Source: Clostridia bacterium
Lineage (GTDB): Bacteria; Bacillota; Clostridia; Oscillospirales; CAG-272
Assembly: GCA_017501245.1 (NCBI GenBank)
Contig: JAFVXI010000017.1
Location: 1-40,841, forward strand
Length of the DNA: 40,841 bases
Reading direction: 5' to 3'
Shown: positions 1 through 40,841 of the stretch, in pieces
Layout of the letters: each line of letters opens with the position of its first letter
Position numbering within the stretch: position 1 is the stretch's first letter
Notes under the pieces: model-generated
What the model was told of the DNA's origin: nothing
What the model saw: only the letters and a program-made list of their open reading frames with translations
Databases searched by the model: none
Translations under genes and position numbers: made by a program

Positions 1-116
1 CATACTTCGCTTCGGGGAACCCCTACACGTGAACCCCCAAAGCTCATACTTCGCTTCGGGGAACCCCTACACGTGAACCCCCAAAGCTCATACTTCGCTT
101 CGGGGAACCCCTACAC
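1..116. repeat. 44-bp direct tandem repeat, three copies
   Basis: A 44-bp unit beginning CATACTTCGCTTCGGGG is present at 1-44 and 45-88, and its first 28 bases again at 89-116. The two complete copies are identical. Each unit holds a small GGGG-AA-CCCC dyad and the string ACACGTGAACC. The array runs off the left edge, so its true copy number is unknown. No convincing reading frame covers it. It lies downstream of the minus-strand decarboxylase gene. Confidence 0.9.
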
Positions 117-123
117 AAACAGA

Positions 124-173
124 AAGAGCAAGAATAAAAGGAGAAAATCCTTATATTCTTGCTCTTATTTTTT
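124..173. terminator. Rho-independent terminator with long stem
   Basis: A 13-bp perfect stem pairs 124-136 with 154-166, with an inner AAGGA/TCCTT pairing. Six T follow on the plus strand (168-173). On the minus strand the hairpin is followed by TTTCTGTTTG. It therefore probably ends minus-strand transcription leaving the decarboxylase gene (stop at 227), and also plus-strand transcription arriving from the left. Confidence 0.75.
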
Positions 174-226
174 CTTTCAATATGTCAAAAGCCGATGAGA
201 TGAGTCGCTCGGCTTGGCTGAGAGCT

Positions 227-1549
227 TTAGTCGTCGACCACGGTCAGATGCGTTTTTCCGTAGTAGGAGAGAAGCTTGACATGTTCCTCGCTGATCCTCT
301 CACCGGGGAACAGGATCGGCACTGCGGGAGGGCAGGCTGCATCGGGGGCTGCAAGCACTCTGCCTACGCATTTTTCAACCCGTGTCCTAACTGACGGCAT
401 CATCATTGCCTCTCTGATGGACGTTATGCGCTCGGCTCCGATAGGCTTCGGGGGAGTAGACTTACTCCTTTTTCCTCTCGGAATCTCCAAAAGCGCCGCC
501 AAAAGCTTGTCTACGGCTTCGATATCGCTCACCGAGGGCATCAGCGTTAAGCTGTCGCGGTCGGCAAACTCGCACTCGATAGCTCTCCCTCGCAAAAGCT
601 CGGCAAGCTCTTCACCCGTGTAGCCGTATGCTGATGCATCTATGCTGATCTTCATCGGCTCGTCACCGATGAACTCGTAGCCGATTTTGCTAAGCTCTGC
701 CTTGAATGAGGCGATTTTGCTAATTATTATTTGCATTTTTCCCCTCATTTCGGTAGCGAGGAAGATGTTTGCAAGATCGAGAGATCGCAGGATGAGATAG
801 GATGGGCTGGTGGAGCCGAAGAGCGCAAGAGCCGACCTGACCGCCTCGTCGGTGATATCCCCGAGGCGCTCTCCGAGATGGAGATATGCGCCGCCCGTAA
901 GCACGGGCAGAGTTTTATGCGCTGAGTCGGCGCACATATCTGCGCCGAGGTCGATCGGATGGAGCGACGGCTCTATGAACCTCAAGTAAGCTCCGTGAGC
1001 ATTGTCTATAAGTAATAGGATGCCCCTCTCGTGGCAGACGTCCGCCAGCTCCCCAACGTCAACGAGGCTTCCAAGATAGTCGGGCGAGGTGAGGTAGACG
1101 GCGTCGGGCTTTCGGTCAAGCTCGTCAAGCCTTGCCTTAAGGCTCTCGCCGTCAACGTGGCAGGACAGGTAGCTATCCTCGCATAGGAGCCATTCAACGT
1201 CGAGGTCGAGCAGAGCTGCCGCACTTACGAACGCCCTGTGCGCATTTCTGCCTGCGAGGACGAGCGGCCTTCCGCTTCTTTTTTTGGTGAAGAGGGCAAG
1301 GTAGAGCATCGCCTTTATCGCAAGCGAGGAGCCCTCGGTGGAGTAGTAGGTGCGTGCGCCGAAAAGCTCTGAGGCGACTGCCTCACTCTCCTTGATTATG
1401 CCCTCGGCGTCATAGAGAGAGTCGGCGCCCTTGATCTCGGTTATATCGTATTTTTCAACACCCGTGGTGCCCTTATGGCCGGGCATATGCAGGCGGACGG
1501 TGTCCGAGGCTGCGTATTTATCCAAAAATTCTGCGATAGGAGCCCTCAT
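227..1549 (-). CDS. Orn/Lys/Arg decarboxylase-family PLP enzyme
   Basis: The 440-aa product belongs to the fold-type I PLP family of Orn/Lys/Arg decarboxylases (SpeA/YaaO type, short form). Visible motifs are HMPGHKG at residue 21, IDNAHGAYLR around 181-190 (Asp182 for the pyridine nitrogen) and SAHKTLPVLTGGA, where Lys212 is the likely Schiff-base lysine. A smaller C-terminal domain follows. ATG 1549 shares one base with the scfB stop (TGATG), so the two are translationally coupled. A GTG directly upstream (1552) is an alternative start with better spacing from AAGGAG. The family decarboxylates arginine, lysine or ornithine to make polyamines; the substrate here cannot be told. Being third in the SCIFF operon, it could also serve peptide-linked metabolism, which is inference. 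Confidence 0.85.
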   Translation of the reverse strand: MRAPIAEFLDKYAASDTVRLHMPGHKGTTGVEKYDITEIKGADSLYDAEGIIKESEAVASELFGARTYYSTEGSSLAIKAMLYLALFTKKRSGRPLVLAGRNAHRAFVSAAALLDLDVEWLLCEDSYLSCHVDGESLKARLDELDRKPDAVYLTSPDYLGSLVDVGELADVCHERGILLLIDNAHGAYLRFIEPSLHPIDLGADMCADSAHKTLPVLTGGAYLHLGERLGDITDEAVRSALALFGSTSPSYLILRSLDLANIFLATEMRGKMQIIISKIASFKAELSKIGYEFIGDEPMKISIDASAYGYTGEELAELLRGRAIECEFADRDSLTLMPSVSDIEAVDKLLAALLEIPRGKRSKSTPPKPIGAERITSIREAMMMPSVRTRVEKCVGRVLAAPDAACPPAVPILFPGERISEEHVKLLSYYGKTHLTVVDD

Positions 1550-2928
1550 CACTCCCCAAGCTCCTTGGCTATCGCAAGCATGATGGCACATTCCATTCTC
1601 TTTTTAAAGAGCTCGCAGCCCTTTTCGTAAACGCCCTTTACGCTGCCCGTTGCGTGGTATGCGTTTGCGGCGCAGCCGCCCGAGCAATAAAGCCTCGCCC
1701 AGCAGTCACGGCATGCCTCTCTTGCATAGACGTTACACTCACGGAATTCGTTCTGAGCCGCCGTGTTGGTGACGCCCTCGTAGATCGAGCCGAGGCGGTA
1801 TCTCTCCTCACCGACGAACTGATGGCAGGGGTAGAGGTCGCCCCAGGGGGTAACTGCCATATATTCCGTACCCGAGCCGCAGCCAGAGATCCTCTTATAA
1901 ATGCAGGGGCCGCCGGTCAGATCGATCATATAGTGATAGAAGGTGAAGGGCTTACCCTCCTTATGCCTCTTTAGCATAAGCTCCGCAAGCTTTTCATACT
2001 GCTCCTTGACGATCTCCATATCGGCGTCGGTCAGCTCTGCGGGGTCGCCGGGTGCGCATACCACGGGCTCCATCGAAAGCTCGTTGAAGCCGAGGTCGAG
2101 CATCACCTTGATATCCTCGAGGAAGTCGGGGTTTGCGTGGGTGAAGGTGCCGCGCATATAGTAGCCCTTGCCATCCCTGGCATCAACCAGCTTTTTGAAC
2201 TTAGGCACGATGCGGTCAAAGCTGCCCTTGCCGGCGTAGTCGACTCTGAATCTGTCGTGGATCTCACGCCTTCCGTCAAGGCTGAGCACTACGTTATGGC
2301 ATTCACGGTTTGCAAAATCTATAACGTCGTCGTCGATGAGCATACCGTTAGTGGTGAGGGTAAAGCGGAAGTTCTTTCCCTTTTCCTTTTCGATCGATCT
2401 TGCGTAGGCAACGAGCTCCTTGACCACCTCGAAGTTCATAAGCGGCTCGCCGCCGAAGAAGTCTACCTCAAGGTTACGCCTCGTCCCCGAGTTCTCAACG
2501 AGGAAGTCGAGCGCCCTCTTTCCGACCTCGAGGCTCATCACGGCTCTCTCACCGTGATACTTTCCCTGGCTGGCAAAGCAATAGGAGCAGTTGAGGTTGC
2601 AGGTATGGGCGATATGTAAGCAGAGCGCCTTGATAACGCCCGAGGTCTTTTCCTTGAGCGTGCCCGCCATGGGCATAAAGGTGTCGGGGGAGAAGAGCTT
2701 TCCCGATCTCTCAAGCTCCTCGATCTGGCCGTAGCACTCCTCGATCTCATCGGGGCTGGCGCCCTCTGTGCCAAGGTATTTAGCCTTGATATCACGGAGC
2801 AGCTCCTCGCGGCTCTTAGCCTTAAAGTCGGCGATCATATCGTACGCCACGTCGTCGACCACGTGGACGGCGCCCGAGCAGACGTCGAGCACTACGTTAA
2901 GCCCGCCAAGCTTATACTGATGTATCAT
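1549..2928 (-). CDS. scfB: SCIFF peptide maturase, radical SAM/SPASM
   Basis: The 459-aa radical SAM enzyme sits directly downstream of its substrate peptide. The first about 100 residues look like a peptide-binding (RRE-like) region. The SAM cluster motif is C110-NLN-C114-SY-C117. The C-terminal SPASM region is cysteine-rich, with C-x-S-G near residue 350 and the cluster CRDCWARLYCSGGC near 420, which would bind two auxiliary [4Fe-4S] clusters. Known members of this family (CteB of Clostridium thermocellum) install thioether crosslinks between cysteines and acceptor residues of SCIFF. It is separated from scfA by 58 bp holding a terminator and has a weak ribosome site, so it is probably made at much lower level than the peptide. 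Confidence 0.95.
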   Translation of the reverse strand: MIHQYKLGGLNVVLDVCSGAVHVVDDVAYDMIADFKAKSREELLRDIKAKYLGTEGASPDEIEECYGQIEELERSGKLFSPDTFMPMAGTLKEKTSGVIKALCLHIAHTCNLNCSYCFASQGKYHGERAVMSLEVGKRALDFLVENSGTRRNLEVDFFGGEPLMNFEVVKELVAYARSIEKEKGKNFRFTLTTNGMLIDDDVIDFANRECHNVVLSLDGRREIHDRFRVDYAGKGSFDRIVPKFKKLVDARDGKGYYMRGTFTHANPDFLEDIKVMLDLGFNELSMEPVVCAPGDPAELTDADMEIVKEQYEKLAELMLKRHKEGKPFTFYHYMIDLTGGPCIYKRISGCGSGTEYMAVTPWGDLYPCHQFVGEERYRLGSIYEGVTNTAAQNEFRECNVYAREACRDCWARLYCSGGCAANAYHATGSVKGVYEKGCELFKKRMECAIMLAIAKELGE

Positions 2929-2956
2929 AATTATCTCACTTTCAGACGTTTATTCA

Positions 2957-2981
2957 TAAAAAATGCCGCCCGAGGGCGGCA
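2957..2981 (-). terminator. Intra-operon terminator between scfA and scfB
   Basis: On the minus strand a GCCGCC/GGCGGC stem (2965-2970 with 2975-2980, four-base loop) is followed by six T (2958-2963). It lies seven bases past the scfA stop codon. It should end most transcripts after the peptide gene and let a fraction read through into scfB. Confidence 0.85.
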
Positions 2982-2986
2982 ATTTA

Positions 2987-3133
2987 TTACTTGCTCTTGC
3001 TCTCGCACTGCTGGTTAGCAATGCCGCAGCTGGTTTTGCAAGCAGACTGGCAGGAAGTCTGGCACTCGCCGCATCCGCCGTTCTTTGCGCTCTGGCAAAG
3101 ATTCTTAGTCTCGATAGTCTTGATATGCTTCAT
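2987..3133 (-). CDS. scfA: SCIFF ranthipeptide precursor
   Basis: This 48-aa precursor begins MKHIKTIETKNLCQSAKNGG, followed by the family hallmark GGCGECQTSCQSACKTSC. It is the substrate of the adjacent ScfB, which forms thioether bonds from the cysteines. Cysteines are at 13, 21, 24, 28, 32, 36 and 43: seven, whereas the family is named for six, Cys13 being the extra one. ATG 3133 is preceded by GGGAGG with eight bases of spacing and by a consensus sigma-A promoter. The family is widespread in Clostridia and its biological role is still poorly known. Identification is near certain from sequence plus the neighbouring maturase. Confidence 0.97.
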   Translation of the reverse strand: MKHIKTIETKNLCQSAKNGGCGECQTSCQSACKTSCGIANQQCESKSK

Positions 3134-3166
3134 AATATCAACCTCCCGAAAAAGATTTACTCCTTG

Positions 3167-3195
3167 ATTATATCATAGTAATATTTTATTGTCAA
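3167..3195 (-). promoter_or_regulatory. Consensus sigma-A promoter of scfA
   Basis: On the minus strand TTGACA (3190-3195) and TATAAT (3167-3172) are separated by exactly 17 bp. Both hexamers match the consensus perfectly, which suggests strong constitutive expression of the SCIFF operon. Confidence 0.92.
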
Positions 3196-3252
3196 GGTGG
3201 GGGATAAATATTTTTTGTCAAGTTAAAGCAAGCTAAGATAGGTCAAAAGTGC

Positions 3253-3281
3253 TTGATTTATTCGGACTCTTATGCTAGAAT
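3253..3281 (+). promoter_or_regulatory. Promoter of the M20 amidohydrolase gene
   Basis: TTGATT (3253-3258), a 17-bp spacer and TAGAAT (3276-3281). It is divergent from the scfA promoter and places the transcript start near 3288. That excludes the farther upstream in-frame codons and supports ATG 3328 as the start. Confidence 0.75.
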
Positions 3282-3327
3282 GAGTTTGTATATAAAAAAT
3301 GCGCATATGCGTACGGGAGGAAAAGGT

Positions 3328-4656
3328 ATGATCAAGAGAATAGACGAGGCCGTAGAGCGCCACCGCGAGCTGATACTGCGTGCGGAGAGGGACATCTGGG
3401 GCATGCCTGAGACGGGATATAAGGAATATAAGACGACGGCGTATCTTGCCGAGCGCTACGAGGCCCTCGGATATAAGCTCGTAAGGCCCGAAAATATCAC
3501 CGGCTTCTATACCGAGATCGACACCGGAAGAGAGGGACCTACCCTCCTTATCCTCGGCGAGCTCGACTCAGTCATCTGCCCCGGACATCCCGAGTCGGAT
3601 CCCGAGACGGGCGCCGTTCATTCCTGCGGCCATCACGCACAGTCTGCGACGCTGCTCGGCATCGCCGCCGCCCTCACCGAGCCGGGGATGCTCGACGGGC
3701 TCTCGGGTCGCATCAAGCTTTGTGCCGTCCCCGCAGAGGAGCTGCTCGAGATCGGCTTCAGAACCGAGCTTCGCAAAAAGGGCATTATCCGCTATCTCGG
3801 CGGCAAGAGCGAGTTTATGTCAAGGGGCTTCTTTGACGACGTCGACTTAGCGTTTATGGTCCACACCTCCAAGGTCAACACATCGCTGCTCGGCTCGGTC
3901 GGCTGTATAGCAAAGACCGTCACCTATAAGGGTAAGGCGGCCCACGCAGGCGGCAGCCCCTGGAACGGAGTAAACGCCCTCTACGCCGCAACTGCGGGCA
4001 TCAATGCGGTCAACTCCATAAGAGAGACCTTTAAGGATGCCGACCTCATCAGATTCCATCCGATAATCACCGAGGGCGGCTCGATGGTAAACGCCATCCC
4101 CGAGCGTGCCAAGATAGAAACCTACGTCAGAGGCTTAAGCTATGACGGCATTAAAAATACTAACAAGCGCATCAACCGTGCGCTCGTCGGTGCGGCTCTT
4201 TCGCTCGGCGCAAACGTCGAGATCGAGGACTCCCCGGGATACGCTCCGCTCCACAATTCTCCCGAGATGATCAAGGTTTATTGCGATGCTTATAAGGAGC
4301 TGACGGGCGAGGAGATAAAACCTACGAACGAATATTCCACCGGCAGCACCGATATGGGCGATCTCTCTGCGGTCATGCCGGTCGTGCATCCCTACTGTGC
4401 GGGCTCCGTCGGCACCTCTCACGGCGCTGACTACTATATCAATGATCCCGTCGCCGCCTGCGTCACGAATGCGAAGGTTCAGCTCGTTATGGCAAGGCTA
4501 TTACTCTCCGACGGCGCAAAGCGCGCTTGGGAGATCGTCGAGGGCTACGACGCACCCTTTAAATCCATCGCCGAATTCTTAGAGTATCAGGACTCGATCC
4601 TCGACTCGGGTGACAGAATAGAGTATAACGAGGAGGGAGCCAACGTAAGGCTCTGA
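3328..4656 (+). CDS. M20 family amidohydrolase (AbgB-like)
   Basis: The 442-aa protein is a zinc-type amidohydrolase of peptidase family M20, nearest in type to p-aminobenzoyl-glutamate hydrolase subunit B and IAA-amino-acid hydrolases. Motifs seen are GELD near 77-80, HSCGHHAQSA from 98 (metal ligands, in place of the usual CGHDxH), catalytic-type EE at 137-138 and SHGADYYI near the C-terminus. A dimerisation insert lies between the two halves of the catalytic domain. Start ATG 3328 follows GGGAGG by eight bases and fits the promoter. No signal peptide is seen, so it is probably cytosolic, cleaving an amide or N-acyl amino acid; the substrate is unknown. The PHP gene follows after 30 bp, probably co-transcribed. 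Confidence 0.88.
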   Translation: MIKRIDEAVERHRELILRAERDIWGMPETGYKEYKTTAYLAERYEALGYKLVRPENITGFYTEIDTGREGPTLLILGELDSVICPGHPESDPETGAVHSCGHHAQSATLLGIAAALTEPGMLDGLSGRIKLCAVPAEELLEIGFRTELRKKGIIRYLGGKSEFMSRGFFDDVDLAFMVHTSKVNTSLLGSVGCIAKTVTYKGKAAHAGGSPWNGVNALYAATAGINAVNSIRETFKDADLIRFHPIITEGGSMVNAIPERAKIETYVRGLSYDGIKNTNKRINRALVGAALSLGANVEIEDSPGYAPLHNSPEMIKVYCDAYKELTGEEIKPTNEYSTGSTDMGDLSAVMPVVHPYCAGSVGTSHGADYYINDPVAACVTNAKVQLVMARLLLSDGAKRAWEIVEGYDAPFKSIAEFLEYQDSILDSGDRIEYNEEGANVRL

Positions 4657-4686
4657 TCTCCTAAGACAAACAAGGAAAAAGACTAA

Positions 4687-5544
4687 ATGTGCAAAGAAAA
4701 GTTGACAAAATACGATAAATTATGCGATCTGCACGTTCATTCTCACTTCTCGGACGGAACGCTCTCGCCGACAGAGCTTGTGGAGCTTGCCGAGGCGTCG
4801 GGGCTATCCTCGATCGCCCTGACCGACCATAATACGATCGGCGGCGTGCCCGAAGTGCTCAGTGCTGCCGAGGGTAGCGCGGTTAAGGCAATAGCAGGCG
4901 TTGAGCTTTCCACCGACTATAACGGAGTGGAGCTGCACGTCCTGGCTCTCGGCTTTGGCTGTGGCGCCTACGGAAGGATAAACGAGCTGACCGAGGATTA
5001 TATGAAGAGAAAGAGGCTCGCTAACAAGAAGCTCATCTCGGATCTTATCGAGGCCGGCTACGGGATATCGCCCGAGCGCATCTACGAGGGTGCTATGGGC
5101 GAGGTCAACAGAGCTCATATCGCTATGGAGCTTGTCAGATGTGGCTACGTTGAATCGAGGAAAGAGGCGTTTGACGACATCCTCGCCTCGGGCGGCAGGT
5201 TCTACACTCCGCCGAAGAGAATTTCCACCCCGGAGTGCATTGATTTTATCGCATCTATCGGAGCGAGGAGCGTGCTTGCTCATCCCTTCTTAAATATCGA
5301 CGAGGCGACGCTACGAGGGCTGCTCTCCGAGGTCGGGGACAGGCTCGACGGCATGGAGGTCATCTATTCCGAGTACGATGAGGAGACGACGGCGCTCTCG
5401 TATAAGATCGTAGAGGAATACGGGCTTCTGCCCTCGGGAGGCAGCGACTTCCACGGCGGGAACAAGCCGGATATATCTCTCGGCACGGGAAGGGGCTCAC
5501 TCAGAATTCCCCTCTCCTTTGCAGAGGGTCTCGGGCTTATCTGA
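4687..5544 (+). CDS. PHP-domain metal-dependent phosphoesterase
   Basis: The 285-aa protein has the PHP fold: DLHVHSHFSDGT from Asp14 (His16, His18, His20), LTDHNTIGG, LAHPFLN and SGGSDFHG, which together supply the metal ligands. It resembles YciV/RNase AM-type proteins, which remove nucleotides from short RNAs or act on 3',5'-nucleoside bisphosphates. An inserted helical region sits in the middle, as is usual for this group. An AAGGA is about 12 bases before ATG 4687, which is rather far. Probably second in an operon with the M20 gene. The exact substrate is uncertain. Confidence 0.85.
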   Translation: MCKEKLTKYDKLCDLHVHSHFSDGTLSPTELVELAEASGLSSIALTDHNTIGGVPEVLSAAEGSAVKAIAGVELSTDYNGVELHVLALGFGCGAYGRINELTEDYMKRKRLANKKLISDLIEAGYGISPERIYEGAMGEVNRAHIAMELVRCGYVESRKEAFDDILASGGRFYTPPKRISTPECIDFIASIGARSVLAHPFLNIDEATLRGLLSEVGDRLDGMEVIYSEYDEETTALSYKIVEEYGLLPSGGSDFHGGNKPDISLGTGRGSLRIPLSFAEGLGLI

Positions 5545-5567
5545 TAGACGCTGAATTGACACCCGTG

Positions 5568-5597
5568 TCGGCAGTATCGGTGCCGATCCCGTTTTTT
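5568..5597 (+). terminator. Terminator after the PHP gene
   Basis: TCGGCA (5568-5573) pairs with TGCCGA (5581-5586) across a seven-base loop, and TCCCG then six T follow. It ends the M20-PHP transcript just before glycerate kinase. Confidence 0.7.
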
Positions 5598-5623
5598 GAT
5601 CATTTACTTGCTTGGAGCTTGGT

Positions 5624-6763
5624 ATGAAGGTTGTTATAGCTATTGACTCGTATAAGGGCAGCCTTACGGCGCTTGAAGCCGCCGAGGCGTGCGCTGAGGG
5701 CATAAGGTCTGCCATTAGGGATGCGGAGTGCGTTATTTGCCCTATTGCCGACGGAGGAGAGGGGACGGTGGATGCCGCCGTGCTTGCTACGGGCGGAGAA
5801 TATCGCAGTGCTACCGTCAGCGATCCCTTAGGCAGGCCGATCACGGCAAGCTACGGGCTTTTGCCGGGAGGTGTGGCGATAATAGAGATGTCGGCGGCGT
5901 CGGGCATAACCCTCGTTGATAAGGACGAGAGAGATCCCTTCAAGGCTGACACCTACGGCGTCGGTGAGCTGATCCTCGACGCTTACGCTAAAGGCGCAAG
6001 GCGCTTTATAATAGGCATCGGCGGCTCCGCTACCAACGACGGTGGCTCGGGAATGCTGAGGGCGCTCGGCTTCTCACTCCTTGATAAAGACGGCAAGGAT
6101 ATCGGCAGAGGAGCTGAGGCTCTGGCCAAAATAGCCTCTATTAACGCCGATAATGTTAAGATCGATTTACATTCCTGCAACTTTTCCGTTGCCTGCGACG
6201 TTAAAAACCCCCTGCTTGGTGAAAACGGCGCAACCTATATATACGGACCTCAGAAGGGTGTTTTACCCGAGGATAGAGCGAGGCTCGATTCTATCTTAGC
6301 AAAATTTGCCTCCGTTTCGGCACTCAAGTTCCCTGCGGCTGACCCCACCCTTGAGGGCGCAGGTGCTGCGGGCGGGCTCGGATTTGCCCTCGTCGGAATG
6401 CTCGGCGCTAAGCTATGCTCGGGCATTGAGCTTATAATGGACATAACCGGACTTGAGGAAAAGCTTGCTGACGCAGATATTGTCGTCACGGGCGAGGGCA
6501 GGATGGATAAGCAGAGCGCTATGGGTAAGGTGCCCGTTGGCGTTGCCCGCCTTGCAAAGATGCATGGCAAGCCCGTCGTCGCTCTTGCGGGCTCTCTCGG
6601 TGAGGGAGCAGAGGCTCTTTCGGATTACGGCATCGACGCCTGCTTTTCGATCTTAAATAGGCCCGCAACTCTCTCGGAGGCTATGGACAAGTCTTGTGCG
6701 GCTGAAAATATGCGGCTTTGCGCATCTCAGGTCTTTTCGCTTATCGCTGCGATAGGAAAATAG
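5624..6763 (+). CDS. Glycerate kinase (GarK/GlxK family)
   Basis: The 379-aa protein opens MKVVIAIDSYKGSLTA, the hallmark of the GarK/GlxK glycerate kinases, followed by PIADGGEGT, GIGGSATNDGGSGML and VVTGEGRMDKQSAMGK. These enzymes phosphorylate D-glycerate with ATP, feeding glycolysis; which hydroxyl (2- or 3-) is used cannot be told. The start is set at ATG 5624, six bases after GGAG; an upstream in-frame TTG (5612) is less likely. Length is normal for the family and the protein should be cytosolic. A terminator precedes it and a 100-bp gap with no clear signal follows. Confidence 0.92.
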   Translation: MKVVIAIDSYKGSLTALEAAEACAEGIRSAIRDAECVICPIADGGEGTVDAAVLATGGEYRSATVSDPLGRPITASYGLLPGGVAIIEMSAASGITLVDKDERDPFKADTYGVGELILDAYAKGARRFIIGIGGSATNDGGSGMLRALGFSLLDKDGKDIGRGAEALAKIASINADNVKIDLHSCNFSVACDVKNPLLGENGATYIYGPQKGVLPEDRARLDSILAKFASVSALKFPAADPTLEGAGAAGGLGFALVGMLGAKLCSGIELIMDITGLEEKLADADIVVTGEGRMDKQSAMGKVPVGVARLAKMHGKPVVALAGSLGEGAEALSDYGIDACFSILNRPATLSEAMDKSCAAENMRLCASQVFSLIAAIGK

Positions 6764-6863
6764 CTTAGCGTGAGCATCCGCCTTGTTGTGCAATATGCTT
6801 CGTTTATCGGACGTCAGGGGTTTATCGGCACGAAAACTATCTTTATTTTAAGGAGATCTACTT

Positions 6864-7808
6864 ATGGACGCTAATGGAAGAGCGCCGCTCGAGCCACTCA
6901 GAATAACTCCAAAGAGCTTTCTTATGGATATGCTTGCGGGCGTTGGCATAGGCACAGCGTTTATTATCCCCGGCTTTTCGGGCGGCTCGATAGCGGTCAT
7001 CTTCGGAATATACGACAAGCTCATCGGGGCGATAGCGGGGATCTTCAAGGACTTTAAGCGCAGCACACTTACGCTTTTGCCGATAGGCATCGGGCTGATC
7101 ATAGGTGCGTTATCACTTCTATATCCGATCAAGCTCGGGCTCGAGGCGTTTCCGCTTCCGACCGTTTCGCTCTTCGTCGGGCTTGCGCTCGGCGGCCTCT
7201 TATCGGTAAAGGATGAGATATGCGGCAGGTTTTCGCCTGTTTATATTGCCTCGCTCCTTCTTCCGTTCGCACTCGTGCTTTCGATCTCCTTCCTGCCGGG
7301 CGGCAGTGACGTTGATCTCTTCGGGCTTGAGTGGCAGGGCTACGTCGTCCTGTTTTTGGTCGGTGCACTCGGCTCTGCGGCGCTCGTCGTGCCCGGCATC
7401 TCGGGCAGTATGATCCTGCTCATCCTCGGCTACTATAATCCCATCGTGGCGGTCATAACCGATCACTTCTTCCGGGGTGTCGATCTTCTTGAATCCTTCC
7501 TTATTCTGATGTCCGTCGGCCTTGGAATACTCACGGGCTTTATCATCATTTCTATCATTATGAAAAAGCTTCTCACACGGTTCAGGCGAGGGACCTTCTA
7601 CGCCATCCTCGGCTTTATCGTCGGCTCTATCCCGAGCGTATATATCTCGGCAGCTAAGGATGCGGGATATTCCGACGGGCTTCCGACCGATCCCATCCAC
7701 TGGATAGCCTGCGCCTTGCTTCTGTGCCTTGGCTGTGCGATCTCGGTATTTCTTATTTTAAAGGCGGGCAAAAAGTCCGCTCCCCAGTCCGCCAACGAGG
7801 CAAAATGA
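6864..7808 (+). CDS. DUF368 membrane protein, candidate PopT
   Basis: The 314-aa protein is very hydrophobic, with roughly eight to ten membrane segments. The DUF368 signature occurs as two related re-entrant motifs, IIPGFSGGS (35-42) and VVPGISGSM (176-183), in an internally repeated fold. DUF368 members were shown to recycle undecaprenyl phosphate across the membrane (PopT), which supports cell-wall synthesis; applying that role here is inference. ATG 6864 follows a strong AAGGAG by seven bases. Nothing in the neighbours points to envelope biogenesis. Confidence 0.88.
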   Translation: MDANGRAPLEPLRITPKSFLMDMLAGVGIGTAFIIPGFSGGSIAVIFGIYDKLIGAIAGIFKDFKRSTLTLLPIGIGLIIGALSLLYPIKLGLEAFPLPTVSLFVGLALGGLLSVKDEICGRFSPVYIASLLLPFALVLSISFLPGGSDVDLFGLEWQGYVVLFLVGALGSAALVVPGISGSMILLILGYYNPIVAVITDHFFRGVDLLESFLILMSVGLGILTGFIIISIIMKKLLTRFRRGTFYAILGFIVGSIPSVYISAAKDAGYSDGLPTDPIHWIACALLLCLGCAISVFLILKAGKKSAPQSANEAK

Positions 7809-7912
7809 CGGGATATGCCCCTACCCGTGTCGGATCTTCGGGCTTTTCCTAGTTTTGCGTCGTATGACTGCTGAGAGGCGGCGGTTTTTGAAAAACAAAA
7901 TAAAAGGGAATA

Positions 7913-7965
7913 ATAGCGCCCACACGGTAATATCTTTAAGTAAGAAGATTATCGGAGGGCGCTAT
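7913..7965 (+). promoter_or_regulatory. Inverted repeat covering RBS and start codon
   Basis: ATAGCGCCC (7913-7921) is the exact complement of GGGCGCTAT (7957-7965), the latter spanning the end of the ribosome site (GGAGGG 7954-7959) and the first two bases of ATG 7964. If both arms are in the transcript, the nine-pair stem would hide the translation start of the DUF4830-type gene. Confidence 0.5.
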
Positions 7966-8461
7966 GTTTATATATTCGGTGAGGGGCTCGACCCTTAAAT
8001 TTTTCGTTCTGATAGCGGCAACGCTCGCACTGCTTATCACTCTCGTCAGTCTCGGAGGGCAGGATGCGGTCTACGCCTCGGTCGGTGACCTGAGGGTGAA
8101 CTACGGAGGTATGAAAACAAACGAGGATAGGGTAAGCTTCATTGAGTCGCAGGGAGTTTTGGTCAAGGATGAGCCGACGAGCGAGAGCGTTTTTAATTCG
8201 CCTGATAGCTTCGACCGCATCATCTCGGGCTACAACGAGATCCAGAAGGCGCAGGGGCTCGACCTTACTAAATATAAAGGGAAGAGAATAACCCACTACG
8301 TCTACGAGGTAGAAAATTTTGATCACGACGGCAAGGTCGAGGTCAATCTCTTCGTATACAAAAACCGCATCATAGGCGCCGACGTTTCGAGCGCTGACGG
8401 CAAGAGCTTCGTTTTGCCCCTCGTGGGCATAGATGCGTCGAGGCTGAAGCAGGGAGCGTAA
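7964..8461 (+). CDS. DUF4830-type exported protein
   Basis: The 165-aa protein has one N-terminal membrane segment or uncleaved signal (residues 11-30, VLIAATLALLITLVSLG). A soluble domain of the kind annotated DUF4830 follows: RVSFIESQGVLVKDEPTSE, then NEIQKAQGLDLTKYKGK and VEVNLFVYKNRIIGADV. The function of this domain is not known; it is usually a membrane-tethered protein on the outer face. ATG 7964 follows GGAGGG by four bases. It is convergent with the micropeptide gene. The domain name is from memory of family pattern, so it is moderately sure. Confidence 0.7.
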   Translation: MFIYSVRGSTLKFFVLIAATLALLITLVSLGGQDAVYASVGDLRVNYGGMKTNEDRVSFIESQGVLVKDEPTSESVFNSPDSFDRIISGYNEIQKAQGLDLTKYKGKRITHYVYEVENFDHDGKVEVNLFVYKNRIIGADVSSADGKSFVLPLVGIDASRLKQGA

Positions 8462-8589
8462 CGGCTTTCGGCGATGGGCTTAGCGATGCCCCTCGTGTGC
8501 ATAGGTGCGAAGGGGACCTTTCTGCGAAGGGGAGCGCAGAGATAGCGCCGCCGCATCTGACGCCTCTTGTATATCGGGAAAAAGAAAAA

Positions 8590-8638
8590 AGCCCGAGGTG
8601 GACAGAGCTATGCTATCCCCCTCGGGCTAATGCGTTAA
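8590..8638 (-). terminator. Terminator for the micropeptide gene
   Basis: AGCCCGAGG (8590-8598) pairs with CCTCGGGCT (8630-8638). On the minus strand the stem is followed by a long T-rich run. It lies 38 bp past the 31-aa gene stop and strongly supports that gene being real. On the plus strand no good T-tract follows. Confidence 0.85.
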
Positions 8639-8676
8639 TTAATTAAAAACGCTATTATTGTAAACAATAATTGTCT

Positions 8677-8772
8677 TTAGTTGTTACAGCAGCAACAGAA
8701 AACAACGACGATGGCAAGAATGATCGCCCAGGTGCAGTTGTCGTCGAAGATGTGGCAAAGACAGTTATTCAT
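8677..8772 (-). CDS. 31-aa cysteine-rich membrane micropeptide
   Basis: ATG 8772 to TAA 8677 encodes 31 residues: MNNCLCHIFDDNCTWAII, then LAIVVVF, ending CCCCNN. It has Cys-x-Cys near the N-terminus, a hydrophobic segment of about 11 residues and four consecutive cysteines at the C-terminus. A GGAGGA ribosome site lies ten bases upstream and a strong terminator follows. Tiny proteins of this pattern are seen in Clostridia, sometimes under names such as high-cysteine HCB protein; that link is from memory. Membrane insertion and metal or disulfide chemistry are inference. No function is known. Confidence 0.75.
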   Translation of the reverse strand: MNNCLCHIFDDNCTWAIILAIVVVFCCCCNN

Positions 8773-8942
8773 ATGTTGTTTTCCTCCGGATCGTTACTAT
8801 GGCGACTTGTTTATCGCTCATTTACATAGTATGCTCCGGGGGATATTTTTGTGCCGTCGGCTTGAAAAACTGTTTTTTTTGACTGCCTCCCCCCCCGGGC
8901 TGCACTCTCGGAGAGGTAAGACGGGTGAAGCATATCCTGCCG
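8773..8942. other. Intergenic stretch with an eight-C run
   Basis: The 170 bp between topB and the micropeptide gene hold its ribosome site, a homopolymer of eight C at 8889-8896 followed by GGG, and an eight-T run just before 8881. No gene or clear promoter was found. No good terminator for topB is visible. Confidence 0.6.
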
Positions 8943-11066
8943 TCAGCTAAAGTCGAAGCCGACCTTATCTCCATCGAGCTTGAGCCTGCCCGAGAAGAGC
9001 TTGCCCGTCTTGGAGATGAAGCCGTCAAGACGTGCGGTGCGCCCCTCGGCAAACATCCGCTTGATCTCCGAGATGGGGACGTCCCTCTTACAGAAGGTCG
9101 AGCCTAAGCGGAAGCTACAGCCCTCGGTATAGCCCATACAGCCGTAGCCTCGTCTGCCTCTGACGACGTTTTTGCCGCAGATGGGGCAGGCTCCGACGAT
9201 CTCGCCGAGGCTACCCGTGTCAACCTCTATCGGCTTATGACCGGCAATCTCACCGAAGATCTTTGCGATCTCGCCCTCGGCGAGCTTAACGCTCTCGGCG
9301 ACGGTCATATCTCCGTGGTAAACACGCTTGAGCGCCTTGCCGAGCTCGCTCGTCTTGTATTTATCCATATTGATGCCGAGCTGCTCTATCGACCGTACGA
9401 GATGTATTCCGCCGTCGAGGATGGAATATACATCCTTTTTGAGGTCGATATAGCCGCTCTTTTTTGCGTTGTCGATAATGCCCGTTCTCGTCGCCTCGGT
9501 GCCAAGCTCAAGTCCCTCAAAGATGGCGCGGTAGTCCTCAGCGTCGTCGACCTCGCCCGCCTCCTCAAGCTCCTTTGCCTTCGCCTTGTCTGCCTTGAAG
9601 GGATTTTTGAGGTAATTGTTAAGCGTTTCGATGGTGTAGTGCTTGGGGGGTGTGGTCTGCTTTTCCTCGGGGCGGAAGTCGATGACGACGCTCTCGCCGA
9701 CCTCAAGCTTAGGCAAGAGCTTATCCTTTGAATTATAATCGTCGTACTTAGTCCAACCCGGCTCTCTGATGACCGTGCCCTTAAGCACGAAGTCCTCGAG
9801 CTCTCCCACCTTGATGTGGATCTCGCTCTTCTCGGCGATGCAGTCCTCAGCGCAGAACACCGCAACGAAGCGGCGGAACACCGTGGAATACACCTGGCTT
9901 TCCTTTTCCGACAGCTTGCCCTTTTCGGGTATCTTGTAGGTCGGGGTCAGGGCGGAGTGCGACTCTATCTTGGAGTCGTCAAAGATCTGCTTCGTGTCCT
10001 TGAAGCGGACGGAATAGCCGAGCTTCGCCACGCTCGCAAGAATGGTTTTCATCTTGTCCTTTTCGGCTGTGGCGAGATATTCGGAGTTGGTTCTCGGATA
10101 GGTGAGGTAGCCCTCCTCGTACAGCTTCTGAACGATGGCAAGGCTGTCTGCCATAGACATCTTGTAGCGCTTGCCGAGCACGTTCTGGAGGGTGGAGAGT
10201 GAATAGAGCTTACCCGGGTGGATCTTGTCCTCCTTGCTCTTCGAGGAGACGACGGTGGCGCCCGCCTCGTTATACCTTTCGGCAAGCTCCCTTGCCGCAT
10301 CGAGCTCGTTCTCCTTGAATTTGGTCTTGCCCGTCAGCTCGACCGTCTCGCCGCCCGTCGCCGCCTTGGAGGATATGACGTAGTATTTTTCGGGCTTGAA
10401 ATCCCGTATCTCCATATCTCTTTCGTAGATCGCTCTGACGATAGGCACGATGACTCTGCCGACGCGCAGGAGCTTTCCCGTCATTATGGTGGCGTATCTC
10501 GTGAGGTTAACGCCGTAGAGCCAGTCGATGTAGGTGCGTGCAAAGCCCTCGTCTGCCAGCCTGTCGTAGGCGCTCTCGTCCTTCATCTCGGCGAGCGCAC
10601 GCCTGACCGTCTCGGGCGTCTGGTCGGGGAGCCAGAGCCTCTTTTGCACCTTTTTGGTCTTTAAGGCGTTGCTGATGCAGAGCCTGACGATGATCTCTCC
10701 CTCGCGGTCTGCGTCTCCCGCATTTACGATGGTGTCAACGTCGGGGCGGTTGCACAGCTCGGTGATAATGCGGAACTGCTTCCTTACGCCGGGGTCAACG
10801 CTCTTTTTGCCGTCCTTGGTGCGCCGCTCGTCGGCACGAAGCTCAAATTTGAACTCCTTCGGGAAGCAGGGGAGGTTAGACAGCGTCCATCTGCCGCCCT
10901 CGCCGCCCGTGTAGCTCTCTATATCCACAAGAGAAAACAGGTGACCGAACGCCCAGGTAACGATGTAGTCTGAATTCTCAAAGTATCCGTCTTTTTTGTC
11001 CATTTTTCCGATGCCTGCGACGATGTTGCGCCCGAGGCTCGGCTTCTCGGCTATGATGAGTACCAT
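8943..11066 (-). CDS. topB: DNA topoisomerase III (type IA)
   Basis: The 707-aa type IA topoisomerase has the TOPRIM domain at the N-terminus (IIAEKPSLGRN; DADREGE at 118-124 with acidic Mg ligands). The active-site motif is LTYPRTNSEY, with catalytic Tyr323. The C-terminus carries a CPICG...GCMGYTEGC zinc-finger-like repeat. It relaxes negative supercoils and decatenates DNA through single-strand passage. The ATG 11066 start follows GGAGG by about four bases. Length fits the TopB family. It is transcribed alone, divergently from tdk. Similar genes occur on mobile elements, but no mobility genes are near, so it looks chromosomal. Confidence 0.95.
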   Translation of the reverse strand: MVLIIAEKPSLGRNIVAGIGKMDKKDGYFENSDYIVTWAFGHLFSLVDIESYTGGEGGRWTLSNLPCFPKEFKFELRADERRTKDGKKSVDPGVRKQFRIITELCNRPDVDTIVNAGDADREGEIIVRLCISNALKTKKVQKRLWLPDQTPETVRRALAEMKDESAYDRLADEGFARTYIDWLYGVNLTRYATIMTGKLLRVGRVIVPIVRAIYERDMEIRDFKPEKYYVISSKAATGGETVELTGKTKFKENELDAARELAERYNEAGATVVSSKSKEDKIHPGKLYSLSTLQNVLGKRYKMSMADSLAIVQKLYEEGYLTYPRTNSEYLATAEKDKMKTILASVAKLGYSVRFKDTKQIFDDSKIESHSALTPTYKIPEKGKLSEKESQVYSTVFRRFVAVFCAEDCIAEKSEIHIKVGELEDFVLKGTVIREPGWTKYDDYNSKDKLLPKLEVGESVVIDFRPEEKQTTPPKHYTIETLNNYLKNPFKADKAKAKELEEAGEVDDAEDYRAIFEGLELGTEATRTGIIDNAKKSGYIDLKKDVYSILDGGIHLVRSIEQLGINMDKYKTSELGKALKRVYHGDMTVAESVKLAEGEIAKIFGEIAGHKPIEVDTGSLGEIVGACPICGKNVVRGRRGYGCMGYTEGCSFRLGSTFCKRDVPISEIKRMFAEGRTARLDGFISKTGKLFSGRLKLDGDKVGFDFS

Positions 11067-11096
11067 GCTTCCTCCTTTTTTCGATAGTTAACTACT

Positions 11097-11105
11097 ATTC
11101 TAACA
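11097..11105 (-). promoter_or_regulatory. Extended -10 promoter of topB
   Basis: On the minus strand TG, one base, then TAGAAT (11097-11102), about 30 bases before ATG 11066. No good -35 is seen at 17 bp. Confidence 0.5.
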
Positions 11106-11209
11106 CACCTTGATCGAAATATCTACCCCTTAGGGCGAATAAATATCAAATTCTTTTTTCATTATTCACAAAAAATCTCGCATCGCCCCTTTTCTTTTGT
11201 TTATTTTTG

Positions 11210-11218
11210 TGCTATAAT
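11210..11218 (+). promoter_or_regulatory. Extended -10 promoter of the deo operon
   Basis: TGC followed by TATAAT (11213-11218), 38 bases before ATG 11257. The -35 is poor, so the extended -10 probably carries recognition. No CytR/DeoR-type operator was recognised. Confidence 0.65.
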
Positions 11219-11256
11219 AGATAAACTGACAAGAAAAAACCAAGGACGGTGAAAAA

Positions 11257-11832
11257 ATGGCAAAGCTATACTTCAAGTACGGAGCGATGGGCTCGTCAAA
11301 GACCGCTCAGGCTCTGATAACAAAGTTTAACTACGAGGAGCGCGGAATGCGCGTCTGGCTTATCAAGCCCTCGACCGACACGAGGGACGGAGAGACGATC
11401 CTGCGCTCGAGGATAGGCCTCGCCGCCGACTGCACGCCGATAGCAGAGGATCAGTCGATCCTTGAGCTGTTCCGCAGCGAGCATATGGACGCCGACGTTA
11501 TCATCTCCGATGAATGCCAGTTCTTCACCCCCGAGCAGATCAGCGAGATGAGGGCGATCGTCGACGAATACGATATCCCCGTCCTTTGCTTCGGTCTGCG
11601 CACGGACTTCTTAACGGCGCTCTTTCCGGGCAGCCGCCGCCTCTTCGAGCTTGCCGACTCGATAGCCGAGATCAAGACCATCTGCCGCTGCGGCAGAAAG
11701 GCTACCGTAAACGCAAGGATCTCCGAGGAGGGAAGGGTCGTTACCCAGGGCTCGCAGGTCATGCTCGGGGGAAACGACGCCTACGTCGCAATGTGTCACA
11801 GATGCTATATGCAAGAGATAAAGAAAGGATAA
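11257..11832 (+). CDS. tdk: Thymidine kinase
   Basis: The 191-aa type II thymidine kinase transfers phosphate from ATP to thymidine. The P-loop is GAMGSSKT (9-16), with Ser where most members have Gly. SDECQFF supplies the catalytic Glu86. Two cysteine pairs (CRCG near 157, CHRC near the end) form the structural zinc site. It is the first gene of the nucleoside salvage operon, with an AAGGA-type ribosome site before ATG 11257 and deoC six bases downstream. Confidence 0.95.
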   Translation: MAKLYFKYGAMGSSKTAQALITKFNYEERGMRVWLIKPSTDTRDGETILRSRIGLAADCTPIAEDQSILELFRSEHMDADVIISDECQFFTPEQISEMRAIVDEYDIPVLCFGLRTDFLTALFPGSRRLFELADSIAEIKTICRCGRKATVNARISEEGRVVTQGSQVMLGGNDAYVAMCHRCYMQEIKKG

Positions 11833-11838
11833 ATCAAA

Positions 11839-12504
11839 ATGGATATCAAGGAAATTTTATCAAAGGTTGATCACACCCTACTCGACAGATGTGCGAGATG
11901 GGAGGATATTAAGCTCGTTCTCGACGACGCTATAAAATTCGGATGCGCATCTGCGTGCATCCCCGCATCCTTCGTGCGCCGTGCCGCACAGTACGTAAAC
12001 GGCAAGCTCCCGATCTGCACGGTCATCGGCTTCCCGAACGGCTATTCCACCTCTGCGGTAAAGGTCTACGAGGCTGATATGGCTATCGTCGACGGCGCTG
12101 ACGAGGTCGATATGGTCATCAATACCAATGATGTCAAGGACGGAAGATGGGAGGAGATCGAAAACGAGATCCGCGCCATCAAGTCCGTAGTAGGACCTAA
12201 GATCCTCAAGGTCATTATCGAAACCTGCCTCCTCACCGACGAGGAGAAGATCGAGATGTGCAAGATCGTCACCCGTGCGGGCGCCGACTTCATCAAGACC
12301 TCGACGGGCTTCTCCACCTCGGGCGCAACTCCTCACGACGTTGAGCTGTTCGCAAAGCATGTGGGCGAGGGCGTCGAGATCAAGGCGGCAGGCGGCATCT
12401 CCTCTCTTGCCGACGCTGAGGAATTCCTCCGCCTCGGTGCGACCAGGCTCGGCACGAGCAGGATCGTCAAGCTCGCAAAGAACGAGCAGGGCTCGGGGTA
12501 CTGA
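11839..12504 (+). CDS. deoC: Deoxyribose-phosphate aldolase
   Basis: The 221-aa class I aldolase splits 2-deoxyribose 5-phosphate into acetaldehyde and glyceraldehyde 3-phosphate. [10 protein letters not shown] contains the Schiff-base lysine Lys153, and VEIKAAGGI holds the proton-relay Lys182. It follows tdk after six bases with AAAGGAT as ribosome site. It is the last catabolic step of the deoxynucleosides released by deoD and pdp and isomerised by deoB. A palindrome array starts four bases after its stop codon. Confidence 0.96.
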
Positions 12505-12507
12505 GTT

Positions 12508-12780
12508 ATGCCGCTATGCGGCGTATGGAGTAGATTTATGTGCTGACGCACGTGATATGTTGCTACGCAACGTGATATGCCGCTATGCGGCGTGATATGA
12601 AAGCCGCAAGGGCTTTCGTGATATGTTGCTTTGCCACGTGATATGAAAGCCACAAGGGCTTTCGTGATATGTCGCTTCGCCACGTGATATGAAAGCCACA
12701 AGGGCTTTCGTGATATGTCGCTTCGCCACGTGATATGAAAGCCACAAGGGCTTTCGTGATATGTTGCTGCGCAACGTGAT
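12508..12780 (+). repeat. Array of palindromes joined by a CGTGATATG linker
   Basis: About eleven short hairpins follow one another. Each is separated by a constant CGTGATATG (shorter near the left end). Stem types are CCGC-TAT-GCGG (12511-12521, 12580-12590), GTGC-TGAC-GCAC (12540-12551), TTGC-TAC-GCAA (12560-12570), AAAGCC-n5-GGCTTT (12600-12616, 12646-12662, then two more), GTCGC-TTC-GCCAC with one C-C mismatch, and TTGC-TGC-GCAA near 12764-12774. Different stem sequences keep pairing while the linker is fixed. It lies within the deo transcript between deoC and deoD. Frames crossing it are repetitive and not genes. Confidence 0.9.
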
Positions 12781-12834
12781 GATAATGCGCCAGAGAGCGA
12801 ATAGGCGGGCGCAGAAAAAGAAAGGATAATAGTT

Positions 12835-13545
12835 ATGGCAACACCTCATATAAATGCTAAGGTCGGCGACTTCGCCAAGACCGTTCTTATGCCCGGAGAC
12901 CCCCTCCGTGCTAAGTTTATCGCAGAGAATTTCCTCTCGGATGCAAGGCTGGTAAACAACGTCAGAGGCATCCACGGCTACACCGGAACCTGGAAGGGTA
13001 CGCCCGTTTCGGTCATGGCGAGCGGAATGGGTATGCCCTCGATAGGTATCTATTCCTACGAGCTTTACAACTTCTTCGAGGTTGACAACATTATGCGCAT
13101 CGGCTCTATCGGCGGTATGTCCGAGAGGGTCAAGATCCGTGATATCATCATCGGGATGGGCGCCTGCACAAACTCTAACTACGCAGTTCAGTACGGAGTG
13201 CAGGGCAGCTACGCTCCCATCGCCGACTACGGCATGATGAAGACGGCTATCGAGGAGTGCGAGAAGCTCGGCGCATCCTACGTCGTAGGAAATATCCTCT
13301 CCTCCGATATGTTCTATAACGCTGATCCCACCGTCACCGAGAGGTGGACGAAGCTCGGCGTGCTCGGCGTTGAGATGGAGGCTGCGGCTCTTTACATGAA
13401 CGCCGCTTACTCGGGCAAGAGAGCTCTCGCTATCTGCACGGTCTCCGACCATCTTCTCACCGGCGAGGCAACCACCGCAGAGGAGAGACAGAACTCCTTT
13501 ACCGAGATGATGGAGGTCGCTCTTAACACCGCCATCAGACTCTGA
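12835..13545 (+). CDS. deoD: Purine-nucleoside phosphorylase, DeoD type
   Basis: The 236-aa hexameric-type phosphorylase cleaves purine (deoxy)nucleosides with phosphate to base and (deoxy)ribose 1-phosphate. Motifs: MPGDPLRAKFIAE (phosphate site), GVEMEAAALY with Glu180/Glu182 for ribose, and SDHLLTGE with Asp205 as base-protonating acid. Length is standard. An AAAGGATAATAGTT ribosome region precedes ATG 12835. It is separated from deoC by the palindrome array and is 49 bases before deoB. Confidence 0.96.
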   Translation: MATPHINAKVGDFAKTVLMPGDPLRAKFIAENFLSDARLVNNVRGIHGYTGTWKGTPVSVMASGMGMPSIGIYSYELYNFFEVDNIMRIGSIGGMSERVKIRDIIIGMGACTNSNYAVQYGVQGSYAPIADYGMMKTAIEECEKLGASYVVGNILSSDMFYNADPTVTERWTKLGVLGVEMEAAALYMNAAYSGKRALAICTVSDHLLTGEATTAEERQNSFTEMMEVALNTAIRL

Positions 13546-13594
13546 TATTATTCAAGGCGGCAAGCATATGCCGCTATCCCGAAAGGTCCTGAAA

Positions 13595-14731
13595 ATGAAA
13601 AAAGCAAAAAGAGTATTCGTTATAGTGCTTGATTCGGTTGGAATCGGCGCTCTGCCGGATGCCGCCGACTTTGGCGACGAGGGAGCAAACACCCTCCGCA
13701 GGATCTCGGCATCCGATAAATTCAATATACCTAACCTTATTTCGCTCGGCATCGGCTCGATCGAGGGCGTTGATTATCTCCCCTCGCCAAAGCCCCTTGC
13801 CAAGGTCATGAGACTCCGTGAGATCAGCCGCGGAAAGGATACGACGGTTGGACACTGGGAGCTGATGGGCATCGTGTCAAAAACTCCTATGCCCACCTAT
13901 CCCGACGGCTTCCCGGAGGATCTGATAGCGGAATTTGTAAACAAATGTTCGCTTCCGGGCGTTCTTGCAAACAAGCCCTACTCCGGAACCGTTGTTATCG
14001 ACAAGTTTGGCGAGGAGCATATGAGGACGGGAAAGCCCATCGTATACACCTCGGCTGACAGCGTATTTCAGATAGCCGCTCACGAGGACGTCATCCCGCC
14101 CGAGCGCCTATACGAGCTTTGCCGCGCGGCAAGAGAGCTGCTCGTCGGCGAGCACGGCGTGGGCAGAGTTATCGCAAGGCCGTTCGTGGGTGAGCCCGGC
14201 TCCTTCAAGAGGACGGACAGAAGGCGTGATTTTTCGCTTATGCCACCCGAGCCCACCGTGCTTGACAAGCTTTCGGACGCCGGCTACGACGTTATCGGCG
14301 TCGGTAAGATCAGCGATATCTTCGGGGGCAGGGGAGTGACCGAGTCTATCCCCACGCACGGCAACACCGAGGGAATCAAGACCACCCTTCTGCTTATGGA
14401 GCGTGACTTCAACGGCTTCTGCTTTATCAATCTCGTTGATTTCGATATGCTCTACGGCCACAGGCAGGACGTAGACGGCTATGCGGCGGCTCTTTCGGAG
14501 CTTGACGCCGCTATCCCCGCTATGCTCGAGCGCCTTGGCGAGGACGACGTGCTTATCATAACGGCCGACCACGGCTGCGACCCCGGCGACGACTCCACCG
14601 ACCACACCCGTGAGTATATCCCCGTTATCACCTACAGAAAGGGTGAGGAGGGCGCAAGCCTCGGAACCGCTGATGGCTTCTATACCGTCGGCAGAGCCGT
14701 GATGGAGCTGCTCGGCGCCTGTGAGGGCTGA
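13595..14731 (+). CDS. deoB: Phosphopentomutase
   Basis: The 378-aa enzyme of the alkaline-phosphatase superfamily converts (deoxy)ribose 1-phosphate to the 5-phosphate. Typical motifs are VIVLDSVGIGALPDA at the N-terminus, KDTTVGHWE and ADHGCDPGDDSTDHTRE near the C-terminus, which together bind two Mn ions. ATG 13595 is chosen because the family begins close to K-R-V-F-V-I-V-LDS. An in-frame ATG at 13568 with AAGGCGG upstream is possible and would add nine residues. It links the phosphorylases to deoC and the pentose phosphate pathway. Confidence 0.95.
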   Translation: MKKAKRVFVIVLDSVGIGALPDAADFGDEGANTLRRISASDKFNIPNLISLGIGSIEGVDYLPSPKPLAKVMRLREISRGKDTTVGHWELMGIVSKTPMPTYPDGFPEDLIAEFVNKCSLPGVLANKPYSGTVVIDKFGEEHMRTGKPIVYTSADSVFQIAAHEDVIPPERLYELCRAARELLVGEHGVGRVIARPFVGEPGSFKRTDRRRDFSLMPPEPTVLDKLSDAGYDVIGVGKISDIFGGRGVTESIPTHGNTEGIKTTLLLMERDFNGFCFINLVDFDMLYGHRQDVDGYAAALSELDAAIPAMLERLGEDDVLIITADHGCDPGDDSTDHTREYIPVITYRKGEEGASLGTADGFYTVGRAVMELLGACEG

Positions 14732-14734
14732 TCT

Positions 14735-15154
14735 ATGAAAAAAGTGAATGAAAAGTATCTTGAGCTGGTCGAGATCGCCGAGAGGGCGAGAGAGCTATCC
14801 TATTCTCCCTATTCGGGCATCTCGGTCGGCTGCGCTCTGCTCACATCTTCCGGCAGAGTATATACCGGCGCAAACATCGAAAACGCCTCATACACCCCCA
14901 CCGTCTGCGCCGAGCGCACGGCAATCTTTGCCGCAGTTCTTGCGGGCGAGCGTGAGTTTTCCGCTATTGCCGTTGCGGGAGGCAAGAGGGGCGAGGGCGT
15001 GACCGACGGATTTTTCCCCTGCGGAGTTTGCAGGCAGGTCTTGTCCGAGTTTGCGAGCCCCGAGCTCGTCGTGCTGACCGCCAAGGAGGGCGGCTACGAC
15101 GAATATACCCTCGGTGAGCTGCTCCCTGCAGCCTTTACCAAGGATAAGGTTTAA
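14735..15154 (+). CDS. cdd: Cytidine deaminase
   Basis: The 139-aa tetrameric-type deaminase turns (deoxy)cytidine into (deoxy)uridine. VCAERTA holds zinc ligand Cys58 and catalytic Glu60, and PCGVCRQ provides Cys96 and Cys99. It starts three bases after the deoB stop. The product feeds the pyrimidine phosphorylase that follows after 30 bases. Confidence 0.95.
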   Translation: MKKVNEKYLELVEIAERARELSYSPYSGISVGCALLTSSGRVYTGANIENASYTPTVCAERTAIFAAVLAGEREFSAIAVAGGKRGEGVTDGFFPCGVCRQVLSEFASPELVVLTAKEGGYDEYTLGELLPAAFTKDKV

Positions 15155-15184
15155 GCCTTAATAACTTGACACGGATGGACACTT

Positions 15185-16489
15185 ATGCACATTTATGATA
15201 TAATTACGAAGAAAAAGCACGGTGAGGAGCTATCCGACGAGGAGATAGTCTACTTCGTGCGTGAATACACGGCGGGCAACATCCCCGACTATCAGGTCTC
15301 GCCGCTCCTGATGGCTATATGCCTGTGCGGCTGCACTGACAGAGAAACGGCAACACTCACGCAGGCTATCTGCGATTCGGGCGACGTGGTCGATCTCTCG
15401 GAGCTTGGCGACGGAACGGTTGACAAGCATTCCACCGGTGGCGTCGGTGACAAGACCACGCTCATTATCGCACCCGTGGTGGCATCCATCGGCGCAAAGG
15501 TCGCCAAGATGTCGGGCAGAGGCCTCGGTCATACGGGCGGCACGGTCGATAAGCTCGAATCCTTCCCGGGGTATAAGACCTCTCTTTCTCCCGAGGAGTT
15601 TATAGAGCAGGTCAAGGATATAGGCATAGCAGTTATCGGCCAGTCGGGAAATCTCGCCCCCGCAGACAAAAAGCTCTATGCCTTAAGGGACGTCACCGCA
15701 ACGGTCGACTCCATTCCTCTTATCACCTCCTCCATCATGGGCAAGAAGCTTGCCGCAGGCACAAAGTCAATAGTTCTTGACGTTAAGTACGGCTCGGGCT
15801 CCTTTATGAAGACTGCCGAGGCCTCGACGGATCTCGCTAAGTGTATGGTGGAGATCGGCTATAAGAGGGGCAGGAGAGTTTCCGCCCTCATCACGAATAT
15901 GGACGTTCCGCTCGGCCACGCCGTCGGAAACATCCTTGAGGTCAAGGAGGCGCTCGAGGTCCTCTCGGGCGGCGGCCCCACAGATCTTAAGGAGGTCGCA
16001 CTTTCTCTCGCGAGCGAGATGGTGAGACTATCGCTCGGCAAGGAAGCCCTCGAGGCGAGGAGGCTCTGCGAGGATGCGATCAGCTCGGGCAGAGCTAAGG
16101 CTAAGCTCGTTGAGTGGATATCCCGTCAGGGCGGAGATGCAAGCTACGCCAAGGATCCCTCCCTCTTCCCGAAGGCTCCCCTCGTGCGTGAGGTAAGGGC
16201 GCCGAGGAGCGGATATATCACCCATATGGACACCGAGGCGATAGGCCTCGCATCCGTCGCTCTCGGTGCAGGCAGGGTAACTAAGGATGACGTCATCGAC
16301 TTTACGGCAGGCATCTATATCGGCAAAAAGACCGGTGAGTATATCGAGGCGGGCGAGGTAATAGCCACGCTCTATTCCTCGGCTGAAAAGAGGCTTGACG
16401 AGGGCGAGGCGGGCTACCTTTCGGCTATCACCGTCGGCGACGAGAAGCCCGAGGAGCTGCCCCTCATCCATAACGTTATCGGCAGATAA
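15185..16489 (+). CDS. pdp: Pyrimidine-nucleoside phosphorylase
   Basis: The 434-aa protein belongs to the thymidine/pyrimidine nucleoside phosphorylase family. DKHSTGGVGDKTT (80-92) is the phosphate and substrate signature, and KMSGRGLGHTGGTVDKLES follows. A C-terminal domain typical of the family closes the protein. It phosphorolyses uridine, deoxyuridine and thymidine. Bacillota forms usually accept all three, so pdp is preferred to deoA. It is the last gene of the operon, followed by a terminator. Confidence 0.94.
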   Translation: MHIYDIITKKKHGEELSDEEIVYFVREYTAGNIPDYQVSPLLMAICLCGCTDRETATLTQAICDSGDVVDLSELGDGTVDKHSTGGVGDKTTLIIAPVVASIGAKVAKMSGRGLGHTGGTVDKLESFPGYKTSLSPEEFIEQVKDIGIAVIGQSGNLAPADKKLYALRDVTATVDSIPLITSSIMGKKLAAGTKSIVLDVKYGSGSFMKTAEASTDLAKCMVEIGYKRGRRVSALITNMDVPLGHAVGNILEVKEALEVLSGGGPTDLKEVALSLASEMVRLSLGKEALEARRLCEDAISSGRAKAKLVEWISRQGGDASYAKDPSLFPKAPLVREVRAPRSGYITHMDTEAIGLASVALGAGRVTKDDVIDFTAGIYIGKKTGEYIEAGEVIATLYSSAEKRLDEGEAGYLSAITVGDEKPEELPLIHNVIGR

Positions 16490-16529
16490 TCCGACTTTTT
16501 GACAATAATTATTTACATCTTTTGAAACA

Positions 16530-16590
16530 GGACAGCTGTGCGACCTGCGCTTGTGGCAGGGTGGTCCCGTTGTCCTTTTTCTTTTTTTTG
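16530..16590 (+). terminator. Terminator of the deo operon
   Basis: GGACA (16530-16534) pairs with TGTCC (16571-16575), enclosing an inner CCTGC/GCAGG stem. TTTTTC and eight T follow. The branched form is more elaborate than a simple terminator, but the T-tract is clear. Confidence 0.75.
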
Positions 16591-16635
16591 AATGTACTTA
16601 GTCGGCGGCAGAGAGCGCAAGGGAGCTGTGGGACG

Positions 16636-16661
16636 GAGCGCCGAAGGGCGGCTTTTTTCCA
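16636..16661 (+). terminator. Second T-tailed hairpin upstream of the atp operon
   Basis: A short CGCC-GAAG-GGCG stem followed by GCTTTTTT. It is probably a back-up terminator shielding the atp promoter from deo read-through. Confidence 0.5.
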
Positions 16662-16715
16662 TCTGTGAGCTTTGCTTTTTGTTTTGAATATCTTTTGCTT
16701 TATCTTTGCTTCTTT

Positions 16716-16729
16716 GTTAATATATTAAC
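16716..16729. promoter_or_regulatory. 14-bp perfect palindrome upstream of the atp promoter
   Basis: GTTAATATATTAAC is its own reverse complement. It ends 14 bases before the -35 of the atp promoter. It could be an operator, but AT-rich palindromes also arise by chance. Confidence 0.35.
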
Positions 16730-16743
16730 TTATGCCTGAAGCC

Positions 16744-16772
16744 TTGATTTTGAAGGGTAATTATGGTAATAT
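16744..16772 (+). promoter_or_regulatory. Promoter of the ATP synthase operon
   Basis: TTGATT (16744-16749), 17-bp spacer, TAATAT (16767-16772). The implied transcript start near 16779 means atpZ must begin at ATG 16804, not at upstream in-frame codons. Confidence 0.75.
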
Positions 16773-16803
16773 GATAAATAGGAAGCTTTGCGGAGGTGGC
16801 GGT

Positions 16804-17058
16804 ATGAAGGGTCGTTATTTCAGCTTTTTATACGTCCTTAACATTGCTATGCAGGCTCTGTTTACGCTCCTTTTCGACGCCGCCCTTTTCTTTGGCGTCG
16901 GCTATCTGTTAACCACCTACGTTGGTGCGCCGAGCTGGATATATATCCCTCTTATTCTCGTGGGACTTACGGTCGGCGTCATCTCAATGGTGAGGTTCAT
17001 CCTCTCGGCTATGGCGGGGCTTGAGCGCCTCGATAGGTCGAAGAAGGATGATAAGTGA
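16804..17058 (+). CDS. atpZ: AtpZ/AtpI-family membrane protein
   Basis: The 84-aa protein has two membrane helices (about 10-33 and 42-66) and a basic C-terminus (LDRSKKDDK). It is the AtpZ-type small protein commonly found first in atp operons, implicated in ATP synthase assembly or in Mg/Ca movement. GGAGG lies seven bases before ATG 16804. Identification rests on size, topology and position. Confidence 0.75.
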   Translation: MKGRYFSFLYVLNIAMQALFTLLFDAALFFGVGYLLTTYVGAPSWIYIPLILVGLTVGVISMVRFILSAMAGLERLDRSKKDDK

Positions 17059-17064
17059 GGTTTT

Positions 17065-17544
17065 ATGAAATTAAGTAAGGCTATGCGCGATACGCTCGTT
17101 GAGGCTCTGCTCATCCTCGTCGGTGAGGCTATTTGCTCGGCTATCGTTTCGCTAATATTTTTTGCTTTTGGCAGCCTTGATCTCTCGGTATTTCTTGGCT
17201 CGCTGCTCGGTATCGCCGTCGTCCTGGTAAATTATCTGATCCTTGCGATCAGTGTCAACCGTGCCGTCGACAGGTATCTTGAGAAGAGAGGCTCCGAGGA
17301 TATGACCGAGGAGGAGGCGAGTGCCTTTGCCGCTAAAAACTCGGCGTCCGTCTCGCTTGCGGCGGGGGGAACCTATATACTCAGGATGCTGCTTATGCTC
17401 GGCGTTCTCGTCGGTGCGTTTTTGCTTAAAGGGGTGTTCAACGTTATCGCAACGCTCGTTCCCCTCGTGGCTTACAGGCCGGTCATCTTCGTGATCGAGC
17501 TTATCCGCTCTAAGAGTAAGAAAAAGAAAGGGGAGGTGGAGTGA
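17065..17544 (+). CDS. atpI: ATP synthase subunit I-like protein
   Basis: The 159-aa protein has four hydrophobic helices in two pairs, with an acidic loop between (SEDMTEEEASAFAAK), and a lysine-rich tail (SKSKKKKGEVE). This matches AtpI, a chaperone that helps assemble the c ring. It starts six bases after atpZ, and its stop directly abuts the atpB start codon. Confidence 0.75.
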   Translation: MKLSKAMRDTLVEALLILVGEAICSAIVSLIFFAFGSLDLSVFLGSLLGIAVVLVNYLILAISVNRAVDRYLEKRGSEDMTEEEASAFAAKNSASVSLAAGGTYILRMLLMLGVLVGAFLLKGVFNVIATLVPLVAYRPVIFVIELIRSKSKKKKGEVE

Positions 17545-18348
17545 TTGGATCTGTCGATAAACGGTCCTAAGGAATTTATAACCCTTTATATCGGTAATTT
17601 CGAGCTTCCGCTCGTCACGCAAACGACGATTACGCTGATCATCACGACGGTTGCGCTCATTATCCTCTCATTAGTCGTATATAAGAACGTCAAAAAGCGC
17701 CCGGGCGGCTTCCAGGTCATCGTCGAAAAGCTCGTCACGATGCTCTACGATATGGTCGAGGAGACTATGGGACGGCACAACTTAAAGTTTGCCCCCTTTA
17801 TCGGTACGCTCTTCGTCTCGTCCTTCTTCGGCAGTATACTCGGTATGACGGGCGTGCTCCGCTCCTCGACCGCCGACCTCTCGGTGACCATGGCGTGGGC
17901 TCTTGTCACCACCGGCCTCGTCTGGTATCACTCCATAAAGGCGAAAGGCTTCGGCGGCTGGCTCAAGGGCTTTACCGAGCCGATAGTCGTTATGACACCG
18001 ATGAACATCGTCTCGGAGATAGCACAGCCGCTTTCTATGGCATTCCGTCATTTTGGAAATATGGTGGGCGGCTCGGTTCTTACCGCTCTTATCTACGGTG
18101 CGCTCTCGGCAGTGACTAACATCGTTTTCGGCTGGCTGCCCGAGGCTGTGCTTTCGGTCTTTCCGCCGATATTCCAGGCGGGTATACCCGCTATACTGTC
18201 GATATACTTCGACGTCTTTTCCGGCTTTGTCCAGGCGTTTATATTCTGCTTACTTACGATGGTATACGTCGGAACGGCTTGCCCCCCACCCGAGGAGAGC
18301 GAGCAGCTGCCCGATGCGGCAGAGCCGAGCACCGAGTCAGGCGACTGA
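17545..18348 (+). CDS. atpB: ATP synthase F0 subunit a
   Basis: The 267-aa membrane subunit a provides the ion half-channels. The essential arginine is Arg168 in QPLSMAFRHFGNMVGG. The start codon is TTG at 17545: the preceding in-frame codon is the TGA of atpI, no earlier start is possible, and GGAGG lies eight bases upstream. The C-terminus extends past the last helix with an acidic, proline-rich tail (PPPEESEQLPDAAEPSTE), longer than usual. A strong AAGGAGG leads into atpE after 66 bases. Confidence 0.93.
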   Translation: MDLSINGPKEFITLYIGNFELPLVTQTTITLIITTVALIILSLVVYKNVKKRPGGFQVIVEKLVTMLYDMVEETMGRHNLKFAPFIGTLFVSSFFGSILGMTGVLRSSTADLSVTMAWALVTTGLVWYHSIKAKGFGGWLKGFTEPIVVMTPMNIVSEIAQPLSMAFRHFGNMVGGSVLTALIYGALSAVTNIVFGWLPEAVLSVFPPIFQAGIPAILSIYFDVFSGFVQAFIFCLLTMVYVGTACPPPEESEQLPDAAEPSTESGD

Positions 18349-18390
18349 CGGGGCTATAACATTCCCAAAATAAAAAATTAAAAAAGATAA

Positions 18391-18654
<264 letters not shown>

Positions 18655-18695
18655 TAAGATAGGATATCTAAAACAATCACAAAGGGAGAGTCGCT

Positions 18696-19223
18696 TTGGA
18701 ATTTGCAGTTAAATTTTTAGATGGCTTCGAGAGCTTTGTCGGAGTCAATTTCTGGACGATGATCTTCGCGTGGTGCAACCTGCTTATTCTTTATATCCTG
18801 ATGAAGAAGTTTCTCTTCGGACCTATCAAGGGCATGATCGACAAGCGCCAGAGCGAGGTAGACGAGATGTATACCTCTGCCGAGGAGGCAGAGCGCCGTG
18901 CACACGAGCTTGAGGCGGAATACACCGAGAGGCTCTCGACTGCTAAGGAAGAGAGCGAGGAGATCGTCAGAGCCGCTCAGCGCAGGGCTCAGCTCCGCTC
19001 CGAGGAGATCATCAAGGAGGCCGAGGCTGACGCAGACAGGATCAAGGAGCGCGCCGGCGAGGAGATCGAGCTTGAGCGCATCCGTGCCGTAAACGAGATC
19101 AAGGACGAGGTCTCCGAGATGGCTATCAGCATCGCTGAGGCGGTCATAGAGAGGGATATCTCCGAGGAGGAGCATAGATCGCTTATAGATTCCTTTATTG
19201 ATCAGATGGGGGATGAAAAATGA
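18696..19223 (+). CDS. atpF: ATP synthase F0 subunit b
   Basis: The 175-aa peripheral-stalk protein has one N-terminal membrane helix (about 18-38), then the FLFGPIKGMIDKRQSEV hinge and a long, highly charged coiled coil. The start is TTG 18696 after GGGAGAG; no better ATG is near. It overlaps atpH by four bases (ATGA). Confidence 0.93.
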   Translation: MEFAVKFLDGFESFVGVNFWTMIFAWCNLLILYILMKKFLFGPIKGMIDKRQSEVDEMYTSAEEAERRAHELEAEYTERLSTAKEESEEIVRAAQRRAQLRSEEIIKEAEADADRIKERAGEEIELERIRAVNEIKDEVSEMAISIAEAVIERDISEEEHRSLIDSFIDQMGDEK

Positions 19224-19768
19224 GCGAGATCTACGGCGGCGCAAAGGAATACGGCCGCGCACTGTTTATGCTGACCGAGGAGCTTGGCACCACGGAAGCC
19301 GTCAGGGCTGACGTAAACGAGGCTATCCTCGCCCTCGAGGCTAATCCCGAGTACGTCAAGATGCTCGACACGCCCGCCCTCACGCCGAGCGAGAGGCTTG
19401 CTCTTATCGACGAGGCGTTTGCCTCACTTGATGAAAATCTTGTGAACACGCTGAAGCTGCTCGTAAAGGGCAGGAGAGCTCACGCTATCGTTAAGGCTCT
19501 TTACGCCTTTCTTGACGAATATATGGAGTCAAGGGGCATCATCAGGGCAGAGGTCGTAAGCGCCGTAGCACTAAGCGAGGCGCAGTGCGAAAGGCTTAAG
19601 GAAAAGCTGGTCAGGATCACGGGAAAGACGATCGTGATAAATAATAAGGTAGATCCCACTATCCTCGGCGGTATTAAGCTGAGGTATATGGGCATACAGA
19701 GTGACGGCTCGATACGCACGAGGCTCGAGGGCTTTAGGGCTGCGCTTGAGGGCACCGTCATTCAATAA
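19220..19768 (+). CDS. atpH: ATP synthase F1 subunit delta
   Basis: The 182-aa delta subunit joins the b stalk to the alpha-beta head. YGGAKEYGRALFMLTEE is the usual N-terminus and the C-terminal LGGIKLRYMGIQSDGSIRTR is the family signature. It overlaps atpF by four bases and is 46 bases before atpA. Confidence 0.94.
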   Translation: MSEIYGGAKEYGRALFMLTEELGTTEAVRADVNEAILALEANPEYVKMLDTPALTPSERLALIDEAFASLDENLVNTLKLLVKGRRAHAIVKALYAFLDEYMESRGIIRAEVVSAVALSEAQCERLKEKLVRITGKTIVINNKVDPTILGGIKLRYMGIQSDGSIRTRLEGFRAALEGTVIQ

Positions 19769-19814
19769 ACCTACGCCACGCGGCGTGCTATTTTAAAAAA
19801 GTTGGTGAAAACGT

Positions 19815-21323
19815 ATGCAGTCTAAAATTGAAGACATCAGCAAGATCATAAAAGAGCAGATACGTAATTTCTCCTCCAAGGTAAGGGAGGATGAGGTCGG
19901 CTACGTTATCTCCGTCGGCGACGGTATAGCGAAGGTCCACGGCCTCGAGAAGTGTCGTGCTAACGAGCTCGTCGAGTTTGTCAACGGCTCCTACGGCATG
20001 GCGCTCAACCTTGAGGAAAGCTACGTCTCCTGCGTTCTTCTCGGCTCCGACGTCGGCATCTCGGAGAGCAGCCTCGTTAAGAGGACGGGCAGAGTCGTTT
20101 CCGTTCCCGTCGGTGAGGCTCTCATCGGCAGAGTCGTTGACGCTCTCGGTCAGCCCATAGACGCCAAGGGCCCGATCGTAAACGACGGTTACAGCCCTAT
20201 CGAGCGCCGTGCTTACGGAATTATAGAGAGGAAGTCGGTTTCGGTCCCGCTCCAGACGGGCATCAAGGCGATAGACTCCATGATCCCGATAGGAAGAGGT
20301 CAGCGAGAGCTTATCATAGGCGACAGGCAGACGGGAAAGACGGTCATTGCGACCGATACTATAATCAATCAGAAGGGCAAGGACGTCATTTGCATCTACG
20401 TTGCGATAGGTCAGAAGCAGTCCACGGTCACGAACGTCGTTGAAACGCTCTCGAAGGCGGGAGCTATGGACTACACCATCGTGGTTGCCGCAACGGCGTC
20501 AGACCCCGCACCCCTTCAGTATATCGCACCCTATTCGGGCTGTGCTATGGGTGAGTATTTTATGGATAAGGGACGTGACGTGCTTATCGTCTACGACGAT
20601 CTTTCAAAGCACGCAGTCGCCTACCGTGCGCTCTCCCTGCTCATCAGAAGGCCTCCGGGCAGAGAGGCTTATCCCGGCGACGTATTCTATCTGCATTCAA
20701 GACTTCTTGAGCGTGCGGCAAGGCTCTCCGACGAGTGCGGAGGCGGCTCACTCACCGCTCTACCCATCATTGAAACGCAGGCGGGCGACGTCTCGGCTTA
20801 TATCCCCACTAACGTAATCTCCATAACCGACGGACAGATCTTCCTTGAGTCCGAGCTTTTCCATTCGGGCGTCCGCCCTGCGGTAAACCCCGGTATCTCG
20901 GTTTCGAGAGTTGGAGGAAACGCTCAGATCAAGGCTATGAAGAAGGTTGCGGGAACGCTCAAGCTGCTCTACTCTCAGTACAGGGAGCTGCAGGGCTTCG
21001 CACAGTTTGGCTCGGATCTTGATGCCGACACCCGTGCAAGGCTTGCTCAGGGCGCAAGAATCGTCGAGGTCCTTAAGCAGGACAGAAATTCTCCCATTGA
21101 AGTCGAGCTTCAGGTCGCTATCATCTATGCGGTAGTCAATAACATGCTCCGTGAGATAGCCGTCGAGGACGTCAAGGCGTTTGAGGCTCATCTTTTCGAA
21201 TACCTCACGGCATCCTGCCCCGAGCTGCTCGCATCTATCAGAGATGAGGGCGTGCTTTTACCCGAGAGGGAGGCAGAGCTTAAGGAGGCTATCGCTACGG
21301 TCAAGAATAAATTCTTTGCTTGA
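19815..21323 (+). CDS. atpA: ATP synthase F1 subunit alpha
   Basis: The 502-aa alpha subunit has the P-loop GDRQTGKT at 169-176. [17 protein letters not shown], with the catalytic-site arginine, lies in the C-terminal half. It binds nucleotide at non-catalytic sites of the hexamer. Length is standard. Confidence 0.97.
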
Positions 21324-21383
21324 TCGGACGTGCTGATTTTACTAAAGGAAAAGAAGTTATACCAAAAAATGAAAGCTTAAGTT

Positions 21384-21404
21384 GTCAAAACGCTGCGTTT
21401 TGAC
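21384..21404 (+). repeat. Perfect hairpin in the atpA-atpG gap
   Basis: GTCAAAACG (21384-21392) pairs with CGTTTTGAC (21396-21404) over a CTG loop, ending nine bases before the atpG ribosome site. There is no T-tract, so it is not a terminator. It may set mRNA stability or atpG translation. The core CGCTGCG resembles the hairpins of the deoC-deoD array. Confidence 0.6.
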
Positions 21405-21423
21405 GCTTTGGAAAGGAGGGCGT

Positions 21424-23692
<2,269 letters not shown>

Positions 23693-23701
23693 GGATAGCC
23701 T

Positions 23702-24103
23702 ATGAAGGAGTTTTTACTGAAGGTAGTAACGCCCGACGGGCTTGAGTTCGAGGGGATGGCTGAGAGCCTACTCATCAGAACCGACGACGGCGACGTTCAG
23801 ATCCTCGCAGGCCACGTCGACTATATGGCGTCTCTCGGCACGGGCAGAGCCAAGATCGTTGCAGGGGGTGTCGAGCGCCTCGCATCCTGCTCGGGCGGCT
23901 TCGTGACCTGCTCGGCATCCGAGGTGAAGCTCGTTGCCGTAACCTTTGAATTTGCCGACGAGATAGACCTCGAGCGTGCAAGGCGTGCCAAGGAGCGTGC
24001 CGAGGAGCAGATCAGGATAGCCACCGACAACAGAGAGATAACTATGGCAAAGGCGAGGCTCAGACGAGCTATGAACCGTATAGATATCGCATCGGACAGA
24101 TAG
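23702..24103 (+). CDS. atpC: ATP synthase F1 subunit epsilon
   Basis: The 133-aa subunit has the N-terminal beta-sandwich (TPDGLEFEG, VQILAGHVDYMASL) and a C-terminal two-helix arm (AKERAEEQIRIATDN...RLRRAMNRIDIA) that can inhibit hydrolysis. It is the last gene of the atp operon, nine bases after atpD. Confidence 0.95.
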   Translation: MKEFLLKVVTPDGLEFEGMAESLLIRTDDGDVQILAGHVDYMASLGTGRAKIVAGGVERLASCSGGFVTCSASEVKLVAVTFEFADEIDLERARRAKERAEEQIRIATDNREITMAKARLRRAMNRIDIASDR

Positions 24104-24245
24104 GTAGGATGGAGACTTTGTAGAGCTGATGATTTGCAGATTATAGATGATATGTAAATATTTGTTTGCATAATCCGCATTACTTCACCGAAGAAAAGCC
24201 GACGGATCGGCTCGCTTAGCATCCGATAAAGAATAATAAATATGG

Positions 24246-24284
24246 CAAGGGCTGACCGCACGTGCGGTGACGCCCTTGTTTTTT
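24246..24284 (+). terminator. Terminator of the ATP synthase operon
   Basis: CAAGGGC (24246-24252) pairs with GCCCTTG (24272-24278), capped by a second palindrome CCGCACGTGCGG, then six T. The rest of the 24104-24470 gap holds only the next gene's promoter. Confidence 0.88.
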
Positions 24285-24405
24285 CGTTGCCCCTGCGCAT
24301 TTATCTCACGGCGCTTGGGCGTGGCCTTATCTCGGTCGCTCGGGATAAAAGGCGAGGGAGCGGACGGGGGCAGGGGAATTCCCATACTAAAATAGAAATA
24401 AATAC

Positions 24406-24434
24406 TTGATATGTTTATAAAACTGTGGTAAAAT
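24406..24434 (+). promoter_or_regulatory. Promoter of the HAD-PLP gene pair
   Basis: TTGATA (24406-24411), 17-bp spacer, TAAAAT (24429-24434), 36 bases before ATG 24471. Confidence 0.75.
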
Positions 24435-24470
24435 GGATAGGTATGTAAAAATGCGAAGGGAAGTATAAGG

Positions 24471-25190
24471 ATGATCAAACACGTTTTCCTCGATCTTGAT
24501 GATACTATACTTGATTTTCATAGGGCTGAGAGGGTCGCCATATCCTCAACCTTTTCGGAGGTGGGCTGCCCCGCGGATGACGCCACACTTAACAGGTACA
24601 GCGAGATAAACCGCTCCTGCTGGCAGAGGCTAGAGGCAGGGGAGTGGACGAGGGAAGAGGTGCTTGTCGGCAGATTTCGCATCCTGTTTGACGAGCTTTC
24701 GGTAGACGCCGACCCCGAGAGGACGCAGGCAATATACGAGGACAGGCTCTGCAATTATCACTTCTTTATGGATGGAGCCGAGAGGCTGCTTGACGAGCTT
24801 TACGGAAGGTATAAGCTCTATATCGCATCGAACGGAACTGCCAGAGTGCAGGACAGCAGGATCGCCGCATCCGGCATAGCTAAATATTTTGACGGCATTT
24901 TCGTTTCTCAGAGGGTCGGCGCAGATAAGCCGTCTGCCGCCTTCTTTGAGCGTGTTTTCTCCGAGATAGAGGGATTTGATAAGAATAGCGCAATTATCGT
25001 CGGCGACAGCCTGACCTCGGACATCCTCGGTGGAAGAAACGCCGGAATTCTGACCTGCTATTTTAATCCCGGGGGACGCAAGCCGGCTTCGTATATTTTC
25101 CCCGATTACGAGATAGCGTCCTTGGATCAGCTCCTGCCGCTTTTGCAGGGAATTAATAAGCTCTCGCCCGAGAGCATAAACGAGGTGTAA
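24471..25190 (+). CDS. HAD phosphatase, YjjG-like
   Basis: The 239-aa HAD-superfamily hydrolase has the nucleophile motif FLDLDDTILDF (Asp8, Asp10), a four-helix cap at about 15-95, then IASNGT, ADKPSAAFF and VGDSLTSDILGGRNAG. The pattern with cap and motif spacing is that of YjjG-type pyrimidine nucleotidases, which clean up non-canonical nucleotides. The substrate is inferred only. It has its own promoter and is followed after one base by the PLP enzyme. Confidence 0.85.
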   Translation: MIKHVFLDLDDTILDFHRAERVAISSTFSEVGCPADDATLNRYSEINRSCWQRLEAGEWTREEVLVGRFRILFDELSVDADPERTQAIYEDRLCNYHFFMDGAERLLDELYGRYKLYIASNGTARVQDSRIAASGIAKYFDGIFVSQRVGADKPSAAFFERVFSEIEGFDKNSAIIVGDSLTSDILGGRNAGILTCYFNPGGRKPASYIFPDYEIASLDQLLPLLQGINKLSPESINEV

Positions 25191-25191
25191 A

Positions 25192-26454
25192 ATGTATTAC
25201 GGATATAAAATAAGCGACTATACTGCGAGCCTCGCAGAGCGTGCGGAGGCAGACTGCCGCGAGGTGTTTAAGAAGATAGATGAAAATGCGCTCAGATGCT
25301 CGGCAAAGGTGCTTTCCGCCTTTCAGGATGCGAGGGTCTCGACTGCGGATTTCCTCGAGGTAACGGGCTACGGCTTCACCGACTCGGGCAGGGATAAGCT
25401 CGAGGAGGTCTTTGCTCGTGTTTTTGATGCGGAGGATGCGCTCGTCAGACCTCAGCTGATGTCCGGAACTCACGCACTTTGGGTTACTCTTGGCGGTCTA
25501 CTAAAGCACGGCGAGACGCTTTTATACGTAACGGGTAAGCCCTACGACACTCTCCAGAGCGTTATCGGAACCTCGGGCGGAAGCAGAAACTCGCTTATTG
25601 CAAACGGAGTGAGGTACGAGGAGATCGACCTCATTGGCGACGACTTTGACCTCGAGGCGATCAGAAGGAGATGTGCTAAGGGCGACATAAAGGTTGCGGC
25701 AATTCAGCGCAGCCGCGGATATGCGCAGAGGAGGAGCCTCACGATAGATAAGATTGCCGAGGCGATAGCCGCCATCAAGGAGGTAGCGCCCGAGACGGTG
25801 GTTATGGTAGATAACTGCTACGGTGAGTTTTGCGAGGATAGGGAGCCGACGGCTGTCGGTGCCGACGTTTTCGTTGGCTCAATGATGAAAAACCTGGGCG
25901 CAGGCCACGCCGTCAGCGGCGGCTATTGCGTAGGAAAAAAGGAGATCATCTACGATATCGCAGAGAGGCTCACCTCCCCCACCATCGGCAAGGATCTCGG
26001 CGCAAACTACAATCAGCTGACGTCCTTCTACAAGGGCTTGTTTATGGCGCCTACGACGGTCGCCGCAACGCTCAAATCCATGGCGTTTGCCGCAAGGCTG
26101 CTAGAGCTTGCGGGCTATACCGACGTCAGCCCGAGATACGACGAGATAAGGACAGACATCGTGCAGACCATCAGCTTCCACTCTGCGGACAAGCTCATCA
26201 AGTTCTGCAAGGGTATACAGATGGGCTCGCCCGTCGAGGCCTACTGCGTGCCCGAGCCCGGCGATATGCCCGGCTACGAGCATCCCGAGATAATGGCGGC
26301 AGGCACCTTCGTCGTCGGAGCGACCAACGAGCTTTCCTGCGACGGACCTGTCATCGAGCCCTACACGGCATATATGCAGGGCGGCCTTACATACGACTAC
26401 GGCAAGCTCGGAGTTATGAAGGCTCTCGACACTATGCTCGACCTCGAGGGGTAA
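25192..26454 (+). CDS. Methionine gamma-lyase-family PLP enzyme (YnbB-like)
   Basis: The 420-aa protein belongs to the PLP family often labelled aluminium-resistance or methionine gamma-lyase family (PF06838, YnbB in Bacillus). RPQLMSGTHALW, VMVDNCYGEF (Asp207, contacting the cofactor nitrogen) and GSMMKNLGAGHA (Lys233, Schiff base) are visible. Its biochemical role in most bacteria is unproven; C-S lyase activity on methionine or a related amino acid is the family guess. It starts one base after the HAD gene, with GAGGTG as ribosome site inside that gene, so the two are co-expressed. Confidence 0.85.
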   Translation: MYYGYKISDYTASLAERAEADCREVFKKIDENALRCSAKVLSAFQDARVSTADFLEVTGYGFTDSGRDKLEEVFARVFDAEDALVRPQLMSGTHALWVTLGGLLKHGETLLYVTGKPYDTLQSVIGTSGGSRNSLIANGVRYEEIDLIGDDFDLEAIRRRCAKGDIKVAAIQRSRGYAQRRSLTIDKIAEAIAAIKEVAPETVVMVDNCYGEFCEDREPTAVGADVFVGSMMKNLGAGHAVSGGYCVGKKEIIYDIAERLTSPTIGKDLGANYNQLTSFYKGLFMAPTTVAATLKSMAFAARLLELAGYTDVSPRYDEIRTDIVQTISFHSADKLIKFCKGIQMGSPVEAYCVPEPGDMPGYEHPEIMAAGTFVVGATNELSCDGPVIEPYTAYMQGGLTYDYGKLGVMKALDTMLDLEG

Positions 26455-26656
26455 ATAATACTTGTCATTTCTCTGCTTTTCGCCATCATTCAAAGCTTTT
26501 TGCCTGATATGATAAGGATGAGGGCGATGCGAGCGCTATCGTGTGTTGACATTATTCTTTTTTGAGAACAACGCCGAAAACTTCACACGGGTAGCACCAA
26601 AGCTCGCAAAGAGCATCCGAAAACGTCCGGAAAATTGAAAATTTGATAAAATGTGG
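26455..26656. other. Intergenic region without a recognised gene
   Basis: This is AT-rich sequence after the PLP gene. An isolated TTGACA occurs near 26546 without a matching -10. No terminator, RNA or credible ORF was found. Confidence 0.5.
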
Positions 26657-26694
26657 TTATAGCACTTGACAAGCCTTTTGTCGGGTGCTATAAT
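26657..26694 (+). promoter_or_regulatory. Perfect promoter inside an inverted repeat (thiT)
   Basis: TTGACA (26666-26671), 17-bp spacer and TATAAT (26689-26694) match consensus completely. The whole promoter is nested in an imperfect dyad: TTATAGCAC (26657-26665) is complementary to GTGCTATAA (26685-26693), and an inner GACAA mirrors TTGTC. Confidence 0.85.
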
Positions 26695-26715
26695 TGTCTC
26701 ACCGAACAGAATATG

Positions 26716-26793
26716 AGAATCAGGGGTGCCTCTGGCTGAGACGGCGCGTGCCGAACCCTTTAACCTGATACGGATAATGCCGGCGTAGGGAGA
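26716..26793 (+). ncRNA. TPP riboswitch (THI element)
   Basis: The conserved blocks appear in order: CAGGGGTGCC, CTGGCTGAGA, ACCCTTTAACCTGAT, GGATAATGCCGGCGTAGGGA. This is the thiamine-pyrophosphate aptamer. It sits between the promoter and thiT and is followed by a terminator, so TPP binding should stop transcription before thiT. Confidence 0.96.
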
Positions 26794-26819
26794 TTTTTTA
26801 TCGAGAGTAGAATCTTTTC

Positions 26820-26850
26820 GCACGGATCTTGTATCTGTGCGGAATTTTTA
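26820..26850 (+). terminator. Riboswitch expression-platform terminator
   Basis: GCACGGAT (26820-26827) pairs with ATCTGTGC (one G-U pair) across CTTGT, then GGAATTTTT. It is the switchable terminator of the TPP riboswitch; the thiT ribosome site follows at once. Confidence 0.8.
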
Positions 26851-26870
26851 TTTATAGGAGGTTTCTCGCT

Positions 26871-27446
26871 ATGAGAAACAAAAAGCTTTTATGTCTCGTT
26901 GAGTGCGCCGTTATGATCGCACTCGCATTCGGTCTCTCGTTCGTCAAGCTCTGGCAGATGCCGCTCGGCGGCTCGGTTACGCTCTGCAGCATGCTTCCGA
27001 TCCTGCTTATCGGTCTTCGCCATGGTCCGCTTGTCGGTCTTGGCACGGGCTTCGTTTATTCGCTCACGCAGCTTGCGCAGGGCTTTATGGAGGGCGATAT
27101 CGCCTATGCGGCAGGTGACGAGGTTGTCTTTATCGTCGCTATGCTCTTCGACTACATCCTGCCCTACACGCTCATCGGTCTTTCGGGCATTCTCGGCAAG
27201 AAGAACAGATGGATGCCCATCGCAGGCATGTCCGTTGCCGTTGCGCTTCGCTTCGTCTGTCACTACCTCACCGGCGTCACCATCTGGAGCCAGTGGACGC
27301 CCGACGGCTGGGCATCCTGGATATATTCCGCAGCTTATAACGGCGGTTATCTTATCCCGGATCTCGCTATCACTCTCGCCGTTGCCGTCTTTATGCTCTC
27401 ATCACCCGCAATGCGCCGCCTTTTAGGCATCAAAGAGGAAGCGTAA
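26871..27446 (+). CDS. thiT: ECF thiamine transporter S component
   Basis: The 191-aa protein has six membrane helices. The thiamine-site residues of ThiT are recognisable: RFVCHYLTGV (His121), IWSQW (Trp129, Trp132) and AAYNGGYLIPD (Tyr146, Asn147). As S component it captures thiamine and works with the shared EcfA/A'/T module, which is not in this window. ATG 26871 follows AGGAGG by nine bases; the upstream in-frame start overlaps the terminator and is rejected. The TPP riboswitch confirms the vitamin. Confidence 0.95.
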   Translation: MRNKKLLCLVECAVMIALAFGLSFVKLWQMPLGGSVTLCSMLPILLIGLRHGPLVGLGTGFVYSLTQLAQGFMEGDIAYAAGDEVVFIVAMLFDYILPYTLIGLSGILGKKNRWMPIAGMSVAVALRFVCHYLTGVTIWSQWTPDGWASWIYSAAYNGGYLIPDLAITLAVAVFMLSSPAMRRLLGIKEEA

Positions 27447-27511
27447 CGCACAATAGCAATAAAGCGCTTCAAACAAAGGGGCGCTTGCCCTTGCAGGCAA
27501 TACGCACGCAG

Positions 27512-27541
27512 AAAAAGGACGAGATGCCTCTCGTCCTTTTT
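27512..27541. terminator. Strong bidirectional terminator after thiT
   Basis: AAAAAGGACGAGA (27512-27524) pairs perfectly with TCTCGTCCTTTTT (27529-27541) over TGCC. Confidence 0.9.
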
Positions 27542-27603
27542 GATTTCTGAAAAAGCAATATGAATAGTGCTTGCGCCGAAACAGTTTGTTTACATACTGG
27601 CAC

Positions 27604-27632
27604 TTGACACAGGTGCGCATTAATGGTAGTAT
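27604..27632 (+). promoter_or_regulatory. Promoter of the lipoprotein gene
   Basis: TTGACA (27604-27609), 17-bp spacer, TAGTAT (27627-27632), 40 bases before ATG 27672. Confidence 0.8.
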
Positions 27633-27671
27633 ATTTATATCTGAAGATGAATACAATATAAAGGAAAGCCT

Positions 27672-28331
27672 ATGAAAAGGATATTGATTTCTGTTTTGAG
27701 TATAATTTCTATGCTGCTTTGCTCCTACAGCCTTGCATCCTGTCAGTCTGATAGAGCGGAGGATGACGGTGGGGATGATATCGGGGCTTACGCCATCTTT
27801 GGCACGGTTGCCGAGGTTGGCAGCGACACGCTTCTCGTTGAGGACACCAAGGGCGTTGCCTATCGCGTTGCTCTTGCGGATGATGCTAAGTGCTATGATA
27901 CGAGTGGGAGCGAGATCCCCTTTGGCGACATCGCCTTTAACAATAAGGTAAAGGTCTATTATAACGGAATGGTGACCAGGAGCATCCCGGCAGGGATAAC
28001 CGCCGGCCGCATTGACCTTATCGCGGATGATGAGTTCTTCGATATTGTAAAGGATATGAATCCCGTCTCGGACGTAACCGACAGCTTTTATATGACCGCA
28101 AGGGTCGTTGAGGTTGGAGAGAAGCTTGAGGTCGAGGTCATCGCCTCGGAGTATGCAGTCGGCACCTATCTCGTTAACTACTCCTCCGCAACTCCAGTTA
28201 TCGGAGTCGACGGAGAGAGGATATCCGCAAGCGACATCAAGGTCGGTGCCACCGTCGAGATCTCCTACACGGGTCAGACCATGATGAGCCTTCCCCCTCA
28301 GATCATCGCAACACGCATCGAGGTCAAGTAA
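27672..28331 (+). CDS. Two-domain lipoprotein, unknown function
   Basis: The 219-aa protein has a lipoprotein signal peptide ending LASC, with lipidated Cys24, and a short acidic linker (DRAEDDGGDD). Two related all-beta domains follow: about 40-118 (GTVAEVGSDTLLVED...ITAGRIDLI) and 140-219 (ARVVEVGEKLEVEVI...IIATRIEVK). Both have the look of the OB-like DUF3221 domain of YobA-type lipoproteins. The C-terminal half of each ends in a matching I-x-A-x-R-I motif, so the gene looks like an internal duplication. It is probably anchored on the outer membrane face. No function is known. Confidence 0.7.
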   Translation: MKRILISVLSIISMLLCSYSLASCQSDRAEDDGGDDIGAYAIFGTVAEVGSDTLLVEDTKGVAYRVALADDAKCYDTSGSEIPFGDIAFNNKVKVYYNGMVTRSIPAGITAGRIDLIADDEFFDIVKDMNPVSDVTDSFYMTARVVEVGEKLEVEVIASEYAVGTYLVNYSSATPVIGVDGERISASDIKVGATVEISYTGQTMMSLPPQIIATRIEVK

Positions 28332-28369
28332 ATATATCCCGGTTGAGTTAATTTAATAATAAATGAAAA

Positions 28370-28426
28370 CACCGCCCACAGCGTGACGTCCTTGTCGGAT
28401 AGGTCGCACTTTGGGTGGTGCTTTTT
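28370..28426 (+). terminator. Terminator after the lipoprotein gene
   Basis: CACCGCCCA (28370-28378) pairs with TGGGTGGTG (28412-28420), one G-U pair, followed by CTTTTTGTTTT. The remaining stretch to 28596 shows nothing recognisable. Confidence 0.75.
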
Positions 28427-28596
28427 GTTTTGCGATTGCCTGTCGGCTTTCGTATATTATCGTTTGTTGGCGGCACTTGCCGTCTTTTTTCTTTTGAGTC
28501 GATCAGCCCTTTTTGTCAGCTTTCCTCGACGTGCGGAGCGCTTCGCATTTTATCAGAAGGGCCGGCGCCCGCCCCTCTTTTACGGTAGATACGTGA

Positions 28597-29445
28597 TCAC
28601 AGTCCGATCATCCTATACAGCTGTCTGTACTTTAAGGGGGAATGCCCGACCCTCTCTCGAAAGGTCTTAATAAAGTAGGTATAGGAGGCGAAGCCGCAAG
28701 CCTCGGCTATCTTCGTCACGCTGTCCGAGGTGGTCAAAAGAAAGCTCCTTGCACGCTCGATGCGATAGTCTGTCAGATAGTCGTGCAGTGTCCTGCCGGT
28801 GTGCGCCTTCATAATGCGTGAGAGATAGTAAGGATGATAGTGCATATCCTCGGCGATGGATTTATTGGAGAGCGTCGGGCTGCCGTAGTGCTGCCGTATA
28901 TGCGAGATGATCCTCTCGGCGAGCCTCGCCTCCGCACCTGCCGCCGTCGGCACCCTCAGCATCGAGATCAGAGCCAGCTTGCAGGCTGCCGACGCCGTCT
29001 CGCGAAAATAAGCCTCTCCTGAGAAAAAGCTATCGACCGCAGAGGCAATATGCTCTCGCACGCCGCTCGCACCTCTGATTACGATCGGAGCGGTGAATGG
29101 CTCAATTACGTCATATTTTGGAACCTTTTCTTTACAAAAGCTCTCCTCCGTGGCTGTAGTGAGCGAGCTTTCAAGCATATGACTGCGATCGGTCAGATCA
29201 AGGTCGATAACGTATATCCTGACGTCCTTAGGGCTTTGAAAGTTGAAGCGATATCTTGTTTCGGGCGGCAGAAAAACGGCGGTCTCCTCTCCCACGGGGT
29301 AGCTGACTCCGTCAGCAACTATGCTGCCCTCGCCAAAGAGGACGAAAAAGAGGCGGCAGTCGTAGCAGACGTTATAGGTCGCGGGGGGAGTGTAAGTCGT
29401 ATGCATAGCTGCATAGCGAAGGAATGGATTTAAGGCGCTCAGCAT
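28597..29445 (-). CDS. AraC-family transcriptional regulator
   Basis: The 282-aa regulator has an N-terminal cupin-like sensor domain (VLFGEGSIVADGVSYPV, AVFLPPETRYRF). A C-terminal pair of helix-turn-helix units follows (SIAEDMHYHPYYLSRIMKAHTG; SVTKIAEACGFASYTYFIKTF; RVGHSPLKYRQL). Such proteins usually sense a small carbohydrate or metabolite and activate a neighbouring operon. It is divergent from the redox operon at 29606-34826, which it most likely controls. ATG 29445 follows GGAG by seven bases. Confidence 0.9.
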   Translation of the reverse strand: MLSALNPFLRYAAMHTTYTPPATYNVCYDCRLFFVLFGEGSIVADGVSYPVGEETAVFLPPETRYRFNFQSPKDVRIYVIDLDLTDRSHMLESSLTTATEESFCKEKVPKYDVIEPFTAPIVIRGASGVREHIASAVDSFFSGEAYFRETASAACKLALISMLRVPTAAGAEARLAERIISHIRQHYGSPTLSNKSIAEDMHYHPYYLSRIMKAHTGRTLHDYLTDYRIERARSFLLTTSDSVTKIAEACGFASYTYFIKTFRERVGHSPLKYRQLYRMIGL

Positions 29446-29474
29446 CGCTATTCTCCTTGTGGATTATTGTGTTT

Positions 29475-29503
29475 ATTATAGCATTTTCTCGGAAAATATG
29501 CAA
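29475..29503 (-). promoter_or_regulatory. Promoter of the AraC gene with overlapping dyad
   Basis: On the minus strand TTGCAT (29498-29503), 17 bp, TATAAT (29475-29480) with TGC before it. The spacer is a hairpin-like dyad, ATTTTC-TCG-GAAAAT (29483-29497). Protein bound there would block the promoter, suggesting autoregulation. Confidence 0.65.
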
Positions 29504-29523
29504 GAGTAAGTTTGTTTTGTTAT

Positions 29524-29541
29524 GCTTTCCGTTCGGAATGC
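29524..29541. promoter_or_regulatory. Candidate operator of the redox operon
   Basis: GCTTTCCG-TT-CGGAATGC is an 18-bp dyad with one mismatch pair. It shares TCGGAA with the dyad at 29481-29501 and lies just upstream of the operon promoter. It may be an AraC-regulator site. Confidence 0.45.
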
Positions 29542-29565
29542 TTATATTTGCCGCCGACCACTCCG

Positions 29566-29574
29566 TGCTATAAT
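29566..29574 (+). promoter_or_regulatory. Extended -10 promoter of the redox operon
   Basis: TGC then TATAAT (29569-29574), 31 bases before ATG 29606. The -35 region is poor, as expected for an activator-dependent promoter. Confidence 0.65.
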
Positions 29575-29605
29575 GATGGTGAAAACAAAAGAGAGGCGGA
29601 TCGAT

Positions 29606-30631
29606 ATGCGTTTTTCGGTTGGATACAGCACGGGATGCTCGCCATCCTTCGTTGACGAGATCATCAAAAGGCGAGAGAGTATATACGAGGTTTATTTTTC
29701 CTGGGGCAATTTTCCCAGCGGCCGCAACGATCAGACGAGAGCGGCGGGGCTGACCCCCTGGGAGGCTCAGGCGAGGCAGATCCGTGACGTCTCGAAAATC
29801 GCCGAGGCGGGCATTGGGCTGAACCTGTTATTTAACGCCGCCTGCTACGGCGAGCGTGCGCAGTCCAGGGCTTTGTTCAACGAGGTGGGAGACACGGTCG
29901 ATTATCTCCTAGCCTATAATTTGAAGAGCGTAACGACGACCTCGCCCCTGATCGCAAAATTCATAAAGCAGAACTTTAAGGACGTTGAGCTACGAGCCTC
30001 TGTCAATATGGGCATCGGAAGCATCCTTGCCATGGAATACGTTGCCGAATACTTTGACAGCTTCTACGTTAAAAGAGAACTGAATCGGCAACTCGGCGCA
30101 CTTGTGAGGCTCAGGGAGTGGTGCGACGGATGCGGCAAGGAGATGTATATTCTTGCAAACAGTGGCTGCCTGAACGACTGCTCCTTACATAGCTTCCACG
30201 ATAATCTCGTTGCCCACGAGACAGGGATAGCCGGGATGGATAACGCCTACGCCTTTGAAAGCTCCTGCTCAAAATATCTCTCGCGTCCGGACGGCGCCCA
30301 CCGCCTCCTTGATGCGACCAGCTATATCCGCCCCGAGGACGTCCATCTTTTCGAGGGGCTCGTGCCGGCGATGAAGCTTGCAACGAGGGTGCACAGATCG
30401 CCCGAGGCGGTGCTGCGGGCGTATATCGACAGGGCGAGATACGTCGGAAATATAGCCGACCTTCTTGAGCCCACACACACGGCAGCCATCTACCCCTACG
30501 TCGTTGAAAACAGCAGGATAACGAGCGAGATGGCGGGGGGCGTGCTGAGTTATACGAATGAAAATCAAGCAATCATAAGATTGGAGGAGGATTATGCTTA
30601 CCAGCAAAATGATCAAGGAAGCGGCCTTTGA
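29606..30631 (+). CDS. U32-family protein, probable Fe-S
   Basis: The 341-aa protein looks like the peptidase U32 family (COG0826 type): a beta/alpha barrel N-terminal half, then ASVNMGIGSILAMEYVAEYF, VKRELNRQL and the cysteine motif ILANSGCLNDCSLHSFH. Cysteines 188 and 192 (C-x3-C), plus 173, 176 and 221, resemble the cluster ligands of UbiU/UbiV and TrhP/RlhA-type proteins, which catalyse oxygen-independent hydroxylations rather than proteolysis. ATG 29606 fits the promoter; earlier in-frame codons lie upstream of the transcript start. It is the first gene of the operon and overlaps the next by 38 bases. A [4Fe-4S] role is inference. Confidence 0.7.
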   Translation: MRFSVGYSTGCSPSFVDEIIKRRESIYEVYFSWGNFPSGRNDQTRAAGLTPWEAQARQIRDVSKIAEAGIGLNLLFNAACYGERAQSRALFNEVGDTVDYLLAYNLKSVTTTSPLIAKFIKQNFKDVELRASVNMGIGSILAMEYVAEYFDSFYVKRELNRQLGALVRLREWCDGCGKEMYILANSGCLNDCSLHSFHDNLVAHETGIAGMDNAYAFESSCSKYLSRPDGAHRLLDATSYIRPEDVHLFEGLVPAMKLATRVHRSPEAVLRAYIDRARYVGNIADLLEPTHTAAIYPYVVENSRITSEMAGGVLSYTNENQAIIRLEEDYAYQQNDQGSGL

Positions 30632-31676
30632 GGCCGGCGCAGACCTTTGCGGCATAGGACCGCTCTCGCGCCTTAAGGGTGCCCCCGACGTAATGAATCC
30701 TCGTTTTCTCTTTCCCGAGGCTAAGAGCTGTATTGCACTTGCCTTCCGTATCCCGAGGGGAGTGCAGAGAGGAATAGAGGAGGGAACGCAGTTTTATCAG
30801 TATCCATCGATGGCATACGGCGGCATCAATGAGATCCACGCTCCGGCAGTCCTCTATCACGTAGGAAAGCTGATTGAGGACGAGGGCTACGAGGCCTTCG
30901 TTTACCGCAACACGGGTGCGAGGGGCGCCGTCTCGGATATGGACGGCTCGCCCGGAAATTCGCTCTCTCCCGAGGAGCAGATAGAGGTCAGCCGACATGC
31001 AAAGGGCAAGACGGCGCACCACAGGAGCGTGCAGTTTACAAGACCTACGCGAGAGGGCAATCAGCCGCCCGACCTCCAGTTTCAGTTCAGGCTTGCGGCA
31101 GTGGCGTGCGGACTTGGCGAGATAGGATACAGCAAGATGCTTCTGACGCCCGAGTTCGGGCCCTTGCAGAGGGTGGCGTTTATTTTCACGGACGCCGTGC
31201 TTGAATACGACGAGATGTATTCTGGCGAGCCGCTCTGCCGTAAGTGCGGCGCTTGCGTCAGGGAGTGTCCCGGCGGTTGCATCCCCCCTATCGGATCGGG
31301 CAGGACGGTAAAGGTCGACCTCGACGGAAAGCTCTGCGAGTGGGGCGACATAGATATGTGGCGATGCTATGCCTTCTACACTCACGGCGGCAGATATTAT
31401 AATCCCTTCGTGCCTAAGGAGGTCTTTGACAAAAACGAGGGCGGATGCGTGGATCTTCTCGAGGGTGTCACAGACGTGGCAAACGAAAAGGAGGTCGTGA
31501 AGGTATATACCGCACTCGAAAAATACTTCCCGAGCTGGGTCGGCTACAATATGGCAAAATGCGGCGGCTGCATCCGCGGCTGCGTCAGCATGCTTGAAAA
31601 AAAGGGCGGCTGCATGGAAGGTAGGTTCGTCTCACCCCTTCGCCGCGAAAAAAAGCCATGGAGGATGGATAGATGA
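30594..31676 (+). CDS. QueG-like double [4Fe-4S] protein, copy 1
   Basis: The 360-aa protein resembles epoxyqueuosine reductase (QueG, COG1600) and more distantly reductive dehalogenases. It has an N-terminal alpha/beta domain, the family signature CGLGEIGYSKMLLTPEFGP (172-190), a ferredoxin motif C215-x2-C218-x2-C221-x3-C225-P, and second-cluster cysteines 258, 323, 326 and 330. It is longer than the other two copies because of an insert at about 105-160. QueG needs cobalamin; whether this one does is unknown. GGAGGAGG precedes ATG 30594, inside the end of the U32 gene. Three diverged copies in one operon make queuosine repair unlikely as the role. Confidence 0.75.
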   Translation: MLTSKMIKEAAFEAGADLCGIGPLSRLKGAPDVMNPRFLFPEAKSCIALAFRIPRGVQRGIEEGTQFYQYPSMAYGGINEIHAPAVLYHVGKLIEDEGYEAFVYRNTGARGAVSDMDGSPGNSLSPEEQIEVSRHAKGKTAHHRSVQFTRPTREGNQPPDLQFQFRLAAVACGLGEIGYSKMLLTPEFGPLQRVAFIFTDAVLEYDEMYSGEPLCRKCGACVRECPGGCIPPIGSGRTVKVDLDGKLCEWGDIDMWRCYAFYTHGGRYYNPFVPKEVFDKNEGGCVDLLEGVTDVANEKEVVKVYTALEKYFPSWVGYNMAKCGGCIRGCVSMLEKKGGCMEGRFVSPLRREKKPWRMDR

Positions 31677-32605
31677 ATAAAGGCAATAAGGATAGACCCG
31701 TGCTGACGGCGGCTATGATCAAGGAGAGGGCGCTCGCCCTCGGTGCAGGCGCCTGCGGCATCGGAGATATAAGGCATTTCGTCGGCGACGACATCCAGCA
31801 TAACCCCCTCTCCATACTCCCGAATGCTACCGCCGTTATCGGCTTCGGAATCCCCGTGCCGAGGGGGCTCTATTTCGCAATGAGGGATAAGCGGCAGTAC
31901 TTCAACTATACGAGCCTCGGAGTTAAGTATACCGACGAGAGCTTCGCCGAGATTTTCCTCCTTAAAATGGGAGCTATGATAGAGGATGCGGGCTACGACG
32001 CCTGCCTTCAGCGCAGCGTGCCCGGCTTCAGGGTGAAGGGAGATAAGTCCACGAATCCCGAAACGGCGAGGACCTACGAGCTGGAGTTTGCCTCCTCGGT
32101 CGGCGATGGTAAGGCCGTGCCCGACGTTATTATCGACTATAACAAGGCGGCCGTCGTCTGCGGCCTCGGCGAGATAGGCATGCACGGCAGGGTGATAAAT
32201 CCTAAGTACGGCAGCTTTATGCGTTACGTATTTATCATCACGGATATGCCGCTTGAGTGTGACGAGCCGTTTTCGGGGTCGCTATGCGACAGGTGCGCTA
32301 GATGCATCGATGCCTGCCCCGGCAGGGCCATCGGTGAGGAGGGTGTCGACAGCTGGCAATGCAGCGTTTACTACCGTGGCGCACACAGGTCAAACCCCTT
32401 TATGACCGACGAATGCCTTAAAGATCATCCCGACAGAGAGGCTATACTTAACGGCGAGATGAGGTTTGATAAGGCGTCGGCCGAGGCGATCTATCCATAT
32501 CTTGATTTTTTGCCGAAAACGCATTTCGGCTACCTTGCCTGCCTTTGCGCAAAGGCGTGTGAAATTGCGTGCTACGAGCATCTTAAGGAGGTGGGAAAGC
32601 TGTGA
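31673..32605 (+). CDS. QueG-like double [4Fe-4S] protein, copy 2
   Basis: The 310-aa paralogue keeps the signature as CGLGEIGMHGRVINPKYGS (173 on), the motif C205-x2-C208-x2-C211-x3-C215-P, and second-cluster cysteines 230, 292, 296 and 300. GFGIPVPRGLYFAM matches FRIPRGVQRGIEE of copy 1. It overlaps copy 1 by four bases (ATGA) with GGAGG upstream. Divergence between copies suggests distinct jobs, perhaps a heteromeric complex. Confidence 0.75.
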   Translation: MNKGNKDRPVLTAAMIKERALALGAGACGIGDIRHFVGDDIQHNPLSILPNATAVIGFGIPVPRGLYFAMRDKRQYFNYTSLGVKYTDESFAEIFLLKMGAMIEDAGYDACLQRSVPGFRVKGDKSTNPETARTYELEFASSVGDGKAVPDVIIDYNKAAVVCGLGEIGMHGRVINPKYGSFMRYVFIITDMPLECDEPFSGSLCDRCARCIDACPGRAIGEEGVDSWQCSVYYRGAHRSNPFMTDECLKDHPDREAILNGEMRFDKASAEAIYPYLDFLPKTHFGYLACLCAKACEIACYEHLKEVGKL

Positions 32606-33561
32606 GAGAAAGAATAATCTCGCTTGCTAAGACCTGTGACGCGGATATCGTGGGCTTTGCCCCCGCATCGAGGTTCGATAAGGATGATGCGATCTTTAAG
32701 ATCCTCCCCGAGGTAGAAACGGTCATCGGCCTCGGCTTCCGTGTGCTGAGAGGAATCTACCGAGGAGTAGAGGAGGGAACGACCTACTATCAGTACACCA
32801 CGATGGGCGTTGAAAACCTTGAGGAGACGGTTATGCCCATGGCGCTTTTGCGTATCGCAAATCTCATCGAGAGCGAGGGTGCGATAGCGATACCCCAAAG
32901 GCGCTCTCCGCTTATTCGTAGCGATGAGGACTCGACCGACCCCGAGGTGGACTATACCGACGTTTACAGAGGCGTCACGGCGGAAAACCAGCTCGACTTT
33001 CTCGACTGTGCCATAAGGTGCGGACTTGGCGAGCGCTCGATGATCGGCAGCCTCCTGACGCCGGAGTTCGGACCCTTTATCCGTTATTGCTTCATCTTGA
33101 CCGATATGAAGCTTGAGGCAACGCCCGTGCAGGAGCCCACACTTTGCGACGGGTGCGGAGAATGCGTAAGGGCGTGCCCCGGCGGTGCGATAGGCAAGGA
33201 CGGAGTCATCGACAGCTGGCGCTGCGCCGTCTACTATAACGGTGCAAACGGCTCGAAAAATCCTTTTATGCCCCCCGACGCCTTCTCATCCTTTGATGAT
33301 GAAAAGAGAATGGCTATCATCGGCGGCAGCTACCCCTTCGATAAGGATGAGGCGCGTGAGATCCTCGACAATATCTATTTCTATCCGCCCGCCAAGCACT
33401 TTTACAGGACGTCGATATGCGGCAGAGCGTGCGACAGAGCCTGCTATGCACATCTTGAAGAAAAGGGCTTGATAACCAAAAAATATAACCGCCCCTTCAG
33501 AGTGCGAGAGGAATGGAGTCTGCCTCTCGATCAGTTTGAAAAGAAGGGAAAGGAGAGCTGA
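32602..33561 (+). CDS. QueG-like double [4Fe-4S] protein, copy 3
   Basis: The 319-aa third paralogue has CGLGERSMIGSLLTPEFGP (140 on), C182-x2-C185-x2-C188-x3-C192-P, and second-cluster cysteines 208, 273, 277 and 281. FRVLRGIYRGVEEGTTYYQY is the shared N-terminal signature. The start is GTG 32602, whose GTGA overlaps the stop of copy 2, with GGAGG upstream. A basic C-terminal tail of about 30 residues is unique to this copy. Confidence 0.75.
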   Translation: MRERIISLAKTCDADIVGFAPASRFDKDDAIFKILPEVETVIGLGFRVLRGIYRGVEEGTTYYQYTTMGVENLEETVMPMALLRIANLIESEGAIAIPQRRSPLIRSDEDSTDPEVDYTDVYRGVTAENQLDFLDCAIRCGLGERSMIGSLLTPEFGPFIRYCFILTDMKLEATPVQEPTLCDGCGECVRACPGGAIGKDGVIDSWRCAVYYNGANGSKNPFMPPDAFSSFDDEKRMAIIGGSYPFDKDEAREILDNIYFYPPAKHFYRTSICGRACDRACYAHLEEKGLITKKYNRPFRVREEWSLPLDQFEKKGKES

Positions 33562-33563
33562 AA

Positions 33564-34826
33564 ATGAACGAAAAGCTAAGAATAGTTGTCATAGGATGCG
33601 GAAGATTTGCAAAAAACTTCGTTCCGCTCTTTAAGGCGCACCCCGTCGTCGAAAAGGTTTGGGTCTGCGATCTGATAAAGGAGAGAGCAGAGAGCTACTC
33701 GGAGGAGTTTGGAGTTGAGGTCTTCAAAAGCTTCGAGGAGGCGCTCGCCTCCGACGAGGTCAACGCCGTTGCGATCTTTACGCAAAGATTTAAGCACGGG
33801 CAGATGGTCATCGACGCCCTCAAGGCAGGAAAGCACGTTTATTCTTCGGTGCCCTGCGCTATCTCCGTCGACGAGATAAGGGAGATAGAGAGGCTCGTGC
33901 GAAAGACCCGACTGACCTACTCAATGGGAGAAACGGGCTTCTACCGTGCCCCTGCGATCTTCTGCCGCGAGGAATTTGAGAAGGGCAGCTTCGGCAGGTT
34001 CGTCTACGGCGAGGCGCAGTATAACCACGATATAAGGAATATGGAGGAGAGCTTTAAAAGCTCGGGCGGTGACGAGTGGCGTCGTTTTGCGGGCATTCCG
34101 CCATTCTTCTACCCCTCGCATTCAACGGCTATGATACTCTCGGCTATGCCCGGCGTATATGCAAAGAGGGTAACGGCTCTCGGCTTTGGCGGCAGCCCCC
34201 GCACGGATATCTACGGACGTGATGGTCAGAACAACTACGATAATCCCTTCGCCGCCGAAACGATGCTGATGGAGCTGTCAAACGGCGGTGTCGCACGCAT
34301 CAGCGAAAACCGTTGCCTCGGCTGGGTCTCTCCCGAGACCTATATCAGCCAGTTCTACGGCACCGACGCAGGCTATGAGTTTTCGGTAGCGCATCACCAT
34401 ATGGCAAAATGGGATCCCGAGCGCCCCGGCAAGGTGAAAATGACGGACGTGACCGACCTGCTTCAGCCCGACACCGTCACTGCCATGATAAAGAGTGACT
34501 ACTCCTCGGCGATCCAGGCGATAGCCGATTCAGCCGGCTTCAGCGAGACCTCGCCTATCCAGCCTACCGAGCGCATACCCAAGGAGTTCGAGGGCGTACC
34601 CAACAGGCATAACGGAACGCACCACTTCCTGATCGACGACTTCTGCCGCGCCTTTGAAACGGGCAAGCTCTCGCCCACGAACATCTGGGCTGTGGCAAGG
34701 TTCAACATCCCCGGCCTCGTAGCGCACGAGTCGGCTCTGCTTGGCGGCGTTCCGCTCGAGGTGCCGGATCTTGGCGACCCGCCCTCGGATTGGCCCGTCC
34801 TCGATTACAGAACGATGGATAGGTAG
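33564..34826 (+). CDS. Gfo/Idh/MocA-family NAD(P) oxidoreductase
   Basis: The 420-aa dehydrogenase has an N-terminal Rossmann fold (LRIVVIGCGRFAKNFVPLF). The usual E-K-P catalytic loop reads KHVYSSVPCAISV, so the common lysine is absent there. The C-terminal alpha/beta domain carries FFYPSHSTAMIL and the late NGTHHFLIDDFCRAF. Family members oxidise or reduce sugars, inositols and amino-sugars with NAD(P). It starts two bases after copy 3, with AGGAGA as ribosome site. Its presence suggests a carbohydrate-like substrate for the operon; that is inference. Confidence 0.85.
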   Translation: MNEKLRIVVIGCGRFAKNFVPLFKAHPVVEKVWVCDLIKERAESYSEEFGVEVFKSFEEALASDEVNAVAIFTQRFKHGQMVIDALKAGKHVYSSVPCAISVDEIREIERLVRKTRLTYSMGETGFYRAPAIFCREEFEKGSFGRFVYGEAQYNHDIRNMEESFKSSGGDEWRRFAGIPPFFYPSHSTAMILSAMPGVYAKRVTALGFGGSPRTDIYGRDGQNNYDNPFAAETMLMELSNGGVARISENRCLGWVSPETYISQFYGTDAGYEFSVAHHHMAKWDPERPGKVKMTDVTDLLQPDTVTAMIKSDYSSAIQAIADSAGFSETSPIQPTERIPKEFEGVPNRHNGTHHFLIDDFCRAFETGKLSPTNIWAVARFNIPGLVAHESALLGGVPLEVPDLGDPPSDWPVLDYRTMDR

Positions 34827-34893
34827 ATCGCTAGGGTAAGCGGCTTGGTAATGTAAATAGTTATTATCATTTGTTTATAAAACCAAATAAAAG

Positions 34894-34932
34894 AAGAGGA
34901 CGTTTCGGCAAACCGATCCGTCCTCTTTTTTT
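34894..34932. terminator. Bidirectional terminator
   Basis: AAGAGGACG (34894-34902) pairs with CGTCCTCTT (34919-34927), with an inner CGG/CCG, and a T-run follows on the plus strand. The minus strand is T-rich beyond it as well. It separates the redox operon from the convergent surface-protein gene. Confidence 0.85.
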
Positions 34933-35022
34933 ATTAAATGAGTGAAAATGCAGCTGTTAATAATCTGAATTTGCCCAAACGGCAACATTCGCCGCGGGTG
35001 ATAACCGGAGCTGCGTATCAAT

Positions 35023-38000
35023 TCACTTGATGCTGATCGTGAATGTGCCGGTGGCGGTTGATGCGTACAGCTTAACGGCTATATAGTAGGTGTTGCCTGC
35101 GGTGAGTGAATACGAGATAGAGAAGTCCCTGTCTCCGCCATTATCGTCGCTATGGGTCAGCTCGCTATGGCTTGCGCTGTATAGAGTGCCATAGGTGTCG
35201 AGGCTGCTCGCCGAGCTGATGGTATAGCTTTTCGTCGTCTCGGGGACGAATACGTAATATACGACCTGGCCGACGACGGAGACATTGACCGTGTAGGTTT
35301 GACCCGCCGTTGCTATGATCGCTCTTTCAAAGGACGAGCCGTCGTGAAGAGCGTTGTATTCCTCCTCTGTCATCCACCCGGCGTAGAGCGTTACGTCTTT
35401 TCCGGCGTAGAAGATTGAGGGAAGAGCGGCACCCTCGAGCAGCTCGTTGTCAAACCAGCCTAAAAATACGTAGCCATCTAAGGTCAGCTCGGGGAGGGCA
35501 ATCGCTGTTGAGCTCGTTATGCTCTCCGGCTCCTCTCTACCGTTTGAAACAAAGGTGTAGACGTATTCCTCACCGATATAACCCCAATAAACCGGTCGGT
35601 TTGAAGGATTCCAGCTTGTGCTCCATGCTTCGGGCTGAGCTGCCGCCTCACAGTAAATAATAAGCGACGTACATCTCGAAAATGCGCTGTCTTTCACGGT
35701 GGCGACGCCCTCGGGAATAACTATGCTCACAAGAGCCGTGCAGCCGGAGAATGCGTAAGAGTTAATGGTCATAAGACCTGCGGGCAGGCTTATATCCGTG
35801 AGAGCCGTGCAGCCGGAGAATGCGTAAGAGTCAATGGTCGTAAGACCTGCGGGCAGGCTTATATCCGTGAGAGCCGTGCAGCCGGAGAATGCGTAATAGC
35901 CAATGGTCGTAAGACCTGCGGGCAGGCTTATATCCGTGAGAGCCTTGCAGCCGGAGAATGCATAAGAGTCAATGGTCGTAAGACCTGCGGGCAGGCTTAT
36001 ACCCGCGAGAGCCGTGCAGCCCTGGAACGCCGAATAAGGAATAGACGTTATTCCGTCGCCAAGAGCTACCGACGTAAGGGTTGTGCATCTCTGGAATGCG
36101 CTTGAGCTCAGCTTCGTCGCTTGGTCTGAAACTATGACCGTTCTGATCGATTCGGGGATCGAATAAGTGTAGTAGGTGGTGCTGTAGCTGCCGGCGACCG
36201 AATAATGATATCCGCTCGTCGAGGACGTGCTGCTCTTATAGCCGAAGATATATCCGAAATGAGCCTGATATCCCGTAGCGGAGGGGGTTGCACCGATGAA
36301 GGGCAGCGTTATCTTTTCTAAGGCGGAGCAACCCGTGAAGACGCCGTCGCCAATGCTCGTAACACTGGCGGGGATGCTTATCTCGGAAAGAGACGAGCAA
36401 TTACGGAATGCATAGCTGTTGATGGCGGTAACGGTGGAGGGAATGCTTACCTCCTTAAGAGCCGAGCAGCCCGAGAAGGCGTAGGAGGGTATAGTCTTGA
36501 TGCCGCTGCCTATGACGACGCTCTCGAGCTTCGAGCAGCCCGAGAAGGCGTAGGATCCCAGGGTGGTAACGCCATCGGGAATAACTATGCTACGAATAGA
36601 CGAGCAGCCCGAGAAGGCGTAGGAGCCTATACCGGTCACCTTATCTCCGATAACCAGGTCGGTAAGGGACGCGCAGGATGAAAAGGCATTGTCGCCGATG
36701 CTCGTGATGCTATCGGGCAGGGAAACAGAGGTGAGACTCTTGCATCCGTAGAAGGTGTATTTTGCAACCGTGTTGCCGCCCCTGACTGTAACCTCGGTCA
36801 AGGAAGCAGGGATCAGAGTCGAGTTGTCGGAATACGTGCTTGCGCCGAAGATATATCCGAGATGAGTCTTGGTTGAATTAGCCGACTCTCCGGTGAAGGG
36901 GAGGGATATGGACTCAAGCGAGGAGCATTTTGAGAAGGCTCCGACACCTATCTCCCTGACGCTGTCGGGGATAAAGACCTCGGTAAGCGCCGCGCAGCCT
37001 CCGAATGCGGAATCCTCTATCTTGGTAACGGTGGTGGGAATAGCTATTTCCTCAAGAGAACTACAATTGTAAAAGGCGCGTGAGGGGATAGTGGTAATTC
37101 CGCTGCCGAGGGATACGCTCGCAAGAGCCGAGCAGCCCGAGAAGGCGGAGCCTCCGAGCTCGGTGACGCTGTCAGGGATGTCTATTTCAGCTAAGGAAAC
37201 GCAGCCCAAGAAGGCGCACGCTCCGATGGTCAGGACGCCCTCGCCGATCGTCACCTCCTCAAGTGCTGTGCAGCCCCGGAAGGCGTCGAGATTGATTGCT
37301 TGAACGCTGCTCGGGATAGCTATGCTCTCGAGCATAGAGCAGCCCTGGAATGCACAGTTGCCGATGCTGCCTATGCCCTCATCGAGCGTTATGCTCTTCA
37401 GAGTGGCGCATTTATAGAAGGCGTAGTTGCCGATGGCTGTCGAACTACCCTTTACGTTAACTTCTTCGAGCGACTTAGGGATCGCAAAGGTATAGTACGT
37501 GGCGCTACTGCTTCCGGAGCCGGAAACAATATAATGATAACCGCTCGACGAGGAGGTGCTTGTGGAATAGCCGAAGATAATGCCGAAGTGCGCCTGATAG
37601 CTGCTTGCAGAGGGGCTCGCTCCGACAAACGGCACGGTTATCGAAGAAAGAGAGGAGCAATTAGCGAATGCATAGGGGGCAATGCTTACAACGCTCTCGG
37701 AAATAACGATATCACCGAGGGCGGAGCATCCGTAGAAGGAATATGAGCCTATCTTCGTGATGCCGTCACCCAGCGATACGTCACTGAGAGCCTCACAGCC
37801 GTAGAACGCATAGCCGCCGACCGACTCTACGCTATCCGGGATAATAACCGAGGTAAGGCTCTTGCAGTTATAGAACGCATAATCGTTTACGGCTGCTACG
37901 CCTTCGGGAACTGTGACGTCGGTCACAAGCTCTCCGTTAAGATAAAGCCCGTGAGCATGATAGAGAGGATTTGAAGTGGAATTACCAAACGTGATGGCGC

Positions 38001-40841
38001 ACCAGGCGTCGATATCCGTGATATGCACCGCCGAAAGAGACGAGCATCTAGAGAATGCATATGCACCTATGGCAGAAACCTTCCTCGGGATGCTGATCTC
38101 TGTGATACCGGAGCCCGAAAACGCATAGTCGCCGATCGACGTGATCTCTTCGTTGAGATTTATCCTCGTGATGCCCGAGCAATTCTCGAAGGCACCGCAG
38201 TTTATGTATCCGCCGGTTACGGTAACCTCTCTGAGGCTTTCGGGGATGACGTAGCTTTTCGAGGTGGTGGTTGATGTACTTGAGCCATAGTAGCGCTGAG
38301 AGACCGTGACGCCGCCCACGTAGATCTCTTCGCCGAAAATGTAACCGAGGGGATACTGGTACGTGCTACTCGGAGTCTTTAAGCTGCCTCCTATGAAGGG
38401 CAGGGTGATAGACTCGAGCGAGCTGCATCCGAAGAATGCGGCGGAGCCGATGCTCTTAACGCTATCGGGGACGGTAACGCTCTTCAGCCCACGGCAATAG
38501 TTAAACGCTTCGCCGGCTATATGTGTCAAGGTTTCGGGGAGCGATAGCTCGGCGAGGGCATAGCAGCTGCCAAACGCCTTGCTTTCAATACGGCTGACGC
38601 TCGCACCGAATGAAAGCTTCGTAAGCGAAGAGCAAAGAATAAATGCTTCGGAATTGATGGTGGTAACGCCGTCGCCGATAACGACCTCGCTTAAGGCGCT
38701 GCATGAGTAGAAGGCGTTACTGCCGATCGCCTTGACGCCGTCGCCGATAACAACCTTCTTGAGATCCTTGCAATTTCTGAAAGCCATATCAGAAATGGAC
38801 GTTGCGTTATCGCTGATGATCACGGTGTTAAGCGACGAAGGTATTTTGTAGGTGTAGTAGGTGGTGCTGTTGCTGCTGGCGACCGAATAATGATATCCCG
38901 TCGTGCCGGAAGATGTAGTGCTTGTATAGCCGAAGATATAGCCGAAGTGCGAGGCGTACGACGATGCGTCGTTGCGCGATCCGACGAAGGGGATGGTGAT
39001 CTCGGCAAGAGAGGAGCAGCCCTCAAACGCACCTGTGCTGATCGATGAAACCCCGTCGGGGACGGTGATGGCCGTGATGCCCGTGCAGTTCAGGAATGCC
39101 TGAGCGCCTATGCTCGAGACGGCATCGCCGATCGATATATTTGTGAGAGTATTGCAATTCTCAAAGGCTTTTCCGAATATTGTACCGCCGTTAATATTGA
39201 CGGACTTGAGGTTTTTCGGTATATAGTAGGTCTTGTTTTCGCTGGCGGTCTGGTATATGGGGTCGCCACCGTCGTATTCGTCCGTGCCGAAGATATAGCC
39301 GAATCGAGCAGTGTAGGATGAGCTCGTATTCGTTAAGCTGCCTCCCACGAAGGGGAGCTCTATCTCCTCAAGCGAATAGCAGCCGCTGAAGGCGCCTGTT
39401 CCTATAGCTTCTACGCTGTCCGGTAGCTTAGCGCTCTTAAGCCTTACGCAGTTCTTAAACGCCTCGGCTGCGACGACCCTTACGGGGAGGGAATTATATT
39501 CGTCGAGGATCTCAATTTCGGTGGCGTATCTGTCGATCAAGCCGTCTGCTATGTAATAGGTGCCGTCATACGAGAGGGAATAATGAACGGTGGTTTCCCA
39601 TTCTGCCACCAGGGTGATATCCTCGGTAACGACGTGACCCGCAAATGACCACTTCTCACCGTCAACGAACCAGCCGAGGAAGGTGTATCCCTCGCGGGTG
39701 GGAGACTCGGGTCTTGTCGCCTTCTCCCCATCCTCAACCTCCTGGCTATCATAGGTCTCACGTCCTCCGTTCGTATCGAAGGAAACGGTAAACCTAGCGA
39801 CGTCAAGAAGCTCGGCAACCTGTGCCTCAAGCACTGCGATCTTAGCGACGTTAGTCGCATCGGCAGTTTGAAGTGCGAGGATCAGAGCGTTGATGGCATC
39901 TACGTCCTTTGCGTGGTTTTCGGTCAGAATGTTAATATTAGTTGTTATTTCGCTGTTGATCTGCTCGATCCTTGATGTATTGTCGGATATCCGAAGCTCA
40001 AGGTCTGCGACAGAGGTGATGTGCTCGCTTTGAAGAAGGGTGAGCTCATCTGCGAGCTCTTGTCCGTTAGCTTCGAGAGCCTCGACCGCTGCCTTGTAGT
40101 CGGCTTCAACCTTTGCGATAGCGTCGGCGTTGTCTTTGTCAGCCTTGTTCAGCGCCTCGAGATCCTTGGTGCGCTGAGCGGCAAGCTCGGCGAGAGCCTT
40201 TTCGTTTGCGGCGTTGGTAGCTTCGAGAGCCTCGACTGCCGCCTTGTAGTCTGCTTCGACCTTCGCGATAGCATCGGAATTCTCCTTGTCAGCCTTGTTC
40301 AGCGCCTCGAGATCCTTGGTGCGCTGAGCGGCAAGCTCGGCGAGAGCCTTTTCATTAGCGGCGTTGGTAGCTTCGAGAGCCTCGACCGCTGCCTTGTAGT
40401 CGGCTTCAACCTTTGCGATAGCATCGGCGTTGTCCTTGTCAGCCTTGTTCAGCGCTTCGAGGTCCTTGGTGCGCTGAGCGGCAAGCTCGGCGAGAGCCTT
40501 TTCATTAGCAGCGTTGGTAGCTTCGAGAGCCTCGACCGCTGCCTTGTAGTCTGCTTCGACCTTTACGATAGCATCGGCGTTGTCCTTATCAGCCTTGTTC
40601 AGCGCCTCGAGATCCTTGGCACGCTGAGCGGCAAGCTCGGCGAGAGCTTTTTCGTTTGCGGCGTTGTCTGCCTCAAGTGCCTCGACTGCCGCCTTGTAGT
40701 CTGCTTCAACCTTTGCGATAGCATCGGCGTTGTCCTTATCAGCCTTGTTCAGCGCCTCGAGATCCTCTGTGCGCTGAGCGGCAAGCTCGGCGAGAGTTTT
40801 TTCGTTTGCGGCGTTGTCTGCCTCAAGTGCCTCGACTGCCG
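35023..40841 (-). CDS. Giant BspA-type LRR surface protein, N-terminus cut off
   Basis: The frame ends at TGA 35025-35023 and stays open through the right edge, giving at least 1939 residues; the N-terminus is outside. A GTG at 39834 is not a credible start, because the coiled-coil coding continues in frame. Order from the N-terminal side: about five 50-aa helical repeats (to about 40081); another helical stretch; an InlB/Listeria-Bacteroides-type repeat (FTVSFDTNGGRETYDSQ...GYTFLGWFVDGEKW); a long series of BspA-like LRR_5 repeats (AFSGCTALTDISLP type) broken by six aromatic islands; a second GYVFLGWF domain; and a C-terminal beta domain like PPC (VVYYVFVPETTKSYTI...GNTYYIAVKLY). No LPXTG or anchor is at the C-terminus. 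It is probably exported and adhesive. Confidence 0.85.
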   Translation of the reverse strand, partial: AVEALEADNAANEKTLAELAAQRTEDLEALNKADKDNADAIAKVEADYKAAVEALEADNAANEKALAELAAQRAKDLEALNKADKDNADAIVKVEADYKAAVEALEATNAANEKALAELAAQRTKDLEALNKADKDNADAIAKVEADYKAAVEALEATNAANEKALAELAAQRTKDLEALNKADKENSDAIAKVEADYKAAVEALEATNAANEKALAELAAQRTKDLEALNKADKDNADAIAKVEADYKAAVEALEANGQELADELTLLQSEHITSVADLELRISDNTSRIEQINSEITTNINILTENHAKDVDAINALILALQTADATNVAKIAVLEAQVAELLDVARFTVSFDTNGGRETYDSQEVEDGEKATRPESPTREGYTFLGWFVDGEKWSFAGHVVTEDITLVAEWETTVHYSLSYDGTYYIADGLIDRYATEIEILDEYNSLPVRVVAAEAFKNCVRLKSAKLPDSVEAIGTGAFSGCYSLEEIELPFVGGSLTNTSSSYTARFGYIFGTDEYDGGDPIYQTASENKTYYIPKNLKSVNINGGTIFGKAFENCNTLTNISIGDAVSSIGAQAFLNCTGITAITVPDGVSSISTGAFEGCSSLAEITIPFVGSRNDASSYASHFGYIFGYTSTTSSGTTGYHYSVASSNSTTYYTYKIPSSLNTVIISDNATSISDMAFRNCKDLKKVVIGDGVKAIGSNAFYSCSALSEVVIGDGVTTINSEAFILCSSLTKLSFGASVSRIESKAFGSCYALAELSLPETLTHIAGEAFNYCRGLKSVTVPDSVKSIGSAAFFGCSSLESITLPFIGGSLKTPSSTYQYPLGYIFGEEIYVGGVTVSQRYYGSSTSTTTSKSYVIPESLREVTVTGGYINCGAFENCSGITRINLNEEITSIGDYAFSGSGITEISIPRKVSAIGAYAFSRCSSLSAVHITDIDAWCAITFGNSTSNPLYHAHGLYLNGELVTDVTVPEGVAAVNDYAFYNCKSLTSVIIPDSVESVGGYAFYGCEALSDVSLGDGITKIGSYSFYGCSALGDIVISESVVSIAPYAFANCSSLSSITVPFVGASPSASSYQAHFGIIFGYSTSTSSSSGYHYIVSGSGSSSATYYTFAIPKSLEEVNVKGSSTAIGNYAFYKCATLKSITLDEGIGSIGNCAFQGCSMLESIAIPSSVQAINLDAFRGCTALEEVTIGEGVLTIGACAFLGCVSLAEIDIPDSVTELGGSAFSGCSALASVSLGSGITTIPSRAFYNCSSLEEIAIPTTVTKIEDSAFGGCAALTEVFIPDSVREIGVGAFSKCSSLESISLPFTGESANSTKTHLGYIFGASTYSDNSTLIPASLTEVTVRGGNTVAKYTFYGCKSLTSVSLPDSITSIGDNAFSSCASLTDLVIGDKVTGIGSYAFSGCSSIRSIVIPDGVTTLGSYAFSGCSKLESVVIGSGIKTIPSYAFSGCSALKEVSIPSTVTAINSYAFRNCSSLSEISIPASVTSIGDGVFTGCSALEKITLPFIGATPSATGYQAHFGYIFGYKSSTSSTSGYHYSVAGSYSTTYYTYSIPESIRTVIVSDQATKLSSSAFQRCTTLTSVALGDGITSIPYSAFQGCTALAGISLPAGLTTIDSYAFSGCKALTDISLPAGLTTIGYYAFSGCTALTDISLPAGLTTIDSYAFSGCTALTDISLPAGLMTINSYAFSGCTALVSIVIPEGVATVKDSAFSRCTSLIIYCEAAAQPEAWSTSWNPSNRPVYWGYIGEEYVYTFVSNGREEPESITSSTAIALPELTLDGYVFLGWFDNELLEGAALPSIFYAGKDVTLYAGWMTEEEYNALHDGSSFERAIIATAGQTYTVNVSVVGQVVYYVFVPETTKSYTISSASSLDTYGTLYSASHSELTHSDDNGGDRDFSISYSLTAGNTYYIAVKLYASTATGTFTISIK
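35734..36078 (-). repeat. Five 69-bp near-identical LRR-coding repeats
   Basis: Copies start near 35734, 35803, 35872, 35941 and 36010, exactly 69 bp apart, and the inner ones differ at only a few bases. Each codes for 23 residues of the type GLTTIDSYAFSGCTALTDIS. Nucleotide-level identity, unlike the rest of the LRR region, points to recent tandem duplication. Confidence 0.9.
40081..40841 (-). repeat. 150-bp tandem repeats coding a coiled coil
   Basis: The period is exactly 150 bp (starts at 40081, 40231, 40381, 40531, 40681 and 40831). Each unit codes for 50 residues, including DKDNADAIAKVEADYKAAVE and KALAELAAQRTKDLEALNKA. The charged, alanine-rich pattern predicts a long alpha-helical stalk. 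The copies differ mainly at synonymous sites. The array leaves the window on the right. Confidence 0.92.

Follow-up and report, generated by a model that had tools for sequence, protein, structure and literature searches.

The locus studied here raises the question of what an AraC-linked operon encoding three Fe-S proteins that resemble epoxyqueuosine reductase (QueG) might do in a Clostridia bacterium (assembly GCA_017501245.1, contig JAFVXI010000017.1; the window, i.e. the whole stretch of DNA that was analysed, is 40,841 nucleotides long). Five genes are located on the plus strand: a gene for a divergent U32-family protein of 341 aa with remote U32 kinship (29606..30631), three genes for predicted Fe-S/corrinoid-type reductases, referred to as q1 (A-type, 360 aa; 30594..31676), q2 (310 aa; 31673..32605) and q3 (319 aa, GTG start; 32602..33561), and a gene for a Gfo/Idh/MocA-fold protein of 420 aa (33564..34826; PF01408, 78.2 bits). 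In agreement with the first-pass annotation the five genes are coupled, through a 38-base overlap, ATGA, GTGA and a two-base gap, and a Shine-Dalgarno-like sequence could be read by eye upstream of every one of them. The divergent gene on the minus strand (28597..29445) encodes an AraC-family regulator with an HTH_18 C-terminal part (Pfam E 8.7e-23) and a weak cupin-type N-terminal part (Cupin_2, under its cut-off).

The operon promoter region (29510..29574, plus strand) comprises the element GTTTGTTTTGTTATG at 29510-29524, a weak second repeat near 29530 and a -10-like TATAAT box at 29569-29574. Among nine aligned intergenic regions, one of which (L043) aligned poorly, a GTTTGTTTTGT-like element corresponding to 29510-29520 in the window is present with some variation in eight, and the TATAAT box in seven, with L036 and L043 deviating; the promoter was absent from the output of a simple sigma-70 scan. 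The U32-like gene lies where it had been annotated, but its listed start, ATG 29522, precedes the conserved TATAAT box, so that translation most likely begins at ATG 29606 and yields the 341 aa protein. Downstream of the operon a likely intrinsic terminator (34894..34933, plus strand) was read by eye, with a T-run after a 9-bp stem formed by AAGAGGACG/CGTCCTCTT; it is missing from the scan output, and its 16-base loop exceeds the range of the scan.

Relatives were collected using two peptide patterns, which favours close relatives, and 80 of 176 loci were kept; the named hosts are herbivores for 52 of these 80 while the other 28 carry study codes, and four pattern matches in a viral collection included no relative. 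For gene order, 84 loci were gathered by q1 similarity, 18 of which lack full flanks, leaving 66 that were counted (L021, L024 and L025 were omitted, since their contigs have the same lengths as those of L098, L054 and L080 and were taken to be identical with them). The q1-q2-q3 order is kept in 66/66 of these loci, which were chosen by q1 similarity, a called U32-like gene is present upstream of q1 in 64/66, and a divergent AraC gene adjoins the operon in 55/66. The consensus can be written U32 - q1 - (cupin) - q2 - q3 - (Gfo/Idh/MocA or DUF5696 protein), and since this order recurs across many species the arrangement reflects more than chance. Hence, the earlier proposal of a single AraC-linked unit, conserved in other genomes, is borne out. 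The array is patchy, with 5/36 genomes of the genus carrying it (several of these genomes are incomplete), and the full operons have mixed ordinary neighbours and no fixed transporter.

The three copies had been described as paralogues of QueG that keep both cluster motifs. The latter holds: q1, q2 and q3 each have two cysteine sets, the first being CxxCxxCxxxC and the second consisting of C258 and C323/C326/C330 in q1, C230 and C290/C292/C296/C300 in q2, and C208 and C273/C277/C281 in q3, and the cysteines of either set show at least 97% conservation within each orthogroup. In Pfam, q2 matches Fer4_16 below and q3 Fer4 above the cut-off. None of the three reaches the NCBIfam cut-off for QueG (TIGR00276, 200 bits; q1 26.0, q2 51.0 and q3 36.4 bits) or that for reductive dehalogenases (TIGR02486, 160.35 bits; q1 35.9, q2 56.5 and q3 40.8 bits). 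The N-terminal module through the first cluster is homologous to both families (hhalign 99.4-99.8%), with 99.8% for a q2/q3-type profile against QueG (PDB 5D08), which has its N-terminal domain and two cysteine sets in the same order, and 99.4% for reductive dehalogenases.

Residues near the presumed active site set the three copies apart from QueG. The DYH motif, catalytic in QueG according to PMC4646009, is present in 17/17 above-cut-off QueG rows used (out of 20 matches over the TIGR00276 cut-off), 10/10 sub-cut-off QueG-like rows and 3/11 rows matching the dehalogenase model weakly, but in 0/247 q1-q3 orthologues and 0/44 rows of the q1-q3 clade. Conversely, 246/247 orthologues have an arginine aligned with PceA Arg305 (q1 R193 84/84, q2 R184 82/82 and q3 R161 80/81, with one K), for which PMC4646009 reports no equivalent in QueG; R193 was assigned by counting along the alignment, with the PceA numbering also taken from that paper. 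Judged by equal spacing, q1-q3 have an acidic residue at the position of QueG Asp130/PceA Asn272. Apart from the arginine and the cysteine sets, the likeness to reductive dehalogenases (PceA, 4UQU; NpRdhA, 6ZXU) extends to a GLGE...LTPEFGP loop, whereas q1-q3 differ in a longer stretch ahead of the last cysteines and in starting, as judged by eye, without a twin-arginine-type leader.

Consistent with this, in a tree of 46 rows the q1-q3 clade (100/99), QueG (100/99) and the reductive dehalogenases (100/97) each occupy their own side of a branch, and q2 (100/99) and q3 (100/100) form orthogroups of their own. The 46 rows were taken from 91 by excluding four long-branch rows and all weak dehalogenase-model rows and thinning the remaining groups; a quick tree of all 91 rows agrees. 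On the basis of alignments and trees, we conclude that q1-q3 constitute a third clade within the superfamily that includes QueG and the reductive dehalogenases, so that the copies do not fall among QueG and the description as QueG paralogues is dropped. Ordinary tandem duplication of QueG was ruled out by the tree together with the missing DYH motif, and a reductive dehalogenase proper by the sub-cut-off scores and the separate clade. That the three paralogues share an operon with AraC and U32 genes is a further difference from QueG.

The first protein of the operon had been annotated as a U32 protein with a C-x3-C motif. The motif is there and the kinship holds through intermediates, while the U32-like protein has no PF01136 match at E 0.1 in Pfam and no U32 match in NCBIfam. 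Direct profile comparison of the U32-like core with true U32 proteins gave 5%, and the relationship thus depends on a far set of sequences that links to the core (100%, E 5e-45) and to true U32 proteins (98.9%, E 3e-17); a PDB profile match was obtained with 5D88 (E 0.016). From these profiles we regard the protein as a divergent, remote U32 relative. Its conserved residues are C80, C188-x3-C192, C221, H198 and RPED, with the four cysteines present in 39/39 core rows. Compared with the U32 oxidases UbiU/UbiV, TrhP and RlhA (PF01136), the CX3C and residues of the C-terminal barrel align through intermediates, but the CX6CX15CX3C motif of these oxidases (PMC11574389) is replaced by C80, CX3C and C221. 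Some relatives have a C-terminal CX3CX2CX2C that the window's protein lacks. As a separate observation, none of the 24 loci with a Gfo/Idh/MocA gene has this C-terminal motif and none of the 23 loci with the motif has that gene, 17 loci having neither; with only four changes of each kind on the tree, loss of the motif and gain of the gene are not independent evidence.

Relatives of both protein types act on RNA, as QueG acts on tRNA and the U32 proteins TrhP and RlhA hydroxylate RNA bases (PMC4646009 and PMC11574389), and the operon might accordingly install or reduce a base modification of RNA or of a cofactor. We consider this improbable given the linked AraC gene, the patchy occurrence and the optional glycosidase-like genes. 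Moreover, one genome (G070) has many q1 relatives, several of which adjoin AraC genes, and the window's genome has a separate DYH-bearing QueG-like gene as well as two true U32 genes, the only matches in a PF01136 search of that genome.

In other loci q1-like and q3-like genes are paired, and in others again they are fused end to end; therefore the multi-subunit reductase suggested earlier is plausible for q1-q3, judged from gene organisation. Within the operon conservation is highest in q1, where 224/360 positions are at least 97% identical among 84 orthologues. Because its conservation is far above that of the U32-like protein (80-86% vs 48-55% identity) and some q1-like genes have no U32 gene next to them (L243, and the pairs L246, L248 and L250), the catalyst would seem to be q1. 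The Class III corrinoid/Fe-S enzymes known so far perform tRNA base reduction or halogen removal (PMC4646009). The reading that we tentatively favour, at somewhat below an even chance, is that the operon is an AraC-inducible anaerobic catabolic module that employs a heteromeric corrinoid-type Fe-S reductase, with the U32 protein as its partner, for C-O chemistry on a plant-derived glycoside or modified sugar. Such a compound would induce the operon through AraC; q1 would be the substrate-converting subunit and q2 and q3 partner reductase subunits, each of the three with two predicted [4Fe-4S] clusters that may feed a base-off corrinoid, and an O2-independent C-O reaction would result from their joint action with the U32 Fe-S protein. 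The reaction may be a reductive cleavage of a C-O bond, a dehydroxylation or a demethylation; the original suggestion, hydroxylation of a carbohydrate-like compound, would also be compatible.

The same scheme could operate with q1-q3 as corrin-free Fe-S electron-transfer or scaffold proteins and the U32 protein doing the chemistry. No Class III tyrosine could be pinpointed in q1-q3, the alignment-dependent candidates being Y75, N79 or E80 in q1, Y86 or E89 in q2 and N72 or E75 in q3, so that two of the candidate positions are occupied by Asn or Glu in q1 and q3; three carriers also lack a cobalamin riboswitch, none being detected in the window, in the window's genome (73% complete), in G005 or in G051. 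The riboswitch itself was discarded as proof of B12 use since 23/28 genomes carrying the operon or relatives of it have one, a share close to the 294/382 obtained for the class, a count that was made under stricter filters and takes in some of the carriers. A B12-binding_2 protein is, however, present in 17/18 carriers (G026 lacks it; only carriers were counted) and, as far as this gene content indicates, carriers of the operon probably use B12. This, together with the conservation of q1 relative to the U32-like protein and the q1-like genes that lack a U32 neighbour, makes a corrin-free role unlikely.

The last gene was annotated as a Gfo/Idh/MocA dehydrogenase. Fold and coordinates stand, but the protein has V96-P97 at the site of the EKP motif and thus lacks the usual lysine, V-P being found in 28/28 aligned members. 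The nearest solved structure by E-value is the C-glycoside dehydrogenase DgpA (7XR9), with the same fold and an intact EKP; because this lysine is replaced in all 28, the protein is, as far as the alignment tells, probably not a plain dehydrogenase. E123, Y127, Y153, H155, Y183 and H186 are invariant in the 28 and identical in the alignment with AmGH109A (6T2B), which shares the fold and V-P and belongs to the NAD-dependent GH109 glycosidases, enzymes that act through C3 oxidation. This likeness, with a Pfam match to the GH109 C-domain of E 0.044, suggests rather than proves the family, and PmdC, which is no glycosidase, likewise lacks the EKP lysine. Nor is the gene a fixed part of the operon: counted on the same strand over the 6.5 kb that follow the q1 start, Gfo/Idh/MocA genes are present in 24/66 and DUF5696 genes in 12/66 loci, never both, and 30/66 have no last enzyme. 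Whether GH109-like or a DUF5696 protein, this exchangeable enzyme may act, along with the cupin, on a glycosidic bond or a sugar product.

Genes near the relatives include GH28, GH2, GH10, GH38, GH116, alpha-L-rhamnosidase, arabinose-isomerase-like, FGGY kinase and DUF4432 genes. Given the mixed neighbours of the full operons, this sugar context comes mostly from the smaller relatives, two of which (L170 and L172) have no recognised sugar gene nearby. Keeping the favoured scheme and changing only the substrate class, the reductive step might instead target an aglycone, namely a plant phenolic or a different secondary metabolite, from which the glycosidase-like gene would do no more than remove the sugar. 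The position of the q1-q3 clade on the reductive dehalogenase side, the expansion in G070 with its adjacent AraC genes, the alpha-L-rhamnosidase near one pair (L028) and the missing fixed transporter fit an aglycone; some U32+q1 relatives (L173 and L148) have isomerase, kinase, DUF4432 and GH28 genes around them, a setting that suits sugars better, and we find an aglycone doubtful. A link to sulfoquinovose through the L173 isomerase was considered weak, L-arabinose isomerase scoring better, and the amidohydrolase next to this isomerase had no PDB match. A literature search returned no paper on demethylation of 4-O-methylglucuronic acid.

Returning to the favoured glycoside or modified sugar, a bolder version, which we hold to be questionable, would make the clade a third Class III branch, whose members, up to three paralogues at a time, assemble into a hetero-oligomer and work with a divergent U32 iron-sulfur protein. 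In the Clostridia of herbivore guts this branch would perform a new kind of O2-independent C-O chemistry on plant glycosides or methylated sugars, and it would have radiated into many substrate-specific AraC-controlled copies. Going by titles and abstract beginnings, no paper returned by searches of the open-licence PMC literature describes the combination. A large third clade in gut Clostridia, linked genetically to a U32 protein and, among its relatives, to sugar genes, would extend the anaerobic chemistry of plant material by a new class and provide a handle on the function of U32 proteins that act on neither RNA nor quinones.

The locus comprises a divergent AraC-type gene (28597-29445, minus strand) and five plus-strand genes encoding a U32-like protein, three reductase-like Fe-S proteins (q1, q2 and q3; kin of QueG and the reductive dehalogenases, RDases) and a Gfo/Idh/MocA protein; the five genes are present in the window with the overlaps that the first-pass annotation had described. 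In aligned AraC/U32 intergenic regions a GTTTGTTTTGT-like element (8/9 loci) and a TATAAT box (7/9 loci) are located 5' of the U32 gene and, since these precede it, the gene most likely starts at 29606 and not at 29522. The TATAAT box of the operon is absent from the list of a simple promoter scan; inspection by eye shows a 9-bp stem followed by a T-run 3' of the last gene (34894-34933), likewise not in the scan listing. Elsewhere in the window we noted a Gut-1 RNA (Rfam RF01706; 12531-12603), a TPP riboswitch (26712-26808) immediately 5' of a ThiT/YuaJ thiamine transporter gene (26829-27446), and a very long BspA-type leucine-rich-repeat protein (35023-40839; 1603 aa from the first listed start), the ORF of which is still open at the window end.

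Searching 59 related genomes, including the window's own, we found the array in six others, with identities to the window of 80-86% (q1), 56-69% (q2), 57-68% (q3) and 48-55% (U32-like protein). When named genomes of bacteria and archaea were scanned with the q1 alignment, through two peptide patterns and hence with a bias to close relatives, 176 relatives came up. Among the best 80, which were kept, 50 record titles name goat, roe deer, sheep, water deer, water buffalo or dairy cattle, two name rabbit (Lapin) and the other 28 carry study codes. Together with the window and three more this makes 84 loci, 66 with full flanks. The order q1-q2-q3 is found in all 66, a U32 gene in 64 and a divergent AraC gene in 55, counts that are conditional on q1 because the loci were picked by q1. 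Counting downstream genes only if on the same strand and at most 6.5 kb after the q1 start, a small cupin gene is present in 33 of the 66 loci (between q1 and q2 in 29 of these; the window's operon has no such gene), the Gfo/Idh/MocA gene in 24 and a DUF5696 gene in 12, the latter two never in the same locus. The gene set is accessory: the array is present in 5/36 genomes of the genus (several of these genomes are incomplete), and the U32-like family in 23/391 class genomes at >350 bits and in 34/391 at E 0.001. Separately, two loci (L034:11084-12384 and L039) encode between q1 and q2 an additional ~300-aa membrane protein, judged EamA-like by eye. A short stretch in a sister genome (L009; G002:C14:1950-2228) with 53% identity to part of q3 and internal stop codons is possibly a decayed copy; the contig part read (L031) has no intact array.

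Against the NCBIfam QueG and RDase models q1-q3 score 26-57 bits, far under the cut-offs. Both a quick tree with 91 rows and a more careful one built from 46 of them unite q1, q2, q3 and their relatives in one group that is separate from QueG and from RDases (support in the 46-row tree: 100/99 for the new group, 100/99 for QueG, 100/97 for RDases). On sequence grounds q1-q3 are thus placed as a third clade beside QueG and RDases; the homology to both families spans their N-terminal module up to and including the first cysteine set. The DYH motif of QueG is present in all 17 QueG rows used that exceed the cut-off, in 10/10 shorter QueG-like proteins and in the window genome's own QueG-like protein; it is present in 0/44 rows of the new group, 0/247 q1-q3 orthologues and, among other rows of the RDase model, 0/8 stronger and 3/11 weak ones. 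According to PMC4646009, Arg305 of PceA is without equivalent in QueG. Counted along the alignment with PceA, this position is Arg in q1 (84/84), q2 (82/82) and q3 (80/81). The site 33 residues N-terminal to it, at the distance that separates Asn272 from Arg305 in PceA, is always acidic: Asp in all 84 q1 sequences, Glu in all 81 q3 sequences and either of the two in the 82 q2 sequences. No position in q1-q3 could be assigned by alignment to the Class III tyrosine. The most constrained is q1, with 224/360 positions at least 97% identical across 84 loci, compared with 91/310 in q2 and 92/319 in q3.

By kinship, q1-q3 are likely to bind cobalamin. The window has no cobalamin riboswitch, and such riboswitches are about equally frequent in the class (294/382 genomes) and among carriers (23/28); a B12-binding_2 protein is encoded by 17/18 carriers, a count covering carriers only. 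A rival reading takes q1-q3 as corrin-free electron transfer proteins.

The q1-like (A-type) proteins are a supported group (97/98, 46-row tree), and q2 and q3 group together at 91 in the quick tree; since the q3-like proteins of pair loci stand apart from them, "B-type" serves only as a label. A q1-like gene occurs with U32 and without q2/q3 at L027, L148, L169 and L171-L173, and without an adjacent U32 gene at L243 (L241 and L245 are close to contig ends); q3-like and q1-like genes form a pair adjoining AraC, without U32, at L028, L029, L246, L247, L250 and L251. End-to-end double proteins of ~770-850 aa (L032:7273-9582, next to an AraC-like gene; L239:4757-7315; L249:7545-9860) look like two tandem QueG/RDase-like modules. 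Because the genes are paired and fused, we infer that the two types may work together. Upstream of the L032 double protein (2286-5308) are, by eye, glycyl-radical-enzyme-like and activase-like genes. One 2.1-Mb genome (G070) has many q1-q3 relatives in separate loci (L238, L240-L245), several beside AraC genes, resembling the dehalogenase expansion in dehalogenating bacteria. Neighbours at some smaller loci include GH28, GH2, GH10, GH38, GH116, alpha-L-rhamnosidase, DUF4432, an arabinose-isomerase-like protein and FGGY kinase; L170 and L172 have no sugar genes of these kinds.

Where DgpA has the EKP lysine, all 28 aligned members of the window's Gfo/Idh/MocA family have V-P, as does AmGH109A (6T2B), with which they share E123, Y127, Y153, H155, Y183 and H186, invariant in 28/28. 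PmdC, however, also lacks the EKP lysine and is not a glycosidase, and the nearest solved structure by E-value is still DgpA. On balance we favour a putative NAD-dependent glycosidase-like enzyme rather than a plain dehydrogenase. That it alternates with DUF5696, which we take to be glycosidase-like (the support here being a weak DUF6259 match) and which is named in no paper found in the open-access literature, fits a glycoside-handling last step.

In our main reading a plant compound would induce the operon, and q1, as catalyst, with q2, q3 and the U32-like protein as partners, would carry out C-O chemistry. Rivals are a role in RNA modification and the reduction of a phenolic; the latter and the electron-transfer reading overlap the main one, so that the confidences of the readings do not sum to unity. 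The combination of these genes is described in no open-access paper found from titles and abstract beginnings.

The window's U32-like protein has no match to the Pfam and NCBIfam U32 models, and in a profile search of the PDB its top match, marginal at E 0.016, is a U32 protein (5D88). In profile comparisons the core family is joined to eight distant relatives (100%) and these to 32 true U32 proteins (98.9%); the direct comparison of core family and true U32 fails (5%). Two distant relatives in G083 pass the PF01136 cut-off (29.8 bits; 34 bits summed over the frame), and one in G070 misses it at 20 bits. U32 oxidases have the motif CX6CX15CX3C, as given in PMC11574389, whereas the cysteines here are C80, C188-x3-C192 and C221 (39/39 core rows). 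C221 is not conserved in the distant rows, and a C-terminal CX3CX2CX2C is present in 23/64 relatives and absent from the window protein. Distant relatives also occur (L152:7136-8377, L155:7142-8440, L174:6629-8065, L175:7753-8928) beside, by eye, very large NRPS-like ORFs and acyl-ligase and radical-SAM-like genes, in natural-product-like clusters that look like peptide or polyketide type; U32 proteins may take part in natural-product hydroxylation.
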